A stretch of DNA of 64,000 nt from Bartonella grahamii subsp. shimonis (lineage in GTDB: Bacteria > Pseudomonadota > Alphaproteobacteria > Rhizobiales > Rhizobiaceae): the NCBI RefSeq assembly GCF_036327415.1, contig NZ_CP123961.1, forward strand, positions 1,302,001 to 1,366,000, in the 5' to 3' direction. This document shows, piece by piece, positions 1 to 64,000 of this stretch. Position 1 is the first letter of the stretch. The number at the start of each line of letters is the position of its first letter. The translations under genes and the position numbers were made by a program. Under the pieces are notes generated by a model, which saw only the letters and a list, made by a program, of their open reading frames with translations, was not told the origin of the DNA and ran no database searches.

Positions 1-649
1 TTTATCTCGCAATGTTTTTTCTACATTTATCTATGGTTTTCTTTGGTGAGGCATTACTTGGCAAAGTGTAGGAGATAAAATAAACTTGAAGTGCGTCTCC
101 ATTTTATCAAGAAAAATATAAGGTATTTTGATCTAGAATATGTCACCAAGTATGCTGTCTTTTCGCACATGAAATTCATTTTTTCCTGAAGTATTTTCTT
201 TTCCACTTAAATACGCTTTTCCTCCTCTTGACATGGATTGCGCGGCACATTCATTATCGAATTTGTCTATAAAGCTAAGCAAAGTGTATTTTAGACACTA
301 TAAAGAAAACAACATTGGAAAAGATAATGATAAAAGAAGCTCTCTCTTCATACTTTTGCTATGTTTACCCCCCGTTTCTTCAATCCATTAGTTTAACACC
401 ACCTATAAGGATTCATTTATATTTTCATGTACCGTTTTTTAGGCAAACCATTTTGACAATGCTTATCCCTCTTACTCCAAACAATATATTGATTTATAAT
501 AATATTTCACTGTTTTGCATGTTGAATGAGAGACCAGAATATTTTAGGATCTGTCATTCCAAGTCTGTTTATTTGAATCAATCAAAACCAATACTCTTGT
601 ATATCACAAGCGGGATGAGTGTGTGGACAAAATTTTTGTATAAGAAAGG
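1..649. other. Non-coding or decayed DNA, no gene seen
   Basis: I see no convincing gene in this AT-rich stretch. A 170-codon open frame beginning at 315 has low-complexity composition and runs out of frame into the integrase relic that follows, so I do not call it. No tRNA-like cloverleaf or T-loop was recognised. It probably belongs to the same decayed island edge as the integrase relic. Confidence 0.5.
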
Positions 650-960
650 AATAAAAATGGCTCTTATGAACTGTCTTAATGCAAGCACTGTCGCAACATT
701 GGGGGGGGATGGCAAATATAGTGATGGTGCTGGCTTGCTTCTTCATAAGCGTAAAGATGGGGGGCTCAATGGCTTTATCGTTATACTATTCACGGGCGGC
801 GCCGTGCAATGGGCGTGGGGGGCTTGAGAAATGTTTCTTAAAAAACACGGGAACTGGTAACTCAATGGCGTTCTGTTTTGCATGAAGGTCGTGATCCCAT
901 TAAAGAACGTGAGAAACAAAAGCTTGAGACAATGCGTAATCTCTATCATACATTGGGGGG
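650..960 (+). pseudogene. Relic of a P4/Rac-type phage integrase N-terminus
   Basis: Read across frames, the DNA encodes pieces typical of the N-terminal (DUF4102-type) arm-binding domain of tyrosine integrases. The frame at about 690-760 gives GKYSDGAGLLLHKRKDGG, then a shifted frame gives a stretch like YRYTIHGRRR, and another shift near 850-930 gives VLHEGRDPIKER. These are in the order seen in such integrases (SDGxGLxLxVxxxGxKxWxxRY, then a basic Gly/Arg stretch, then ARxxxxxGxDPxxER). No frame is open throughout, the catalytic domain is absent, and G-runs mark likely indels. A second relic of the same family lies near 18.5 kb on the other strand. What is seen is the motif order; the family assignment is from knowledge; loss of function is inferred. 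Confidence 0.6.
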
Positions 961-2625
961 TTACATATTGGGATAGAAGGGGCCCTCATTGCCTTGCGGA
1001 CAGGTCCAAGTGATATTTTGGTTCGGATCTTTGATGTCGCATGTTTTACAATGTATGCAATTTGAAGCGTTGATCATATAAGTTAGATGATCATTATACT
1101 CTAGCCATTCGTAGACGGCGGCGGGACAATAGTGTGTGGAAGGTGCTCCATAAATAGCATATTCGGAATCTTTTTGTTTTTTAAATGAGATTATTTTTAA
1201 ATGGCAAGGTTGATTTTCTTCATGGTGCGTATTAGAAAGGGCAACACTTGAAAGACGATCAAAGGTTACAACACCATCTGGTTTTGGGTAAGTAATGGGT
1301 TGAAATTTTTCTGCTGGTTCAAGATATGCATAATCTTCCTTTCTGTGGGGGAGTGTTTTAAATAAGGAAAATCCAAACAGCTGTTGCCACCACATATCAA
1401 AACCGGCAAGTTTAATTCCATATTTTGTCCCATATTTTGCCCAGAGCGGTTTGGCATTTCGCACTTTATAAAGATCTTTACCAATGGGACCTTTTCGCCA
1501 TTGTTCTTCGATTTCTTTGACCTCATCATGGGCACGTCCTTGCGCGAGAGCGGTAGCGATTTTATCGGCAGCTAATATGCCAGATAAGATGGCATTGTGT
1601 GAGCCTTTGATGCGAGGAACATTGACAAAGCCAGCAGAGCAGCCAATAAGTGCTCCACCAGGAAAGGTGAGTTTTGGTACAGATTGCCAACCTCCTTCGC
1701 TGATAACACGTGCACCATAGGAAAGACGTTTTGCACCTTTGAAGATTTCATAGAGTTTGGGATGTGTTTTAAAACGTTGAAATTCTTCAAAAGGAGAAAG
1801 ATAAGGATTTTTGTAATCTAAGTGCACAACAAAACCAACAGAAATGACATTGTTTTCTTGGTGATAAAGAAAGCCACCACCACCGGTATTATTCTCTAAG
1901 GGCCAACCAGTGAAATGTTGCACTAAACCACGTTGGTGTTTGTGGGGATCAATTTCCCAGAGTTCTTTGAGGCCAAGACCAAATTTTTGTGGTTCACGAT
2001 TTTTGCTAAGATTAAAATGTTGTATCAGTTGTTTTGCTATTGAGCCACGTGCTCCTTCCGCAATCAGAGTATATTTTGCCAATAAAGCCATACCAGGCAT
2101 ATAATTTTTTCCAGGGGTTCCATCTTTGTTAAGCCCCATATCACCGGTGAGAACACCAATGATAGCTCCGTTATCTTTTTGGATGATGGGCTCTGTTGCT
2201 GCAAAACCAGGATAGATTTCAACACCCAACGCTTCAGCTTTTTTGCTTAGCCAGCGGCAGACGCTCCCAAGCGAAACGATATAACATCCGTTATTTGATA
2301 AGATTCTGGGATGCAAAATATTGGGAAATAGTGTTGCTTTTTGAGGCTTTAGAAAAAAAAATTGGTTCTGGGTGACAGGGGTTGTGAAGGGATGGTCGTT
2401 GTCATTTCTCCATTCTGGTAAGAGTGTATCGATACCAATGGGGTCAACAACTGCGCCCGAGAGAATATGTGCACCAACTTCGGTCCCTTTTTCAACAATT
2501 GTGACAGAAAGCTCAGGATTAATTTGTTTAAAACGAATTGCGGCAGAAAGCCCTGCGGGTCCTGCTCCGACAATGACTATATCAAATTCCATACTTTCAC
2601 GTTGGTCATGCAGAGGTGCTTTCAT
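961..2625 (-). CDS. Electron transfer flavoprotein-ubiquinone oxidoreductase (ETF-QO)
   Basis: Membrane-associated FAD/4Fe-4S enzyme that passes electrons from reduced ETF to ubiquinone. It links fatty-acid and amino-acid dehydrogenases to the respiratory chain. The 554-residue product has a dinucleotide-binding N-terminus (IVGAGPAGLSAA, from about residue 18). Its C-terminus holds a ferredoxin-like cluster motif (CIHCKTCDIKDP followed by WTCPQG) that supplies the Fe-S ligands. Length matches the family. The start at 2625 gives a 10-residue leader before MEFDIVIVG; the inner Met at 2592 is also possible. It is the last gene of a minus-strand operon with etfB and etfA. Its 5' end and the etfA 3' end have been tandemly duplicated just upstream (159-bp period), creating a small hybrid ORF between etfA and this gene. 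Function is well supported; the exact start is not. Confidence 0.95.
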   Translation of the reverse strand: MKAPLHDQRESMEFDIVIVGAGPAGLSAAIRFKQINPELSVTIVEKGTEVGAHILSGAVVDPIGIDTLLPEWRNDNDHPFTTPVTQNQFFFLKPQKATLFPNILHPRILSNNGCYIVSLGSVCRWLSKKAEALGVEIYPGFAATEPIIQKDNGAIIGVLTGDMGLNKDGTPGKNYMPGMALLAKYTLIAEGARGSIAKQLIQHFNLSKNREPQKFGLGLKELWEIDPHKHQRGLVQHFTGWPLENNTGGGGFLYHQENNVISVGFVVHLDYKNPYLSPFEEFQRFKTHPKLYEIFKGAKRLSYGARVISEGGWQSVPKLTFPGGALIGCSAGFVNVPRIKGSHNAILSGILAADKIATALAQGRAHDEVKEIEEQWRKGPIGKDLYKVRNAKPLWAKYGTKYGIKLAGFDMWWQQLFGFSLFKTLPHRKEDYAYLEPAEKFQPITYPKPDGVVTFDRLSSVALSNTHHEENQPCHLKIISFKKQKDSEYAIYGAPSTHYCPAAVYEWLEYNDHLTYMINASNCIHCKTCDIKDPNQNITWTCPQGNEGPFYPNM

Positions 2626-2870
2626 GGCTTATAAAGCTTTCTCCAATTCTGGAACAATTTGGCGTGGATCATTTATAAGAGATGAATCAACGATTTGCAT
2701 GATCAAAAGTTTTATAGTTTTTACTTTAACCATGGTTTTATTCAATTCCATATTTTCGCGTTGATGATCCAGAGATGCATTCATAGCTTATAAAGCTTTC
2801 TCCAATTCTGGAATAATTTGGTGGAGATCACCTACAAGGGTGTAATCGGCAATTTGCATGATGGGTGCTT
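2586..2870. repeat. 159-bp tandem duplication across the etfA/ETF-QO junction
   Basis: The sequence around 2586-2710 (ETF-QO 5' end, ETF-QO/etfA spacer, etfA 3'-like segment) recurs 159 bp further on at about 2745-2870. Shared landmarks are the ETF-QO start context (attccata...cgttg.tgatc), the TTATAAAGCTTTCTCCAATT block and the AATTTGCATGAT block. The two copies have drifted. 159 bp is 53 codons, so the hybrid copy stays open. Confidence 0.85.
2629..2784 (-). CDS. Hybrid mini-ORF, ETF-QO N-terminus joined to EtfA C-terminus
   Basis: A 51-codon open frame lies between etfA and ETF-QO. It begins MNASLDHQREN, like the ETF-QO leader (MKAPLHDQRES), and ends with VPELEKAL, like the last residues of EtfA (IPELEKAL). 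It is a by-product of the 159-bp tandem duplication at this junction. Whether it is translated is unknown; it has no complete domain and may serve only as an in-phase bridge that keeps ribosomes on the operon mRNA. Treat it as a duplication scar rather than a functional gene. Confidence 0.4.
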   Translation of the reverse strand: MNASLDHQRENMELNKTMVKVKTIKLLIMQIVDSSLINDPRQIVPELEKAL

Positions 2871-3708
2871 CTTCATCTTTATTAATGGCAACAATAATTT
2901 GTGCATCCATGATACCGGCTAAATGCTGGATTGCACCGGAAATGCCAACGGCGATATAGAGTTCAGGGGCAACGACTTTTCCTGTTTGTCCAATTTGCCA
3001 GTCATTGGGAGCATAGCCTGCATCAACTGCTGCACGGCTGGCACCTAAAGCGGCATCTAATTTGTTTGCAAGGGGAAGAAGAAGTGCCATAAATTGTTCT
3101 TGAGAACCAAGACCACGCCCGCCTGATATAATAACACGTGCAGAGGTAAGATCAGGACGATCACTTTTGTTTGTTTCTGCTTTTACGAAAGAAGAAAGAT
3201 TTCGATTGGGAGCTGGTGTTATTGTTTTAATGGGAGCCAAATTATTTTGGGAAGGCGTTGGTGTGAAAGAAGCTGTGCGAACTGTTATAATTTTTTTAGG
3301 ATCATTGGTGCGTATAGTTTCAATTGCATTGCCTGCATAGATGGGGCGTTTGAAGGTATCAGGTGAAAGAACGGCGGTAATATCTGAAATTTGCATAAGA
3401 TCAAGAAGGGCAGCTACGCGTGGCATCACATTTTTCCCAGTGCTACTGGATGCCGCCATGATCACATCATAATCATTGGCTAGCGTGAGAATTGTATCTG
3501 CCATAGGCTCGGCAAGTTGATGGGCTAAATAGTCTGCTTTTGCAATAAGAACTTGCCGCACACCATTAAGTTTAGCGCTATTTTCTGCTATCGTTTGAAT
3601 TTTTTCTCCGCAAACCAGAATATCGATATCATTACTGAGTGCACGCGCAGCGGTGAACGCTTTTGCTGTTTCTTCTGTATTATGATCAGCCAATAAAAGA
3701 ATTCCCAT
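2788..3708 (-). CDS. etfA: Electron transfer flavoprotein alpha subunit
   Basis: Large subunit of the soluble heterodimeric ETF. It carries FAD and shuttles electrons from acyl-CoA and other dehydrogenases to ETF-QO. The 306-residue length is typical. The C-terminal FAD-binding domain shows the family signature: [11 protein letters not shown] (about residue 195), then [41 protein letters not shown], and a final [12 protein letters not shown]...ADYTLVGDL. The N-terminal domain has the expected alpha/beta fold starting MGILLLADH. It sits between etfB (upstream, 50-nt gap) and ETF-QO on the same strand, a single functional operon for electron entry into the quinone pool. Confidence 0.96.
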
Positions 3709-3759
3709 AAGTTTTTGCCCTTTTATGTGAGTGTTGCTTTTACTCTAGTGGTGAGAATA

Positions 3760-4506
3760 TTAAATGCAGTTCTTTTGTTTTAGGGTACTGACAAGCTCTA
3801 CTACATTCGCCACTTTAATACCGGATTGACGGGGTTTTGGCTCTTCAACACTTAAAATTGTTAAGCGTGATTCAGTATTGATGCCAAGATCAGCAAGAGA
3901 TTTTTGTTCAATGATTTTCTTTTTTGCTTTCATAATATTGGGGAGAGAGGTGTAACGCGGTTCATTGAGCCGTAGATCGGCGGTCATAACCATGGGAAGG
4001 GGAAGACAAAGGGTTTGTGTTCCATTATCAACCTCACGAGTAACTGTAGCATGCCCATTTTCTATGTGAAGATGTGAGGCAAAAGTCGCCTGTCCCCAAC
4101 CAAGAAGAGCAGCGAGCATTTGTCCTGTTTGGTTGCTATCGTCATCAATTGCTTGTTTTCCTAAAAAGACCATATCGGGTTTTTCTTCATTAACAATAGC
4201 TTTGAGAACCTTAGCAATTGCTAAGGGTTCAAGTGTTTGATCCGTTGTGACAAGAAGTGCGCGATCAGCTCCCATTGCAAGTCCTGTTCGTAGAGTTTCT
4301 TGGGCTGCTTCTGGGCCAATTGAAACAAGAAGAACTTCTGAAATTTTACCGGATTCTTTCTGGCGAATAGCCTCCTCCACGGCTATCTCATCAAAAGGAT
4401 TCATAGACATTTTTACGTGAGACAGATCAACGCCTGTACTATCGGGTTTGACGCGTATCTTGATGTTATAATCAACAACACGTTTGACAGCGACAATTAT
4501 CTTCAT
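3760..4506 (-). CDS. etfB: Electron transfer flavoprotein beta subunit
   Basis: Small ETF subunit that binds AMP and packs against EtfA. The 248-residue protein begins [14 protein letters not shown] and contains the family pattern [21 protein letters not shown], then MGADRALLV and [25 protein letters not shown], the last being the beta-subunit recognition loop region. The open frame extends 19 codons further upstream, but the start at 4506 is preceded by AGAGGATCATT, a good ribosome site, and matches family N-termini, so I use it. First gene of the operon with etfA and ETF-QO. Confidence 0.95.
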
Positions 4507-5058
4507 AATGATCCTCTTTGTTTGTATGAACATAAGTTTATAACAATACTCATAAGAAACCAAATTGTTTAGAATGAAGTTTCATTTATAACTTATGTTC
4601 TCTTTCATATAAGCTTTTTTACGTTTACTTGTACTTTCTCGTCGTCATTTTCAATCTTCATATTTTTGCATTGCCATAATTGCCTTATTTGCTTGAATAA
4701 AAAGTAAAAAATCAATCTGTTTTGGGAGAATATTCTTTTTAATTTCTTATGATTTATTTATGATGGTGCAATAGGTTCTTTATGCAATAAAAAATTAAGT
4801 AAAAAAGATAAAAATGGGGGGAATGGTTTTGCTCTTTGAATCTTGAAGACAAAAAAAGAGAATCTTGAAGACAAAAAAAGAGAATCTTGAAAACAAAAAA
4901 AGATCTTTCTTTCAAATATTTTAGATAAAGATTGGGGGGAAATATTTCTAACAAAAAAGTTTTTAGGAGTTTTTAAAGCTCTATTTACTAAAATAGAGCA
5001 CACTTTCTTATCATTTGTTGCGATTCTTATCAAAAAGGTTAATGAGGGGTAAGCGTTT
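4507..5058. other. Divergent intergenic region with no gene seen
   Basis: About 550 bp of AT-rich DNA between the divergently read etfB operon and the gene at 5059. It should contain both promoters, but I could not fix their -35/-10 boxes with confidence. It contains a three-unit 22-bp tandem repeat (listed separately). Two overlapping minus-strand frames here are Phe-rich products of the repeat and are not called. Confidence 0.5.
4838..4903. repeat. 22-bp tandem repeat, three units
   Basis: Units start at 4838, 4860 and 4882 with consensus GAATCTTGAAGACAAAAAAA plus two bases; the third unit has one substitution (GAAAAC). Located in the etfB upstream region. A length-variable tract here could affect promoter spacing; this is inference. 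Confidence 0.85.
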
Positions 5059-5874
5059 GTGAATACGAAGGGTCATACGATCGATCAGGCGACCAATCAG
5101 GTTAGGGACGGTAAATTCTTTTCTTTTGTTGAACAGAAAGAGGGAATAGATACTTCTGTAGAAGTAACGATGGCAGATATTGCTCAAAAATTACGCACCG
5201 TTTATGCGCAAATGCAAATGAAGCATTCCCCCCGTTCTTTGATGCAGCAGAGTTCTGTTGAAGAGCATTTAAAATCTTACTTAGATGATATTAGTCGGGC
5301 TATTTTGGCTGAACATTATATACGTCGTCAAAGGGAAAAAAAACTTTTTGAGTCTTTAGAGCAGATTAAAACAATTGTTCAAAGTTTGCAGAGTGAAAAA
5401 AAAAGCTTAGAAGCAGCAGTAACACGACAGGTGTCTCGTTCAAAATTACCTGATTCTGTTGTACAAAAACTTGCTCATATGGAATGTGAGGGAAATCAAG
5501 AACGCTTATTTATTCAAAAGGTAAAAAATTTTTCGAAACAAAACGGTATAATTCCGCTCCAAACAAATGTTGAAAATACGTTGCAGCAAGAAAATGAAAG
5601 CTCTTTGCCCAGTGATGCTCTGAAATCTTCTTTTAAAAAAGATGAGGGAGTAGTGACGCGTGCTGTGATAGAAGAAAAGGGTACTATGGATGTTCAGGAA
5701 TCTAATCATTGCATTGAGAATGATTTTCCTTCTTTGAAGGCGCAGTCTTGGGAACATGTCTCGTTTTTATCTTGTTTCGTAAAAAAAAGTGTTCTTTGTT
5801 TTTTAACCGTTGTATTTGTAGTAGCGATAACGTTATGTCTTTATAGCTTTTTAAAAGGAGCTCGTTTTTTTTAA
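5059..5874 (+). CDS. Hypothetical coiled-coil protein with C-terminal membrane anchor
   Basis: I do not recognise a named family. The 271-residue product has a polar, charged body rich in Gln/Lys/Glu. A likely coiled coil covers about residues 85-135 (REKKLFESLEQIKTIVQSL...). There is one hydrophobic C-terminal segment (about 243-265) and a basic end. This suggests a tail-anchored or single-pass inner-membrane protein with most of its mass in the cytoplasm. The start is GTG at 5059, preceded by GAGGGGT. It stands alone, upstream of the TauE/SafE gene by about 180 bp and divergent from etfB. Function unknown. Confidence 0.75.
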   Translation: MNTKGHTIDQATNQVRDGKFFSFVEQKEGIDTSVEVTMADIAQKLRTVYAQMQMKHSPRSLMQQSSVEEHLKSYLDDISRAILAEHYIRRQREKKLFESLEQIKTIVQSLQSEKKSLEAAVTRQVSRSKLPDSVVQKLAHMECEGNQERLFIQKVKNFSKQNGIIPLQTNVENTLQQENESSLPSDALKSSFKKDEGVVTRAVIEEKGTMDVQESNHCIENDFPSLKAQSWEHVSFLSCFVKKSVLCFLTVVFVVAITLCLYSFLKGARFF

Positions 5875-6052
5875 TTTTTATGATGTTGATGTTAATAGAT
5901 GTGAAATATATTGTGCATTCGCGTTTGTGCGAAAGCTATAGCAACTAAAATTATCTTTTTAAACACGCAACAGAGATTATTAGAAAAGAGGATAATTGGA
6001 GAAGGATTCTCTAATTGTTAAAAAGCTTCAAATTATCTTGAAGGTTCTGTAA

Positions 6053-6973
6053 GTGAGTATTTATTTACCAATTGCTGAAATGTCACTCAATATGCTGGTC
6101 TTGATTGGTATGGGAGTCGTTGCTGGCTTTTTTTCAGGTCTTTTTGGAATCGGTGGTGGATTTCTCATCACACCTTTATTGATTTTTTATAATATTCCTC
6201 CTGCTATTGCTGTCGGAACAGGCGCTAACCAGATGATTGCGTCATCTGTAACAGGGGCGATTACACATTTTAGAAGACGTACGCTCGATATTAAACTTGG
6301 TATTCTTTTGGCGATAGGAGGAGGGGTTGGTTCTTTAATCGGGATTCAGGTTTTCTCTGTTTTGAAGAAGTTAGGTCAATTAGACTTAATGATTTCGCTT
6401 CTTTATGTGATTCTTCTCGGAAGTGTAGGAAGCTTGATGATCGTTGAAAGTTGGTATGATATGATGCGCAAGCGTAAGGCAGGAAAGGCCAATATTCGTC
6501 TTGCTGGTCGACATAACTGGATTCATCGCTTACCTTTAAAAATGCGTTTTCGAACATCTATGATATATGTTAGCATCATTCCAGTTTTAGGGATTGGTCT
6601 CGTTGTGGGGTTGTTGTCTTCTATTATGGGAATTGGTGGGGGGTTCTTTATGATACCAGCATTGATTTACCTTCTGCGTGTTCCAACCAGTGTGGTGATA
6701 GGGACTTCACTTTTTCAGATTACATTTGTGTCTTCTTTCACGACAGTTTTGCAGAGTATGACTAATCAGTCTGTTGATATTGTCTTAGCTTTTTTGTTAA
6801 TGCTTGGAGGAAGTATTGGTGCGCAATATGGAACACGGGCTGGACGGAAGTTAAAGGCTGAACAATTGCGTATGGCACTTGCATTTTTAGTGTTGATTGT
6901 GTGTATGCGTCTTGCGTTTCAATTATTTATACGCCCTGATAATCTTTTCTCTCTGGATATTCTTATGAGATAA
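6053..6973 (+). CDS. TSUP (TauE/SafE) family membrane permease
   Basis: Predicted inner-membrane transporter of the sulfite exporter TauE/SafE family, which moves sulfur-containing or organic anions. The 306-residue protein has the two-half architecture. Each half carries the family motif: GIGGGFLITPLLIFY near residue 31 and GIGGGFFMIPALIYL near residue 196. A basic cytoplasmic linker (MRKRKAGKAN) lies between the halves. About eight hydrophobic segments are visible. The start is GTG at 6053, 9 nt after AAGG. It is followed after 2 nt by the TIGR02186 gene, a pairing I know from many alphaproteobacteria; the pair probably forms one transport unit. The substrate cannot be told from sequence. 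Confidence 0.9.
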   Translation: MSIYLPIAEMSLNMLVLIGMGVVAGFFSGLFGIGGGFLITPLLIFYNIPPAIAVGTGANQMIASSVTGAITHFRRRTLDIKLGILLAIGGGVGSLIGIQVFSVLKKLGQLDLMISLLYVILLGSVGSLMIVESWYDMMRKRKAGKANIRLAGRHNWIHRLPLKMRFRTSMIYVSIIPVLGIGLVVGLLSSIMGIGGGFFMIPALIYLLRVPTSVVIGTSLFQITFVSSFTTVLQSMTNQSVDIVLAFLLMLGGSIGAQYGTRAGRKLKAEQLRMALAFLVLIVCMRLAFQLFIRPDNLFSLDILMR

Positions 6974-6975
6974 AA

Positions 6976-7785
6976 ATGGGTAGATTATTTTCTTTATGTA
7001 TCATTGCAGGTTGCTTTTGTTTTGTTTCTTTTTCTACATGGTCACATGTTGGGACGCCAGCTACATTCATTGATCAAGTTGACCACGAAACTGTCCAAAT
7101 TATCGTAACAACGAATACGATTATTGTGGATGCAAATTTTGCTGGTCGTGATCTTTATATTGCTGGTGTTTTGGAAAATATTGATCCGTTATATTCTCGA
7201 CAGAACCGTTATGATATTATTGTAAGCTTGGAGGGACAAGACCGGACAATGGTGATGCGAGAAAAAAAACGCAATGCCGGTGTATGGGTTAATACAGATT
7301 CTCTTATTTTTAAAAAGGTTCCTCTATTTTACTCTATGGTCACAACACGTGAAATTGACGATATTACAAGCATTGAAGATTATAAACGCTTGGGGTTAGG
7401 ATTGCTCTATTTGCCACTGCAGACGGATGAACAAGATCAGAAAAAAGTACAAAGCTTTCGCGATGAACTTATAAAATTGCAAAAAGCTAAAAGCCTTTAT
7501 TATGAGGAAATAGGTGGTGTTCGTTTTGGTTCTGATACACTTTTCACAGCACATTTTCGTTTGCCAGCAAATATTCCTGTTGGACATTATAAAGTTCGTG
7601 CTTATCTTTTTCGTGATGGACAGTTTATTGATAGTGCAACAACAACTCTTGAAATTGTTAAAGCACATATCGCTTACACAATTTTTTATGCAGCGCACAA
7701 GTATCATTTTTTATACGGCATTGTTGCAGTGATTATTGCTATTACCACAGGATTTTTATGTCGTTTGATTTTTCGAAAAGATTAG
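6976..7785 (+). CDS. TIGR02186-type periplasmic/membrane protein, TSUP partner
   Basis: The 269-residue protein has a signal-like N-terminus (LFSLCIIAGCFCFVSFSTWSHVG), a beta-rich middle expected in the periplasm, and a C-terminal membrane helix (about 242-262) ending in basic residues. The pattern TIIVDANFAGRDLYIAG followed by YDIIVSLEGQDRTMVMREK is typical of the conserved alphaproteobacterial family TIGR02186, whose genes lie directly after TauE/SafE permeases. The 2-nt spacing indicates translational coupling to the permease. Biochemical function is unknown; a periplasmic accessory role for the permease is inferred from the fixed pairing. Confidence 0.85.
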   Translation: MGRLFSLCIIAGCFCFVSFSTWSHVGTPATFIDQVDHETVQIIVTTNTIIVDANFAGRDLYIAGVLENIDPLYSRQNRYDIIVSLEGQDRTMVMREKKRNAGVWVNTDSLIFKKVPLFYSMVTTREIDDITSIEDYKRLGLGLLYLPLQTDEQDQKKVQSFRDELIKLQKAKSLYYEEIGGVRFGSDTLFTAHFRLPANIPVGHYKVRAYLFRDGQFIDSATTTLEIVKAHIAYTIFYAAHKYHFLYGIVAVIIAITTGFLCRLIFRKD

Positions 7786-7806
7786 TGCAAGGAAATGTGA
7801 AGGCGT

Positions 7807-8088
7807 TTATTTTTTATAAAAAATTCGTAAGATAAGAAAGATAGGCACAACAATAATAGCTCCCGTCATAGTTATATGAAAGAAATTTATAAGTGTTATA
7901 AAACCTGCTTCCCATAGTGATTGAAAAAAATTTACTATTTTTCGTATTAGGTTTAGGGGTGTCCATCCCAAAAAATTCATTACGATGCCAATGAAGAATG
8001 AAAGGATAAGCAATTTTAGACTAACACGGCTTAATATTCCTCCAAGAAATGTATGAGAAGAATCTAACAATTTTTTCTTTCGGCTCAT
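7807..8088 (-). CDS. Small membrane protein, DUF6460-like
   Basis: A 93-residue protein with two hydrophobic segments: LLILSFFIGIVMNFLGW, and near the end GAIIVVPIFLILRIFY. Between them is an amphipathic stretch ending LWEAGF. The layout (LxVLSxIVGxxLxxLGxxPxxLxRxI, then a VVPIxLIxRI end) is that of the small alphaproteobacterial DUF6460 family as I remember it. The frame is open 21 codons upstream, but the Met at 8088 has a GAAAG-like site and matches the family start. It is convergent with the TIGR02186 gene, 21 nt apart. Function unknown. Confidence 0.7.
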   Translation of the reverse strand: MSRKKKLLDSSHTFLGGILSRVSLKLLILSFFIGIVMNFLGWTPLNLIRKIVNFFQSLWEAGFITLINFFHITMTGAIIVVPIFLILRIFYKK

Positions 8089-8151
8089 TTTAATATACTT
8101 TCGAAGATCATTTTTTATTGTATTATCATAGTACAGCGATGTTATTATCAT

Positions 8152-9181
8152 AAAAGAAAAACATTTTTTATTTTTTCTTACTTTTTTGAGTTTACTACCT
8201 TATACTGGTGTAAGAACAGTGCTGTTTTTTGAAATATACGCGTGTTTTATTGCATTTTCGCGATATTTTCATGGCGCTTCTTTCATTAAATGAAAGGATA
8301 TCCTTTCGTTTCTGAGAATTTGTAGAGGAATTTTATAACGTTTTGATATTTCGCGTCAGGGTGAGAGTTTTTGTTCGTTGAAGATTCTGCAACCGACTTA
8401 TTGTTGTTGTGTATAGAAATAATATTTCAAGACAGTTTACTTAAAAAAACTATTCATTCTGATAAGGCTATGCTTAAATAGGTATCATATTTAGGTATTT
8501 CAACCTTAGTGCATTGAAAAGATCTTTTTTCTGAAAAAATGCAAGCAATAAATTGAGTGTTGTTAAAGGAGCAAAGGTATTTAAAATACGATATTGAAAA
8601 AAGTTTTGTTATGTACGGGCACGTGAGGAAATGTCAGAGGTTTATGGTGCCAGTGCTTCTTTATTTGGAAATAATATATAATGAGAAGCCATTATTTAGT
8701 GGGGAATTATGGAAAAATTCAAAATTCCTTTTGCAGAAGGAGTAGAGGTGTTTGATGTTGGCCGATGGGCAAATTTTTCTGTTTTGTTGAAATATCAAAT
8801 TATTATGAGAGCTCTTTGTTATTAAGGTTTTTGAGCTAACAGAGGATAGTCCTTTGACGGCATAAAAACCTAGAGTAAAGAAGAGGCAAGCTTGTCCGAC
8901 ATGAGAGAAAAAATCTTTGTTTTATAGCTTTCAATGGTAGACATTGTAATATTATCAATAGATTTGCGATGGATTATGTCATTCACCATATATTAGATTG
9001 TTTTTTGCTGCATATTGGGAGTTGGTTTTATAACTATGGGCAGGAGAAGTGGTTGGTAAGTGGTGTTGTTTGAAAGTTTTAATACTTTATCTCTCAGAGC
9101 CTATGGTTTGTCTAATTTTATTATTTTGCGCATTTTTGTTGCGTGGGGAATTTATACAATAAACTTTAAAAGGAAAAGTCT
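8152..9181. other. Intergenic region containing an xseA stub and the dppA-1 leader
   Basis: No intact gene. Up to about 8520 I see only AT-rich DNA. From about 8555 to 9070 the DNA is a decayed copy of the 5' part of xseA (listed separately). The last 60 bp before 9182 hold the leader shared by the dppA copies (TTTATACAATAAA...TTTAAAAGGAAAAGTCT) with a clear AAGGA ribosome site. Confidence 0.6.
8555..9070 (+). pseudogene. Decayed xseA 5' fragment, copy 1
   Basis: Aligns by eye with intact xseA from codon ~25 to ~200. Landmarks in order: GAAAAAAGTTTTGTTATGTACGGGC (xseA: EEKFGYVR), TATGGAAAAATTCAAAATTCC (MEKLKFP), GAAATATCAAATTATTATGAG (KYQIVIEA), and near 9000 a GCATATTGGGAGTTGG block matching HILVW. 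Multiple stops and indels destroy the frame. It ends just before the dppA-1 leader, the same junction as in the two later copies, which marks the right end of the amplified unit. Confidence 0.75.
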
Positions 9182-10807
9182 ATGAACTTAAAAAGAAAAA
9201 TACTGAAAAGTAGCGGATCTCTTGTTTCTGCTCTTATTGCACTAGGGGGAGTTGTACAACAGGTTTCAGCAAAAACACCGGCTGATACCCTTGTGATGGC
9301 TTGGAATCTGGATGCAATCAGTACGTTTGATCCTGCGCAGCTCACTGATGTTTATGGAAGTGAAATTGTTCGCAATGTCTGTGATAATTTGGTCAGTACT
9401 GCGACAGATGATCCTGCCAAAATGGTTCCAGCTTTAGCAACGCATTGGGATGTTTCAGGTGATGATCACAGTACGGTGATTACTTTTCATTTGCGTGATG
9501 GTTTGAAGTTTAATAATGGCAAGCCAGCCAATGCCAATGATCTTGTTTGGGGTATGAAGCGGGTTGTCAAATTAAAGATGGGTAATGCGGCAATTTTTAA
9601 TGAATATGGAATTACAGAACAAAATGTTGATGATGCTTTGCAAGCTCTTGATGAGAAAACAGTGGTGTTGAAATTTGATAAGCCTTATCCAGCAGAGCTC
9701 ATTCTGAATAATATTGTTGCAAGCCCTGCAACAGCTTTGCTTGATCGTAAGACGATTATGAAACATGAAAAAAATGGTGATTTGGGAAATCAGTATTTGA
9801 AAACTCATGCTGCTTGTGTTGGTCCTTATCAGTTAAAAAGTTGGCGCCCTGGAGAAGCGATTTTATTGCGTGCAAGCTCTCACTATTGGGGACTAGCACC
9901 TAAACTGAAGCAGATTGTAATTCGCCATGTTGCGGAGCCCGGAACACAACGCTTGTTATTGCAAAAACATGATATTGATGTTGCTCGTAATTTGACACCT
10001 GAAGATCTTGCAGATCTGCAAAAAACAACAGATGTTAAAGTTGAAAAAGTGTTGGTGCCAACCATGATGTACTGGGGATTTAATACGACGAACCCCATTT
10101 TTGCTAAGGAAAAAGTACGCTTGGCGATGCGTTATCTCATAGATTATGAAGGTCTTGGCAAGAAACTTCTCAAAGGGATTGGTATACCACGGGCAAGTTT
10201 TATTCCTCTTGGCAATCTTGGGGCTTTGGATGAAAAAGAAGGGCAACCCTTTAAGCTTGATATTCAAAAAGCCAAGCAGCTTTTAGCAGAGTCCGGTTAT
10301 CCGAACGGATTTGAGGCAAATTTTCTCGTATCAAATACTCCTTATACTTTACTACTTGCTCAGTCACTCCAAGATAGTGCTGCGCAAGCGGGTGTGCGTC
10401 TTAAAATTGAGCGATTGGCAGGTACACAGTTGTTTTCCAAACTTTATGCCCGAGCTTTTGATACGGCTTTTGTCGGCTGGAATAATGATTCTGCGGATCC
10501 TCATACAATGGCTTCACGTCTTGTTTATAATCCAGATAATCGGTTTGAGGCAAAAAATACAGCTTATCCTAGTTGGCAGCATGGGTATTTTGATGCCAAG
10601 ATGAATCAAAAAGTTGAAGAGGCATTGTTTCAAAAAGATCCGCAAAAACGGTCGCAAATATATGCTGATTTACAACGTGACCTTATGCAAAAAGGACCTT
10701 ATGCGTTTATCTATCAGAAATATGGCGTTGTCGCGATGACACCGGATATCAAAAAGTGGGTTTGGAATAGTGCACCGCATATTTTTTATAGTAAAATTGA
10801 AAAATAA
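9182..10807 (+). CDS. dppA: Peptide ABC transporter substrate-binding protein, DppA-like copy 1
   Basis: Periplasmic solute-binding protein of family 5 (OppA/DppA), which captures peptides or related ligands (in some bacteria heme) and delivers them to a Dpp-type permease. The 541-residue product has a signal peptide (ILKSSGSLVSALIALGGVVQQVSA, cleavage after SA about residue 30). It has the family stretch FHLRDGLKFNNGKPANANDLVWGMKR, then DFDKPYP-like and VGPYQL blocks, and ends KWVWNSAPHIFYSKIEK. It is very close to copy 4 at 19831 and more distant from copies 2 and 3. No permease genes are adjacent; the dppBCDF set at 23.5 kb is the likely partner. The start is fixed by AAGGA seven bases before ATG and by homology with the other copies. 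Peptide versus heme specificity is unresolved. Confidence 0.9.
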   Translation: MNLKRKILKSSGSLVSALIALGGVVQQVSAKTPADTLVMAWNLDAISTFDPAQLTDVYGSEIVRNVCDNLVSTATDDPAKMVPALATHWDVSGDDHSTVITFHLRDGLKFNNGKPANANDLVWGMKRVVKLKMGNAAIFNEYGITEQNVDDALQALDEKTVVLKFDKPYPAELILNNIVASPATALLDRKTIMKHEKNGDLGNQYLKTHAACVGPYQLKSWRPGEAILLRASSHYWGLAPKLKQIVIRHVAEPGTQRLLLQKHDIDVARNLTPEDLADLQKTTDVKVEKVLVPTMMYWGFNTTNPIFAKEKVRLAMRYLIDYEGLGKKLLKGIGIPRASFIPLGNLGALDEKEGQPFKLDIQKAKQLLAESGYPNGFEANFLVSNTPYTLLLAQSLQDSAAQAGVRLKIERLAGTQLFSKLYARAFDTAFVGWNNDSADPHTMASRLVYNPDNRFEAKNTAYPSWQHGYFDAKMNQKVEEALFQKDPQKRSQIYADLQRDLMQKGPYAFIYQKYGVVAMTPDIKKWVWNSAPHIFYSKIEK

Positions 10808-10854
10808 GTGTGTCTTCAATGCTGTTCAGTAAATAAAGGACATTGTTATGATAT

Positions 10855-10897
10855 ATTCGGCGTATTGTATAAATTTTCAAGCTTTGCAATACGTCGA
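10855..10897 (+). terminator. Hairpin after dppA copy 1
   Basis: Inverted repeat with arms like CGTATTG...CAATACG spaced by a short AT-rich loop, in the same position as the perfect hairpin after copy 2. There is no long T-run, so it may be a processing or attenuating hairpin rather than a classical intrinsic terminator. Confidence 0.45.
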
Positions 10898-11029
10898 AGA
10901 TCACAGGTAATGCGGATATATTGTTGAATGTCTTTTCAAGACATTCGTTTAAGGAGATTTTTCATTCTCATTAGGCGGGGATGTTAAGTTTGAATATTTC
11001 AATTTCTCTGAATTGAAAAGTGGTCAATT

Positions 11030-11600
11030 TATTTGTTTAAAAATTAAGTGTAACATCAAAAACTAAGTATAACAAATGTCGCGGAATATAGTAGTGCTAA
11101 AGGTGAAAAGATTCTGCGGTGTTGAAAGAAAGTTTTGTTATGAGGAGATACACAAGGAATATCAGTTTTTTATGGTGTTTATATTTTCTTTTGCTTTGAA
11201 AGATAATGATATGCCAATTAGAGGGTGTTATTTTACAGGGAGTGATGAAAAAATCAAATTTCCTTTTGAAGAAGGAATGAAAGTCGTCGCACTTGGCAAA
11301 CTAACGAATTTTCCTGTTTTATCAAATCGTCAAATTATTATGAAAGCTCTTTGTTATTAAGGAACTTGAGCCGAAAGGGCTAGTGCTTTGATGGTATACA
11401 AAACGCCGGGAGAAATAAGAGACAGCTCGCTTAACAAGATAGAGAAAAAATATCGGTTTTATAGTCTTCCATAGTAGGCATTATGATATCGTGAATAAGC
11501 TCTGTTGTTGGGGAGCGTTCATTTATATCAGAGTATTTTCCTTTGTATGTTTTGGTTTGGCTTATAAGTGTAGGCAGGAGGAGTCATTGGCAAGAGGTGC
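11030..11600 (+). pseudogene. Decayed xseA 5' fragment, copy 2
   Basis: Aligns with the xseA start region (GAATTGAAAAGTGGTCAATTTATTTG matches the bases around the xseA ATG) through codon ~200. An open frame of 94 codons (11076-11360) survives by chance and keeps xseA-like residues (FPFEEGMKVVALGKLTNFP versus [19 protein letters not shown]). It lacks the start, the catalytic domain and a consistent frame. Located between dppA copies 1 and 2. Confidence 0.8.
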
Positions 11601-11718
11601 TTGTTCTTGAAGATTTTAACGCTTGGTTTTTAGGAGCCTATAGTTCGTCTAAACTTAATTATTAAGCACGTTTTGCTGCATGGGGAATTTATACAATAAA
11701 TTTTAAAAGGAAAAGTCT

Positions 11719-13350
11719 ATGAACGTGAAAAGAAAAATATTGAAAAAGAGCAGTTCTTTTGTTTCCGCTGTTTTTGCAATAGGGATGTTTGTGCAACAAG
11801 TTTCAGCAAAAACACCTACCAATACGCTTGTGATGGCTTGGAATCTCGATCCAATAAGTACATTTGACCCTGCACAACTCAATGACCGTTATGGAATTGA
11901 AGTGGTTAACAATATTTGTGATAATTTAGTCGTTTCTGCTACAGATGATGCGGCTAAAATGGTTCCCTCATTAGCGAAGAGTTGGGATGTTTTAAGTGAT
12001 GACCAGAGTACGGTGATTACTTTTCATTTGCGCGATGGTTTAAAGTTTAATGATGGTCGTTCTGCTCATGCCAATGATCTTGTTTGGGGTATGAAGCGGG
12101 TTGTGAAATTGAAATTGTCCAATGCGGCAACATTTAATGAATATGGGATTACAGAACAAAACGTTGATGAGGCTTTTCAAGCACCGGACGACAAAACGGT
12201 GGTGATGAAATTTGATAAGCCTTATCCTGCAGAGCTCATTCTTAGTAATATTTCCACTAATCGCACTGCTGCCTTGCTGGATCGTGAGACACTTATGAAA
12301 AACGAACAAGATGGTGATATGGGAAATCGGTATTTGGCAAGTCATTCTGCTTGTGTTGGTCCTTATCAGTTAGAGAGTTGGCGCCCTGGAGAAGGGATTT
12401 TGTTGCGTGCAAGCTCCAATTATTGGGGGGAGGCGCCTAAATTGAAGAAGATTTTAATTCGCCATGTTGCGGAGCCTGGGACGCAACGTTTATTGTTGGA
12501 AAAACACGATATCGATGTTGCACGTAATCTGATGCCAGAGGATTTGGCAGATCTCCAAGCAACAACGGATATTAAGGTTGAAAAAGTGTTGGCGCCTTCC
12601 ATGATCATATGGGGGTTTAATACGACGAATCCTATTTTTGCCAATGAAAAAGTGCGTTTAGCGATGCGCTATCTTATTGATTATGAAGGGCTCAGTAAGA
12701 CTCTTCTCAAAGATGTTGGTATTCCTCGTGCAAGTTTTATTCCTCTTGGTAATCTTGGGGCTTTGGATGAAAAAGAAGGACAACCTTTTAAACTTGATCT
12801 TCAAAAAGCAAAGCAGCTTTTAACAGAGGCAGGTTATCCAGATGGTTTTGAAGCCAATATTTTTGCAGGGGCATCTCCTTATCCTTTTGCTTTGCCTATT
12901 GCTCAGTCCCTTCAAGACAATGCAAAAAAGGTTGGAGTACGTTTTAAAATTGAACGTTTTGTAGGTACGCAGTTGTTTTCAAAATTTTATGCGCGTGGTT
13001 TTGATACAATTTTTTTCGGATGGAATAATGGCTCTGCGGACCCCCATACAATGGCTTCACGTCTTATTTACAATCCTGATAATCGGCTTGAGGCTAAAAA
13101 TACAGGCTATGCGAGTTGGTGCCATGGGTATTTGGATAAAAGTATGAATCAAAAGGTTCAAGATGCGTTGTTTGAAAAAGATCCTCAAAAACGGGTGCAA
13201 ATGTATGCTGATTTGCAACGTGAATTTATGCAGAAAGGACCCTATGCTTTTATTTATCAGACATATGTTTCTGTAGCGATGACACCTGATGTCAAAAAAT
13301 GGGTTTGGAATAGTGCACCACGTATTTTTTATAGTGCAATTGAAAAATAA
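11719..13350 (+). CDS. dppA: Peptide ABC transporter substrate-binding protein, DppA-like copy 2
   Basis: 543-residue family 5 solute-binding protein with a signal peptide (FVSAVFAIGMFVQQVSA). It has the same core as copy 1 but forms a distinct pair with copy 3 at 14256: both share FNDGR, LMKNEQDGDMGNRYLASHSACVGPYQLESWR and FAGASPYPFALPIAQSLQDNAKKVGVRFKIERFVGTQL. The two extra residues relative to copies 1 and 4 lie in the ASPYPFALP segment, near the ligand-binding lobe, so ligand preference may differ. The leader and AAGGAAAAGTCT ribosome site are the same as in the other copies. It is flanked upstream by an xseA stub and downstream by a perfect hairpin. Confidence 0.9.
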   Translation: MNVKRKILKKSSSFVSAVFAIGMFVQQVSAKTPTNTLVMAWNLDPISTFDPAQLNDRYGIEVVNNICDNLVVSATDDAAKMVPSLAKSWDVLSDDQSTVITFHLRDGLKFNDGRSAHANDLVWGMKRVVKLKLSNAATFNEYGITEQNVDEAFQAPDDKTVVMKFDKPYPAELILSNISTNRTAALLDRETLMKNEQDGDMGNRYLASHSACVGPYQLESWRPGEGILLRASSNYWGEAPKLKKILIRHVAEPGTQRLLLEKHDIDVARNLMPEDLADLQATTDIKVEKVLAPSMIIWGFNTTNPIFANEKVRLAMRYLIDYEGLSKTLLKDVGIPRASFIPLGNLGALDEKEGQPFKLDLQKAKQLLTEAGYPDGFEANIFAGASPYPFALPIAQSLQDNAKKVGVRFKIERFVGTQLFSKFYARGFDTIFFGWNNGSADPHTMASRLIYNPDNRLEAKNTGYASWCHGYLDKSMNQKVQDALFEKDPQKRVQMYADLQREFMQKGPYAFIYQTYVSVAMTPDVKKWVWNSAPRIFYSAIEK

Positions 13351-13398
13351 AAGGGTATCAAGTTTATAAAATATAAAAAACATGATCATGATATATTT

Positions 13399-13436
13399 GA
13401 TGTATTGCAAAGTTCTTTAATACTTTGCAATACATC
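13399..13436 (+). terminator. Perfect 14-bp stem-loop after dppA copy 2
   Basis: GATGTATTGCAAAG and its exact complement CTTTGCAATACATC flank a 10-base loop. A near-identical structure follows copy 3 (about 15934-15972). There is no U-tract, so either a weak terminator or an RNA-stabilising hairpin. Confidence 0.6.
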
Positions 13437-13559
13437 AAGGATTGTGAATAATAGGAGGTGTGTTGCTGAGTGTCTTTTCAAGATTTCTATTTCAAAAGGG
13501 ATCTTTCATTCTCATTAAAGATGTGTTTGCTTGGATGTTTAAGACTTAATATTTCAACT

Positions 13560-14165
13560 TCCATGAATTGAAAAGTGGTCAATTCATTTGCTGAAAAAAT
13601 TAGTACAACAAATGTTGTGGCATTTAGCATTGTTAAAGGAGCAAAGACATTTTCAATGTTGAAGAAGAGTTTTGGTATGAAGGTAACGAGGAATATCAGT
13701 TTTTTATGGTGCCTATGTTATGTTTCCTTTTGTTTTGAAAGATGATACTCTGCAATTGGAGAGTATTATTTTATGGAGAGTGATGAAAAAATCCAAATTT
13801 TCTCTTGAGAAGGAGGGTAAATGATCAATTTCAGCAAATTACAATTTATCCAAAATCATCAAAATATTAAATTTTTATTGAGGCTCTTGAAGCAATCGGA
13901 GGTGGTGATTTCGCGACACTTTTTAGAAAATCAAAAAAAGAAATTTGAAGAAAAAGGTCTGTTTGATAAAGCAAAAGAAAATTTTTCCTGATATGTCCCA
14001 AATTGTAAGCACTGTGATATCTCCAACAGGTGCTGTTATGCTTAATATTTTCGTTTTATATCAGATCGTTTTCTGTTGCATATTTTGGTTTCATCTATAC
14101 CTGCTTAGAGAGACTGAGTGCTTGGTAGGTGCTTGTTGCTGTTTAGTTTTTTATTTTATTTTGAG
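13560..14165 (+). pseudogene. Decayed xseA 5' fragment, copy 3
   Basis: The longest readable xseA stub. Landmarks matching intact xseA: GAATTGAAAAGTGGTCAATT (start region), GAGTGATGAAAAAATCCAAATTTTC (VMEKLKFP), TTTATTGAGGCTCTTGAAG (IEALE), AAAGGTCTGTTTGATAAAGC (GLFDEA), TCTCCAACAGGTGCTGTTATG (SPTGAV) and TATCAGATCGTTTTCTGTTGCA (SDRFPLH). It ends just before the copy 3 dppA leader. Several stops and frame changes make it non-functional. Confidence 0.85.
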
Positions 14166-14255
14166 GAGGTATGTTTTCTAAGTCTAACCTTATTATTTCT
14201 TGCACGTTATTGTTGCATGGAGAACTTATACAATAAATTTTAAAAGGAAAAGTCT

Positions 14256-15887
14256 ATGAACTTGAAAGAAAAAATATTGAAAAAGAGCAGTTCTTTTGTT
14301 TCTGCTGTTTTTGCATTGGGGATTTTTGTGCAACAAGTTTCAGCGAAAACACCTGCCGATACGCTTGTAATGGCTTGGAATCTTGATTCAATAAGTACAT
14401 TTGATCCAGCACAAATCAATGACCGTTATGGTAATGAAGTTCTTGTCAATGTTTGTGATAATTTAGTCGTTTCTGCTACAGATGATGCAGCTAAACTTGT
14501 TCCCTCTTTGGCGAAGAGTTGGGATGTTTTAAGTGATGACCAGAGTACGGTGATTACTTTTCATTTGCGTGATGGTTTGAAGTTCAACGACGGTCGTCCT
14601 ACAAATGCCAATGATTTGATTTGGAGCATGAAGCGGGTTGTGAAAATGAAGATGGCTGCTGCGGCGACATTTAATGAATATGGAATTACAGAACAAAACG
14701 TTGATGAGGCTTTTCAAGCGCCGGACGACAAAACGGTGGTGATGAAATTTGATAAGCCTTATCCTGCAGAGCTTATTCTTAGCCATTTTGCCACTAGTCG
14801 TACACTTGCCTTGCTGGATCGTGAGACACTTATGAAAAACGAACAAGATGGCGATATGGGAAACCGGTATTTGGCTAGTCATTCTGCTTGTGTTGGTCCT
14901 TATCAGTTAGAGAGTTGGCGTTCTGGAGAAGGGATTTTGTTGCGTGCAAGCTCCAATTATTGGGGGGAGGCGCCTAAATTAAAGAAAATTTTAATTCGCC
15001 ATGTCGCAGAGCCTGGAACACAACGTTTACTGTTGCAAAAACACGATATTGATGTGGCGCGTAATTTGATGCCAGAGGATTTGGCAGATCTCCAAGCAAC
15101 AACGGATATTAAGGTTGAAAAAGTGTTAGAGCCATCCGTGATCATATGGGGGTTCAATACGACGAACCCTATTTTTGCCAATGAAAAAGTGCGTTTAGCG
15201 ATGCGCTATCTTATTGACTATGAAGGTCTCAGTAAGACCCTTCTCAAAGATGTTGGTGTTTTACGTGCAAGTTTTATTCCTCTTGGTAATCTTGGGGCTT
15301 TGAATGAAAAAGAAGGACAACCTTTTAAACTTGATCTCCAAAAAGCAAAGCAGCTTTTAACGGAAGCCGGTTACCCAGATGGTTTTGAGGCCAATATTTT
15401 TGCAGGGGCATCTCCTTATCCTTTTGCTTTGCCTATTGCTCAGTCCCTTCAAGACAATGCAAAAAAGGTTGGAGTACGTTTTAAAATTGAACGTTTTGTA
15501 GGTACGCAGTTACTTTCAAAACTATTTTCACGTAGCTTTGATACAATTTTTTTCGGATGGAATAATGATTCTGCCGATCCTCATACAATGGCTTCACGCC
15601 TTATTTACAATCCTGATAATCGGCTTGAGGCTAAAAATACAGCCTATGCGAGTTGGTGCCATGGGTATTTGGATAAAAGTATGAATCAAAAGGTTCAAGA
15701 TGCGTTGTTTGAAAAAGATCCTCAAAAACGGGTGCAAATGTATGCTGATTTGCAACGTGAATTTATGCAGAAAGGACCTTATGCTTTTATTTATCAGACG
15801 TATCATACTGTAGCGATGACACCTGATGTCAAAAAATGGGTTTGGAATAGTGCACCACGTATTTTTTATAGTGCAATTGAAAAATAA
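14256..15887 (+). CDS. dppA: Peptide ABC transporter substrate-binding protein, DppA-like copy 3
   Basis: 543-residue family 5 solute-binding protein, a close sister of copy 2. The differences cluster in the mature N-terminal part (NDRYGNEVLVNVCDNL, RPTNANDLIWSMKR) and at one spot near residue 430 (LLSKLFSRSFDT). The signal peptide is intact. A hairpin like that of copy 2 follows (GATGTATTGCAAAG...CTTTGCAATACGTT). It is preceded by the third xseA stub. Role and caveats as for the other copies; there is no adjacent permease. Confidence 0.9.
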   Translation: MNLKEKILKKSSSFVSAVFALGIFVQQVSAKTPADTLVMAWNLDSISTFDPAQINDRYGNEVLVNVCDNLVVSATDDAAKLVPSLAKSWDVLSDDQSTVITFHLRDGLKFNDGRPTNANDLIWSMKRVVKMKMAAAATFNEYGITEQNVDEAFQAPDDKTVVMKFDKPYPAELILSHFATSRTLALLDRETLMKNEQDGDMGNRYLASHSACVGPYQLESWRSGEGILLRASSNYWGEAPKLKKILIRHVAEPGTQRLLLQKHDIDVARNLMPEDLADLQATTDIKVEKVLEPSVIIWGFNTTNPIFANEKVRLAMRYLIDYEGLSKTLLKDVGVLRASFIPLGNLGALNEKEGQPFKLDLQKAKQLLTEAGYPDGFEANIFAGASPYPFALPIAQSLQDNAKKVGVRFKIERFVGTQLLSKLFSRSFDTIFFGWNNDSADPHTMASRLIYNPDNRLEAKNTAYASWCHGYLDKSMNQKVQDALFEKDPQKRVQMYADLQREFMQKGPYAFIYQTYHTVAMTPDVKKWVWNSAPRIFYSAIEK

Positions 15888-16075
15888 AAGGGTATCAGGT
15901 TTATAAAATATAAAAAACATGATCATGATATATTTGATGTATTGCAAAGCTCTTTAAGACTTTGCAATACGTTGAATTTTATCGGGAATGGATTACTATG
16001 TTGTGTAAAGAATTTTATTTCAGGAATTCTTATGAAAGATGTGTTTGTGTGGATGTTAAGATTGAATATTTTAGC

Positions 16076-16262
16076 TTCTATTGATAGAATCTTCGGATGG
16101 AATAATGACTCCCGAAATCTCCATACAATGGCTCTAAGCTTTTTTATAACTCGGATAATCGGTTTGAAATTCAAAGTATAAGCTGTTCTAGCCGGTGTTA
16201 TGGGTATTTTGATGAAGCTATAAATAAAAAGTTTAAAGATGTGTTGTTTCAAAAAGATTCAT
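16076..16262 (+). pseudogene. dppA 3' fragment just before xseA
   Basis: Matches the dppA 3' region coding GWNNDSADPHTMASRLVYNPDNRFE and GYFDAKMNQKVEDALFQKD. Here GGATGGAATAATGACTC is followed by CATACAATGGCT, CGGATAATCGGTTTGA, GGGTATTTTGATGAAGC and TTGTTTCAAAAAGAT. Frame and length are broken. It shows that another dppA copy once lay directly upstream of xseA, as expected if the ancestral order was dppA-xseA. Confidence 0.8.
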
Positions 16263-16287
16263 AGAAATGGGCGTAAAGAATTGAAAA

Positions 16288-17718
16288 ATGGTAAGTTTGT
16301 TTAGTGAAAAAACAGGTGTAACAAATGTAGCAGAATTTACTGTTTCCGAGATAGCAGGAGCTCTAAAGCGTGTTGTTGAAGAAAAGTTTGGTTATGTACG
16401 GGTGCGTGGGGAGATATCAGGTTACCGTGGTACTCATGCTTCGGGACATGCTTATTTTGCTTTAAAAGATGATAAGGCACGGTTGGAAGCTGTTATTTGG
16501 CGTGGAGTGATGGAAAAGCTCAAATTTCCTCCTGAAGAAGGAATGGAAGTGGTTGCTGTTGGTAAACTTACAACTTATCCGGGGTCATCGAAATATCAAA
16601 TTGTCATTGAGGCTCTTGAACCAACGGGGGTTGGTGCTTTGATGACACTTCTTGAAAATCGTAAGAAAAAATTTGTAGAAGAAGGCTTATTTGATGAAGC
16701 AAAGAAAAAACCTTTGCCTTATATGCCTCGAGTTATAGGCGTTGTAACATCACCAACAGGTGCTGTTATTCGTGATATTATTCATCGTATATCCGATCGT
16801 TTTCCGTTACATATTTTGGTTTGGCCTGTACGTGTTCAGGGGGAAACAAGTGGGAGAGAAGTCGCTGTTGCTGTTGAAGGTTTTAATGCTCTTGCTCCAA
16901 GAGGACTTATTCCAAAACCTGATCTTATTATTGTTGCACGGGGAGGGGGAAGTTTAGAAGATTTGTGGGGGTTTAATGACGAAGCTGTTGTTCGTGCTGT
17001 TTATGCCTCTACTCTTCCCGTTATTTCTGCTGTTGGGCATGAAACGGACTGGACTTTGATTGATTATGTCGCTGACTGGCGTGCTCCCACTCCTACAGGA
17101 GCTGCAGAAAAGGCTGTTCCCGTTAAGCTTGATCTTGAAGTGTGTGTTGCGTCTCTTGGGGCACGTTTGCGCAAGGGACTTGTACGTTCTTTTGATTTTC
17201 ATCAACAAAAGTTGCGTGCAGCCAGACGTGGTCTTCCCACTGTCGACCAACTTTTTGCTCTACCACGGCGTGGTTTTGATGAAATTTCAAATCGATTACA
17301 GCGTGCTCTTTGTGTAAGCTACGATAAAAAACGTTTTTCTTTTCATACTCTTCGTTTACGCCTTTCATTACGTTTGTTAAATAGTGAAAAAGCACAACGT
17401 AATACAAAAGAATATACGGCGCGTCTTCATCGTGCTTTTGTGCGTAGTGTGGAAAAACAACGTGCCAAAATGGAGCTTGCATTTAGACTTTTAAAAAGCA
17501 CTTCTTATCAAAATATTTTAGAGCGTGGTTTTGTTTTGGCTTTGGGGAAAGATCATAAGCCCATTAAACGGTTGGCTCAGTTTCCTGAAACAGGGCAAAT
17601 AGATTTACGCTTTTTTGATGGGGATATCAGTGTTGCAACACAAGAACCTGTTTTTTCTAAACGTTCAAAACAAAAGCAGATAAAGTCACCAAGTAATGAT
17701 CAAGGAACTCTCTTTTAA
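16288..17718 (+). CDS. xseA: Exodeoxyribonuclease VII large subunit
   Basis: Catalytic large subunit of exonuclease VII, which degrades single-stranded DNA in both directions and acts in repair. The 476-residue product has the N-terminal OB-type domain (residues ~10-110, [30 protein letters not shown]...GHAYFALKD). The catalytic domain follows, with [12 protein letters not shown], the glycine-rich [20 protein letters not shown] segment and [16 protein letters not shown]. The C-terminal helical region is rich in Arg/Lys. Length is usual for the family. It is the only intact copy; three 5' stubs lie upstream between dppA copies. tag follows after 12 nt, probably in the same transcript, so both products serve DNA repair. 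Confidence 0.95.
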
Positions 17719-17730
17719 TAGGTTAATGCC

Positions 17731-18321
17731 ATGCTTGCGGAAGGTCTTCTTAAGGGAGTGGATGGAAAAGTTCGTTGCGCATGGGCTGGAACGGATCCAC
17801 TTTATTGTGCTTATCATGATAACGAATGGGGAAAACCTGTTTTTGAGGATATTCCTTTGTTTGAGAAAATTTGTCTTGAGGGATTCCAAGCGGGGCTTTC
17901 TTGGTTTACAATTTTAAAAAAACGCTCTTTTTTTAGCATTGCATTTGATCACTTTGACTTTGAAAAGATTGCTCTTTATGATGAGCTGAAGGTGCAAATG
18001 TTAATGCAGAATAAAGACATTGTTCGCCATCAAGGAAAAATTCAATCAGTGCTTAATAATGCACTTAGAGCACAGGAAATTGTAACAGACTGGGGGAGCT
18101 TGTCCCACTATTTTTGGTCTTTTCAGCCACCACAATCAGAGCGTTATGAAAAGATAGACTATCAAACACTGTCGGCCAATCCTACAACCCCTGCTTCTCT
18201 TCGTCTTTCTCAAGACTTGAAAAAACGTGGCTGGACATTTATTGGGCCTACGATTTGTTATGCTTTTATGCAGTCCGTAGGGATTGTTAATGATCATCTT
18301 GAAGGATGCTTTTGTCGATAA
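17731..18321 (+). CDS. tag: DNA-3-methyladenine glycosylase I
   Basis: Base-excision repair glycosylase that removes 3-methyladenine. The 196-residue protein carries the Tag hallmarks: CAWAGTDPLYCAYHDNEWGKPVFED near the N-terminus, LFEKICLEGFQAGLSWFTILKKR, and the C-terminal DLKKRGWTFIGPTICYAFMQSVGIVNDHLEGCF. Cys and His residues at both ends fit the Tag zinc site. It starts 12 nt after xseA; the short N-terminal extension before VRCAWAG is slightly longer than in E. coli Tag, so the start could be a little downstream. Cytoplasmic. Confidence 0.94.
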   Translation: MLAEGLLKGVDGKVRCAWAGTDPLYCAYHDNEWGKPVFEDIPLFEKICLEGFQAGLSWFTILKKRSFFSIAFDHFDFEKIALYDELKVQMLMQNKDIVRHQGKIQSVLNNALRAQEIVTDWGSLSHYFWSFQPPQSERYEKIDYQTLSANPTTPASLRLSQDLKKRGWTFIGPTICYAFMQSVGIVNDHLEGCFCR

Positions 18322-18477
18322 ATTAAATTTTCTGTCATAAGGATAATAATTGGATTATCTAATAAATGTACAGATTATGCAACACCACTGTATAAGGTAA
18401 TTAGGGCATACAAACTATACAATATTAATGATTTTCTACTGTTGTTGGCAATAAAAACGATAAAGGTATAATTTTTA

Positions 18478-18715
18478 GGATGAAAAGACAGACGCAAAAA
18501 GAAGTGATATCTTAACAGTTATGTATCTGAAGTTAGATAATAGTGATGTTTTGTATATTTTAAAGAAACATTTAATATATCCAAGTCTATTTTGCGACGC
18601 AGATCGTGAATGGTATAACAGTAAATCCATTGTGCACTCCATCTTTACGCTTATGAGAGAGCAAATCAGCACCATCACACACTTTGCCAGTTTTCAATGT
18701 TGTACGACAATCCTT
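18478..18715 (-). pseudogene. Second integrase N-terminal relic
   Basis: On the minus strand one frame reads GKVCDGADLLSHKRKDGVHNGF, matching the relic at 0.7 kb (GKYSDGAGLLLHKRKDGGLNGF). It is followed by out-of-frame remains of the same domain. It is on the opposite strand to the first relic and lacks the catalytic domain. Together the two relics flank the xseA/dppA region, so they may be traces of former island insertions. Confidence 0.55.
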
Positions 18716-19017
18716 GGTATTTGAAATGGTTCAGAAGAGGTGTTTTTATTTCCATTAATGATATGACCATTATAATAAGTAATGAATATTTTATTCATGT
18801 TTATTGACGAATGCAAAGTGGTTTTTAGATGGGGTGCTGTTGTTGCATTGTTATATTTTATTTTGGTTGTATAATGGTTGATTTATTTGTGTATTGGTCG
18901 ATTGCCCAGTGCTTACCTAGGCAATATAAAATAAAATGTAGCGACGAAAAATTGAATTTAAATGATTTAAGCTGCTTGTATTAGGTTTTATTATCTGATA
19001 ACTTTCTTCTATTAGAG

Positions 19018-19145
19018 AGGAATTTTGCTGCGTGTGAGCTTCAGTTTTGGGAAGATGATTAAGCTCAGACAGGCTTGTATCCACTACATTGCTTCGGTGA
19101 ATCTCTGTATGTTTCTGTTGGAAACAAGAGTGGTATTGCAGTATG
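19018..19145 (+). pseudogene. dppA internal fragment
   Basis: Reads GGAATTTTGCTGCGTGTGAGC, then tcagttttgggaagatg, then aatctctgtatgtttctgttggaaa. This parallels the dppA section coding GILLRASSNYWGEAPKL...RHVAEPGTQRLLLEK. It is heavily diverged with indels. Detected by eye only; a nucleotide alignment to the dppA copies would settle it. Confidence 0.45.
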
Positions 19146-19830
19146 TTGCTTTCCGTTCTATTTTTATAGTGGTAAAGTAATGTTGTGCACTAAAGTTTAG
19201 AAGGATTTATGTTCGTTATGTCTTTGGGGGGAAGTGTCTAATGAATTTTATCTTTGTTAATGCGTTTGGTTTTGTTGGTAAAAACGTAAAACTTTTGACA
19301 CTTAGTTTTCAAAAGATTAAGCAGACTTTTGTGGAGAGGGGGTAGAGTTTTAGAAAAGATATTTCCTTATGTCTTTATTGCTATTTTAATGCTGTTTTGA
19401 TCATGTAGTAAAGATGCGTTGCATCTTGAAATTGAGTATTTGAGGGGAATGACGATTTTTAATGTTTGCATATTTTATTTTAAATACTGCCTAAAGGAAT
19501 AGAATAGTGAATCCGTAAATCTTTGCGTAATGATTTTTTTAAACTTACCATTTTTTTGGGGGCTGCAAGGCTTATCATTTTGATGATTAATGGGGGCTAA
19601 TATATTGCATTATCGTATGCAAAGGAAGGATATGAAAAGAATGTGATACTGGTTAGCAAAACATATATTGCATGTTCGCTATAGTTTGATTGAGACGTAG
19701 GTCAATGAATTTATAAAGTAAATGACTCTGTATAGGCGATTAGAATGTATTTATTCAATGTGTATAATATAAATTTGCCATGTTATTTTAGTGCCATTAA
19801 TTAATAAAAAATAAATAAAAGGAAAAGTCT

Positions 19831-21456
19831 ATGAGCTTAAAAAGAAAAATATTGAAAAGTAGCAGCTCTCTTGTTGCTGCTCTTATTGCACTAGGGGTAG
19901 TTGTACAACAGGTTTCAGCAAAAACACCGGCTGATACTCTTGTGATGGCTTGGAATCTGGATGCAATCAGTACGTTTGATCCTGCGCAGCTCACTGATGT
20001 TTATGGAAGTGAAATTATTGGAAACGTCTGTGATAATTTGGTCAGTACTGCGACAGATGATCCTGCCAAAATGGTTCCAGCTTTAGCAACGCATTGGGAT
20101 GTTTCAGGTGATGATCACAGTACGGTGATTACTTTTCATTTGCGTGATGGTTTGAAGTTTAATAATGGCAAGCCAGCCAATGCCAATGATCTTGTTTGGG
20201 GTATGAAGCGGGTTGTCAAATTGAAGATGGGTAATGCGGCAATTTTTAATGAATATGGAATTACAGAACAAAATGTTGATGATGCTTTGCAAGCTCTTGA
20301 TGAAAAAACAGTGGTGATGAAATTTGATAAACCTTATCCAGCAGAGCTCATTCTTAATAATATTGTTGCGAGTCGTGCAACAGCTTTGCTTGATCGTAAG
20401 ACAATTATGAAACACGAAAAAAATGGTGATTTGGGAAATCAGTATTTGAAAACTCATGCTGCTTGTGTTGGTCCTTATCAGTTAAAACGTTGGAGCCCTG
20501 GAGAAGCGATTTTATTGCGTGCAAGCTCTCACTATTGGGGACAAGCACCTAAACTAAAGCAGATTGTAATTCGCCATGTTGCGGAGCCCGGAACACAGCG
20601 CTTGTTATTGCAAAAACATGATATTGATGTTGCTCGTAATTTGACACCTGAAGATCTTGCAGATCTGCAAAAAACAACAGATGTTAAAGTTGAAAAAGTG
20701 TTGGTGCCAACCATGATGTACTGGGGATTTAATACGACGAATCCCATTTTTGCCAATGAAAAAGTACGCTTGGCGATGCGTTATCTCATAGATTATGAAG
20801 GTCTTGGCAAGAAACTTCTCAAAGGGATTGGTATACCACGGGCAAGTTTTATTCCTCTTGGCAATTTTGGGGCTTTGGATGAAAAAGAAGGACAACCCTT
20901 TAAGCTTGATATTCAAAAAGCCAAGCAGCTTTTAGCAGAGGCCGGTTATCCGAACGGATTTGAGGCAAATTTTCTCGTGTCAAATACGCCTTATACTTTG
21001 TTACTTGCTCAGTCACTCCAAGATAGTGCTGCGCAGGCAGGGGTGCATCTTAAAATTGAACGTGTGGCAGGTACACAGTTGTTTTCAAAAGTGAATGCTC
21101 GGGCTTTTGATACGGCTTTTGTCGGCTGGAATAATGATTCTGCGGATCCTCATACAATGGCTTCACGTCTTGTTTATAATCCAGATAATCGGTTTGAGGC
21201 TAGAAACACTGCCTATCCTAGTTGGAAGCATGGGTATTTTGATGCCAAGATGAATCAAAAAGTTGAAGATGCATTGTTTCAAAAAGATCCGCAAAAACGG
21301 GCGCAAATATATGCTGATTTACAACGTGAACTTATGCAAAAAGGACCTTATGCGTTTATTTACCAGCAATATAGCGTTATAGCGATGACACCGGATGTCA
21401 AAAAGTGGGTTTGGAATAGTGCGCCACGTATTTTTTATAGTAAAATTGAAAAATAA
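19831..21456 (+). CDS. dppA: Peptide ABC transporter substrate-binding protein, DppA-like copy 4
   Basis: 541-residue family 5 solute-binding protein, nearly identical to copy 1 although xseA-tag and two other copies lie between them. It shares NNGKPANANDLVWGMKR, FLVSNTPYTLLLAQSLQDSAAQAGV and KTTDVKVEKVLVPTMMYW with copy 1. The signal peptide is SSSSLVAALIALGVVVQQVSA. It lies closest to the complete dpp operon, 375 bp upstream of the fifth, divergent family member. Its retention and closeness to copy 1 suggest recent duplication or gene conversion. Confidence 0.9.
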   Translation: MSLKRKILKSSSSLVAALIALGVVVQQVSAKTPADTLVMAWNLDAISTFDPAQLTDVYGSEIIGNVCDNLVSTATDDPAKMVPALATHWDVSGDDHSTVITFHLRDGLKFNNGKPANANDLVWGMKRVVKLKMGNAAIFNEYGITEQNVDDALQALDEKTVVMKFDKPYPAELILNNIVASRATALLDRKTIMKHEKNGDLGNQYLKTHAACVGPYQLKRWSPGEAILLRASSHYWGQAPKLKQIVIRHVAEPGTQRLLLQKHDIDVARNLTPEDLADLQKTTDVKVEKVLVPTMMYWGFNTTNPIFANEKVRLAMRYLIDYEGLGKKLLKGIGIPRASFIPLGNFGALDEKEGQPFKLDIQKAKQLLAEAGYPNGFEANFLVSNTPYTLLLAQSLQDSAAQAGVHLKIERVAGTQLFSKVNARAFDTAFVGWNNDSADPHTMASRLVYNPDNRFEARNTAYPSWKHGYFDAKMNQKVEDALFQKDPQKRAQIYADLQRELMQKGPYAFIYQQYSVIAMTPDVKKWVWNSAPRIFYSKIEK

Positions 21457-21830
21457 AGGTGTCTTTTCGTATTGTCAAAGGTCAAAATAGCTTGATCATA
21501 ATTGTATGATAAAAATATTCTTTCACATAAAAGTCCTTCAGTTTTAAAAGGATGAAACTGTGAGAGATGTTTGTTCTGTATATGATGGAGGCCGTTTATT
21601 AAGGAGGGATGAATATGGGAAGTTGTCTTGGAGAGTATCTTTGTTTATTTACAGATTCTCTGCATCCTGAATATAGATTGACGTATGAGAGAATTATTTT
21701 ACAGATGCTTAGTTTGGCTCAATGAAGTTGTGTTTGATACCATGCTGTTTAAAAGATGAAAGAGCAAAATCACAACTACTGTGTGTGAAAAAGCATAAGA
21801 ATATAATAGGAAAAAAATAGAGAAAAAAGA
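21457..21830. other. Intergenic region before the dpp operon
   Basis: Between dppA copy 4 and the dpp operon. Apart from the candidate small ORF at 21615 I see no gene. The promoter of the dpp operon must lie here or further upstream. Confidence 0.5.
21615..21725 (+). CDS. Candidate 36-residue small protein with strong ribosome site
   Basis: A short open frame beginning MGSCLGEYLCLFTDS and ending MLSLAQ. An unusually complete Shine-Dalgarno AAGGAGG (21601-21607) is spaced 7 nt from the ATG at 21615; another ATG at 21609 is too close to it. It lies between dppA copy 4 and the dpp operon. No homology recognised. It could be a leader peptide of the dpp operon or a decayed gene start. Only the ribosome site argues for it. 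Confidence 0.35.
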   Translation: MGSCLGEYLCLFTDSLHPEYRLTYERIILQMLSLAQ

Positions 21831-23432
21831 ATGTTAAAAAGAATTTGTATTTTATTCAGCACAATAGGTTTTTTAAATGGGGCTATAGTATCAGCATTTA
21901 GTGCTTCATCTAAAGATATATTGGTGATGGCATGGAATATTGATTCAATTATTAGTTTTGATCCAGCGCAAACTGTTGAGGTTGTGACGAGTGAGTTATT
22001 GACGAATATGTGTAGCGCGTTAGTGCAATATGATGAGCATGACCCTACAAAAATTCGTCCTGCTATGGCAAAATCTTGGGATGTTTTAGATAATGGCAAA
22101 CGAATAGTTTTTCATCTTCGTGATGATTTAAAGTTTGATGATGGAAGAACAGCAACGGCGCAAGATTTGGTATGGTCGATGCGGCGGATTATTAAATTAG
22201 GATTGAGTTATGCCCAATCTTTAATGGATTATGGGTTTACCAAAAACAATGTTAAAACAAATATTCAGGCTCTTGATGATAAGACTTTACAATTGAAATT
22301 AGATAAACCCTATCCTATTCAACTCATATTGACTGTTATTGGACAATCTTATGCTTCTGCTTTGCTTGATCGGAAAACAATTGAAGCGCAGAGTATTAAC
22401 GGTGATATGGGGAATAAATATTTAGCGACACATTCGGCTTGTGTTGGACCTTATAAATTGGTGAGCTGGTCTCCAGGAGATAAAGTTGTATTAAAGGCTA
22501 CACAGCATTATTGGGGCGATGTGCCTAAAATTAAGCATATTGTTGTGCAGCACGTAGCAGATTCATCAAGTCAAAGACTTCTTTTGGAAAAAGGTGATGT
22601 GGATATAGCGCGTGATCTTTCTTCAGAGGATATTTTAGATCTTGAAAAAAAGGGAGGCCCAGTCAAAATTAGTCGTGTTTTGCGCCCTCAGATTATTTAT
22701 CTATCATTAAATAATAAGAATGCAATTTTTGCAAACGAAAAGGTCAGATTGGCACTTCGTTATTTGGTTGATTATGAAGGTCTTGGAACAACTGTTTTGA
22801 AGGGGATTGCTATTCCGCGGGCAACTTATATGTCCTTGGGTGTTCCGGGTGCTTTGGATGAAAAAGAAGGCCAGCCTTTTAAGTTGGATTTGAAAAAAGC
22901 AAAACAGTTGATTACTGAGGCTGGTTATCCGAACGGTTTTAAAGCTAATCTTTTAGTTGGAAGCCTTAGTTATATGTCGTCTGTTGCACAGTCTATTCAA
23001 GCCAATGCACGTAAAATTGGTATTGAACTGACAATTGAAAAAATGGCACAAAATCAATTGTTGAGCCGTGTACGTGGTGGAAATTATGATACTGCTATTA
23101 TGGGATGGGGGAGCGCTGATCCTGATGGACATCCTGCTTCATTAAATCACGTGTTTAATCCTGATCCAACATTTACAAAAAAGCACAATATGTATTTGGC
23201 TTGGCGCGCTGGATATTATGATGAAAATATTAATAACATGGTGATGGGTGCTTTGTTTGAGCAAGACCCCAATAAGCGTATCATGCAATATCGTACTTTA
23301 CAGCATTATGTACTAGAGCATGGTCCTATGGTTTATTTGTTTCAGACATATTATACCGTTGGTATGGGACCTGATGTCAAAAAATGGATTTGGAACAGTT
23401 ATAGACTTTATTACAATGAAGCAGAAAAATAA
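21831..23432 (+). CDS. dppA: Peptide ABC transporter substrate-binding protein, operon-linked DppA
   Basis: 533-residue family 5 binding protein that heads the dppABCDF operon. The signal peptide is LFSTIGFLNGAIVSAFS. It keeps the family landmarks (FHLRDDLKFDDGRTATAQDLVWSMRR, LDKPYPIQLIL, SACVGPYKLVSWSPGDKV, KWIWNSYRLYYNEAEK) but is clearly diverged from the four orphan copies. It is probably the ancestral, permease-matched member. The ribosome site is weak (AGAGAAAAAAG). It binds the substrate in the periplasm and docks on DppB/DppC. The ligand (peptide or heme) is not determinable here. Confidence 0.92.
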   Translation: MLKRICILFSTIGFLNGAIVSAFSASSKDILVMAWNIDSIISFDPAQTVEVVTSELLTNMCSALVQYDEHDPTKIRPAMAKSWDVLDNGKRIVFHLRDDLKFDDGRTATAQDLVWSMRRIIKLGLSYAQSLMDYGFTKNNVKTNIQALDDKTLQLKLDKPYPIQLILTVIGQSYASALLDRKTIEAQSINGDMGNKYLATHSACVGPYKLVSWSPGDKVVLKATQHYWGDVPKIKHIVVQHVADSSSQRLLLEKGDVDIARDLSSEDILDLEKKGGPVKISRVLRPQIIYLSLNNKNAIFANEKVRLALRYLVDYEGLGTTVLKGIAIPRATYMSLGVPGALDEKEGQPFKLDLKKAKQLITEAGYPNGFKANLLVGSLSYMSSVAQSIQANARKIGIELTIEKMAQNQLLSRVRGGNYDTAIMGWGSADPDGHPASLNHVFNPDPTFTKKHNMYLAWRAGYYDENINNMVMGALFEQDPNKRIMQYRTLQHYVLEHGPMVYLFQTYYTVGMGPDVKKWIWNSYRLYYNEAEK

Positions 23433-23541
23433 AAAGCATGTTATAGAGAAGGACTGTAGAACATGCTTAATAAGAGGTTGTTTCGTTATATAAAAAAAGG
23501 TATTTGCTTTATGTTTTGTCGCTACAGAGGGGATTTTTATA

Positions 23542-24618
23542 ATGATTTTGCCACTTTCAGAGACTGAAAGAGCTGCTGTATCAGAAAAGCAGAAAAAATT
23601 ATTTTTATGGGATTTTTTATGCAAAGGATTGAAACTTCTTATTTCAGTTTTTATCACATTGCTTGGGTTGGTGACGATTACTTTTTTTCTTGGTCATCTT
23701 CTTCCTCTAGATCCAGTTCTGTCTATTCTTGGTGATAATATTAGCCAGGAAGCTTATGATGCAATGTATTATAAGCTGGGTCTTGATAAGCCGTTGATTG
23801 TCCAATATTGGAAGTATCTTCATAATGTATTTTTATTTGACTTTGGAGATGCCTTGACTTCTGGGCGTCCTGTTTTAGCCGATATTATGCGTGTATTTCC
23901 CGCAACGTTAGAGCTTGCAACCGTTGCTATTGTTATTGGCACAAGTCTGGGAATTCCATTTGGTGTTTTTGCAGCAATGTATCGCGATTCATTTATTGAT
24001 TATGTTGTCCGTGTTTTTACACTTGTGAGTTATTCTACTCCGACATTTTGGCTCGGATTAATGGCGTTGTTAATATTTTACGCTAAGCTTGGCTGGGTTG
24101 GTGGTCCAGGACGTATTGATTTTCTTTATGAATATTCGTTTGAACCAAAAACAGGATTTTTCTTTTGGGATACGGCAAGCCAAGGACAATGGGAGGCTTT
24201 TGGGAATGTCTTTAGTCATATTATTATGCCTGCTTTGATCTTAGCTTTCGGTGCTATGGCTTATATTAGCCGTATGACTCGTGGGTTTATGATTGAACAA
24301 CTTAATCAGGAATATATCATTACAGCACGTGTAAAGGGTTTATCGTGGGCGCGAACGGTATGGGGGCATGCCTTTAAGAATGCTGCTGTTCAGGTTATTA
24401 CCGTTGTTGCGCTTTCTTATGCTTTTTTATTAGAAGGGGCTGTTTTAACGGAGACAGTTTTTGCTTGGCCTGGTTTTGGACATTACTTGACAAATGCTCT
24501 TTTAGCCGGAGATATGAATGCAGTTGTAGGATGTACTTTACTTGTAGGATTTATCTTTGTCGCCATTAATTTATTTTCTGATTTGCTTTATCGCATTTTT
24601 GATCCAAGGACACGTTGA
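23542..24618 (+). CDS. dppB: Peptide ABC transporter permease DppB
   Basis: 358-residue inner-membrane permease. It has an N-terminal TM segment (LISVFITLLGLVTITFFLGHLLPLDPV), then the binding-protein-dependent transport domain with about five further helices. The EAA loop is near residue 260 (YIITARVKGLSWARTVWGHAFKNA), which contacts the ATPase. The end LFSDLLYRIFDPRTR is typical for DppB. An ~38-residue N-terminal cytoplasmic extension precedes the first helix. The start at 23542 follows GAGGGG. Its stop overlaps the possible TTG start of dppC. Confidence 0.94.
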   Translation: MILPLSETERAAVSEKQKKLFLWDFLCKGLKLLISVFITLLGLVTITFFLGHLLPLDPVLSILGDNISQEAYDAMYYKLGLDKPLIVQYWKYLHNVFLFDFGDALTSGRPVLADIMRVFPATLELATVAIVIGTSLGIPFGVFAAMYRDSFIDYVVRVFTLVSYSTPTFWLGLMALLIFYAKLGWVGGPGRIDFLYEYSFEPKTGFFFWDTASQGQWEAFGNVFSHIIMPALILAFGAMAYISRMTRGFMIEQLNQEYIITARVKGLSWARTVWGHAFKNAAVQVITVVALSYAFLLEGAVLTETVFAWPGFGHYLTNALLAGDMNAVVGCTLLVGFIFVAINLFSDLLYRIFDPRTR

Positions 24619-25550
24619 ATATGACAGTCAGTAATCATCACAAATCGCAATCATCATCTTTTTTAGGCTGTTGGTTAAACGATCCTGTTCCAAGCTCCAT
24701 AATGCAAGCGAACATACAAAGAATTTATCATGCACTGATTAAGTTTTTTCATAATTTTTCGGCTGTATTCGGTTTGCTTATCATTTGTATTATTATAATA
24801 TGTGCACTTTTTGCTCCTTGGATTGCTACGCATGATTTTCTTAGCAATGATCTGGGGCATCGGTTGCAGCCACCCTCTATGGCGCATTATTTTGGAACAG
24901 ATGAATTAGGACGTGACATTTTTAGTCGCCTTGTTTTTGGTTCCCGTATTACTCTTTATGTTGTTTTTCTTACAACAGTTATTGTAGGTCCAATAGGGCT
25001 TATTGTTGGAACTGTATCTGGTTATATGGGGGGATGGGTTGATACTGTGCTCATGCGCATTGTCGATATTTTTCTTGCTTTTCCAGGTTTGATTTTAGCT
25101 CTTGCATTTTCAGCCGCATTGGGACCAGGGATTGAAAATGCTTCTATTGCAATTTCAATTGCAGCATGGCCACCAATTGCACGTTTAGCACGTGCTGAGA
25201 CCTTGACAATACGTTCTTCGGATTATGTTTCTGTCGTTCGCTTGCAAGGAGCTTCCGCTTGGCGAATTATTTTGTTTCATGTTGCGCCCATGTGTATTCC
25301 TTCAGTGATTGTACGATTAACTTTAGATATGTCTGGAATTATTTTAACGGCTGCTGGTCTTGGTTTTTTAGGGTTGGGAGCTCAACTTCCAAGTCCTGAA
25401 TGGGGTGCGATGCTTTCTTCTGGTCGGGAATTTATGATGACAAATTGGTGGTTGGCGGCAATACCAGGCTGTGCAATATTATTTGCAAGTCTTGCTTTCA
25501 ACCTTTTAGGTGATGGTCTTCGTGATGTATTGGATCCACGCAATGGGTAA
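24615..25550 (+). CDS. dppC: Peptide ABC transporter permease DppC
   Basis: Second permease subunit, about 310 residues. It shows the DppC/OppC N-terminal helix (FGLLIICIIIICALFAPWIATHD), the HYFGTDELGRDIFSRLVFGSR signature, the EAA loop (YVSVVRLQGASAWRIILFHVAPMC) and the end LAFNLLGDGLRDVLDPRNG. The first codon in frame is TTG at 24615, overlapping the dppB stop; ATG at 24621 is the alternative and equally likely. Its stop overlaps the dppD start by 8 nt, so the operon is translationally coupled. Confidence 0.94.
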   Translation: MNMTVSNHHKSQSSSFLGCWLNDPVPSSIMQANIQRIYHALIKFFHNFSAVFGLLIICIIIICALFAPWIATHDFLSNDLGHRLQPPSMAHYFGTDELGRDIFSRLVFGSRITLYVVFLTTVIVGPIGLIVGTVSGYMGGWVDTVLMRIVDIFLAFPGLILALAFSAALGPGIENASIAISIAAWPPIARLARAETLTIRSSDYVSVVRLQGASAWRIILFHVAPMCIPSVIVRLTLDMSGIILTAAGLGFLGLGAQLPSPEWGAMLSSGREFMMTNWWLAAIPGCAILFASLAFNLLGDGLRDVLDPRNG

Positions 25551-26427
25551 TAAATTATTAGAAATAGAAGATTTACGTATTTCTTTTCCTACAACGCGCG
25601 GCATTTCAGAAGTTGTGCGTGGCGTTAGTTTTTCTGTTGGAAAAGAAAAAATTGGAATTGTTGGTGAATCCGGATCTGGCAAATCGATGACTGGGCGCGC
25701 AATACTAAGGTTGAGTCCAAGAGCAGCCATTGTTAAAGCTAAAAAAATGCGCTTTGAAGATTTTGATTTATTGACCGCAAGTGAACCTCAGATGCGAAAA
25801 ATCCGTGGGAAGCGTATTTCAATGATTTTACAGGACCCCAAATATTCACTTAATCCATTAATACGGATTGGTGAGCAGATTATGGAGGCTTACCGTATTC
25901 ATTACCGAGTTTCAAAAGTTGAAGCGCAAGAACGGACTATATCTATGTTAGAGTCTGTTCATATTCGTGACCCTGAACATGTGATGCGCCTCTTTCCTCA
26001 TGAAATATCAGGGGGGATGGGGCAGCGTGTGATGATTGCAATGATGCTCATTCCAAAACCTGATTTAATTATTGCTGATGAGCCAACATCTGCACTTGAT
26101 ATTACGGTTAGACGACAAGTTTTATCTGTATTAGATGAACTTGTGACAAAATCTGGAATGGGACTTATTTTCATTAGTCATGATTTGAATATGATTGCTG
26201 ATTTTTGTGATCGTATTTTGGTGATGTATGCGGGCCGTGTGTTAGAAGAGTTGCCTGCTTCTGATTTGTCTCACGCTTGTCATCCTTATACGAAAGCGTT
26301 GCTCGCGAGTTTGCCACGGCTTGATAATCCTGTTGATGTTTTGGCTGTTCCTGAGCGTGATCCTGATTGGTTGTATAATCCTACGATTGTTAATGGTGTT
26401 GAGGAGGTTCCTCATGATAAATTGTGA
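25543..26427 (+). CDS. dppD: Peptide ABC transporter ATP-binding protein DppD
   Basis: Cytoplasmic ATPase that powers the DppBC permease. About 294 residues with Walker A GESGSGKS, a Q-loop (ILQDPKYSLNP), the signature SGGMGQR, Walker B LIIADEPTSALD and the H-loop ISHD. The frame extends 11 codons upstream inside dppC, but ATG 25543 begins MGNKLLEIEDL, matches family starts, and overlaps the dppC stop in the common ATGGGTAA arrangement. It ends 14 nt inside dppF. Confidence 0.94.
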   Translation: MGNKLLEIEDLRISFPTTRGISEVVRGVSFSVGKEKIGIVGESGSGKSMTGRAILRLSPRAAIVKAKKMRFEDFDLLTASEPQMRKIRGKRISMILQDPKYSLNPLIRIGEQIMEAYRIHYRVSKVEAQERTISMLESVHIRDPEHVMRLFPHEISGGMGQRVMIAMMLIPKPDLIIADEPTSALDITVRRQVLSVLDELVTKSGMGLIFISHDLNMIADFCDRILVMYAGRVLEELPASDLSHACHPYTKALLASLPRLDNPVDVLAVPERDPDWLYNPTIVNGVEEVPHDKL

Positions 26428-27196
26428 GAATATTATTGATGTTTCTAATTTATCTGTAACTTTTGGTCATAGGCATAAGGCAGTAACAGTTGTTAAAAAT
26501 GTTAATTTTCATATTAAACGTGGTGAAGCTTATGGTTTAATTGGTGAATCTGGATGTGGAAAATCAACTATTTTGAATACATTGGTGGGGCTTATTCCAG
26601 ATTACAGTGGAAAGTTCCTTTTTGCTGGACAAGAAGTCGAAAAGAAAAGAAGTAAGGATTTTCTACGTTGTATTCAAATGGTTTTTCAAGACCCTTATGC
26701 TTCACTTCATCCAAGAAAAATGGTCCATACGGTTCTTTCTGAATCTCTCAAAATCTATGGGATGGATAATCAAAAGGAGCGGGTGGAGGATGCTTTAGAT
26801 TCCGTTGGTTTAGATTCTTCATTTCTTTATCGTTATCCTCATGAACTTTCTGGAGGGCAGCGTCAGCGTATTGCTCTTGCACGTGCTTTAATTATTGAAC
26901 CAGAGGTTTTGTTGCTTGATGAGCCAACATCTGCATTGGATGTGTCTGTACAGGCTGAAATTTTAAATTTGTTGAAATCGTTGCGCGTGAGAAAAAATCT
27001 TACTTATTTGATGGTATCCCATGATCTTGCTGTTGTTGCACATATTTGTGAACGTGTTGGAATTATGCATAAAGGGATTATTCTTGAAGAGCTTAGCAAT
27101 GATGAATTGCGTAATTTACATGCGCAACACGATTATACAAAGGAGTTTTTTGAAGCAAGTATAGAGCCTATCGTCCATAGAGAGCAAAGAGTATGA
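26414..27196 (+). CDS. dppF: Peptide ABC transporter ATP-binding protein DppF
   Basis: Second ATPase subunit, 260 residues: Walker A GESGCGKS, Q-loop FQDPYASLHP, signature LSGGQRQR, Walker B LLLDEPTSALD, H-loop SHD. The upstream part of the longer open frame is antisense to family N-termini. ATG 26414 is preceded by GAGGAGG at 7-nt spacing and is the clear start. It lacks most of the C-terminal extension of E. coli DppF (about 330 residues) but has all catalytic motifs. Last gene of the operon. Confidence 0.94.
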   Translation: MINCENIIDVSNLSVTFGHRHKAVTVVKNVNFHIKRGEAYGLIGESGCGKSTILNTLVGLIPDYSGKFLFAGQEVEKKRSKDFLRCIQMVFQDPYASLHPRKMVHTVLSESLKIYGMDNQKERVEDALDSVGLDSSFLYRYPHELSGGQRQRIALARALIIEPEVLLLDEPTSALDVSVQAEILNLLKSLRVRKNLTYLMVSHDLAVVAHICERVGIMHKGIILEELSNDELRNLHAQHDYTKEFFEASIEPIVHREQRV

Positions 27197-27702
27197 ACGA
27201 TTTTCCAAAAGAGAAAATACATTTTTCTGTTTTAGATTTCGAGAAGTATTTAATATCTTTGTTGTAATAGAGGGGCTTTGTATTTTTTATAGTGTAAGAT
27301 TTTATTGATGTAATTTATTGAGAGAAATTTTAGATCTCATATTTTTCACCCTATTAAGCGTACAACGTTATGAGTCATCTGCATGGCTCATAACGCGCAT
27401 TGTGTATCTGTTGTACAGTTTGTTGATTATAAATTTATGTTTAGAAGTTTTCATTGTAGATAAGCATTAAGCTTGTAAGAAATAATAGGTGATTAATAAT
27501 GCTATGTTTTCTAGGAAAATTTATTCTTTAGGGTATAGTTTAATTTTTATTGTTTTTGATTTGTGTACTCTTTTTTACAGTTTTAGGTCTTATTTATCAA
27601 AAAATGCTAAGTTTTATTCTTTGCAAAAGAAGAAGCTGTTGTGAAAATTTTATCAATGATAATTACTTAACTATTTTTTCTATTCTTAAAGATAGATTTT
27701 AT
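27197..27702. other. Intergenic region after the dpp operon
   Basis: No gene seen. It contains one clear inverted repeat (CGTTATGAG at 27366-27374 and CTCATAACG at 27387-27395, 12-base loop) without a following T-run. The rest is AT-rich and runs into the bidirectional terminator listed separately. Confidence 0.5.
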
Positions 27703-27737
27703 AAATAAAAAAGGCAGCACAATATGCTCCTTTTTGT
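27703..27737. terminator. Bidirectional intrinsic terminator between dppF and the autotransporter
   Basis: A hairpin GGCAGCA...TGCTCC with one bulge is flanked by AAAAAA on the left and TTTTTG on the right. It can therefore terminate the plus-strand dpp transcript and the minus-strand autotransporter transcript that converge here. Confidence 0.65.
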
Positions 27738-27777
27738 TAATTGAATAGAATGAATAGGCTATTTTTACAGCCTTTAT

Positions 27778-30700
27778 TTAAAACTGATAGCGTATGCCGC
27801 CTGAAAAGCTTGCACCACTTATACCCGTTTTCTGAAGCTTTTGTTGATAGCTTACATCACCATGAAGGGAGAAATTGTGAGACAGTTGCGCATTGATGCC
27901 AACGCCGCCTTCAATTGCAGGTCCCATAGGTTCAAGGTCAAAGTCTCTGCCAATATGAATGGTGCCATCATCACCAAAGGTTTTGATCAAGTTTACTTTT
28001 CCATAGAAAGACATAGAACGGCTGTTTTCAGTGGAAATGGTTTTGGTCAAACGCCCACCAACACGGATTAACCATTGAGAAGGATTTTTCATATCAACAG
28101 TAAAGTTATCAGCATCTTCAATGGTGTTAAACATCAAATGTTGATAGGCAATTTGTGCTTGTGGCTCAAATGTTAAACCTTCCATTCCGGTTGCAAATTC
28201 TTTGCCAACAGTGGTGGAGACACTCAACATTTTGGCATCATTCAACTTTGCGGTCTTTCCTCTGATGGCATTGGTGATATGCCCCTTTAGGATACCATAG
28301 GATAAGAGTGTATCAACGTAGAACCCACTGCTATGCTGTATGCTACCGTAGGCTGTAATGGCCCATTTATCCAGTGTGCTCTTGCCAGCATCTGCGATAT
28401 TTTTCGGGGTGAAAGACAGTTGTCCATAGGTGCCTACAAGACCGAAATGTGTCGTGGTATTTTGCCCTTCAATTGCTGCCAATGTAACACCAGCTTGTAG
28501 AGCCGCATAACGGATATCAGCGCCGTAACCGTATTTGAGAGGACCACGCTTGGAAGATAAGGTTCCTGTGTTTCCGTAAGTGTATAGGAAGAAACCAGTT
28601 TGTTTTTCCTCTTCTTTTCCTAAGACAGATGTTCTCATAGTGGCTAAAAGTGCATTTTGTTTAGCTATATCAGTTAATCCAGTATAGAAGAGAGCATTTG
28701 GCATGACCAAATAGCTTGCTGTTTGTGGTACAGGGGCAATGGCAGGGATATTTGTTTCTGGATCAGGAGTTGAACCAGAATTCGAGCCAAGAAGTTCGGG
28801 TTGCAAACGGAAATCCCAGAAGTTTTCGTTCTTTTCATCAAACAGGTTTTGCGCAATATCAGCTTTGCCTTGGCTTGAGTCTGGTCCATAGGCACGGAGT
28901 GTATACATATCCGGTAAGCCGCCTCTTGTGGTATAGCCATTTACAAGTTTGAAAGAGCTTTCTTCTGCTTTTCCAGAAACTTGAATGAGTGAAAGACCAC
29001 GGACATTGGCAGCTGCAGAGGTATTTGCTTCGATATTGTTCCCTTCTAAGCGCCCCGTAACATAAACTGATGTTGTTCCAGAGACATCCCCATTGATCAA
29101 AAGTCTATCGGTTTTTTGGTCATTTATTGCAGCACCATCACTCCATTGTGCGTTGAAGTAAATCTTCGCATCACCCGTTGCATTGTAGACTGATTTTGTG
29201 TCTGGTTTACCAGAACCTATATGCAATGTTTGGTAGTGCTGTTCTGTTGGTTTATCAAAAACAATGGAGCTGTTATTAAGACTAAGCACAGAAACATCAG
29301 AACGAGATCTTTTAGCAATATCAAGGAGATTGCTATTATCATCTTTTTCGTTTTTGCTGATTTTCAACGTCCATGTTGTGTCGTTTTTCAGATCAAAGTG
29401 TACATTTCTGTCTTTAGCAATATTCGCTCTGCCCTCTAGAATAGACTGATCAGCATTTAATGTAAAAGTGCCGTTGGAGATCGCCTTAACATCTTTACCA
29501 TCCCACAAATCTTTATCTTTCCATGACGTTTTGTCCCAAAAAATACCATCTCCTAACAACACGTCAGCATGGATTTCTGATTTTTTAAGATTGACTGTGC
29601 CAATTGATGGAGCAGCAGCATCTTCGATGCTCTTTTCAGCAAAAGCTCCAACGAGAATTCCAGTACCATTTTCAGCATGAAGCTCTGCACTGGTTAGATT
29701 GATTTCATTGCCATGATATTTTTGTGAATTATGCCAGCTATTTGGATCCTTATCAGAGAAAGTTGCGAATTGTAAACCGGCAACTTCTGCTGCTGCAGAG
29801 ACATCCGTTAGATCAATATGGCCGCCATTTATTACAACCATTGCAACTTTTTTTGCTTCTATTTCATTTTTCTTCCCATTCTGAAGAGCATCGGATTGGG
29901 TATCTAGACTTTTAGAATTAGCATCAATAGCGCCATTAACCATCTTAATTGTGCTACCCTCAACAGCAAAAAGACCAATACCAACATTTTGAATGGTTGT
30001 TTTGCCATTTAATTCAACTATACTATCAGCCTCCCAAGTGTTTACACCAATGGTTTCTTTTTCGGATTCACCACCGATTATTGTTAAATCTCCGCTAATG
30101 ATTTTACTCCCACCATCTGCATAAAGACCTTCATCAAAATTTTGAATGGTTGTTTTGCCCGTTAACGTAATTTCACTACCAGAGTCCTCTGTCCATACAC
30201 CAGAGCGGATTTTGTCGGGGTCTTGATCACTTGTTTCACCACCGACTACGGTTAAATTTTCACTGGTAATTTTACCACCACCAACTGCTCCAAGACCGTT
30301 CCAAGTATTGTTAATCGTTGTATTGCCATGCAATTCAATTCTGCTATCAGGACCAATTGCAAATGCACCGGTTCCTTTGCCATCTGTTGTTAGATCAATA
30401 TTCGTGGCGTCAATCTGTCCACCTTTTTCTGCAAATAATGCAGTTTGTGTATTCCCTATTGTTGTTACTTTTCCTCCTGCCATTGTGATCTTAGATCCTG
30501 AACCCTCAGCACGGAGTGCATTACCATTAGATGATGCGACTGTAACATTGTTGTTTAAAGTAATGATGCTACCTTCTTTAGCATATACTCCATCATTTTT
30601 CCCATCGAATGATCCTCCAGAGACTGTTATTGTGGAGTGATCATTCGCAAATATACCCGTATTTGCATTCGTGACGGTTACATTGTTTAAATTCACATTG

Positions 30701-31788
30701 CTTTTTTCGGCATTTATTCCTTTATCCATCAAGGGATTATTTTTACCGCTCGATATCTTTACATTTTCCAGCGTGTTTTTGTTTTCATCACTTCCGCTAG
30801 CTTTGAAAAGAGCACCTATTTGAGAAGCAGCAATAGAACCACCGGTCATCCTGGCTATAGCTCCATTTTGTACATCAAGGCCGTTTGTAACTTTTTCAAT
30901 GGTTGTTTTGCCTTTTAATGTAATGACGCTGTTAGCGCCATCGGCTTTTGCGCCAGTTCCTTTGCCATCTGTTGTTGTTAAAGCAACATCCGTGACATCG
31001 ATCTGTCCACCTTTTTCTGCAAATAATGCATTTTGTTTTCCACTGACAGTTCCTCCCGTCTTTGTGATGTTGGCTCCTGAACCTTCTGCATGAAGTCCAT
31101 CGCTATCAGATGATGCGACTGTAACATTGTTGTTTAAAGTAATGATGCTACCTTCTTTAGCATATACTCCATCATTTTTCCCATCGAATGATCCTCCAGA
31201 GACTGTTATTGTGGAGTGATCATTCGCAAATATACCCGTATTTGCATTCGTGACGGTTACATTGTTTAAATTCACATTGCTTTTTTCGGCATTTATTCCT
31301 AAGGATAGTGGATTATTATCGTTATCACTCGATATTACCACATCTTCCAGCTTGTTTTTTTTACTTTTACTGTCAGAGAAGGAAGCACCAATGCCAGATA
31401 AGGAGGCACCAATTCCAGAAGCTGTAATCGTTCCCTTAGTCATTTTAAGTGTAGCACCATCCTTCGCCTCAAGGCCTAAGAAAATGCCAGAACCAATGCC
31501 TTTAATGGTTGTGCCATCCAGTAACTCAATTGCACTGTTAGCACCTTCTGCTGTTACAGCATAGACGTTGTTTATGCTTTGGTTTATATCTTTATTCGTA
31601 ACAATGGTTAAATGTTTTCCAATGATTTTTCCGCCATCTTTTGCATGAATAGTTTCATAAGTTTTATCGGATACTGATACGGTTTTTCCCTCAGAAACTT
31701 CGAGGGTTTCAGCATGTGCACTGGACTGGATGTTGAACAGGATAACAGTGGCTGCAGCCGTGCATGATAAAAGGAATGTTTTATACAC
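27778..31788 (-). CDS. Autotransporter adhesin-type outer-membrane protein
   Basis: Type V secretion protein of about 1336 residues. It has a signal peptide (FLLSCTAAATVILFNIQSSAHA), then a long passenger of pectin-lyase/pertactin-like beta-helix repeats built from GxxITL-, NTGIFA- and GGKI-type rungs (residues ~30-940). A linker rich in Pro (about 1030) follows, then a C-terminal beta-barrel (~1060-1336) ending GGIRYQF with the terminal Phe typical of barrel assembly. The frame opens at a TTG (31815), but GTG 31788 is preceded by AAGGAG at good spacing and gives a cleaner signal peptide. The passenger contains a 192-bp exact internal duplication. It probably mediates host contact, as such proteins do in Bartonella; the passenger is not recognised as a specific named factor. 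Confidence 0.9.
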   Translation of the reverse strand: MYKTFLLSCTAAATVILFNIQSSAHAETLEVSEGKTVSVSDKTYETIHAKDGGKIIGKHLTIVTNKDINQSINNVYAVTAEGANSAIELLDGTTIKGIGSGIFLGLEAKDGATLKMTKGTITASGIGASLSGIGASFSDSKSKKNKLEDVVISSDNDNNPLSLGINAEKSNVNLNNVTVTNANTGIFANDHSTITVSGGSFDGKNDGVYAKEGSIITLNNNVTVASSDSDGLHAEGSGANITKTGGTVSGKQNALFAEKGGQIDVTDVALTTTDGKGTGAKADGANSVITLKGKTTIEKVTNGLDVQNGAIARMTGGSIAASQIGALFKASGSDENKNTLENVKISSGKNNPLMDKGINAEKSNVNLNNVTVTNANTGIFANDHSTITVSGGSFDGKNDGVYAKEGSIITLNNNVTVASSNGNALRAEGSGSKITMAGGKVTTIGNTQTALFAEKGGQIDATNIDLTTDGKGTGAFAIGPDSRIELHGNTTINNTWNGLGAVGGGKITSENLTVVGGETSDQDPDKIRSGVWTEDSGSEITLTGKTTIQNFDEGLYADGGSKIISGDLTIIGGESEKETIGVNTWEADSIVELNGKTTIQNVGIGLFAVEGSTIKMVNGAIDANSKSLDTQSDALQNGKKNEIEAKKVAMVVINGGHIDLTDVSAAAEVAGLQFATFSDKDPNSWHNSQKYHGNEINLTSAELHAENGTGILVGAFAEKSIEDAAAPSIGTVNLKKSEIHADVLLGDGIFWDKTSWKDKDLWDGKDVKAISNGTFTLNADQSILEGRANIAKDRNVHFDLKNDTTWTLKISKNEKDDNSNLLDIAKRSRSDVSVLSLNNSSIVFDKPTEQHYQTLHIGSGKPDTKSVYNATGDAKIYFNAQWSDGAAINDQKTDRLLINGDVSGTTSVYVTGRLEGNNIEANTSAAANVRGLSLIQVSGKAEESSFKLVNGYTTRGGLPDMYTLRAYGPDSSQGKADIAQNLFDEKNENFWDFRLQPELLGSNSGSTPDPETNIPAIAPVPQTASYLVMPNALFYTGLTDIAKQNALLATMRTSVLGKEEEKQTGFFLYTYGNTGTLSSKRGPLKYGYGADIRYAALQAGVTLAAIEGQNTTTHFGLVGTYGQLSFTPKNIADAGKSTLDKWAITAYGSIQHSSGFYVDTLLSYGILKGHITNAIRGKTAKLNDAKMLSVSTTVGKEFATGMEGLTFEPQAQIAYQHLMFNTIEDADNFTVDMKNPSQWLIRVGGRLTKTISTENSRSMSFYGKVNLIKTFGDDGTIHIGRDFDLEPMGPAIEGGVGINAQLSHNFSLHGDVSYQQKLQKTGISGASFSGGIRYQF
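30530..30721. repeat. 192-bp exact direct repeat in the autotransporter, copy A
   Basis: Identical, as far as I can follow by eye, to 31109-31300 (offset 579 bp = 193 codons, so in frame). It codes the rung block from INAEKSNVNLNN to NNVTVASS. It reflects a recent in-frame duplication or gene conversion within the passenger. Confidence 0.85.
31109..31300. repeat. 192-bp exact direct repeat in the autotransporter, copy B
   Basis: Partner of the repeat at 30530. The flanking passenger sequences differ more, so identity is confined to this block; recombination between the copies would delete or add 193 codons without shifting the frame. Confidence 0.85.
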
Positions 31789-32156
31789 TAGTATTCTCCT
31801 TATGAGAGCCCCCAAATATTCATTTCCCCGAAAACTTCATAAAAAGAAGTGAAAATGGATAGTTGTTATTAATTTTGATAATTGTCTTTGTTTGGTAAGA
31901 TATTTTTGGTTTTTTGTCAAAATAAAAAATAACTGATATTAAAATTTTATGAATTTATATTTAACACACAATGTGCTTATAATTATTTATATTATATAAA
32001 TTTAAATATTATAATACTCACATAATTTATATTATTTTTATAAAGTAATGATAATGTTTTGTGTGATATTTATTCAGTTTTATATTTATCAAAGTAAGTA
32101 ATAACAGTAATACTCAACACTGTTTCTAGCACTTTTTATTATTTCTACCTTTCAGC
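31789..32156. promoter_or_regulatory. Upstream region of the autotransporter gene, AT-rich
   Basis: About 370 bp of very AT-rich DNA before the minus-strand autotransporter; it must contain its promoter. I could not assign single -35/-10 boxes among many AT-rich candidates. The composition changes sharply near 32157, where phage sequence begins mid-gene; this is a recombination junction. Confidence 0.4.
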
Positions 32157-32488
32157 AATGATATTCTCATTGCCAAGCTTTGTGAGGCTTTATTGACTCA
32201 TGAAGCCATGGAAGGAATAGCTGTACTTTTAGCCGATATGTCCCATGAAACGGTTGAACTGATTAATCGTCTTGATGTTGTTGACATTATGGCTGTGTTT
32301 AAGGCTTTTTTTGCTTTTTTTACGCAACGCCAATCCTCTCTGCCGGACAATTTGGAGCAGAGCTAGCCCTTTATTATCACTGGGCGCCTTCAGAAATTAA
32401 CCAGATGGATTGGCTGGATGTGATTGCCTATCGAGAAGAACTCGCACGCCTTAAAGCCCAAGAATATGAAAGCCAAATGTTAGGATAA
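32157..32488 (+). pseudogene. P2-type tail assembly chaperone E/E', 5'-truncated
   Basis: The 0-frame product (NDILIAKLCEALLTHEAMEG...DIMAVFKAFFAFF, stop at 32364-32366) is the C-terminal part of a P2 gpE-like tail chaperone with no start codon. A -1 shift on either of two T TTT TTT heptamers (32306-32312, 32315-32321) joins it to an open frame. That frame continues to 32488 and ends with a GpE'-like domain (LALYYHWAPSEINQMDWLDVIAYREELARLK). In P2 and lambda such -1 frameshifts make the long chaperone needed for tail length assembly. The tape measure gene follows 9 nt later, as expected. The missing 5' end makes it non-functional here. What is seen: frames and slippery sites; frameshifting itself is inferred. 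Confidence 0.7.
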
Positions 32489-32497
32489 GATGCGATC

Positions 32498-34834
32498 ATG
32501 GATGTTTCCCTTGTTGTGCGTTTTGTGAATCATCTGCAAGAGGGGATAGCTTCTGCCAAGCGCGATCTTGCAGCCTTTAGCCTCGATATTGCGCATTTCC
32601 AAAACAAGACAAGGCAGCACTTTAAAGGGTGGTTTGACCCTGAGCACTTGAAAGAATCCACAGAAAAAGCGCAAAATGCTTTTATCCAAGCGCGTGGACG
32701 CATGGTGGGTGCCATTGCGCAAACAGCAACCTTAATAGCGCCGCTCTATAAAGCCATGCAATTTGATCAATCAATGAAAGGCTTGGAAAAGGTTCTCGAT
32801 GCTCCTCTTCATCGCTTAAAGGAATTGCGCCGCTTTGCTTTGGAAACCTCCACCAAGATTCCGCTAGCGGCGCGTGAAGTCTTGGAATTGATGACTAGTG
32901 CCAGCCAAGCAGGGATTGGTGAACAAGATCTCGAGGCTTTTAGTGTTTATGCTGCCAAAGCAGCTGTCGCCTTTGATATGACGGGGGACCAGATTGGGGA
33001 GCGTTTTGCCAAATTGCGCAATGTCTTTAAGCTTAATCAGGCAGGGATTGAAGATTTAGGTGATGCCATCAATCATCTCTCCAACCACATGGCGGCAAAA
33101 GCCAGTGAAGTTTCTGACTTTACCAATCGCGCCACCGGTGCTGCCACCATGTTTAAACTGACAGCCCGTGAAACGGCAGCTTTTGGTACGGCGATGATTT
33201 CTGCTGGGATTGTTCCCGAAAGTGCCGCGCGTGGTTTTAATGCGATGAGTGCGCGCATACAGGCAGGGGGTAAACATATTGAAGAGGCTTTTACCAATAT
33301 TGGTCTCTCTCGCCAAAAATTTATGGAAGATTTGGATAAAGATGCCACCGGCACCTTGGTGCGCTTTTTTAATGTGTTGGGTAAATCCGAACAGGGGATG
33401 CGTTCGCTGATTGCCATTGCTGGACGAGATTTTACCGGTGATTTTGCCAAATTGGTGGGTAACCCCGAACTGTTAGGGCAAGCTTTAGATTATGTTGAAG
33501 ACCCACAAGTCTTTAAAGGCTCTGTAGAGCAAGAGGCAGACAAACAAGCAACCGGCGCCATGCGGCAGTTTGAACTTTTGCAAAACCGTATCGTGGCTTT
33601 GGGCATTACCATTGGTGAAGTGCTTCTGCCTCCTGTCAACAGTTTAATGGAAACTGTTGGCAATTTTACCAATGTTCTTATGGCATGGGCAAATGAACAC
33701 CCTGTTTTAACCGGTGTGATCATCAAAACCATTGCCGCCCTGATGGCTTTTAACATCGCTTTGCGGGTTGTACGTTTTACTTTTGCCGGAACCCGCCTTG
33801 GGATCCTGCAATTGATTGCCTCTTTTATCAAGCTTGGGTCTCTTAGCCGCATGCTGAAGGCAAGTTGGCGAGGACTCTTGACTTCAGGACGCTCTCTGGG
33901 CTTGCTTACCGCGGGTCTTGGGGCAAGTTCACTTCGACTCTTACGCCCCATGACCTTGTTGGTGGGCGCTTTGCGGGGGATTGCTGTCTCAGGGACGGTA
34001 TTTGCTAGCACCTTTGGTTGGGTAGGAACAGTGATCGAAGTGGTTGGAGCTGCTATTGCCTCTGTTGCGGGGGCTATTTTTACCCCAATAGGAGCTGCGG
34101 TTGCTGCTGTTGTGGCGGTGATCATGGCTGCTGGTTTTGTTTTGTGGAAATATTGGGATCGTTTCTCTTCTTTTGTTAAAGGCTTTGCACGGGGGATAGC
34201 ACATGCTTTTGGTCGTGCTTTTGAGGCTGTCATGCGCTTTTTTGGTGCTGATACCACCACCATCACCAAATGGAAAAATATCATTGCTGCTGCTTTTGAT
34301 TTCTCTCAAACTTGGCAAAAGTTTAAACAAGGGCTTGGCGCTGTTGTTCAAAGCTTTGAAGGTTTGTGGGAGGGCGTTAAGCAAAGCCTTTCCAACTTTT
34401 GGGGCTGGTTGGGAAGCTTTTTTGTCCGGGAAAAGCTCTCGGAGGGTGCCAAGGCAAGTATGGAACAAGCAGGGGAAGATTTAGCGAGTTGGATTGTCGA
34501 TGGTTTTATGGGCACCATCTCACAATTGACAGATTTTTGTAAATCTTTGCCAAGCCGCATTAAGGGGTGGTTTGGGTCCATTAATTTAAGAGAGTTTTTG
34601 CCAAGTTTTTTAGGAGGCACAACAGCCATTCAACCGATTGCACAATTTGCGGGGGCGGGGCATGCAAATTACTCTGTGAGAGAGCAAAGAGGCAAAGAGC
34701 GCTCCCCCACCACGCACACTCAAAATGTCACAGTGCATGTCAATGGCGCCCGTGATCCTGTTGCCACTGATCAAACGGTTGCCCACGCCATTCAACGGGC
34801 ACGCGCCAATGCCCTGCATGGGGGAACAGAATGA
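32498..34834 (+). CDS. Phage tail tape measure protein (P2 gpT type)
   Basis: The 778-residue protein sets tail length and is threaded in the tail tube. It has the TP901-type N-terminal domain (ALETSTKIPLAAREVLELMTSASQAGIG..., then AGIVPESAARGFNAMSARIQAGGK) and hydrophobic Ala/Gly-rich segments in the middle (about residues 420-560). The C-terminus contains THTQNVTVHVNGARDPVATDQTV. It lies in the P2 order E/E'-T-U-X-D. The last ~115 bp of this gene are the first unit of a five-unit tandem repeat that continues downstream. Relatively short for a tape measure, as expected for a short-tailed myo-like particle. Probably part of a defective tail module because the preceding gene is truncated and no head or baseplate genes are present. 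Confidence 0.88.
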   Translation: MDVSLVVRFVNHLQEGIASAKRDLAAFSLDIAHFQNKTRQHFKGWFDPEHLKESTEKAQNAFIQARGRMVGAIAQTATLIAPLYKAMQFDQSMKGLEKVLDAPLHRLKELRRFALETSTKIPLAAREVLELMTSASQAGIGEQDLEAFSVYAAKAAVAFDMTGDQIGERFAKLRNVFKLNQAGIEDLGDAINHLSNHMAAKASEVSDFTNRATGAATMFKLTARETAAFGTAMISAGIVPESAARGFNAMSARIQAGGKHIEEAFTNIGLSRQKFMEDLDKDATGTLVRFFNVLGKSEQGMRSLIAIAGRDFTGDFAKLVGNPELLGQALDYVEDPQVFKGSVEQEADKQATGAMRQFELLQNRIVALGITIGEVLLPPVNSLMETVGNFTNVLMAWANEHPVLTGVIIKTIAALMAFNIALRVVRFTFAGTRLGILQLIASFIKLGSLSRMLKASWRGLLTSGRSLGLLTAGLGASSLRLLRPMTLLVGALRGIAVSGTVFASTFGWVGTVIEVVGAAIASVAGAIFTPIGAAVAAVVAVIMAAGFVLWKYWDRFSSFVKGFARGIAHAFGRAFEAVMRFFGADTTTITKWKNIIAAAFDFSQTWQKFKQGLGAVVQSFEGLWEGVKQSLSNFWGWLGSFFVREKLSEGAKASMEQAGEDLASWIVDGFMGTISQLTDFCKSLPSRIKGWFGSINLREFLPSFLGGTTAIQPIAQFAGAGHANYSVREQRGKERSPTTHTQNVTVHVNGARDPVATDQTVAHAIQRARANALHGGTE

Positions 34835-35425
34835 GGGGAGGGACACACAAACTTATGTATCGCACTCAAAATGTCACAGTGCATGTCAATGGTGCGCGTG
34901 ATCCTGTTGCCACTGATCAAACGGTTGCCCACGCCATTCAACGGGCACGCGCCAATGCCTTGCATGGGGGAACAGAATGAAGGGGGACACACAAACTTAT
35001 GTATCGCACTCAAAATGTCACAGTGCATGTCAATGGCGCGCGTGATCCTGTTGCCACTGATCAAACGGTTGCCCACGCCATTCAACGGGCACGCGCCAAT
35101 GCCTTGCATGGGGGAACAGAATGAGGGGAGGGACACACAAACTTATGTATCGCACTCAAAATGTCATGGTGCATGTCAATGGTGCGCGTGATCCTGTTGC
35201 CACTGATCAAACGGTTGCCCACGTCATTCAACGGGCACGCGCCAATGTTCTGCATGGGGAACAGAATGAGGGGGGAGACACAAACTTATGTATCGCACTC
35301 AAAATGTCACGGTGCATGTCAATGGCGCGCGTGACCCTGTTGCTGCCGGTCAAACGGTTGCTTACGCCATTCAACGGGCACGCGCCAATGTTCTGCATGG
35401 GGAACAGAATGAGGGGGGGAAGGCA
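34718..35425 (+). repeat. Five tandem ~145-bp copies of the tape-measure 3' end
   Basis: Units begin (ACTCAAAATGTCA) at 34718, 34864, 35008, 35154 and 35297, with spacings 146, 144, 146 and 143 bp. Each codes the final ~38 residues of gpT (TQNVTVHVNGARDP...RARANALHG). Units 2 and 3 form complete 41-residue mini-ORFs (34855-34980 and 34999-35124), each starting MYRTQNVTVHVNG. In unit 2 this is preceded by GAGGGGAGGGA as a possible ribosome site; before unit 3 the purine run is AGGGGGACAC. Unit 4 (start 35145) loses one G and runs into another frame. The repeats are out of frame with the tape measure, so they do not lengthen it as written. Confidence 0.9.
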
Positions 35426-35524
35426 ATGAGGGGAGAGGCATAATGGTGTAGGAGAGAGGCAATGATAAGTTTTGAAAGAGACAACAGGCTGGAAGGGATA
35501 CAATAATGGGAGGGGAGGGAGCTT

Positions 35525-36016
35525 ATGAGAGATCCTTTGATGATGTTAGGTCCGCATCAATTTTATGTGGATTGGCTGAATTTCCAATCCTTTGAAGAAG
35601 AGTTTTCTGCCTCATGGGTTTGTATGGAGCGTTTTGGCAGGTCTCCCAGTTTGCAATTTACCGGCTATGGCAATGATCCCAAAACCATTCATGGCGTTTG
35701 GTTTCCAGAAGAATTTGGTGATCGGGTAGCCATTGATGCCATCACCACAACGATCAAAAGAGCAAAGCCGGTCCAGATGCTTCGTTGGATCAATGATACC
35801 ACCTATAGTGTCCTTCTCCATGGACCCGTGGTGATCACCAGTATCACGAAAGACCACGACTATATCAGTCGCTCTGGTCACTCACAGCGCATCCGCTATT
35901 CCATTACGCTCTTGCCCTTTTTTAATGGCGGAAAACCACAAGGACAAACCCAAGAGGGGCAATATCAAGTGGGGCAATATCAAGTGGGGCAATATCAAGT
36001 GGGGCAAATTCCATGA
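35525..36016 (+). CDS. Phage tail protein, P2 gpU type
   Basis: 163-residue tail terminator/completion protein of the P2 gpU family: MLGPHQFYVDWLNFQSFEEEFSASW at the start, then FTGYGNDPKTIHGVWFPEEFG and RWINDTTYSVLLHGPVVITSI. It has an odd C-terminal tail of three GQYQV repeats (a 15-bp DNA repeat at about 35956-36007), which is not part of the family fold. It overlaps gpX by 4 nt (ATGA). Ribosome site GGAGGGAG. Confidence 0.88.
   Translation: MRDPLMMLGPHQFYVDWLNFQSFEEEFSASWVCMERFGRSPSLQFTGYGNDPKTIHGVWFPEEFGDRVAIDAITTTIKRAKPVQMLRWINDTTYSVLLHGPVVITSITKDHDYISRSGHSQRIRYSITLLPFFNGGKPQGQTQEGQYQVGQYQVGQYQVGQIP
35956..36007 (+). repeat. 15-bp tandem repeat in the gpU 3' end
   Basis: Three and a half units of GGGGCAATATCAAGT, in frame, coding GQYQV repeats at the gpU C-terminus. 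Unit number could vary by slippage without shifting the frame. Confidence 0.85.
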
Positions 36017-36267
36017 AGATACCAGCAAAGCGTGTTGTTGTAGAGCTAGAGGACATGAGTCTCGATCTCATCTGCTTTCACCATGCTATGGTTGTGTTAG
36101 GGGACCGGAGGCAGGCTGGTTTACTCAAAGGCTATTTAGAAGCCACATTGGAAGCCAATCCAGAGATTGCCAAATATGGTGTTCTTTTACCGCGAGGCTT
36201 AAAAGTCTTTTTACCTGAATTTGTGTTGTCTAATCCCCAAAGCACGGTGACACGGCTATGGGATTAA
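36013..36267 (+). CDS. Phage tail protein X (P2 gpX type)
   Basis: 84-residue tail protein of the P2 gpX family. It has LysM-like features: LDLICFHHAMVVLGDRRQAGLLKGYLEATLEANPEIAKYGVLLPRGLKVFLPEF is the typical pattern (LDxxcwrhyG...vexvLeaNPgLa..gp.LPaGtvI.lP). It overlaps gpU by 4 nt and gpD by 10 nt, a compact late-operon arrangement. Confidence 0.87.
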   Translation: MKIPAKRVVVELEDMSLDLICFHHAMVVLGDRRQAGLLKGYLEATLEANPEIAKYGVLLPRGLKVFLPEFVLSNPQSTVTRLWD

Positions 36268-37250
36268 TGCGTACACACCCTTTTATTGTGGTCAAGGTGG
36301 GAGACAAACCTGTTCACGCGGTTTTTTACCAGCGTCTTTTAATCGCAACCATTACAGACCATGCCGGGAATGAAGCCGATACATTTGAAGCAGAGTTTGA
36401 TGATAGTGGCAATGATTTAGAGGTTCCCTCAAGCAACAGTGCGCTCCAGGTGATCTTTGGCTATGAGAACAGCATCAGTGCTTTTATGGGGTGTTTTGTT
36501 ATCGAATCGGTTGTAAGCTCAGGGGGCAGTGATGGAGAGATCTTGCGTCTTTGCGGCAAAAGTGCCTCGATGCGTAAAGAACTCAAAGAACAGGTGAGTG
36601 AACATTTTGACCATAAAACCATTGGCGAGATTGTCGAGACACTCGCCAAACGCCACGGCTATCAAGCAAAGGTCAGTCCCCAGTTTACCAAACAAACTTT
36701 GCCTTATGTGGTGCGTACAGATCAATCGGCTGTTGATTTTTTAACCCGCCTTGCTGACCGCATGCGGGCACGTTTTTTAATCAAGGACAATAAGTTTTTG
36801 TTTTTAAGCGGAGATAATTTACCCGTATTCAAACTTCATAAATACGACTGTTCCAACTGGGAGTTCACCCTCGAGCCACGCACGCAATATGGCACCATTG
36901 AAGCTGCTTATTTTGATCGCTCAAAAGGGCAGCAATGCCAAGTCAAGCATCAGACAGGGTTTAGCGGTCCCGTGCGTCGTCTGCGCACTTGTTACACCTG
37001 TAAGGAAGAAGCACAAGCTGCTGCTGCATCAGAATCAGACCGACTTTGCCGTGCTGTGGGCAGTGGTTCTTTGACCCTTGCGGGGCGACCAGAAATCATG
37101 GCGGATCAACCGCTTCTCTTGCAAGGGTTTCGAGGCGAAATCAATGGTCTATGGAAAGCCGCTACCGTCACCCACCGCTATGAAAAACAAAGCGGGTTAC
37201 ACCACAGAAATTACCTTAGAGGCACCAGACAAGGGAAAAGAAAGCAATGA
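36258..37250 (+). CDS. Phage late control protein D (P2 gpD type)
   Basis: 330-residue baseplate hub/late control protein of the P2 gpD family. It has an N-terminal PFIVVKVGDKPVHAVFYQRLLIATITDHAGNEADTFEAEFDD segment, a central IVETLAKRHGYQAKVSPQF, and SAVDFLTRLADRMRARFLIKDNKFLF. ATG 36258 overlaps the end of gpX; a second ATG at 36267 is possible. The 3' end overlaps the dnaB start by 4 nt. Family and order (T-U-X-D) are clear. Confidence 0.88.
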   Translation: MGLMRTHPFIVVKVGDKPVHAVFYQRLLIATITDHAGNEADTFEAEFDDSGNDLEVPSSNSALQVIFGYENSISAFMGCFVIESVVSSGGSDGEILRLCGKSASMRKELKEQVSEHFDHKTIGEIVETLAKRHGYQAKVSPQFTKQTLPYVVRTDQSAVDFLTRLADRMRARFLIKDNKFLFLSGDNLPVFKLHKYDCSNWEFTLEPRTQYGTIEAAYFDRSKGQQCQVKHQTGFSGPVRRLRTCYTCKEEAQAAAASESDRLCRAVGSGSLTLAGRPEIMADQPLLLQGFRGEINGLWKAATVTHRYEKQSGLHHRNYLRGTRQGKRKQ

Positions 37251-38707
37251 GAACATTGAACATGCTAAAAACAGAGAAACCAAGAGATAACTTTGCTTCT
37301 TCTTTTCGTCAACTTCCCCATAATATTGAAGCTGAACAGGCATTACTTGGAGCAATCCTGATTAATAATAATGCACTCGATCGCGTTTCAGACTTTCTCA
37401 AAGCAGAACATTTTTTTGAAACGCTCCATCAAAAGATTTTTGAGATTGTCTTACAAATTATTCAAAAGGGTCATCTTGCAAACCCCATTACAATCAAGCC
37501 CTATATCCAAATGGAAGGAAAAGTTGGAGATATTACTGTATACCAATATGTTGTTCGCTTAGCCACAGAGGCAGTCACTATTATTAACGCTGAAGATTAT
37601 GGACGCGTCATTTATGATCTTTTTATCCGCCGGTCTTTGATTAATCTTGGCAATGAAGTTGCCAATACAGCTTTTGATGCGCCTGTCGAATTTACACCTT
37701 CCCAACAAATTGAAACGATTGAAAATCAGTTATTTGAATTGGCAGAAAAAGGCAAATATGGGGGTGGGTTTGAAAACTTTGATACAGCCATTGCAAAAGC
37801 ACTTAACATGGCAAGCGCTGCAAAAAAGCGTTCCTCACAGCTCTCTGGGATCGCTACCCATATCAAAACCCTGGATGAGAAAATGGGGGGGCTACAGCCA
37901 TCTGATTTGATTATCATAGCGGGGCGCCCTGGGATGGGGAAAACCTCCCTGGCGACCAATATTGCTTTTAATATTGCCAATGCTTGTAAGCGTGATAACA
38001 GCCAAGAAAATGAAGGGGGGATAGTAGGATTCTTCTCACTTGAAATGTCATCTGAACAGCTTGCAACCCGTATTATCTCAGAACAAATAAAGGTTTCTTC
38101 TTCTGATATGCGTCGTGGTAATATCTCAGAAGAGCAATTTACCAACATCATTTACGCAATGCGTTCCTTACAAACAATCCCTCTTTATATTGATCAAGCG
38201 GGTGGTGTATCCCTTGCACAATTGTCCGCCCGTGCAAGGCGTCTTAAACGACAACATGGTCTAGATGTCTTGATTATTGATTATATCCAACTCATGACAA
38301 GCGGTTCAAAGCATTCATTAGAAAATCGCGTTCAAGAAATTACAGCCATTACCACCGGATTAAAAGCACTTGCAAAAGAACTCAATATTCCCATCATTGC
38401 TCTGTCACAACTTTCGCGTCAAGTTGAAAACCGAACCGATAAACGTCCACAACTCTCCGATTTACGTGAATCTGGTTCAATCGAGCAAGATGCCGACATT
38501 GTTTTGTTCATTTATCGTGAAGAATATTATCTCAAAAATGAAGAACCCAAAGAAGGCACTGCTGAGTATCACAAATGGCAAGAGGCAATGGAGCAAGCCA
38601 AGGGTAAAGCTGAGGTTATTATAGCAAAACAACGCCACGGTCCGACAGGAATCGTCCCCCTTGCATTTCAATCCGATTTTACACGCTTTAGTGATTTGGA
38701 AAAATAG
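37247..38707 (+). CDS. dnaB: Replicative DNA helicase, DnaB paralogue
   Basis: 486-residue hexameric 5'-3' helicase that unwinds DNA ahead of the replisome. N-terminal domain: LPHNIEAEQALLGAILINNNALDRV. C-terminal RecA-like domain: Walker A AGRPGMGKT, SLEMSSEQLATRI, Walker B VLIIDYIQLM, then ALSQLSRQVENRTDKRPQLSDLRESGSIEQDADIV and the KQRHGPTG arginine finger region. Complete and probably functional. It begins inside the end of gpD (ATGA overlap), an unusual place for a replication gene; it is probably the end of a phage element or a moved copy in addition to the host dnaB. The first ~12 residues differ from chromosomal DnaB N-termini, consistent with a fusion point. Confidence 0.92.
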   Translation: MRTLNMLKTEKPRDNFASSFRQLPHNIEAEQALLGAILINNNALDRVSDFLKAEHFFETLHQKIFEIVLQIIQKGHLANPITIKPYIQMEGKVGDITVYQYVVRLATEAVTIINAEDYGRVIYDLFIRRSLINLGNEVANTAFDAPVEFTPSQQIETIENQLFELAEKGKYGGGFENFDTAIAKALNMASAAKKRSSQLSGIATHIKTLDEKMGGLQPSDLIIIAGRPGMGKTSLATNIAFNIANACKRDNSQENEGGIVGFFSLEMSSEQLATRIISEQIKVSSSDMRRGNISEEQFTNIIYAMRSLQTIPLYIDQAGGVSLAQLSARARRLKRQHGLDVLIIDYIQLMTSGSKHSLENRVQEITAITTGLKALAKELNIPIIALSQLSRQVENRTDKRPQLSDLRESGSIEQDADIVLFIYREEYYLKNEEPKEGTAEYHKWQEAMEQAKGKAEVIIAKQRHGPTGIVPLAFQSDFTRFSDLEK

Positions 38708-39162
38708 GAGCAGAAAAACGCGTTAAAGGGTCTTTAAATAACCTTTAGATAAGACCTTTGAAGACCCTTTGAGAACACCTTTAAAACTCTTTGAAAAAAA
38801 ATAAATTGATACAAAACCTAGTGTCAAAATATACAAAACCCGCCGACAAGCTACAACAAAAACTAGTGGCAAAATATACAAAACCCGCCGACAAGCTACA
38901 ACATAAAAAATCAATAAGTTATAGCACGACAAAAGTGCTGTGGCGGAGGGGGTGGAACCATTATATTTATATATAATCAATAGGTTATATAAAAGTTCGG
39001 GAATTTTGATTCCATTGATTCTTTTAACTTATTTTATGTCTATCCCGAACTTTTTTATAGCTTATACTCAATCGTTTTATCTAGATAACTGGATTTACTG
39101 GCAGGGCGCTTGACTCTTATTTTTATTGATCGTATAGTGGCGATATACGATAAGGGGCGGTA
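38708..39162. other. Intergenic region with short repeats and an inverted repeat
   Basis: Contains a 45-bp tandem repeat (two units, listed separately) and a perfect 12-bp inverted repeat, AAAAGTTCGGGA at 38991-39002 and TCCCGAACTTTT at 39043-39054, with a 40-base interior and a T-run after the right arm. The inverted repeat could terminate dnaB transcription or mark an attachment/recombination site. A 61-codon plus-strand frame (38791-38976) spans the tandem repeat and has no homology that I recognise. The last 40 bp before 39163 must hold the HigBA promoter. Confidence 0.5.
38818..38907 (+). repeat. 45-bp tandem repeat, two units
   Basis: Units begin CTAGTGTCAAAATATACAAA at 38818 and CTAGTGGCAAAATATACAAA at 38863. 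In one frame they encode a repeated 15-residue block (KYTKPADKLQ). Coding status doubtful. Confidence 0.8.
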
Positions 39163-39444
39163 ATGGCAATTGTGAGTTTCAAACATAAGGGGTTAAAATT
39201 ATTTTATACAACAGGTTCCACAAAAGCTATTCGACCAGATCACGTGAAAAAGTTACGCGTTATCTTGACAGCTTTAACAAGTGCTACGACGCCTGAAATG
39301 TTGAAGGCACCTGCCTTTAAAATGCATCCTCTTAAAGGTGAACTTACGGGATATTATTCCATATGGGTGAATGGAAATTGGCGTGTTACTTTTCGTTTTA
39401 TCGGAACGGACGTGGAGCTTGTTGATTATCAAGATTACCATTGA
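39163..39444 (+). CDS. higB: HigB-family toxin of a type II toxin-antitoxin pair
   Basis: 93-residue RelE/HigB-like mRNA interferase that cleaves mRNA on the ribosome. Pattern: MAIVSFKHKGLKLFYTTGSTKAIRPDHVKKLRVILTALTSA, then FKMHPLKGELTGYYSIWVNGNWRVTFRF and the end VELVDYQDYH, all typical of HigB. It precedes its antitoxin by 18 nt, the reversed toxin-first order that characterises higBA. A truncated copy of this pair lies at 59.7 kb, at the far end of the AfsA cluster. Confidence 0.93.
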   Translation: MAIVSFKHKGLKLFYTTGSTKAIRPDHVKKLRVILTALTSATTPEMLKAPAFKMHPLKGELTGYYSIWVNGNWRVTFRFIGTDVELVDYQDYH

Positions 39445-39462
39445 TGAAAGGAACGAAAACAA

Positions 39463-39762
39463 ATGATGCATAACCCCGCACATCCGGGCGAAGTTCTAAA
39501 AGTAGCTTTCTTAGAAGAAATGGGGATAACAATACAAAAGTTAGCTGATCATCTCCATATGACAAGAGCTTCTCTATCAAGAGTGATTAACGGACATGCC
39601 TCTATGAGTACCGAACTTGCAGTGAAATTAGAACTAGCTGGTTTTAGTAAAGCAAAATTTTGGCTGGATATGCAAACGAATTATAATTTATGGCAAACAA
39701 TGCAACAGACACAACCACCTATTTCTCCTCTGGTTTCTGATGCACCTCAAACGCCGCATTAA
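39463..39762 (+). CDS. higA: HigA-family antitoxin
   Basis: 99-residue antitoxin with an XRE-type helix-turn-helix (about residues 20-60, ITIQKLADHLHMTRASLSRVINGHASMSTELAVKLE). It begins MHNPAHPGEVL, the HigA hallmark. It binds HigB and represses the operon. The ribosome site AAAGGAACG lies just downstream of the higB stop. The C-terminal 25 residues are Pro/Gln-rich and not part of the HTH. Confidence 0.93.
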   Translation: MMHNPAHPGEVLKVAFLEEMGITIQKLADHLHMTRASLSRVINGHASMSTELAVKLELAGFSKAKFWLDMQTNYNLWQTMQQTQPPISPLVSDAPQTPH

Positions 39763-39818
39763 TTTCATTCATAATTTTGACGGGGCTTTGGTTTGTTTTT
39801 TAGCAGCCACTCATTGTC

Positions 39819-40856
39819 CTAACTTTTTTGAAGTTTTTTGATTGCTTCTATTGCAAGTCGTTTTCTGTCGGCTGTTTTGGTATAAAGGGATGCCATTTTA
39901 TCTTCTGTCCAGCCAAAAATTGCTTTGAGTTGTGATACTGTTGCACCAGAGTTAGCTGCGCGTGTTGCTGCTAATTTTCTTAATCCATGCGCCGATTTTT
40001 TAATTCCAGCCGCATTACAAGCGTCTCTAAATGTATCGCCAAAGTTTTCTTTGGAGAGTTTTTGATTAGTTTTACTACAGATGAATGTTTCTACTCCAAT
40101 AGGACCAGCTTCAAGCGTTTTGGCTAATTCCGGTAAAATAGGTAGAAAGACATCTGTCTGGAATTTACTTTTTTCTGTTTTGAGATGAATGATATTATCT
40201 TTTACGTCTTTCCAACCGATACGAACGGCGTCAGCACGGCGTAGTCCCGTGTACAAAAGGACGTCAATCCATACACGTTCATGCGTACCATGATGCCATT
40301 TGTGATAATATTTCTCAACATCTTCTTCTGTCCAAACAGGAAAGACGCTTTTATTTTTAAGAGGAGGTTTTTTGACGCCTAAAGCTGGATTATTTTCCAA
40401 AAGACCTTGATCAATCGCCCAATTAAAAAGTCCATTAAGGGCTTTCAGAAAATTTCTAGCCATTGCTGGTGTTTCTTTACGCCGTTCAACACCGGCTATA
40501 ATATGTTTCTTTTCAATTGCTTGGTATGGAATGTTTCCTATGGAGTCGCATATCTTCATAAGAATGTATTCTTTTTGTTTCTTTGTAGTATTAGAGTAGC
40601 TATGCCAATTAGAGCTGTTAAAGTATTGTTTAAGCAGCCATGCAAATGACCCTTCAACAAGTTTACCGGTTTTTGATTTAGGAAGTATAAGTCCTTGTAA
40701 CTCGGCAAGTGCGCTTTTGTAGTTATCAACAAACTCTTGCGTTCCATAGGTACCGCGGATTCTAATGCGTTTGCCATGACCAATACGTACATACCATACA
40801 ATTTTGCCATGTTGAGTAATTTGTTTAACGAGATGAGGGGGGCGTGGTTTTGGCAT
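39819..40856 (-). CDS. Phage tyrosine integrase
   Basis: About 345-residue tyrosine recombinase that would integrate or excise the prophage. The N-terminal arm and core-binding SAM-like domain (AWLLKQYFNSSNWHSYSNTTKKQKEYIL) are followed by the catalytic domain: Arg in YTGLRRADAVRIGW, the HGLRK box (HxxR) and the nucleophile Tyr in MASLYTKTADR (about residue 325). All catalytic residues are present. A TTG at 40862 is the first start in frame, but ATG 40856 is preferred. It is the first gene of the leftward early operon and marks the left edge of the lambda-like prophage segment. No tRNA is adjacent, so the attachment site is not obvious. Confidence 0.93.
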   Translation of the reverse strand: MPKPRPPHLVKQITQHGKIVWYVRIGHGKRIRIRGTYGTQEFVDNYKSALAELQGLILPKSKTGKLVEGSFAWLLKQYFNSSNWHSYSNTTKKQKEYILMKICDSIGNIPYQAIEKKHIIAGVERRKETPAMARNFLKALNGLFNWAIDQGLLENNPALGVKKPPLKNKSVFPVWTEEDVEKYYHKWHHGTHERVWIDVLLYTGLRRADAVRIGWKDVKDNIIHLKTEKSKFQTDVFLPILPELAKTLEAGPIGVETFICSKTNQKLSKENFGDTFRDACNAAGIKKSAHGLRKLAATRAANSGATVSQLKAIFGWTEDKMASLYTKTADRKRLAIEAIKKLQKS

Positions 40857-40864
40857 AAGCAATT

Positions 40865-41083
40865 TTACATCTTAGAGAGCGCGGTTTCGTAATATTCATT
40901 CTTTGACAAATCTAAAAGTTTGTCTGGGTGGTTAACTGAATTTGGTATTGGGATATCGGATTTAAGATAGATAAGCAGTTCACTGGTAGGTTTGATTTCT
41001 ACGAGTTCACATCCTTGTTTTTTAGCTGCTCTTAAAGCGCGTGCAATGTCTGCTTGCGTTATAGTAGCTGGACGAGGCGCCAT
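40865..41083 (-). CDS. Small phage protein, possible excisionase-like partner of integrase
   Basis: 72-residue protein beginning MAPRPATITQADIARALRAAKKQGCELVEIKPTSE. I do not recognise a named family, although the opening looks like a short DNA-binding or adaptor module. The start at 41083 has AAGGAG at good spacing; the frame is open further up, but that part overlaps the repeat element at 41107. It ends 8 nt before the integrase start and is surely co-transcribed, a position often held by excisionases. That role is a guess from position. Confidence 0.65.
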   Translation of the reverse strand: MAPRPATITQADIARALRAAKKQGCELVEIKPTSELLIYLKSDIPIPNSVNHPDKLLDLSKNEYYETALSKM

Positions 41084-41106
41084 GTCTTTTCTCCTTACAT
41101 TGAGAT

Positions 41107-41150
41107 GCAATTCACGTGTGGCGTGAATCACGCTTGTGTTGAAAGTTGTT
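41107..41150. promoter_or_regulatory. Conserved 44-bp element with GCGTGA-A-TCACGC palindrome, copy 1
   Basis: GCAATTCAC..GTGGCGTGAATCACGCT.GTGTT.AAAGTTGTT occurs here and at 42673-42716, each time just upstream of a leftward early gene. The core GCGTGAATCACGC (41121-41133) is a 6-bp inverted repeat around one base, and a second stem ATTCACG...CGTGAAT overlaps it. Likely operator or RNA hairpin. Confidence 0.6.
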
Positions 41151-41194
41151 ATGAAAGGGCGGGGGTGCTGGGAGGAGAGAGCACCCCCATAAGG

Positions 41195-41818
41195 TTAAGC
41201 AGCTTTTGTTGAGAGTTGTTTTATCTCTCGTTCTATTTCTGCTAAAAAGGCTTCAACAGCTTTATTAATCTGTTCAATTTGTTTCTCATCACGGTGGATG
41301 CGTTTGATTTTCATGCGCAAGTGAGATGATTCCCCCACAAAACGTGGGTCATAGCTTACGAAATCACACCATTGACGCTTTGTACAAGCCATTTGGAATT
41401 GTATTTGTGCGAGATATTCAGGCTTGATTTCGTCACCTATACAAAAGCGCATATGTGTTACTGATCTCGGGCATTTGACTTCGATTAAACCGTCTTCTCC
41501 AATAAGCCCATCAGGGCTAGCCCCCGCCATTTCCATTGTGGGGTGTTGGATAAACCCGCATCTTGTGACTTCTGTGTCATAAATGAAGCCATATTCTCTC
41601 AAGGCATCTTCTTCATGTTCAACGCCCCAACGCATATCTTCAGTTTCATAATGGGGGCTGGTTTCGCCTGTTAAGCGTTCTGTAATAAGTTTTATTTTGT
41701 AATCTTCATATTTGCTTGTAGGCAATCCTTTAGCTGTCTTACTGATTACGCTGTAAACATTAGATGCGGTGACTTTACCCAAGCGGGCTTGAAACCATTC
41801 TGCTGTTCTTTGTTCCAT
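41195..41818 (-). CDS. YqaJ-family viral recombinase exonuclease
   Basis: 207-residue lambda-exonuclease-like nuclease that makes 3' single-stranded ends for phage recombination. Family motifs: EQRTAEWFQARLGKVTASN near the N-terminus, EDMRWGVEHEEDALREY, then the catalytic core ASPDGLIGEDGLIEVKCPRS (Asp, Glu-Val-Lys) and EYLAQIQFQMACT. The frame is open 24 codons upstream inside the Bet gene; ATG 41818, 2 nt after the Bet stop, matches family starts. It works as a pair with the Bet annealing protein encoded upstream. Confidence 0.93.
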   Translation of the reverse strand: MEQRTAEWFQARLGKVTASNVYSVISKTAKGLPTSKYEDYKIKLITERLTGETSPHYETEDMRWGVEHEEDALREYGFIYDTEVTRCGFIQHPTMEMAGASPDGLIGEDGLIEVKCPRSVTHMRFCIGDEIKPEYLAQIQFQMACTKRQWCDFVSYDPRFVGESSHLRMKIKRIHRDEKQIEQINKAVEAFLAEIEREIKQLSTKAA

Positions 41819-41819
41819 T

Positions 41820-42650
41820 TTACACCGCCGTTCTTTGTTCTTGTGGTGTTGGTGCATATTCAACATCTTGGATGTGAATATATTCGGCATCTTGAGTGGA
41901 GAGATCGTTTTGCTCTTGTGGTGGTAAGGATTGTTGTATTCTTTCTTTTTGTTGTCTTGCTTTTATTTCTAAAAGCCCTAAAATCTCTTGTGCTGTTTCA
42001 CAAGACATCTCTGTTAGATTTTCTACCTGCGCAAAAGAGAGAAGCTTCATTTCATCGGCTTGTGTTTGTTCGATTAATTCTCTGATTTTTATCAGTATAT
42101 CTTGAGAAACCAATTGTTTTTGACTGTTATGGTTTGTTTCATTGATACGAGCTGCTTCATCTTCTTCATAAATACCGGAAAATCCGAAAGCATAGCGAGC
42201 ACATTGTATAGTGGCTTTGTGACGCAACATACGGGCTGGAAAATCTTTCCAAGGCTTGCTGTTTTCTTGCTTGCATTCTTTTAAATATTCCGTGACCTCT
42301 ATGGGGTCTTTAATGTCTTTGAGACGTATAGCACATTTAATTGCAATGAGATTACCATCCTTATCCAATTGATCTTGAAAGGTCATGCCATCAAATTTGG
42401 GATTAGACTTTATGATCTTTATCCACCCATCAATAGAGACAACAGGAATAATGCCGCCGCCTCTTTTAGGGAGTGCATAGATTTCTTTAGTTAAAGGATT
42501 GAGCCCATAAGTTTTCGCAACAGAGATAAAAGCAGCAAATTCTTCATCAGTACAATTATGACTGATACATGTTTTGATAATTGTTTTTCGAAATTCGTCA
42601 TGAGAAAATCCGTATTTTTGCGCCATAACGGTTAGGGGGGAATGTGTCAT
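41820..42650 (-). CDS. bet: Phage single-strand annealing protein, Bet/RecT type
   Basis: 276-residue annealing protein of the lambda Bet family, which pairs complementary strands exposed by the YqaJ exonuclease. Characteristic region: FISVAKTYGLNPLTKEIYALPKRGGGIIPVVSIDGWIKIIKSNPKFDGM, followed by WKDFPARMLRHKATIQCARYAFGFSGIYEEDEA. The C-terminal third is Gln/Glu-rich and less conserved. It is followed directly by the exonuclease, the common exo-bet pair. Preceded by the second copy of the GCGTGAATCACGC element. Confidence 0.92.
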   Translation of the reverse strand: MTHSPLTVMAQKYGFSHDEFRKTIIKTCISHNCTDEEFAAFISVAKTYGLNPLTKEIYALPKRGGGIIPVVSIDGWIKIIKSNPKFDGMTFQDQLDKDGNLIAIKCAIRLKDIKDPIEVTEYLKECKQENSKPWKDFPARMLRHKATIQCARYAFGFSGIYEEDEAARINETNHNSQKQLVSQDILIKIRELIEQTQADEMKLLSFAQVENLTEMSCETAQEILGLLEIKARQQKERIQQSLPPQEQNDLSTQDAEYIHIQDVEYAPTPQEQRTAV

Positions 42651-42672
42651 GTTTTATTTCTTTCAGTTGTAC

Positions 42673-42716
42673 GCAATTCACCCGTGGCGTGAATCACGCT
42701 GGTGTTAAAAGTTGTT
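42673..42716. promoter_or_regulatory. Conserved 44-bp element with GCGTGA-A-TCACGC palindrome, copy 2
   Basis: Second copy of the element at 41107; palindrome core at 42687-42699. It lies 23 bp upstream of the bet start. Copy differences are few and mostly outside the core, as expected of a protein-binding site or structured RNA. Confidence 0.6.
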
Positions 42717-42781
42717 TGTGTGGTTAGAAAGGGCTTATAGAGATACTATAAGATTAGTAGTTCGTATTTCTTTTCCATGGT

Positions 42782-43393
42782 TTATTGCCTCTCGCCCGTT
42801 GTGATGATTTCATCATTGATGATCTCTGCGTTTCCATGAATAAATGCATAACCATAGATTTTGGCATTTCCCCCAACTTTGGCTCTGATGGAAATCAATG
42901 GACTGTCATAAATTTTAGCATTTCCATAAATTTTAGCTTTTCCACTAATAAATGCACCACCGGAAACTTGTGCATTCTCGTAGATTTGTGCACTGGCAAA
43001 AACACGAGCATGTCCAAAAATCTGCGCATTGCCAAAAATATTAGTTTCTCCGGTAACAGATGCACTACCAAAAACACATGCGTTTCCGTAAATATCAGAA
43101 ATATTATCAATATAAGCTTTACCAAAAACCTTGGCTTTGTCATAAATTCTTGCACAACCATAAGCACGAGCCTTTCCGTAAACACGTGCATCCCCAAAAA
43201 CCTTGGCATCACCATAGATCTTTGCATCATCACCTATCCAGCAATTGCCATCATGACTCAAGTTGTCTTCTTTTTGTATAAAACCGCCTAGGTCGTCTGC
43301 TTTAACATCATCAAAATCCCTTAAAGCACGAATGCGGTGAAGCGTTTTGCCATCAAACTCAGTTGTTTCATCAGTCATTTCGTATTTTTTCAT
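42782..43393 (-). CDS. Phage beta-helix repeat protein (xYGNA-type), paralogue 1
   Basis: 203-residue protein. The conserved N-terminal module (~60 residues) reads YEMTDETTEFDGKTLHRIRALRDFDDVKADDLGGFIQKEDNLSHDGNCWI. It is followed by about 20 hexapeptide-like repeats of the kind (A/V)(K/R/Q)(V/I)(Y/F)G(N/D), which would fold as a left-handed or similar beta-helix. No signal peptide or membrane segment is seen. Five copies or fragments occur in this prophage, three in tandem here with 4-nt overlaps. Such proteins are recurrent in Bartonella-type prophages but I know of no proven function; binding to a polymer, ice-like surface or nucleic acid are guesses. Confident as a gene, not in its role. 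Confidence 0.85.
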   Translation of the reverse strand: MKKYEMTDETTEFDGKTLHRIRALRDFDDVKADDLGGFIQKEDNLSHDGNCWIGDDAKIYGDAKVFGDARVYGKARAYGCARIYDKAKVFGKAYIDNISDIYGNACVFGSASVTGETNIFGNAQIFGHARVFASAQIYENAQVSGGAFISGKAKIYGNAKIYDSPLISIRAKVGGNAKIYGYAFIHGNAEIINDEIITTGERQ

Positions 43394-43932
43394 CTGGTTT
43401 GTTCCCTAGTTGAGATTCTTTTATCGCCATCAATCCAGTCGTCCCAACATACACATGCTTCACCGTAAATTTTTGCATGACCGTAAACATGCGCATCACC
43501 GGAAACTTCTGCATTGCCGTAAACACGCGCCCTATCGTAAATGTATGCCTCACCGTAAACTTGTGCATTGCCATAAACTTCTGCATTATCAAAAACGTTC
43601 GGTTCACCGCAAATATATGCATCACCGTAAACTTCTGCATGACCGTAAATGCATGGTTCATCGAAAACTTCTGCTTTGCCATAAATACGAGAATTGTCGT
43701 AAACATATGCATAACTGTAAACTTGTGCATTTTCGTAAACCTTAGCATCATCATAAACCTTGGCTTTCCCTCCGACCCAGCAATTGCCATCATGTGAGAG
43801 GTTGCTTTCACCTTGTATAAAACCACCTAAATCGCCTTTTTTTACATCTCCAAAATCTCTTAAAGCTCTAATCCTATGAAGCGTTTTAAAGCCAACCTCT
43901 ATTGTTTCACCTGTAAATTCGTATTTTCTCAT
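43390..43932 (-). CDS. Phage beta-helix repeat protein, paralogue 2
   Basis: 180-residue paralogue: N-terminal module YEFTGETIEVGFKTLHRIRALRDFGDVKKGDLGGFIQGESNLSHDGNCWV, then ~16 repeats such as AKVYDDAKVYENAQVYSYAYVYDNSRIYGKAEVF. Aspartate- and Asn-rich rungs and aromatic positions recur every six residues. It overlaps the following paralogue by ATGA, so the three form one translationally coupled cassette. Confidence 0.85.
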   Translation of the reverse strand: MRKYEFTGETIEVGFKTLHRIRALRDFGDVKKGDLGGFIQGESNLSHDGNCWVGGKAKVYDDAKVYENAQVYSYAYVYDNSRIYGKAEVFDEPCIYGHAEVYGDAYICGEPNVFDNAEVYGNAQVYGEAYIYDRARVYGNAEVSGDAHVYGHAKIYGEACVCWDDWIDGDKRISTREQTR

Positions 43933-44348
43933 CTGGTCTTTTCTCCAGTTGATATGGCGGTATAGCCGCCAACGTGTGCACCAAGATGAACTACCGCATC
44001 CCCGTAAACTTTTGCGTCACCATACACTTCTGCATTGTCATAAATTCCAGCATCACCGTAAATCCTTGCATTATCGTGCACAAGTACATAACCACCAACC
44101 AAAGCATTGTCATAAATCTCTGCACCATCATAAATCGAGGCATGCCCATAAACCCGTGCATTACCATAAACCTTGGCATTATGATAAACCCAACAGGAGT
44201 CCTCATGAGATAAATTGCCTTCACGCTCTATATAACCGCCTAGGTCACCTTTCTCGACATCAGAAAAGTCTCTCAGTGCACGAATGCGGTGGAGAGTTTT
44301 GCCATCAACCTCAATTGTTTCATCAGTCAGTTCGTATTTTTTTTCCAT
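43929..44348 (-). CDS. Phage beta-helix repeat protein, paralogue 3
   Basis: 139-residue paralogue with the same N-terminal module (KKYELTDETIEVDGKTLHRIRALRDFSDVEKGDLGGYIEREGNLSHEDSCWV) and a shorter repeat arm of about 11 rungs. It is the first gene of the three-gene cassette in transcription order. The repeat number falls from paralogue 1 to 3 (about 20, 16, 11), which suggests growth and shrinkage by recombination between the short coding repeats. Confidence 0.85.
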   Translation of the reverse strand: MEKKYELTDETIEVDGKTLHRIRALRDFSDVEKGDLGGYIEREGNLSHEDSCWVYHNAKVYGNARVYGHASIYDGAEIYDNALVGGYVLVHDNARIYGDAGIYDNAEVYGDAKVYGDAVVHLGAHVGGYTAISTGEKTR

Positions 44349-44445
44349 GGTTTATCTCTTTATTTAAAGAAGAATCTGCTTTTGCCATTTTTGCAAAAGA
44401 ACGGCATTGCATTGTGTGGTAAATTTTTTGAAAATAACGGCGCTT

Positions 44446-44868
44446 TTAGAAACGCCCTGTATAATGAGGGTAGTTTGGAATGACATCCCAAAGAGTTAAA
44501 CGGTGCTGTTGTTCATATGTCCCGTATGTTTCGTCTTCATATCGCTGCTGTTCGATTTCTTCTAAAAAAAAACCGTATGCTGAACTATGCTTAATAAAAT
44601 CGTGAGGTATGTTTCCGTTGAAACACTGCTCTTCACATTCTTTAAGATAGAATTCGGCAATATCTTCAGAGATGTCTTCGCAACGGTTAGTCGTTGGTTC
44701 AATACGTAAAATTTGGACAGCATTATCGGCTTGGTCGATAAATTTTATAATGTCCTTTTCTTCGAAGAAAGTTCCATATTTAGCGAGATTTTGCTCTTCA
44801 TTTTCGCACATCACTAAGAGAATTTCATCAGATTTTATGAAAACGGGTTTTGTCACAAAAGCCTCCAT
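44446..44868 (-). CDS. Hypothetical acidic phage protein
   Basis: About 140 residues, acidic, with no membrane segment and no motif I recognise (contains IIKFIDQADNAVQILRIEPTT and CEDISEDIAEFYLKECEEQC). The longest frame starts at a TTG (44883); ATG 44868, five codons inside and after AGGG, is more likely. A likely repressor operator (TTTCTA-AAA-TAGAAA) lies ~80 bp upstream, so it is probably the first gene of the leftward early operon, under immunity control. Confidence 0.65.
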   Translation of the reverse strand: MEAFVTKPVFIKSDEILLVMCENEEQNLAKYGTFFEEKDIIKFIDQADNAVQILRIEPTTNRCEDISEDIAEFYLKECEEQCFNGNIPHDFIKHSSAYGFFLEEIEQQRYEDETYGTYEQQHRLTLWDVIPNYPHYTGRF

Positions 44869-44945
44869 AAGCCCTATTGGCAACGGTTATTTTCTAAGAT
44901 ATGGAGTGAATATATTTTCGATTTCAGAATAAGTCAATATAAATT

Positions 44946-44960
44946 TTTCTAAAATAGAAA
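44946..44960. promoter_or_regulatory. Putative repressor operator TTTCTA-AAA-TAGAAA
   Basis: Perfect 6-bp inverted repeat around three bases, sharing both arms with the site at 45466-45480. It is located upstream of the leftward early operon (44868 leftward). Probably bound by the CI- or Cro-like regulator encoded nearby. Confidence 0.6.
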
Positions 44961-45100
44961 AATTTTTTTAGTGATAGACAAATAGTCTACACAAAAAAGT
45001 AATTCAAATTTCATTTCAATGTGGAGAAAACTCTGTATGAAGCAGTCTAAAAAAGCTTTAAAAATATTTTCGTCATTAACAAATGAGCAAAAACGGGTGG

Positions 45101-45427
45101 TTATTTTTCATCTGCTTCTTGCAAAGATCGTAGAAAAGAAATGACGGCTTTTCTATGTTCTGGTTTTGCTGAGGAATATAGTTTTAAAAAATAATCATCA
45201 CAATTATCGGGTATAAAATGAGGGGGGAGAGCTTTAAAAAATGAAGTTAATCTAACGAGTTCATCAGCAGATATGCTTCTACTTTCTTTATCATCATCAA
45301 TAGAAAGCATTTTAGATACAACAGATGTATGAAGTCCCATATGTTTAGCTAATTCAGTTCGGGACCCATGACCCATTGTTTTAAGTTTTTCATTTGCCCA
45401 AATTTTTATTTCTTTTTGAATATCCAT
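45101..45427 (-). CDS. CI-type phage repressor (helix-turn-helix)
   Basis: About 108 residues with an XRE-like HTH (TELAKHMGLHTSVVSKMLS, roughly residues 24-42) and a short C-terminal tail without the LexA-like protease domain. It is divergent from the Cro-like gene at 45541, the standard immunity-switch layout. The frame is open 13 codons further upstream, but that part overlaps the palindromic operator; Met 45427 starts MDIQKEIKIWANEK. It probably keeps the early operons off by binding the TTTCTA/TAGAAA sites. Confidence 0.75.
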   Translation of the reverse strand: MDIQKEIKIWANEKLKTMGHGSRTELAKHMGLHTSVVSKMLSIDDDKESRSISADELVRLTSFFKALPPHFIPDNCDDYFLKLYSSAKPEHRKAVISFLRSLQEADEK

Positions 45428-45465
45428 ACTTATCAATATTCCTGTTGTTTTAAAAAATATCAACA

Positions 45466-45480
45466 TTTCTATTTTAGAAA
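45466..45480. promoter_or_regulatory. Putative repressor operator TTTCTA-TTT-TAGAAA
   Basis: Perfect 6-bp inverted repeat around three bases in the CI/Cro intergenic region. It abuts a plus-strand TTGACA (45488-45493) whose -10 would be about 17 bp further on, so bound repressor would cover the rightward promoter. Same arms as the site at 44946. Confidence 0.65.
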
Positions 45481-45540
45481 AAATATTGACAATTTTTCTG
45501 TAATCGAATAAATGCCCATTTGATAAATAGAGAAATTAAG

Positions 45541-45876
45541 ATGAATATCAAAAATTCAGCAGTTATGATTATAAAATATTTAGGCGGTGCAAAACGTGTA
45601 TCATTGATTTCTCAATGCCATGTGTCTGCTGTTTATAAATGGACTTATCCTTTAAAAAAACTAGAGGGTAAAGGCGGAATTATACCAGCTAAATACCAAA
45701 TTATGCTTTTGAACTACGCACGAGATCACGGCATAGATTTACGCCCTGATGATTTCTTTTATCCAGAGCGCTTGCAGAGATTAATGCAAGAGAGACAAAG
45801 AATCTCAACATCAAGGTTTACCAAAAGTTCTGGCGTTAATGCGGCGTCTGATCACAGCAACGTTGTACAGCCTTAA
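45541..45876 (+). CDS. Cro-like phage regulator
   Basis: About 111 residues. The N-terminal region (MIIKYLGGAKRVSLISQCHVSAVYKWTYPLKKLEGKGGIIPAKYQIMLLNYARDHGIDLRPDDF) resembles YdaS/Cro-type HTH proteins in which the recognition helix ends at WxxPLxxxxGxGGxIPxxY. It starts the rightward early operon, divergent from the repressor. Met 45541 is preferred over the upstream in-frame Met at 45520 because AGAGAAATTAAG precedes it. Confidence 0.75.
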   Translation: MNIKNSAVMIIKYLGGAKRVSLISQCHVSAVYKWTYPLKKLEGKGGIIPAKYQIMLLNYARDHGIDLRPDDFFYPERLQRLMQERQRISTSRFTKSSGVNAASDHSNVVQP

Positions 45877-45884
45877 GGAGATGA

Positions 45885-46148
45885 TGATGGCTGTAGAAAA
45901 GAAATATGAGTCCACAGGACATGGGATTATATTCGCACAACCTACAGAGTTTTTACATCATAGATGTGTCACTTAAACGTATACGCGCCTTAAGAGATTT
46001 TGGAAGCGTTAAAAAAGGCGACGTTGGTGGTTTTATTGAACATGAGAGTGATTTATCACACTTGGCGTATGGAGTTTGTTGCCTTCTTTTTTTAATGGAA
46101 TGCGAAGCAAAACAGATTGGTCATGATGACCGTCCTCATAAAAATTAA
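45885..46148 (+). pseudogene. Beta-helix repeat protein, truncated N-terminal module only
   Basis: The first frame begins MAVEKKYESTGHG; the matching core SLKRIRALRDFGSVKKGDVGGFIEHESDLSHL is in another frame (45906-46148). The N-terminal module of the repeat family is therefore frameshifted and its repeat arm is missing, replaced by an unrelated tail. Fourth member of the family in this prophage, non-functional as written. Confidence 0.65.
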
Positions 46149-46159
46149 AGGAGATAAAG

Positions 46160-46618
46160 ATGAGTTTAAATGAAATTTTAACTGTAACATTCGCGGTGTT
46201 TGGAGCGTTGCTTATCGTGGGGATCACTTTTCGCATTCTTTTGTATTATCGAGCTCAGGCTAAAACACTTAAAGAAGAAATCGAAAATAAAAAGGGTGAG
46301 TTTGTACGGAAGCTTCAGAATATGAAAGAGGACTGGGATATTAAGATTAGAGAGAAAACTAAGCTAATTACGGAACGTGACAGAGAGATTGAGAGACTGA
46401 ATCGAGGGCTTAATCAAGTGATTGAAGAAATGAAACAAAAAACAGGGGAGTATGATAAGGCGTTCAGAGATGTAAGTGAAGTTGTGACGACACTCGAAGC
46501 AGATGTTAAATCACGTGATGATGAAATTGAAAGATTAAAACAAGAGCTTAAGCCGCGTGATGAAGCAGTAAAAGCGCCGCCTCATAAGAGTAAAAAGAGT
46601 AAGAAGCAGGGTAAGTGA
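46160..46618 (+). CDS. Phage membrane-anchored coiled-coil protein
   Basis: 152 residues: one N-terminal membrane helix (ILTVTFAVFGALLIVGITFRILLYY, about 6-30), then an almost continuous coiled coil rich in Lys/Glu/Asp to residue ~130, ending in a Lys-rich tail. It has an AAAGGAG ribosome site. The architecture is that of a superinfection-exclusion or spanin-like/inner-membrane phage protein, but no family is recognised. The next gene (46629) has the same small plan. Confidence 0.75.
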   Translation: MSLNEILTVTFAVFGALLIVGITFRILLYYRAQAKTLKEEIENKKGEFVRKLQNMKEDWDIKIREKTKLITERDREIERLNRGLNQVIEEMKQKTGEYDKAFRDVSEVVTTLEADVKSRDDEIERLKQELKPRDEAVKAPPHKSKKSKKQGK

Positions 46619-46628
46619 GGAGATAGAG

Positions 46629-46853
46629 ATGAATGCAGGATCGTATACTGGTTTAATAGTATCTATAGCGGTAAATATTCAATTAGCTATTCAACTTTAT
46701 CTATTTTATAAAGAATTACAAATAGTTAAAAAGGAAATAACGAAGAAAAATGAAAAAATATGGAGGCAAGAAGAGGAAATCCAAAGATTATCTTATCCTA
46801 GCATGTTCTCTTCTTCAAAAGATAGAAAAAAATCTGGCCAAAACTTAGTTTGA
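46629..46853 (+). CDS. Small phage membrane protein with coiled coil
   Basis: 74 residues: an N-terminal membrane helix (GLIVSIAVNIQLAIQLYLFY) followed by a short coiled coil (KKEITKKNEKIWRQEEEIQRL). It follows the previous gene by 10 nt with GAGGAGATAG as ribosome site. Its 3' end overlaps the convergent minus-strand gene by 61 nt. Function unknown. Confidence 0.6.
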   Translation: MNAGSYTGLIVSIAVNIQLAIQLYLFYKELQIVKKEITKKNEKIWRQEEEIQRLSYPSMFSSSKDRKKSGQNLV

Positions 46854-47455
46854 ACTACTCTTTCTGGGTGATTTGATGAAGTGTGTTCAATTATAAAGAT
46901 TGGTACAGTTTCGATATTTGGTTTGAGGTGGCGAACTGTGAGAAAAAATACTCTTTCTTCATCTTCCTTTAGATTAAAATAATTGCATATATCTTGCGAT
47001 TTTAAGTCTGCTGTAAAAGGATTTTTAAAACTCATATATTTCTCGTTTTCGAGGATTAAAGATAGCGGATAATCTCCTAGGAAACTACCTTCAACAAATG
47101 CAAATGGGCTTTCATCAGGTATACGAAAATTATTCATTTTTATTGGATGTTTTGTAGGATTTTTTATGATTACCTCTATGTCAATAAGGAAATCTTTACC
47201 GCTCTTATGTGCGCATGGTTCTCCTTCTATAATAGGCTCTAGATTTGGACCTAAGTCTCGTCTCTCTTTTTCTTCCCATAAGATGGATAGATGTTCTTTT
47301 GCTGTTTCAGATTGTTCTTGTAATTGTCTTAGTTGTTTATTGAAATTTATAAGATCTATTTTTCGATTTCTACAACCTAACCATATTCCAAAAAATGAGA
47401 TGAAAGTTGGTACTATTAATGAAATAATATCAATCACATCTTTATCTATTTGCAT
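46793..47455 (-). CDS. Hypothetical membrane-anchored protein, accessory gene
   Basis: About 220 residues, beginning MQIDKDVIDIISLIVPTFISFFGIWLGCRNRKIDLINF: one N-terminal membrane helix, then a short coiled coil (FNKQLRQLQEQSETAKEHL) and a beta-rich C-terminal domain (DIEVIIKNPTKHPIKMNNFRI ... FFLTVRHLKPNIETVPIFII). No named family recognised. It is on the opposite strand to the surrounding early operon, as expected of a moron-type accessory gene with its own promoter. A defence or exclusion role is possible but not shown. Confidence 0.7.
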   Translation of the reverse strand: MQIDKDVIDIISLIVPTFISFFGIWLGCRNRKIDLINFNKQLRQLQEQSETAKEHLSILWEEKERRDLGPNLEPIIEGEPCAHKSGKDFLIDIEVIIKNPTKHPIKMNNFRIPDESPFAFVEGSFLGDYPLSLILENEKYMSFKNPFTADLKSQDICNYFNLKEDEERVFFLTVRHLKPNIETVPIFIIEHTSSNHPERVVQTKFWPDFFLSFEEENMLG

Positions 47456-47530
47456 ACTTCTTACACCCTTCTTTCCTTCATTTTCGGAAAAAAACACTTC
47501 TATAAAACACATTTTGTATGGAGTGGAGCT

Positions 47531-48004
47531 GTGATTAACACGATTCTTTGTTTTGATCTAGGTACCAAAACGGGGTGGGCGATACGTGGTGCAAGTGGTG
47601 ACATATTCAGTGGTACCGTGAATTTTCAATCACGCCGTTTTGAAGGCGGTGGGATGCGTTATTTGCGTTTTAAGCAATGGCTATCAGAAATAAAGCAGAC
47701 AGCAGGTCAAATTGACGCGGTGTATTTTGAAGAGGTGAGGCGTCATGTTGGCACGGATGCAGCGCATGTTTACGGTGGCTTGTTAGCAACGTTAACGGCG
47801 TGGTGTGAACATCATCAGATACCGTATGAGGGTATACCAGTAAGTACGATTAAGAAAGCGACGACAGGCAAGGGGAATGCGTCGAAAGAAGAGATGATTA
47901 AGGCGATATGTTCCAAAGGTCATGCGCCTTGTGATGACAACGAAGCAGATGCTTTAGCAATTTTATATTTAGTTAAAGAAAGGGAATTGGGGTATGTCCA
48001 TTAA
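47531..48004 (+). CDS. RuvC-like phage resolvase/nuclease
   Basis: 157 residues with an RNase H-like fold. The first strand has the catalytic Asp and Gly-rich turn (INTILCFDLGTKTGWAI), followed by VYFEEVRRHVGTDAAHVYGGLLATLTAWCEHHQIPYEGIPVSTIKKATTGKGNASKEEM and the final DDNEADALAILYL, all typical of RuvC-like endonucleases in phages. It probably resolves recombination intermediates or processes replicating DNA. The GTG start at 47531 follows TGGAG; the upstream part of the open frame is antisense to the previous gene. Confidence 0.88.
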   Translation: MINTILCFDLGTKTGWAIRGASGDIFSGTVNFQSRRFEGGGMRYLRFKQWLSEIKQTAGQIDAVYFEEVRRHVGTDAAHVYGGLLATLTAWCEHHQIPYEGIPVSTIKKATTGKGNASKEEMIKAICSKGHAPCDDNEADALAILYLVKERELGYVH

Positions 48005-49166
48005 ATTACCATGGACGAGGCTTTTTTCTTCACAATGGATTGTTGATGTTAGTGGCATGAGTATAGTGGAAAAAGGTCTTTATATGACACTTGTCTTATA
48101 TATGTATGAAGAGCGCCGCCCTATTATTGAAGATGCTCCCAAATTAGCACGGTGGGCAGGTTGTTCAGTGAGAGTTCTAAAAAATACATTAGACATCCTA
48201 TTACGTGATGAGAAGATCATACGTTTAGAAGATGGTCGTTTGTGGAGTTTAAGAGTTGAAGAAGAACTCAATAACTCAAACGAAAATTTAAACAAGTTTT
48301 CAGAGAGGGCACAGAAAGCAGCGCAAGCAAAATGGGCAAAACATCATAACGCAAAAACAATCAGTGATGATCAAGATGCTAAGCATGATGCTAACGGTAT
48401 GCTTAATGATGCTAAGCATGATGCTAATGATGCTCTAAGCAATGCTAATAGCAATGCACAAGCAATGCTTAATGATGCTAAGCATGATGCTAATAGCAAT
48501 GCTTGTGCAATGCTTAATGATGCTATTAACAATAACATTAACAATAACAATATATATAAAAAAACTAAAACTATCGTTTTAGCAAAAAAAGAAATTGATT
48601 TTGAAGATTTAGAAACAATCGATTTGGTTGACGAGCCAACAGAGGTTTATGCTGTTGAGAGCCAATCAGAGCAAATCGAAACGTTAGAAACAAACCAACC
48701 TCCCATTCACGAGCAAGAGAACGTTCCCAAAAAAGCAAAACGAGCGCAAGCTAATCGCGGTTGTCGCTTGCCTGCGGATTTTGAACCCGATTGCGATTTT
48801 GCCATTGCAGAGGGCTTGCCTCCAGAGCGTGTGAAAGTCGAAATTGCAAAATTTAGAGATTTTTGGAAAGCTAGAGCAGGCAAGGATGCACGCAAAACGG
48901 ATTGGCAAGCAACATGGCGCAACTGGGTACGCAAGGCAATTGAAGATTTACAGAAAGGAAAAAACTATGGAAAGCCAAGCACTGAAACAACAGAACAGCA
49001 GCGTGGATGGAGTTATCGCGTTGCACAGCACATGTCCAATATCAAAAATTCAGATAGTGTGTACAAATTTCTATTCGAGGATGACAACCGAACCACCATT
49101 CCATTGGAAAACGGGGCAAAAACCATTGATTGCAGAAGCGGAGAGAATTACCTCATTAGTCCATGA
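47994..49166 (+). CDS. DUF1376-type phage replication protein
   Basis: 390 residues. The N-terminal DUF1376 domain has a winged-helix plan: MSIKLPWTRLFSSQWIVDVSGMSIVEKGLYMTLVLYMYEERRPI...ARWAGCSVRVLKNTLDILL. A low-complexity linker (residues ~125-185) consists of repeated NDAKHDAN / NSNA blocks from a short DNA repeat. The C-terminal domain (CRLPADFEPDCDFAIAEGLPPERVKVEIAKFRDFWKARAGKDARKTDWQATWRNWVRKA) resembles primosomal DnaT-like ends. It probably helps load the helicase at the phage origin. It overlaps the previous gene by 11 nt. Confidence 0.85.
   Translation: MSIKLPWTRLFSSQWIVDVSGMSIVEKGLYMTLVLYMYEERRPIIEDAPKLARWAGCSVRVLKNTLDILLRDEKIIRLEDGRLWSLRVEEELNNSNENLNKFSERAQKAAQAKWAKHHNAKTISDDQDAKHDANGMLNDAKHDANDALSNANSNAQAMLNDAKHDANSNACAMLNDAINNNINNNNIYKKTKTIVLAKKEIDFEDLETIDLVDEPTEVYAVESQSEQIETLETNQPPIHEQENVPKKAKRAQANRGCRLPADFEPDCDFAIAEGLPPERVKVEIAKFRDFWKARAGKDARKTDWQATWRNWVRKAIEDLQKGKNYGKPSTETTEQQRGWSYRVAQHMSNIKNSDSVYKFLFEDDNRTTIPLENGAKTIDCRSGENYLISP
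48378..48540 (+). repeat. Short imperfect tandem repeat within the DUF1376 gene
   Basis: Repeats of about 33 bp built on AATGATGCTAAGCATGATGCTAA and AGCAATGC. They encode the linker blocks NDAKHDAN, NANSNA and AMLND. Slippage here would change linker length, mostly in frame. Confidence 0.75.
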
Positions 49167-49575
49167 TGCGTTGCAAAAGCTTGAAAAGAAAGCGACTGAA
49201 GAAGAAATTCAAACAACGTATATTGTCCTTTCAAATGGACTTAAGAGCCCCATGGGATCAGATGAAAAAGCGACAGCGCTTGCGTATCTTTACGCTCTTG
49301 AAGGCATAAGCAGCTGGGTATTGCAAACAGCAACAAAGAACGCTTTGAAAGGCAAAGCAGAGGGCTTAAATGCAACCTTTATGCCATCAACAGCTGATTT
49401 TTATTGTTACTGCGAAAAACTTGAAAGCGATATTCGTTTTCGTGCAAACCGCATTCTTAGAAACCTTGAAAAGCCTGAGGCAACAGAAAAATCACAAGAG
49501 GTACCGTTAACCTCGGACCGCATTGAAAAGCCTCAGAGAATTCTTGAAGAGGTTTTAAAAGGTATTGAAGGATAA
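48967..49575 (+). CDS. Phage protein following the DUF1376 replication gene
   Basis: About 202 residues with start MESQALKQQN (ribosome site AAAGGAA, 5 nt). The first ~67 codons overlap the end of the DUF1376 gene in another frame. Alternatively it starts at ATG 49081 (MTTEPPFHW), which reduces the overlap but has a poor ribosome site. The body (AEAERITSLVHDALQKLEKKATEEEIQTTYIVLSNGLKSPMGSDEKATALAYLYALEGISSWVLQTATKNALKGKAEGLNATFMPSTADFYCYCEKLESDI) is mostly helical. No named family, but the position after a DnaT/DUF1376-like gene suggests a replication accessory. Gene real; start uncertain. Confidence 0.7.
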   Translation: MESQALKQQNSSVDGVIALHSTCPISKIQIVCTNFYSRMTTEPPFHWKTGQKPLIAEAERITSLVHDALQKLEKKATEEEIQTTYIVLSNGLKSPMGSDEKATALAYLYALEGISSWVLQTATKNALKGKAEGLNATFMPSTADFYCYCEKLESDIRFRANRILRNLEKPEATEKSQEVPLTSDRIEKPQRILEEVLKGIEG

Positions 49576-49586
49576 ACAGCAAAGTA

Positions 49587-49688
49587 GTGAAATTTGCTGA
49601 TGATTTTGAGAATAGATATGCGTTTAAATTGGCAGAAAGGTACCGTACAGAGCGATTTAAAGATTTTATGATAGAAACCATATTGTAA
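49587..49688 (+). CDS. Candidate 33-residue small phage protein
   Basis: GTG-started open frame, VKFADDFENRYAFKLAERY...FMIETIL, amphipathic and charged, lying 11 nt after the preceding gene stop. It is too short to judge by homology; no strong ribosome site. Kept as a candidate because composition is protein-like and the spacing suits an operon. Confidence 0.3.
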   Translation: MKFADDFENRYAFKLAERYRTERFKDFMIETIL

Positions 49689-49773
49689 TTAAAAACGCTT
49701 CTGTACGGTCCATTTTGAGGCAAATAAACCCATTGGTAAAGTTATGGATTTAGATAGAGGATATTAAACCAAG

Positions 49774-50082
49774 ATGTTCTTAAAAAAATGTAAACAGCCA
49801 ATGCAAAAAAAGTTTGTTGCAACAGCTGTTGGTTATGTTCCATGGGGATTGGGGGTTGCAGAGTATTTTTATAACCTTTACGAATATCCTGATGGCACAA
49901 GAGAGTGTGAAAAGTTTGATGGCGGCCAGTATTATACCATACCAGAAAAGGCAGATTTCAGTACCAAGGCGCAAGTAAAGGCGTGGGTTTACGGTGGTAA
50001 TCTTCCTAGAAGCGTTTTGAATTACGAGCCTCTTATAGATGAGGTTAATAAAGGTATCAAGAAATTAACAGGAGTAGTTTGA
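49774..50082 (+). CDS. Hypothetical phage protein
   Basis: 102 residues, beginning MFLKKCKQPMQKKFVATAVGYVPWGLGVAEYFYNLYEYPDGTRECEKFDGGQYYTIPEKADFSTKAQVKAWVYGG. The inner Met at 49801 is an alternative start. The repeated aromatic residues and GYVPWG...YEYPDGTREC pattern look like a compact soluble fold, but I do not recognise the family. End of the first rightward block; convergent with brnTA. Confidence 0.65.
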   Translation: MFLKKCKQPMQKKFVATAVGYVPWGLGVAEYFYNLYEYPDGTRECEKFDGGQYYTIPEKADFSTKAQVKAWVYGGNLPRSVLNYEPLIDEVNKGIKKLTGVV

Positions 50083-50104
50083 TGCGTTTTAAGCGGGGGA
50101 AAAG

Positions 50105-50410
50105 TTAACGCATTGAACGAAGCATAGCGTCACGTAAAATGGCGTTAATCCGCGTTTGATATCCTTTCCCTTGACTTTTAAGCCACGCTAGCACGTCTGA
50201 ATCCACACGCACAGTTGTGACAGTTTTAGTGGGTTTATAGAACGGATTGCGAACGGCATTTTTCCAGAACGCATCATCTAATAACGGAATATCACTATGA
50301 TCAATTGCACTGTCCGGCATTGCAGCCAGTTTATCAATTTCAACTCTCTGTTCATTTGTCAAAGGTGATAAGTTATCGACATCAATTTCATAACGAACTT
50401 TCTTCTTCAT
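50105..50410 (-). CDS. brnA: BrnA-type antitoxin
   Basis: 101-residue antitoxin with a C-terminal ribbon-helix-helix/CopG-like DNA-binding segment (TVTTVRVDSDVLAWLKSQGKGYQTRINAILRDAML) and an acidic middle (MPDSAIDHSDIPLLDDAFW), both typical of BrnA. It neutralises BrnT and represses the operon. Its start overlaps the end of the toxin gene by 23 nt, the usual toxin-first brnTA order. Confidence 0.92.
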   Translation of the reverse strand: MKKKVRYEIDVDNLSPLTNEQRVEIDKLAAMPDSAIDHSDIPLLDDAFWKNAVRNPFYKPTKTVTTVRVDSDVLAWLKSQGKGYQTRINAILRDAMLRSMR

Positions 50411-50687
50411 AACGTTTCCTTTCTTTCGAGTTGGCTCGCCGTGCTGAAATAATACGGATTACTTCTATACCATCTTTATCATCATGGACTGTATACGCTA
50501 CGAGCAGCAGTAAAAAGCCATCCACAAGCCCCAAAGTTTGCCAGCGATATTCTCCGTTTTCAATACGGTCTTGTCTAACCATGGCGAATGGGTCTGCAAA
50601 AACACGAGCAGCTAATTCAAAACTTACATGGTGCTTTCTAAGATTATTTTTTGCTTTAGTTTCATCCCATTCAAATCTTATTTTCAT
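50388..50687 (-). CDS. brnT: BrnT-type toxin
   Basis: 99-residue ribonuclease toxin of the BrnT family, with the signature FEWDETKAKNNLRKHHVSFELAARVFADPFAM, then RWQTLGLVDGFLLLLVAYTVHD and the end IRIISARRANSKERKRYEE. RelE-like fold; degrades RNA. It is on the minus strand against the prophage early operon, so it is an independent accessory module with its own promoter upstream of 50687. Confidence 0.92.
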   Translation of the reverse strand: MKIRFEWDETKAKNNLRKHHVSFELAARVFADPFAMVRQDRIENGEYRWQTLGLVDGFLLLLVAYTVHDDKDGIEVIRIISARRANSKERKRYEEESSL

Positions 50688-50791
50688 ATCTTATGTTAAT
50701 ACATTTATGTATGTATATCAAGAGTTTTAAATGAACACTGAACTATCCATATTTTTTGCATATTGAATATAATTTATATGTTAAAAATAAC

Positions 50792-50849
50792 AATATCATT
50801 TTGAAATAATTGAAGAAATAAGCAAATAATGCTAAGATTTTGTATGTAT
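50792..50849 (+). promoter_or_regulatory. 58-bp duplicated promoter, copy 1
   Basis: Identical to 52396-52453. It contains TTGAAG (50810-50815), a 17-bp spacer and TAAGAT (50833-50838), a good sigma-70-type pair. Copy 2 drives ssb. Copy 1 drives a mini-unit holding the 42-residue frame below and a GC-rich hairpin at its end. Confidence 0.6.
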
Positions 50850-50969
50850 AAAATGATTGCCGCGCGTTTATCGTATGTAAATGATTTGCAAAAAGAGCTT
50901 GATCATTACAAATTGGTTACAACAGAAGCCAAGCGCGTTTTAACAAACGCTATTGCAAAAGCAGCATAA
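50844..50969 (+). CDS. Candidate small phage protein (about 40 residues)
   Basis: Frame MYKMIAARLSYVNDLQKELDHYKLVTTEAKRVLTNAIAKAA. A longer frame begins at 50829 but that ATG lies inside the promoter spacer, so 50844 or 50853 must be the start; translation would be nearly leaderless. The protein is helical and plausible. It is bracketed by a clear promoter and a terminator-like hairpin (50979-51000), so a dedicated short transcript is likely; it may instead be a small RNA. Confidence 0.45.
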   Translation: MYKMIAARLSYVNDLQKELDHYKLVTTEAKRVLTNAIAKAA

Positions 50970-50978
50970 GACAGCAGC

Positions 50979-51000
50979 GGCGTTGCGGGGGCGCCCTTTT
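50979..51000 (+). terminator. GC-rich terminator-like hairpin
   Basis: GGCG (50979-50982), a GC-rich loop, then CGCC (50992-50995) and CTTTT. A near copy lies at 51584. It ends the short transcription unit started by the promoter at 50792. Confidence 0.5.
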
Positions 51001-51049
51001 CACATTTTCCATTTAAAAATTTATCGAATATTAGATTAGGGAGTTACCT

Positions 51050-51573
51050 ATGACTACTACAACTGTATCTAAAAAATATGAACTTACAGACGAAATAAAA
51101 AAGTTTTTGATGCCAAGACTCATCATCCGAAAAGCTTTTATCGTATTAAAGCATTAAGGGATTTTGATGATGTAAAGGCTGGTGACCTCGGTGGTTTTCT
51201 TGAGAAGGAAAGCAACTTATCACATGATGGTAATTGCTGGGTTAGGGATAACGCCCGTGTTTGTCAAAGGGTGCGTGTTTACGATAATGCAAAAATTCAC
51301 GGTAAGGTTTGGATAGATGCTCATGTTTATGGCAATGCAGAGGTTTTTGGTGAAGCACAAACTTTACGCACCACTCGTATTTTTGATAATGCTAAGGTCT
51401 ATGGAAAAGCAGATGTTAGAGGCAAGGTTTATGGCAATGCGCATGTATTTGGCAATGCTAGCGTTGATATGTATGCTGAAGTTTATGGCAATGCCAAAGT
51501 TTGTGGTCAATGCTAGTATTTGTGACAATATCATAATCAATGGTAATGAAACGATTTTAGATCAAATTGCGTA
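51050..51573 (+). pseudogene. Beta-helix repeat protein, frameshifted copy
   Basis: Fifth member of the family. It starts MTTTTVSKKYELTDEIKKF, then shifts frame at an A/T homopolymer near 51096-51108. The rest of the module continues in a second frame as FYRIKALRDFDDVKAGDLGGFLEKESNLSHDGNCWV. About 12 rungs follow (HVYGNAEVFGEA, AKVYGKADVRGKVYGNAHVFGNASV). A second shift near 51507 throws off the final NASICDNIIINGNETILDQIA. Two indels inactivate it unless recoded. Ribosome site GGGAG. Confidence 0.8.
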
Positions 51574-51583
51574 AAAAAGCAGC

Positions 51584-51607
51584 GGCGCTGGGGGGGGCGC
51601 CTTTTTT
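51584..51607 (+). terminator. Intrinsic terminator after the frameshifted repeat gene
   Basis: GGCGC (51584-51588), a G-rich loop, GCGCC (51597-51601), then six T. It follows the repeat-protein copy by 11 nt. A weaker near copy is at 50979. Confidence 0.7.
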
Positions 51608-51710
51608 ATTGTATAAAAATCATTTTTAAGTTCATAGATTAAATTCAACAAATTGCCTCATTATCTCTCCCCAAAAAGGCATAAGACAGTGATGTTAATG
51701 GGGTGCTAAT

Positions 51711-52046
51711 TCATTTTACTATTCCTAAAAATACAGCTAAACAGCGTTCAATTTCCACCATTTTATCTGCATGAATGGAGCCGAAAGCTGGGCTAACTTT
51801 TTCACATTTTACCGTCATAATCTTATCAATCATGACCTGAGAAGTTTTTTGTAAACCATTTTTGGTATCTGGTTGGATAGTAATGCGCAGTAATGGCGCT
51901 GCAACAAGTGTGCTGGTAATGGGTAAAACCGTTACGCTTGTATGTTCACTAAATTGATTGGCTTGAATGATTAACGCAGGTCTTGGTTTACCAAAATCGC
52001 CTTGCATAGCTATTGTTACAAGAGATCCACGCATCATTCTGTCCAA
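51711..52046 (-). CDS. mazF: MazF/PemK-type endoribonuclease toxin
   Basis: 111-residue toxin with the MazF barrel pattern: MRGSLVTIAMQGDFGKPRPALIIQANQF, TVLPITSTLVAAPLLRITIQP, then SQVMIDKIMTVKCEKVSPAFGSI. Starts at 52046 or 52034-52037 (second and third Met) are possible; it overlaps the antitoxin end by about 13 nt. It cleaves mRNA at short sequence motifs. Paired with the DUF3018 antitoxin upstream. Confidence 0.88.
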   Translation of the reverse strand: MDRMMRGSLVTIAMQGDFGKPRPALIIQANQFSEHTSVTVLPITSTLVAAPLLRITIQPDTKNGLQKTSQVMIDKIMTVKCEKVSPAFGSIHADKMVEIERCLAVFLGIVK

Positions 52047-52258
52047 CCATCAACATCCATTAAAGATTGATCCATCAACAACTGCATAGATGTATCTGTT
52101 TTATCCATTTTTGCGACTAAGCGACATTGGCGGCGGCACTCTTCTGCAAAGTTCGGTTGGCGAGTATCTGGTACCCAAATTTGCATTAAGCGCAAACCTG
52201 CTTTTCTTTGTGCGTTGCGATGTTTTTGAACGCGTTCATTGACGTGCATTGTAGCCAT
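52034..52258 (-). CDS. DUF3018-type antitoxin (MazE-like role)
   Basis: 74-residue antitoxin of the DUF3018 family, which always pairs with MazF-like toxins. The signature MATMHVNERVQKHRNAQRKAGLRLMQIWVPDTRQPNFAEECRRQCRLV is complete. The longer frame starts at 52372, but ATG 52258 has GGAG at 8-nt spacing and gives the family N-terminus. A perfect 12-bp inverted repeat just upstream (52276-52326) is its probable autoregulatory operator. Confidence 0.88.
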   Translation of the reverse strand: MATMHVNERVQKHRNAQRKAGLRLMQIWVPDTRQPNFAEECRRQCRLVAKMDKTDTSMQLLMDQSLMDVDGWTE

Positions 52259-52275
52259 AACAAAATCTCCATTAT

Positions 52276-52326
52276 GTTTCATGTAACGTATAACATAGAA
52301 AAAAGTTACATGAAACAAAATTTTGA
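52276..52326. promoter_or_regulatory. 12-bp inverted repeat operator of the DUF3018/MazF pair
   Basis: GTTTCATGTAAC (52276-52287) and GTTACATGAAAC (52315-52326) are exact reverse complements 27 bp apart. They are centred upstream of the antitoxin start, where a toxin-antitoxin complex would bind. The same half-site does not appear at the other toxin-antitoxin loci I checked. Confidence 0.65.
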
Positions 52327-52395
52327 ATAAATTCGCAAAATTCAATTTTTTATCCTGAATGCTATAAAACATAATGTTATATGTTAATAGTCAAT

Positions 52396-52453
52396 AATAT
52401 CATTTTGAAATAATTGAAGAAATAAGCAAATAATGCTAAGATTTTGTATGTAT
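52396..52453 (+). promoter_or_regulatory. 58-bp duplicated promoter, copy 2 (ssb)
   Basis: Exact copy of 50792-50849. TTGAAG - 17 bp - TAAGAT, with the ssb start about 40 bp downstream. The duplication probably moved a ready-made early promoter. Confidence 0.6.
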
Positions 52454-52482
52454 TAAAATACAAATTTAAGGTAAGTAAAAAC

Positions 52483-52938
52483 ATGTTGAATAAAGTGATG
52501 TTAATTGGCTATTTAGGTGCTAATCCCGAATGCAAAACAATGTCATCTGGCGCCGAGGTGGTCAATTTTCGTATGGCAACGTCTGAGAGCTATACAGACA
52601 GGGCAACCAATAAAAAGATAGACAAAACCGAATGGCATTCCATTGTGGTTTTTAACCCTCATTTTGCAAAAATAGCGCTTCAGTATCTTCATAAAGGCAG
52701 CAAAGTTTATATCGAGGGGCGACTACAAACCCGTAAATGGCAAGATAAAAACGGTGTGGAACGGTATGTAACAGAAGTCATACTGCCTCAGTACAAAGGC
52801 GAATTAAAGCTCTTAGACAGTAGTAAAAATGATGATGATTTGGGTCAAGAGCAGGTATCATCATCCCCTTATGACAAAAGCTATCAAAGACCTCTTGATA
52901 TGCCTCAAAACGGTTTAAATGACGGTGTTCCTTTTTAA
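52483..52938 (+). CDS. ssb: Single-stranded DNA-binding protein, phage-encoded
   Basis: 151 residues. The OB-fold domain (~1-110) has MLNKVMLIGYLGANPECKTMSSGAEVVNFRMATSESY and then WHSIVVFNPHFAKIALQYLHKGSKVYIEGRLQTRKWQDKNGVERYVTEVI. The acidic C-terminal tip ends MPQNGLNDGVPF, where the usual DDDIPF partner-binding tip is altered (lower acidity). Start 52483 has AAGGTAAG; the frame is open 13 codons upstream within the promoter copy. It serves phage replication and Bet-type recombination. Confidence 0.92.
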   Translation: MLNKVMLIGYLGANPECKTMSSGAEVVNFRMATSESYTDRATNKKIDKTEWHSIVVFNPHFAKIALQYLHKGSKVYIEGRLQTRKWQDKNGVERYVTEVILPQYKGELKLLDSSKNDDDLGQEQVSSSPYDKSYQRPLDMPQNGLNDGVPF

Positions 52939-52954
52939 GGTGGTGTGTGAATGA

Positions 52955-53470
52955 ATGTACCAAGTTCAACAAATTGCTAATTTCTTTCTTGAAAAGGGAC
53001 GCGAGGATAATATCCAAATTTATCCTATGAAGCTTATAAAACTGGTTTATCTTGCATATGGATGGATGTTAGCAGCTACAGGTAAGCGTCTCTTTCCTGA
53101 TCGTATAGAAGCATGGCAGCATGGTCCTGTTATTCCGGCTCTCTATCATAAGTTTAAAGATTGGGGAAGGCGTTTTATCGATTGTTATTCGCGTATGGTG
53201 GATTTAGAGACAGGAGAGATTTTTATCCCTAAAATTCATAAGAATTCAACTGATGAATATACAGTTAAGTTATTAGAGATTGTTTGGAATGCTTATACAA
53301 ATTTTTCACCTTGGTGCTTGCGCGATGAATTTCATGAGGATGGGGCACCGTGGAAGAAAGTATATGATGTTGGGCGATTTTGTGTGAAGTTAAAAGATCA
53401 TGATATCAGAAAATACTTCACGCAAAAAATTAATAGATATTCACAAAAAGCAAGGAAAATAGCTAAGTGA
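52955..53470 (+). CDS. Panacea/SocA-type (DUF4065) protein
   Basis: 171 residues with the Panacea signature: VQQIANFFLEKGREDNIQIYPMKLIKLVYLAYGWMLAATGKRLFPDRIEAWQHGPVIPALYHKFKDWG. Panacea domains are the antitoxin part of diverse toxin-antitoxin systems; Caulobacter SocA is a member that feeds its toxin SocB to ClpXP. No recognisable toxin is adjacent; the broken gene downstream (53467) overlaps its stop by 4 nt and is the only candidate partner. Translational coupling (ATGA-type overlap with GTG) is seen. Confidence 0.88.
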   Translation: MYQVQQIANFFLEKGREDNIQIYPMKLIKLVYLAYGWMLAATGKRLFPDRIEAWQHGPVIPALYHKFKDWGRRFIDCYSRMVDLETGEIFIPKIHKNSTDEYTVKLLEIVWNAYTNFSPWCLRDEFHEDGAPWKKVYDVGRFCVKLKDHDIRKYFTQKINRYSQKARKIAK

Positions 53471-53991
53471 AAAAAAATAAAAAGAGGGGACGCCCTAAGA
53501 AATTAGGGCAATTAAGAGAGCAAAATGGACGTATATCACGGGCAAAAGCACCACGTGAAGCCGTTGATAAGTTGGCAATAGAAATACGTGCAAAGCGCTT
53601 TGGTTTAACGCTACAAGAGGCAAAAAATCCACTTGCTGGTACCTATATCGGTCGGCTTTGTTTGCAAGGTATACTTACATAAGAGCAATATGACGCCGCA
53701 CAAAAGTATTTACAGATAAGAAACGACTATTTATGTGCAAAAGGCTTGCCTAGTGCTGTTTATGATGAAATGCCCTCATCATCTGATGATAAGGCAAGAG
53801 ATAAATGGGTAGAATTTGCAACAGAGCAGTTTATCAACATGCAAGAGGCGTTAAAAGAAGCCCAGTGTCTTTATAGACAGTACAATCTTTATGCAGCGCT
53901 ACAGTACCTCGTTATAGAAGACCAAATGCTACCACATCTTGTGAATTCACTGCGGGTTTCTCTTGATGCTCTTCGTAAATATCTTACGTAA
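53467..53991 (+). pseudogene. Phage protein split by an in-frame stop codon
   Basis: One frame runs from 53467 to 53991 with a single TAA at 53680-53682. The upstream part (71 residues, starting KKNKKRGRPKKLGQLREQNGR with an AT-hook-like GRPKK) and the downstream part (EQYDAAQKYLQIRNDYLCAKGLPSAVYDEM...LRVSLDALRKYLT) read as one protein of ~174 residues. No named family. Because only one nonsense change breaks it, decay is recent, or the stop is read through or a sequencing error. Position, just after Panacea and before terminase, is where phages carry small packaging or accessory genes. Confidence 0.6.
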
Positions 53992-54061
53992 AGCATGAAA
54001 AACTCTTGAAGAATAGGTACTAAGATGTTATATTTTTATATAATATTTTAGGAAGTGTTTT

Positions 54062-54319
54062 ATGCATACAACAAAATTACGTAAAGTTGGAGGGTCAGTA
54101 ATGCTTTCTATACCTCCGGCATTACTTGATGTTCTTCATCTCACTGAAAATACGCAAGTTGGTTTGGCAGTTGATAATGGACAATTGATTGTAAAGCCAC
54201 AGCTATCTCCTAGTTATACTCTTGAAGAGTTATTAGCCCAATGTAATCCTTCAGATGGTTTTGCGGATGAAGATGCGGAATGGTTTGATGTTAAACCTAT
54301 TGGCAGAGAGCTCTTGTAA
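54062..54319 (+). CDS. mazE: MazE-type antitoxin (AbrB fold)
   Basis: 85-residue antitoxin. The N-terminal SpoVT/AbrB swapped-hairpin domain (TTKLRKVGGSVMLSIPPALLDVLHLTENTQVGLAVDNGQLIVKP) binds DNA, and the acidic C-terminal tail (FADEDAEWFDVKPIG) blocks the toxin. It overlaps mazF by one base (TAATG). Ribosome site AGGAAG. Confidence 0.93.
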   Translation: MHTTKLRKVGGSVMLSIPPALLDVLHLTENTQVGLAVDNGQLIVKPQLSPSYTLEELLAQCNPSDGFADEDAEWFDVKPIGRELL

Positions 54320-54651
54320 TGAAGCGGGGCGAAATTTGGTTTGTATCGCTTGATCCGACTTCGGGCTATGAGCAAAAAGGAACGCGTCCTGTACTGATTG
54401 TGTCACCAGAGGCATTTAATCGTGTAACGAAAACACCGGTTGTTTTGCCGATTACAAGTGGAGGGAACTTTGCTAGAACAGCAGGTTTTGCGGTTTCATT
54501 GGTGGGAGTTGGATTACAGACAACAGGTGTAATACGTTGCGATCAACCGCGTGCATTAGATATAGTAGCACGTAATGGAAAAAGAATGGAAATTGTTCCA
54601 TGTATAATTATGGACGAAGTTTTAGCAAAGTTATCAACATTCCTTACTTGA
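54319..54651 (+). CDS. mazF: MazF-type endoribonuclease toxin
   Basis: 110-residue MazF/PemK toxin: MKRGEIWFVSLDPTSGYEQKGTRPVLIVSPEAFN, then VVLPITSGGNFARTAGFAVSL and IRCDQPRALDI, all typical. Coupled to mazE. This is the second MazF-type toxin in the prophage and belongs to a different subgroup from the one at 51711. Confidence 0.93.
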   Translation: MKRGEIWFVSLDPTSGYEQKGTRPVLIVSPEAFNRVTKTPVVLPITSGGNFARTAGFAVSLVGVGLQTTGVIRCDQPRALDIVARNGKRMEIVPCIIMDEVLAKLSTFLT

Positions 54652-54723
54652 ATTTTTTAAAATACCAAACATAGATCAAAAAAAATAAAAAAAGACAAGA
54701 TATAGATTTTTCTTATTGATAAA

Positions 54724-54822
54724 TTGTTTCAATTTGTGTTTAATTACAAATACGGCACTGGTTGTACTGTATCTAGACGAGGGGCAGTACAGTTCAAAAT
54801 CCCCGCAAATGCGGGGTTTTTT
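54724..54822 (+). ncRNA. Candidate small RNA ending in a perfect intrinsic terminator
   Basis: Between mazF and the terminase small-subunit gene. A first hairpin TGTACTG...CAGTACA (54763-54769 with 54785-54791) is followed by CCCCGC-AAAT-GCGGGG (54801-54816) and six T, a textbook rho-independent terminator. The stretch lacks a conserved reading frame (the frame from 54724 is an artefact of the next gene). It may simply be the mazEF 3' end; as a free RNA it would be ~100 nt. No promoter is resolved. Confidence 0.45.
54801..54822 (+). terminator. Intrinsic terminator before the terminase genes
   Basis: Perfect 6-bp GC stem CCCCGC/GCGGGG with a four-base AAAT loop and a run of six T. It separates the mazEF transcript from the late (terminase) genes. 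Confidence 0.85.
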
Positions 54823-54843
54823 ATTATCTGGAGGGCGTATTTT

Positions 54844-55176
54844 ATGACATCAGAAAATACACAGCAGGCTCCACAACCAGTTAAAAAGCGTATACCCCCA
54901 AAGGCAGGTCAAGGGCGTGTCAAAGGCGTTCCCAATAAAATGACGCGCATTTTAAAAGAAGCAGTGGTTAAGGCTGCTGAGAATGCTGGGAATAAAATTG
55001 GCAATGATGGTTTGACCTCCTATTTGGAAAAGCAGGCTATGGATTGCCCCGCTGCTTATTTGGCATTGCTTGGTAAGGTGTTGCCTTTGCAGGTGACAGG
55101 GGAAGATGGGGGAGCTATTAAAGTGATAACGCGTGTAGAAATCGCGCCTTTGGTCAATGACAACCACACAGATTAA
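54844..55176 (+). CDS. Phage terminase small-subunit-like protein
   Basis: 110 residues. Basic N-terminus (KKRIPPKAGQGRVKGVPNKMTRILKEAVVKAAENAGNKIG), then DGLTSYLEKQAMDCPAAYLALLGKVLPLQVTGEDGGAIKVITRVEIAPL, the pattern of the small DNA-binding proteins placed directly before the terminase large subunit in many phages. The start at 54844 follows GGAGG. It overlaps the terL start by 20 nt. It recognises packaging DNA in intact phages; here the motor subunit is destroyed, so it has no partner. Confidence 0.75.
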   Translation: MTSENTQQAPQPVKKRIPPKAGQGRVKGVPNKMTRILKEAVVKAAENAGNKIGNDGLTSYLEKQAMDCPAAYLALLGKVLPLQVTGEDGGAIKVITRVEIAPLVNDNHTD

Positions 55177-55216
55177 GATTGTTCCAAAACTTATACCGAT
55201 TTTTAAAGCCATATAA
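55157..55216 (+). pseudogene. Terminase large-subunit 5' stub
   Basis: Only MTTTQIKIVPKLIPIFKA remains, the usual N-terminus of phage terminase large subunits of this group (TxIKxPPKLIPxFxG...), followed at once by a stop and unrelated AT-rich DNA. The break falls about 55210. The ATPase and nuclease domains and all head, portal and tail genes that should follow are missing; the AfsA-type cluster begins 94 bp later. A left junction of the inserted cluster is inferred. Confidence 0.75.
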
Positions 55217-55309
55217 TAATTTTATGAAGAGTATGTTTTTATTTCAAATAAATCAAAAAGATATAAAAAGAGAGTTAAAATTAGTTATAATTTTGAGGCA
55301 GGGAGCACA

Positions 55310-56113
55310 ATGAAAAATACATCTAATAAGAAAATTTTTATAGTTGGCAATAAATTTCATGAATTTAGTATACATGAAAACGTTAAGACTTTTGGGGAAA
55401 TTTTAGAGATGATACGTACAAATTCCTTTGCCAATTTACCTAGTAATAGTCAACTTGTTAGCGGTCAAGGGTTAACAGAAGTTCAAGCTCAAGCTCTTTA
55501 TGACCAAGGACTATATCCACTCGCAGCCCACGGGATTGATATTTCTCCTCTACTACAGCGTCCACTTCGCGTTAGCCGCCTGCAAAGTCATAAGCACTAC
55601 ATCAGAAATGCGATTATCTCTCACCCGAAACGTTTAGATGAGCATAATTTTGAATCTCACTTAATATTGGATGAACGGTCAGAACTAATGAATGATCATC
55701 AAACTGGACAACATATACAAGGTATGGTGTTGATTGAAGCAGCTCGTCAAATGTTTTTAGCAGTTACTGAGGAATATTTTATCGGAGATAACTGGACGGA
55801 GCCGTATTACTTCGTGTTAAATAGCCTGGCTGCCAATTTTACAGGGTTTGTATTCCCTCTTGACGTTGTTTTTAACTATCGAATTAACTCTAGCGATATA
55901 TCCAGATTATCTCGCCTTCACTTCGATATAACTATATCAGTTAACCAAGGCGACACGAGCGCCGCTACTCTTTCCTTTCAGTTTACTGCTTATCATACAG
56001 AAAAACTAAAGAAGAATGAACACAAACAAGCGATTAAATTTCTTAACAAGCAAACAGGTAGGGACTCTGTCTCGCGGAAAGCTGAGAACCTTGAAAATGT
56101 TTATCTTGCGTAG
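55310..56113 (+). CDS. AfsA-type hotdog protein, putative gamma-butyrolactone precursor synthase
   Basis: 267 residues. The middle region carries the A-factor synthase (AfsA) hotdog pattern: FESHLILDERSELMNDHQTGQHIQGMVLIEAARQMFLAVTEEYF (about residues 115-160; the DHxxGxHxxGMxLIEAARQ motif is the family hallmark). It is preceded by ISPLLQRPLRVSRLQSHKHYIRNAIISHPKRLDEHN. A second, weaker hotdog-like half follows (LAANFTGFVFPLDVVFNYRINSSD...RLHFDITISVNQGDTSAATLSFQFTAYH), as in AfsA. In Streptomyces AfsA joins a beta-ketoacyl-ACP to dihydroxyacetone phosphate to begin A-factor signal synthesis. It is first of five plus-strand genes that include a phosphatase and a reductase, the later steps of that route. 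No signal peptide; cytoplasmic. The family fit is strong; the product is inferred. Confidence 0.85.
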   Translation: MKNTSNKKIFIVGNKFHEFSIHENVKTFGEILEMIRTNSFANLPSNSQLVSGQGLTEVQAQALYDQGLYPLAAHGIDISPLLQRPLRVSRLQSHKHYIRNAIISHPKRLDEHNFESHLILDERSELMNDHQTGQHIQGMVLIEAARQMFLAVTEEYFIGDNWTEPYYFVLNSLAANFTGFVFPLDVVFNYRINSSDISRLSRLHFDITISVNQGDTSAATLSFQFTAYHTEKLKKNEHKQAIKFLNKQTGRDSVSRKAENLENVYLA

Positions 56114-56124
56114 AGGCATTATCT

Positions 56125-56967
56125 ATGAAAACAATAATGTACGAACTAAGTTTGACTACACAAGGACCGACTTATCCCCCGAGCGAAGTAATGGATGAAA
56201 AGGGAAATTTTATTGTTATTGGACAAATCAATCGCATGAATTCCCATGGAGAACTTACCTCAGAGTGGGGAAGAGCTTTGGTATCAACCTCTACTGTAAC
56301 TCCTGAATTCGGCAAGAATGCTCCCTACGATATCATAAAAGAACTTTCAGATCCTCTTTCTAGTAGTGATGCCTCTCTTGTATTACATACTCTGCCCTTA
56401 CCATTACCATGCAATAATTATCCAGTAATATTTGCACCAGCGCAATGCCCCAATGCGAAAAATATTTATCTGCCAAGCTATGGCTTCCATGAAGTACCAA
56501 TACCAGACGCTCGAAACCAAGATGGTAGAAAGATTACTGCGCCGATAACCCTTGAACAATGGTGTAAAGCGAAAGGATCCATGGAAGTTTCCGTCCCTAA
56601 CGACCAACGAACAGGACATTTTCGTTTTGAATTTTTGGGGTTAATTCCTAACAGTCTTTACACAATTATGGCACTACGGCAACATGATCTGAATCCCCAT
56701 GCACCTACACGACCCGGCCCACTTGGTCTTCCCAATATACTACTGGCAGATGCTGATGGGCATGCCTTTTATCAAGCAATATTACCCAATCCGTTTCCAT
56801 CTGTGAACGATCCCTCTGCTAATCGAATAGTAAATATCGTCTTGCTTTGGATGAGTTATCAAATGAATCGAGGCGGTGCGATCGGATGGTATGGCTTAGG
56901 AGGGGATGTCCACGCGCAGCTAAAGCTCAAAAAAACAGGTTTCTGGGAATTCACAACAAAGGATTAA
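56125..56967 (+). CDS. Unrecognised protein of the AfsA-type cluster
   Basis: 280 residues, starting 11 nt after the AfsA-type gene. No family recognised and no signal peptide or membrane segment. Visible features: an N-terminal ELSLTTQGPTYPPSEVMDEKGNFIVIGQINRMNSHGELTSEWGRALVS, a Pro-rich mid region (HTLPLPLPCNNYPVIFAPAQCPN), and a conserved-looking segment HFRFEFLGLIPNSLYTIMALRQHDLNPHAPTRPGPLGLPNILLADADGHAFYQAILPNPFP that is beta-rich. A final aromatic/Gly end reads RGGAIGWYGLGGDVHAQLKLKKTGFWEF. Position makes an enzyme or binding role in the same small-molecule pathway likely. What it does cannot be told from sequence. Confidence 0.75.
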   Translation: MKTIMYELSLTTQGPTYPPSEVMDEKGNFIVIGQINRMNSHGELTSEWGRALVSTSTVTPEFGKNAPYDIIKELSDPLSSSDASLVLHTLPLPLPCNNYPVIFAPAQCPNAKNIYLPSYGFHEVPIPDARNQDGRKITAPITLEQWCKAKGSMEVSVPNDQRTGHFRFEFLGLIPNSLYTIMALRQHDLNPHAPTRPGPLGLPNILLADADGHAFYQAILPNPFPSVNDPSANRIVNIVLLWMSYQMNRGGAIGWYGLGGDVHAQLKLKKTGFWEFTTKD

Positions 56968-57051
56968 TATTACGAATAAATCATATCCATGCTTATAAAG
57001 AACAAACAACATTATAAAGTATTTAATTTTTTTTGAAGGGAGAAATTAATA

Positions 57052-57810
57052 ATGGGCCTTGCGTATGCATTCTTCGATGTAGATGGCACCCTTATTCGGA
57101 GCAAAAGTATGCTCGCTTTCCACGATTTCTGGTATAAATCTTGGCTAGGTTTTTCAACCAACGCTCACCAAGAGGAATATGCAGATACTACTGCTATTTT
57201 ACGTGCACACCATGATAACCAGAGTCCGCGCAGCGTAATAAACCGTCGCTTTTATGAATTTTTTGCCGGACGTGCTGTAGCAGAAGTAACAAGATGTGCA
57301 GAAACTTGGGCAAAGCGCGCGTTGATTCATCCTACTTTCTTAATCCAAGAAGTAGTAACAAAACTAAAATCCCATCATAGCCAAAAAATTGAGCCGGTCT
57401 TAGTATCCGGCTCTTTTATAGAAATTCTAGCCCCCATTGCAGAACATCTAGGTGTACCTTACATCTTGGCCACAAAACTATTGCATGATGGGCAAAAATA
57501 TAATGGCCGTTTCGTCCCTCCGCAAACGATCGGCGTTGGAAAAGCGCTTGCGATTCAGGATTTTATTGAAAAACATGGTGGTGACCTTAAGAACTGCTGG
57601 GCCTACGGTGATGATATTTCCGATGAGCATATGCTGAAGCTTGTAGGTCATCCTGTCGCTGTTATTGGCGATCCTTTGCTTGAGGCGTATGCTCACAAGC
57701 ATGGTTGGCGCTGTTTAAATCTACCTAAAGAATCACAAACTCTAGCATTCTCCTCTAAAAAGGTATTTCCTTTTAATGAGACGTCTTTACATGAAATATC
57801 AGTTCTTTAG
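57052..57810 (+). CDS. HAD-superfamily (subfamily IB) phosphatase
   Basis: 252 residues with all HAD motifs: motif I FFDVDGTL (Asp9, Asp11), motif II VLVSGSF (Ser near 119), a Lys region near KALAIQDF, and motif IV GDDISDEHML near residue 186. The cap between motif I and II is helical, as in subfamily IB (SerB/CicA-like) enzymes. In A-factor type pathways a phosphatase removes the phosphate that comes from dihydroxyacetone phosphate; this gene is a good candidate for that step. Ribosome site AGGGAGAA. Start fixed by homology: the DVDGT motif follows at once. Confidence 0.88.
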   Translation: MGLAYAFFDVDGTLIRSKSMLAFHDFWYKSWLGFSTNAHQEEYADTTAILRAHHDNQSPRSVINRRFYEFFAGRAVAEVTRCAETWAKRALIHPTFLIQEVVTKLKSHHSQKIEPVLVSGSFIEILAPIAEHLGVPYILATKLLHDGQKYNGRFVPPQTIGVGKALAIQDFIEKHGGDLKNCWAYGDDISDEHMLKLVGHPVAVIGDPLLEAYAHKHGWRCLNLPKESQTLAFSSKKVFPFNETSLHEISVL

Positions 57811-57962
57811 TTATTCAACCTAATCACAATAAACTTTAAGGCTATCTTATTATTTAAACAATTTAATAATACTCAATACATTAAACATAATACAGTAATA
57901 CATAATGCATGGCTAAAAATAAACTAGCTGAATATTAATGATTACAACTTCAGGTATAGAAA
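57811..57962. other. 152-bp gap within the AfsA-type cluster
   Basis: AT-rich, no gene. It could hold a second promoter for the SDR-EamA pair; no clear boxes. Confidence 0.4.
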
Positions 57963-58719
57963 ATGCTAAACGAAATGATAAAAAACACGACCGGAATTTA
58001 CTCACAACAACAGAAACGTATTTTAGTCACAGGAGGCGCTCGCGGCATCGGTAAAGCAATTGTTCTAAACTTATTGAAAAATGGTCATAAGGTAGCAAGT
58101 GCAGACATCATTGACATAGAACTACCAACCTCCATCGATACGGCAAGCTTATGTAAATTGATTGTTGATATCCGCGATAAAGAAGCCATTGACTCTTCTG
58201 TCCATAAAGGTTATCTCAGAATTTGGTGGTCTTGATGTCTTAGTTAATGTAGCAGGCATTTGTTATAGTGGCGATCCAGAAACAATTGATGCTCAAGAAT
58301 GTGCTGAAACATTTGATGTGAATATTAAAGGAATGTTCTATATAACAGCTACTACTTTACCCTATCTAAAAAAGGAAATTCGCGCCGATATTATAAATAT
58401 TTCATCCATATGGGGTGTAGAATACAATCCTTCTTTAATTTCATATTCTTCTTCTAAATTTGCTGTAGAGGGCTATACTGGTGGGTTGCGCTTATGGGGA
58501 ATGCCACAAAATATTCGTGTTTGTTCAATCCAAGTTGATAAAGTTAATACGGATTTTCGTCGCAATTTTAAAGGATTCCCAGAGATACCTCCAGAGAATC
58601 TTACCAAAATGCTTCACCCAGATGACATTGCTTCCGCGGTCAATTTTATTCTTTCCTCATCTAATACCGCACAAATTTCTTCTATACGTCTCGATGCTCC
58701 ACTTTGGTATCAAGTATAA
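57963..58719 (+). pseudogene. Short-chain dehydrogenase/reductase, frameshifted
   Basis: Classical SDR of ~250 residues split by one frameshift. The first frame (57963-58235) has the NAD(P)-binding TGGARGIGKA (about residues 23-32) and the start of the second strand. From about 58206 the reading continues one base out with KVISEFGGLDVLVNVAGICYSG (the NAG motif as NVAG), the catalytic Ser (NISSIWG) and YxxxK (YSSSK), and runs to 58719. Removing one A of the AAA at 58206-58208 restores a full enzyme. A reductase of this type would reduce the keto or butenolide intermediate in gamma-butyrolactone synthesis. Either recent decay, programmed slippage or a sequence error; otherwise all motifs are intact. 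Confidence 0.85.
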
Positions 58720-58730
58720 GGATCTATCCA

Positions 58731-59663
58731 ATGAAAATCACGCCCAGAATAGCTCTTGTCTTAACCCTCGTAGGAACCTTTTTTTGGGGTTCCAATTTCC
58801 AAGCCACTAAGATAGCTTTAACGACTGTTTCTCCATGGACAGCTTCTTTTGAGCGGTTTCTCATTGCCGTAATCGCCATATTTTTAATTATGATTTTCAA
58901 AGAAGGCTTGCGGTGGCATGTTTTATCGCAAAATTTTATTTCTTATATTTTCCTAGGGATTATCGGTGTGGCAGGGTTTAATGGCGCTTTATTTGTTGGC
59001 TTGCAAACGTCAAATCCCATAACAGCCTCCCTCATCATGGCGACAACCCCTATTAGTGCTAATATTATTGAAGCTATCATGAATAAATCTTTCCCAACCT
59101 GTGAGAGGGTTATAGGGATGCTCATTAGCATGTTCGGGGTCTATTTAGTCATAACAAATGGGAGATTTTTGTCTAACCATGTTTCCTTTGCCAAAGGAGA
59201 TATTATGATTCTTTTAGGTTCCATTGGTTGGGCGTTCTATACCGTGGGCACGCGGTCATTTGTCAAGAACGCAACCCCGCTTGAAACAACAAGCTGGACG
59301 ATGCTCTCTGGCACCGTCGCCCTTGGCGTCCTAACCTTTTTATTCGAATCCCCTCTTCAAGAAACGATGTCTATGTCCGGCGCTAGTTTATTCGCACTCC
59401 TTTGGATGGGGGTTGCAGGATCAGTTTTAGCCTACCTATTTTGGAATATTGGAATAGCGATCCGAGGTCCGGGTAAGACGGCGATATTTTTCAATTTTGT
59501 ACCTATTTCAGCCTTATTGGTGCAAATCCTGTTCGGCTTCATCCCTCAAATCATGCAAATCATAGGCGTTTTTGTTACGATTTTTGGAGTTCTAATCGGA
59601 CAAGGCTATATATTCAGCTTACTAGGATCTAGAAAAGCCGTTCCCAATGCGCATAAAGAGTAA
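58731..59663 (+). CDS. EamA/DMT-family exporter
   Basis: 310 residues, ten predicted membrane helices in two EamA halves. The first half starts IALVLTLVGTFFWGSNFQATKIALTTVSPWTASFERFLIA, the second GDIMILLGSIGWAFYTVGTRSFVK. The C-terminal end is short and polar. The frame begins 9 codons earlier, but ATG 58731 with AAGGA fits the family N-terminus. 11 nt after the SDR stop, so co-transcribed. DMT transporters export amino acids, metabolites and small signals; here export of the cluster's product is the simple inference. Confidence 0.9.
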   Translation: MKITPRIALVLTLVGTFFWGSNFQATKIALTTVSPWTASFERFLIAVIAIFLIMIFKEGLRWHVLSQNFISYIFLGIIGVAGFNGALFVGLQTSNPITASLIMATTPISANIIEAIMNKSFPTCERVIGMLISMFGVYLVITNGRFLSNHVSFAKGDIMILLGSIGWAFYTVGTRSFVKNATPLETTSWTMLSGTVALGVLTFLFESPLQETMSMSGASLFALLWMGVAGSVLAYLFWNIGIAIRGPGKTAIFFNFVPISALLVQILFGFIPQIMQIIGVFVTIFGVLIGQGYIFSLLGSRKAVPNAHKE

Positions 59664-59677
59664 TATACTTTTTAAGA

Positions 59678-59898
59678 TGAATGGAAATTGGCGTGTTATT
59701 TTTCGCTTTATCGGAACAGATGTAGAGCTTGTTGATTATCAAGATTACCATTGATGAAAGGAATGAAAACAAATGACGCATAACCCCACCCATTCTAGTG
59801 AAGTTCTAAAAGTAGCTTTTTTAGAAGAGATGGGGATAACAATACAAAAATTAGCGTATCGTCTTCATATAACAAAGTACGTATTTATTGTCAAATAA
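59678..59898 (+). pseudogene. Truncated higBA copy at the right edge of the AfsA-type cluster
   Basis: Matches the intact pair at about 39.37-39.57 kb over ~200 bp: the end of higB (NGNWRV.FRFIGTDVELVDYQDYH), the spacer ATGAAAGGAA.GAAAACAAATGA, and the first ~33 codons of higA (THNPTHSSEVLKVAFLEEMGITIQKLAYRLHIT). Both ends are cut and the HTH is missing. Copies differ at many third positions, so it is an older paralogue, not an assembly artefact. It starts about 15 bp after the EamA stop and marks the right boundary of the inserted segment. Confidence 0.85.
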
Positions 59899-60585
59899 TA
59901 TTTTATCTTTTTTTGATATTTTTTGTATTTTTTAAATACGTTGTGTATTGATAATATCTTATGATTATGAATTGCTTTTTTATATTTATATGCGTTTAAA
60001 GCTATATTATGGGCTTTATGAAACGATTGCGTTATGTTTTGAATCTATACATCTATAATATTTAAAAAGGCTCTCATAATGCGTATTTTTATCTTTATAA
60101 CCTATCAGTTTTTTTACTAAATGAATTTAAATTTTTTTGTGAATTTTGTTTATAATACATTTAAAATTTAATAGCCTCTTATAGGTGCTCTCTTTATAAT
60201 CAATGCGTTCATTTACAGTTTAGTTATTTGAAGCTGCTGTTTTTACGCATTTTCTATAGCTGTTATATGCTTTATAGCCATGGCATCATTTTTCATTTTC
60301 ATAAGAGAAACGATAAGTAGGATAATTGTAATTTATAGACTGTTATGAAAACATCTAAAGAGAGATTGATAATTATAGAGATCAGTAAAATTCCTTTTAA
60401 TAGGCTTTTGTCAGTGATGTCAGTTTTGTCAGTTCTTTTTAGACCCTCTATTATTTTTTTTGAATGGTAAAAAAATAAAATCAATATATTTCAATATGTT
60501 AATATCTTTAAAACATAACTTATATCAAGAGTACAATCTTTAAAGATAGCCAATGATGTGAATTGATTAAAACTTGTCAGTTATG

Positions 60586-60606
60586 TGTCAGTAAATTGAA
60601 CTGACA
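60586..60606. repeat. TGTCAGT/ACTGACA inverted repeat
   Basis: Perfect 7-bp inverted repeat with a 7-base spacer (60586-60592 and 60600-60606), embedded in several direct TGTCAG repeats. Possible protein-binding site or part of an old origin. Confidence 0.6.
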
Positions 60607-61006
60607 AAAGTGATCATTTTAATGAGTCATTAAAACGTGTCTTATGAAAAGCATATGAAATTAAAAACTGATTACGTTATCAAAATCCTTTTTATGAATT
60701 TTATCAGTTCTTTTGAATGATAACCTTATGATTTAGAGAATGATTACAACGTGCTTTATGAAAATCATGTGATCTTTTAAAGCCTTTCAAAAGACAGTTT
60801 ATAAACATAAGAAATGCTATCAAGATCATTATGATTATAAGTTTTGAAGGGGTTTTGAGTTTTGAAGGTTGCTGCTTTTAGATAAAAAAACAGTAAAAAA
60901 TAAAAACGTTATATTTCAATGTGTTAATATTTTTAAAGTTTTCAAAAAACAATCTATAGTGATATAGTAACCTATAAATCAACTTTTAATATATGTTTTG
61001 AAGGTA

Positions 61007-61033
61007 TTTTGAAGGTGTTAGCAACCTTCAAAA
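61007..61033. repeat. TTTTGAAGGT inverted repeat
   Basis: Perfect 10-bp inverted repeat with a 7-base loop. Half-sites recur as direct repeats at 60842, 60860 and 60996, so it is unlikely to be just a terminator. Confidence 0.6.
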
Positions 61034-61338
61034 CCTATAGCAAAATGAATATACATAACTCTCTTTAAACAAAGCTTTTGAAAAGGATAAAGCTATCATT
61101 TGAGATTACGGTATAATCTCTTAAAGGCAATCCAAAAGGAGCGTATTCTATTTAAGATGGGATTTCTTATAAGTCTTAAAGCAATCCAAATGACAGTGTT
61201 TAAAAGTGCAAACGATTTTTTTTAGAATAACGCATAATAAATTATTCCTTTTAAGATTGTATGTAATCAACTTACAAGAGAGGTATAGATTATGATTATA
61301 AGACCCTATACCCTTTATGAGTTATAAGGTCTTATAAG

Positions 61339-61965
61339 CTATTCAGTTTCTCTAATTTCTAATTTTGGTAGGCTCTTAACAATTTTCATTGTCTCTAAAC
61401 TTACAGTAATAACCCTTTGAAACAACTCTAATGGATAAGCAGGGTTTCCAACGGTCTCAACAGCATAGCGATTAGCATCATTAACAATGCCACTCTTTTT
61501 ATCTGTTTTTACGCATTGACGACCCATAACCCATTCAAGAGCGGGTCTACCATTTACGATATACTCATAAGCTTCCTTAGGTATATCTGTTATTGTGATG
61601 TTGCTGTTGTAAATAACAGTGGATTTATCGTTTTCCTTACTATTCTTAATTTTTGCGAACTTCATCTCTGTAACGTAATAAAATTTTTCTGGATTAGAGA
61701 TATCAGTTAATTTTGGATTGCCTTTTTTAAAGGTCACTGGATAAGGCTCTACAGTTTCATAATTCACATGCAAATGACCCAGTTCACGCCCTGCTGTAAC
61801 AAATTTCCAAAAATCATCAGCAGTTTTTACACAAGGGATACGAGGCAATTCTTTAGAGAGGTTATCAGCATAGCGAGTGCGATAATCTTCCGAATGAAGT
61901 AAACCGTAAACGTAATAAAAGATATCATCTCTTGTTATGGTTTTAGTAAGTAAGCAGAGAGGCAC
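61339..61965 (-). pseudogene. C-terminal remnant of a type ISP restriction-modification enzyme
   Basis: 208 residues that match the C-terminal specificity part of large single-chain type ISP restriction-modification proteins. Matching segments: DDIFYYVYGLLHSEDYRTRYADNLSKELPRIPCVKTADDFWKFVTAGRELGHLHVNYE, then IPKEAYEYIVNGRPALEWVMGRQCVKTDKKSGIVNDANR and NPAYPLELFQRVITVSLETMKIVKSLPKL. Full proteins have over 1000 residues with nuclease, helicase and methylase domains before this; none is present here, so it is a truncated fragment. An ATG happens to open the frame (MPLCLLTK), but no ribosome site is seen. On the minus strand, toward the iteron-like region. Confidence 0.8.
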
Positions 61966-62407
61966 TTCTTAAACCTATGTCTGTACTATTATCGCGTTTT
62001 TTGCTTATTTTAGTATAAGCTATTGTCATGCTATTCAAGCGATAATAATGGATAGTTTCTTGTTGTCTCTAATATGTAACAGTTCCAATAAATTAGATAT
62101 ATTCTATGAATAACAGCCTTTACTTGAAGCTCAAGACTATATTACATGCAACACCTTAAAATTAAGAAGCATATAGAGTGTATGATTGTCATTTAACAGT
62201 GTAATTATACAATCTTCAAAAGTGGGGGGAATGATATGGTTTGCACAACTAATAAAGTAGGTGTATACAGTACAGTCTGTGCTTTTCTCTTAAATTTTAG
62301 AAGTATTATTCTCATCAAAAAATTAAAAAATTGTTACGCGGTTGGCGATTTTTTCTGTGACGCTGATGATATGGTTCATTTTGTTGCTCACTTTGAGGGC
62401 ACAATGA
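61966..62407. other. Intergenic region before the TpsB gene
   Basis: No gene recognised. AT-rich; the plus-strand end (62330-62407) holds a short open stretch (MVHFVAHFEGTMNA) ending at the TAG that overlaps the tpsB start. It could be a leader peptide, but has no strong ribosome site. The promoter of the TpsB gene should lie here. Confidence 0.45.
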
Positions 62408-64000
62408 ATGCATAGATTTTTTTTCACTTTTATTTTTGTGGCTTTTTTGTGCCTTTTCTCGTTGCCGAGTTTTGCCCAAAGCATTCGTGAGAAAGCGATT
62501 AATCAATCAGAGAGCATCCAACGACAACAAACGCAACAACAACGTTTTCAGCAATTACACCGTAGAAACGAAACCCATGGGGTCTTTTTGCCAGATGATG
62601 ATACCACATCTCCCTATGGTACTTCTCCTGGTACAACCTGTTTGTTGATTAAAAGTATTGAAATTGTTGGTGCTCAGTTGATTTCTCACACCGATCTTCA
62701 TGAAGCTATTTCTCTTTGGGAAGGGCGGTGTTTGGGGATTGCCGAAATTAACAAAGTGCTCAAAGCGGTGACCAAGCTTTATATGAAGCGCGGCTATATT
62801 GCGGTGCGGGCTTATTTGCCTGAGCAAGATTTAAGCGGCGGTCATCTCAAGATTGTTGTTGTTGAAGGTGTGATGGAAGATATCACTCTTGATGGGCATA
62901 AAGTTGAGAGGAGGCTTCAAGGAGAAATCATCACGGCTTTTCCAAACCTTATTGGGAAGCCGACCAATCTGCGCCAGATAGAGCAAGGGCTTGATCAAAT
63001 CAATCGGCTTTTTTCACGCCAAGCCACCATTAATCTTGGTGCGGGTGGCAATTCGGGTGGTTCGATACTCGATGTTCATATTGAAAAACAGAAACCTTGG
63101 CTTATTACGCTTTCCAGCGATAATCTTGGCGCTAAAGCAACAGGGCGTTATCAAACGCGCGTGAGTCTTTCTTTTGATGATCTATTAGGGATCAATGATC
63201 AATGGTCGTTTAGCTATCAGCGCTCCATGGATGGTAGCCCGTATCATTTTTCTCACAAGCGCCCCAATAGTGATACTCTAACGGGTTCATTTTCTCTTCC
63301 CTATGGCTATTGGACAACAGGTTTTGATGGGACGTGGAGCCAATATCATTCGAGTGTTAAGGGAATATTTTTCGACATTATGACGGCGGGTAAGTCTTTA
63401 TCGCTGACACCGTGGATTTCACGGGTTATCGACCGTGATCAAGAGGGCAAGACATGGATTACAGGACGGTTGACATGGAAATATTCTGATAATTTTATTA
63501 TGGGCAGTAAGGTTGATGTTTCCAGCCGTAAATTGGCTATTGCGGCTTTTGAGCTTGATCATTCGCGCAAGTGGCTTGGAGGAGAATTAAGCGCGCATAT
63601 AGGGTTTCATAAGGGATTGGCAATTCTTGGCGCTTATGACGATAAAGAGCAAGAGAATGCAACAAAAAATGCGCCGAAAGGGCAATTTTCCAAATTGTCT
63701 TTTTCCCTAAGCTATATGCGTCCTTTTTCTCTAAATCAATTCAATTTCCGCTATAACACGCTGTTTTCAGGACAATTATCACCCGACACGTTGTTTAGTT
63801 CAGAGCAAATATCGCTTGGTGGCAGTTCCTCTGTGCGCGGAGTGCGTGAGGCGATTTATTACGGCAATAATGGGGTGTTTTGGCGCAATGAATTGTCGCT
63901 GTTGTTGCCAGGTTTTTCTTCGAACATGGGACGTAATTTTATGAGCCAATTTGCCCCTTATATGGCGCTTGATCTGGGGGCAGTGGCCAATGATGTAAGC
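62408..64000 (+). CDS. Two-partner secretion outer-membrane transporter (FhaC/ShlB/TpsB type), partial
   Basis: Open from 62408 to the window end (531 codons, no stop); full FhaC-like proteins are ~550-590 residues, so only the last few dozen residues are missing. Signal peptide RFFFTFIFVAFLCLFSLPSFAQ. A Gln/Arg-rich linker with PGTTCLLIKSIEIVGA opens POTRA 1. POTRA 2 follows (VVVEGVMEDITLDGHKV...RQIEQGLDQINRLFSRQATINLGAGGNSGGSILDVHIE), then the 16-strand barrel with the conserved SVRGVR motif near residue 475 (lid loop L6). It secretes and folds one large TpsA (filamentous-haemagglutinin-like) partner across the outer membrane. The ORF is not closed within the window and the TpsA gene must lie outside it. 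Confidence 0.92.
   Translation, partial: MHRFFFTFIFVAFLCLFSLPSFAQSIREKAINQSESIQRQQTQQQRFQQLHRRNETHGVFLPDDDTTSPYGTSPGTTCLLIKSIEIVGAQLISHTDLHEAISLWEGRCLGIAEINKVLKAVTKLYMKRGYIAVRAYLPEQDLSGGHLKIVVVEGVMEDITLDGHKVERRLQGEIITAFPNLIGKPTNLRQIEQGLDQINRLFSRQATINLGAGGNSGGSILDVHIEKQKPWLITLSSDNLGAKATGRYQTRVSLSFDDLLGINDQWSFSYQRSMDGSPYHFSHKRPNSDTLTGSFSLPYGYWTTGFDGTWSQYHSSVKGIFFDIMTAGKSLSLTPWISRVIDRDQEGKTWITGRLTWKYSDNFIMGSKVDVSSRKLAIAAFELDHSRKWLGGELSAHIGFHKGLAILGAYDDKEQENATKNAPKGQFSKLSFSLSYMRPFSLNQFNFRYNTLFSGQLSPDTLFSSEQISLGGSSSVRGVREAIYYGNNGVFWRNELSLLLPGFSSNMGRNFMSQFAPYMALDLGAVANDVS

Follow-up and report, generated by a model that had tools for sequence, protein, structure and literature searches.

The window, by which we mean the whole 64,000-nucleotide stretch of Bartonella grahamii subsp. 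shimonis DNA that was analysed, holds a block of five plus-strand genes that abuts the remnant of a prophage. The features that matter here are:

54724..55176, plus strand: prophage gene phrog_11043, directly upstream of the junction, with a paralogous copy elsewhere in the genome
55157..55208, plus strand: 5' stub of a gene resembling a terminase large subunit, truncated by the operon (the name comes from reading the paralogue's translation by eye and not from a family search)
55310..56113, plus strand: AfsA-family protein (PF03756), 267 aa, one hotdog domain in the structure model, predicted phosphorylated-butenolide synthase, SPOA0342 homologue
56125..56967, plus strand: P2, 280 aa, fold partly like Cu,Zn superoxide dismutase, SPOA0341 homologue
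57052..57810, plus strand: HAD-IB phosphatase (TIGR01490), 252 aa, expected to remove the phosphate from the butenolide, SPOA0339 homologue
57963..58719, plus strand: SDR reductase, frameshifted, its two frames both matching PF00106
58731..59663, plus strand: predicted EamA/DMT exporter (PF00892, E 2.5e-36)
59678..59875, plus strand: 198-bp stretch 3' of EamA that shares 89% identity with 39368-39565, close to the prophage integrase; by eye it looks like a higBA remnant
61339..61965, minus strand: C-terminal part of a Type ISP restriction-modification protein (PF18135, E 3.1e-58), in the right flank that L004 and L005 share

At the level of the genes, much of the initial annotation is borne out. 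The four open reading frames at 55310-56113, 56125-56967, 57052-57810 and 58704-59663 are real, the last with a TTG start at 58704 and an in-frame ATG at 58731 (by eye), and the motifs quoted earlier are present in the translations. AfsA, HAD-IB, SDR and EamA each match the family assigned to them, AfsA at E 2.2e-15 and 57.3 bits against PF03756 (cut-off 24) and the phosphatase at 117.5 bits against TIGR01490 (cut-off 98.3), and P2, the protein listed as unrecognised, draws no hit from Pfam or NCBIfam up to E 1. A fatty-acid dehydratase or thioesterase identity had been named as a possible refutation for the AfsA protein; the curated family search sides with AfsA, neither Pfam nor NCBIfam giving a match of either kind up to E 1. 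The best PDB sequence match of this protein is FabZ (E 0.013), with which its model has the hotdog fold in common. Two parts of the description did not stand. Two hotdog halves were expected and one was found, at residues 94-226 by Pfam and 85-231 in the predicted structure (pLDDT 92.4), and the reductase consists of two pieces that overlap but are read in different frames (57963-58235 and 58162-58719), whereas its relatives at loci L004 and L005 are single open frames of 251 aa. A sequencing error could account for this frameshift.

The operon is present in 3 of 71 Bartonella genomes. Strain B1099 has seven open genes in the order CMD-F3-AfsA-P2-HAD-SDR-EamA, none of them a LysR or other regulator gene; CMD is PcaC-like and tandem, scoring 126 bits where the model cut-off is 156, and belongs to a family known for gamma-lactone decarboxylation. 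CMD has no match anywhere in the window genome and F3 is absent from it (search at E 0.001), so that with the SDR broken the five-gene pathway once supposed to be working is incomplete. F3, open in B1099, is frameshifted in ML69XJBT; none of the three operon-bearing genomes has a broken AfsA, P2, HAD or EamA frame. The P2-HAD gap measures 84 bases both in the window and at L005, with no tautomerase between. The operon genes of the three Bartonella are 98.9-99.8% identical (99.6% at the DNA level for AfsA of the window and L005) and their gltA regions only 84-90%, which points to recent spread between species; the trees of P2 and AfsA concur on the nearest relatives.

The neighbours had been predicted to co-occur, and with P2 they do. 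Across 80 P2 loci, AfsA and HAD were each nearby in 78, F3 in 69 and all four in 68, with AfsA and P2 on the same strand in 78 of 78 loci; P2 is thus what marks the system. SDR and EamA occurred together in 16 of the 80, and a tautomerase match, not always between P2 and HAD, in 48, so the tautomerase is not universal. The absence of P2 and F3 from 11/11 neighbourhoods of other Streptomyces AfsA-family genes also favours our best explanation. Against it, the linkage runs from P2 to AfsA and not always back: P2 and F3 were absent from the surroundings of two alphaproteobacterial AfsA loci found by a family-alignment search (L128 and L129), and among 19 plasmid records that match AfsA only 2 match P2 well.

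The F3-AfsA-P2-HAD core recurs, in the order seen in B1099, in a cluster of Ruegeria pomeroyi DSS-3 (SPOA0343/0342/0341/0339) at protein identities of 38.8-52.2%. The L005 copies of AfsA, P2 and HAD are respectively 38.8% identical to SPOA0342 (201 columns, E 3e-42), 52.2% to SPOA0341 (276 columns; 52.2% also for the window P2 by tblastn) and 40.9% to SPOA0339 (E 8e-45), and F3 of B1099 is 49.7% identical to SPOA0343 over 163 columns. The Ruegeria cluster also has a CMD homologous to that of B1099. As described in the portions of Sharpe et al. used here (PMC7426152), diffusible killing, and in part immunity, depend on this megaplasmid cluster: killing was lost on transposon insertion into SPOA0342, SPOA0341 or the regulator SPOA0344, immunity was lowered by the insertions in SPOA0341 and SPOA0344, afsA mutants kept immunity, and the afsA mutant tested outgrew its parent. 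In the same portions, the authors left open whether the butyrolactone-like molecule is a killer or a signal. Bartonella has SDR and EamA where Ruegeria has AKR and MFS, its CMD is tandem, and the operon is without the tautomerase, AKR, MFS and LysR genes of Ruegeria, which counts against our best explanation; the window copy also differs in its missing CMD and F3 and its broken SDR.

Our main reading, to which we give a probability of roughly 0.6, is that the window block derives from a horizontally acquired operon for an antimicrobial metabolite, of the R. pomeroyi DSS-3 killing type, and is now truncated and decaying. The window operon is best read as the remnant of an antimicrobial, butenolide-derived pathway, and not as A-factor signalling or phage cargo; AfsA family membership and co-occurrence are the parts of the earlier interpretation that stand, while signalling, phage carriage and a working pathway are not supported. 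In the enzyme order that we propose for the full operon of B1099, the pathway would open with the single-hotdog AfsA, which would join dihydroxyacetone phosphate to a beta-ketoacyl thioester drawn from primary metabolism and so yield a phosphorylated butenolide. HAD would take off the phosphate, F3, P2, CMD and SDR would turn the butenolide into the end product, a small molecule, and EamA would export it. The operon has lately moved from one Bartonella species to another. In the window genome, illegitimate recombination would have fused it to the terminase-like gene of the prophage, CMD and F3 being lost and the SDR frameshifted, and this copy would presumably no longer make the full product. 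What was observed are the gene identities, the co-occurrence, the single hotdog, the junction, the losses and the near-identity between species; the roles in killing and immunity come from the R. pomeroyi literature, and the enzyme order, the substrates, the product class and the sequence of the losses are inferred. We know of no product of any member of this cluster family.

The decay reading has to accommodate the AfsA, P2, HAD and EamA frames that stay open and an excess of silent changes in AfsA (dN 0-0.0016 and dS 0.006-0.018 among the three Bartonella), which suggest that some function may remain. That the operon is neutral debris of a recent transfer, functionless in every Bartonella, we hold to be unlikely but worth taking seriously. 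Damage in two of the three copies, the rarity of the operon among Bartonella genomes and the very small number of changes (with dN not below dS in P2) speak for such debris; the seven open frames of B1099, the silent-change excess in AfsA and the near-identity of the operon across three species speak against it.

True gamma-butyrolactone signalling, in which AfsA, HAD and the reductase would produce a diffusible autoregulator acting on genes by way of a receptor, is distinctly unlikely. The PF03756 match and the adjoining phosphatase and reductase speak for it, and in the sections of PMC7426152 drawn on here transcription of 10 cluster genes depended on afsA in R. pomeroyi, as a signal would also explain; those sections also report, however, that the Ruegeria homologue is needed for killing. 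A ScbR-type receptor had no match at E 0.001 in 3/3 operon-bearing Bartonella and was found in 3/3 Streptomyces, although an unrelated receptor may exist, and the signal-synthase model NF041195 (ScbA/BarX equivalog) gave the window AfsA 21 bits where the cut-off is 200. The AfsA/ScbA synthases of Streptomyces belong to the same PF03756 family, and their C-terminal hotdog motif DHxxDHxxGMxLxEAxRQ (5/6 shown) resembles DHQTGQHIQGMVLIEAARQ. They have two PF03756 domains and ScbR genes in the same genomes, and the neighbourhoods examined are without P2 and F3. One PF03756 match was found in 8/8 P2-linked AfsA frames from eight genomes, against two in 12/13 others, and two Streptomyces genomes have a second, two-domain AfsA together with ScbR genes at 9-10 kb from the single-domain type. 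The lack of a regulator gene in the B1099 operon and the broken SDR of the window weigh against signalling too.

We think it quite improbable that the window copy is retained for immunity only, with P2, EamA and perhaps HAD guarding against the product of neighbours that have the full operon and the biosynthesis genes left free to decay. Such a role would suit the open P2 and EamA of all three Bartonella, two of which have F3, CMD or SDR damaged or absent, and the phenotypes given in the consulted portions of PMC7426152, where SPOA0341 (P2) mutants, but not afsA mutants, are lower in immunity and the tested afsA mutant outgrew its parent. AfsA and HAD are open as well, however, the silent-change excess is in AfsA and not in P2, and polar effects of the SPOA0341 insertions on SPOA0340 and SPOA0339 are conceivable. 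Similarly improbable, in our estimate, is the broader proposal that the operon, in its full seven-gene form, works as a small-molecule weapon and is spreading horizontally in Bartonella, that the window genome and ML69XJBT are immune non-producers which keep P2 and EamA for protection while the biosynthesis genes decay, and that P2 is a self-protection protein with an SOD-like fold.

The placement of the block inside a prophage is right for its left side only. Phage-type genes span about 39.8-55.2 kb, left of the operon, and include integrase, RecE-like, Bet-like, primosomal and SSB genes; the operon starts within the terminase-like gene, the junction falling within 55194-55208, where 12 bases are common to that gene and the operon's own upstream sequence (by eye). 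The right flank is sequence shared with the Bartonella islands of L004 and L005, and in those two Bartonella F3, no phage gene, adjoins AfsA. A lysogenic-conversion module carried and moved by the prophage is scarcely credible, the left flank being a genuine prophage remnant but AfsA having no match among 50,697 phage records, viral contigs holding no AfsA or P2 relative, and the junction interrupting the terminase-like gene where the two sides have a short sequence in common.

Bartonella are host-adapted bacteria, and relatives of a marine bacterium's diffusible-killing cluster are now placed among them and shown to have moved lately between their species. The P2-linked, single-hotdog AfsA is set apart from the two-domain A-factor-type synthases, and the automatic label 'butyrolactone' may overstate signalling in Pseudomonadota. 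P2 and F3 are well-conserved families and good targets for enzymology, and the killer-or-signal question raised in the relevant portion of PMC7426152 becomes testable on purified enzymes.

An AfsA-like domain of another Gram-negative belongs to the gladiostatin/gladiofungin polyketide synthase of Burkholderia gladioli (PMC7756379; PMC7756420). Its AfsA-like (PBS) domain is fused to the polyketide synthase, its condensation with DHAP was demonstrated in vitro (PMC7756379), and the excerpts of the two papers used here make no mention of P2 or F3 and describe cytotoxic or antifungal products rather than signals. The sphydrofuran island GI-9 of Streptomyces ambofaciens is annotated, in the part of PMC11195616 used here, with a butenolide synthase, KASIII, AKR, CMD, an antibiotic-biosynthesis-monooxygenase protein, a phosphatase and MFS; its synthase is AvrD-type, and the likeness comes from the annotation table and not from protein comparison. 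P2, F3 and operon-type CMD were absent from 9 other AvrD loci.

P2 has an SOD-like fold over part of its length. Cu,Zn superoxide dismutases carry a set of metal-binding histidines; this set is missing from P2 despite the similar fold. P2 has eight histidines, and among 49 sequences only His122 (0.96) and His263 (1.0) are conserved, followed by His88 (0.73).

The operon in the window is a decaying relative of a known killing cluster, with a variant gene set, and has recently been exchanged among Bartonella. It lies on the single 2.19 Mb contig of the genome, of which the window covers 1,302,001-1,366,000, and consists, in order, of:

55310-56113: AfsA ORF, matching PF03756 at 57.3 bits (cut-off 24)
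56125-56967: ORF of P2, a 280-aa protein, directly after AfsA
third ORF: HAD-IB phosphatase, above the TIGR01490 cut-off
next gene: SDR, frameshifted and split over two frames
last gene: EamA exporter

A structure model of the window AfsA has a single hotdog domain at 85-231, preceded by a small N-terminal domain, and P2 matched none of the Pfam and NCBIfam models. AfsA was found in 3/71 Bartonella genomes including this one, the other two being, by identical sequence (12,000 and 18,105 bases), those of the compared loci L004 (ML69XJBT) and L005 (B1099). All seven genes are open in B1099, in the order CMD-F3-AfsA-P2-HAD-SDR-EamA, CMD being a tandem PcaC-like protein and F3 a further core family. 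In ML69XJBT F3 is frameshifted and homology to CMD begins 229 bases late, near the contig end; neither CMD nor F3 had a match at E 0.001 in the window genome. No paper describing the cluster in Bartonella was found among the open-licence PMC papers searched.

P2 is the key to the cluster. A database search returned 510 homologues; among the 120 listed, one was the query's own 99% cluster and the other 119, which include Actinomycetota and Pseudomonadota, were 55-71% identical. From a scan of named genomes we took the best 80 of 100 relatives (51 from Actinomycetota, 29 from outside, including one Myxococcus) and counted neighbours within 10 kb on either side. AfsA and HAD were each present in 78/80 loci, F3 in 69/80 including the frameshifted ML69XJBT copy, and all four families together in 68/80. 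F3 proteins are about 205 aa long, and the first two to be searched gave no Pfam hit at E 0.01. P2 and AfsA share a strand in 78/78 loci, with a median gap of 317 bases and a maximum of 4,425. A 77-aa tautomerase match accompanies 48 of the 80 loci, and the variable neighbours are MFS (39), KASIII (35), CMD (32), AKR (26), SDR (24), LysR (20), EamA (16) and thiolase (7). SDR and EamA occur in one locus in 16/80 cases, two Bartonella among them, and Paracoccus binzhouensis (L066) has the Bartonella gene order, F3-AfsA-P2/HAD-SDR-EamA. A single open frame carries both P2 and HAD matches in L066 (2598-4319) and in another locus, L077 (9347-10735), possibly a natural fusion. The cluster may also decay in other bacteria, because AfsA is broken into two ORFs in Pantoea latae (L073, 9238-9980).

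The best plasmid match was the Ruegeria pomeroyi DSS-3 megaplasmid, with the order F3 (SPOA0343), AfsA (SPOA0342), P2 (SPOA0341), tautomerase (SPOA0340) and HAD (SPOA0339), adjoined by LysR, AKR, CMD and MFS; these numbers follow gene order and the published naming of SPOA0342, the record carrying newer tags. Identity between DSS-3 and B1099 proteins is 49.7% for F3, 38.8% for AfsA, 52.2% for P2 and 40.9% for HAD. Sharpe et al. (2020; PMC7426152) report that six transposon mutants with insertions in this cluster fail to kill: three are hit in SPOA0342, two in SPOA0341 and one in SPOA0344, a regulator. Sensitivity to the parent is seen in the mutants of SPOA0341 and SPOA0344 but not in those of afsA. 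By their count SPOA0341-0343 occur, all three, in 29/35 organisms, and the authors do not decide whether the molecule is the killer or a signal. The open-licence PMC literature searched yielded no chemical characterisation of the killing cluster.

The initial annotation had proposed an A-factor-like signal synthesis and export cluster inside a prophage. PF03756 was surveyed in the genomes of six Streptomyces, one Nocardia and one Glycomyces, all eight carrying P2 loci, and its 33 matches were grouped by hand into 21 ORFs. The P2-linked AfsA has a single match in 8/8; the 13 other ORFs comprise 12 with two matches and one with one weak match. Neither P2 nor F3 was found in the neighbourhoods of 11 of these others (ten two-match, one weak; all Streptomyces), and the two remaining two-match ORFs lie 9-10 kb from a P2-linked AfsA, adjoining ScbR-family genes. 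This arrangement suggests that the P2-linked AfsA makes a product, signalling being the work of a separate system. A family-alignment search for AfsA matched 3/385 genomes, the window genome among them; the two further alphaproteobacterial loci, L128 and L129, lack P2 and F3 nearby, and only 2/19 plasmid records matching AfsA have a good P2 match. These cases count against a strict AfsA-P2 link, and L128 and L129 would point to AfsA clusters of additional kinds.

In published excerpts, an AfsA-like domain of Burkholderia condenses DHAP with 3-ketothioesters in vitro (PMC7756379), deletion of an AfsA-like domain abolishes gladiofungin (PMC7756420), and the sphydrofuran island surrounds an AvrD-type synthase with CMD, AKR, phosphatase and MFS (PMC11195616). 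Because of these precedents, we infer that the full operon would make a small molecule of the butenolide or furan type, partly decarboxylated, which would then be exported.

Gene by gene, the operons of the three Bartonella are 98.9-99.8% identical, and the main aligned pieces of their gltA regions 84.1, 84.3 and 90.5%; judged by these identities, the spread of the operon among Bartonella is recent. Changes are too few for a selection test in AfsA (dN 0-0.0016, dS 0.006-0.018) and in P2 (dN 0.003-0.008, dS 0-0.005). The Bartonella proteins group with metagenomic sequences in the AfsA (support 99) and P2 (100) trees, a Delftia protein falling inside the inner group for AfsA; Burkholderiales sequences adjoin, with support of 96 and 92 in wider AfsA groups. 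For P2 the corresponding value is 89, without a star.

Homology to B1099 starts at 55194, and that to a second prophage of the window genome, which runs on into a terminase large-subunit-like gene, extends to 55205-55208. Read by eye, TACCGATTTTTA at the join is common to both parents, the B1099-type operon flank and the second prophage, so that the operon, on this alignment, sits within the terminase-like gene via a short shared sequence. A 198-bp direct repeat (89%) lies near the prophage integrase (39368-39565) and after EamA (59678-59875), and by eye looks like a toxin-antitoxin (higBA-type) remnant; the first copy also matches directly after EamA in ML69XJBT and B1099. The surroundings of a Type ISP restriction-modification piece (59864-61957 in the window) are repeated either side of the operon in B1099 (L005 937-2895, 14504-15724), and in the window the protein is reduced to a C-terminal piece; such repeats could help the operon move. 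The prophage remnant also encodes a Panacea/SocA-like antitoxin domain protein (52955-53470). Elsewhere in the window, a row of ORFs of similar length at 9182-23432 includes two for extracellular solute-binding proteins of family 5 (541 and 543 aa), and 27778-31815, on the minus strand, is a 1345-aa ORF with an autotransporter beta-domain.
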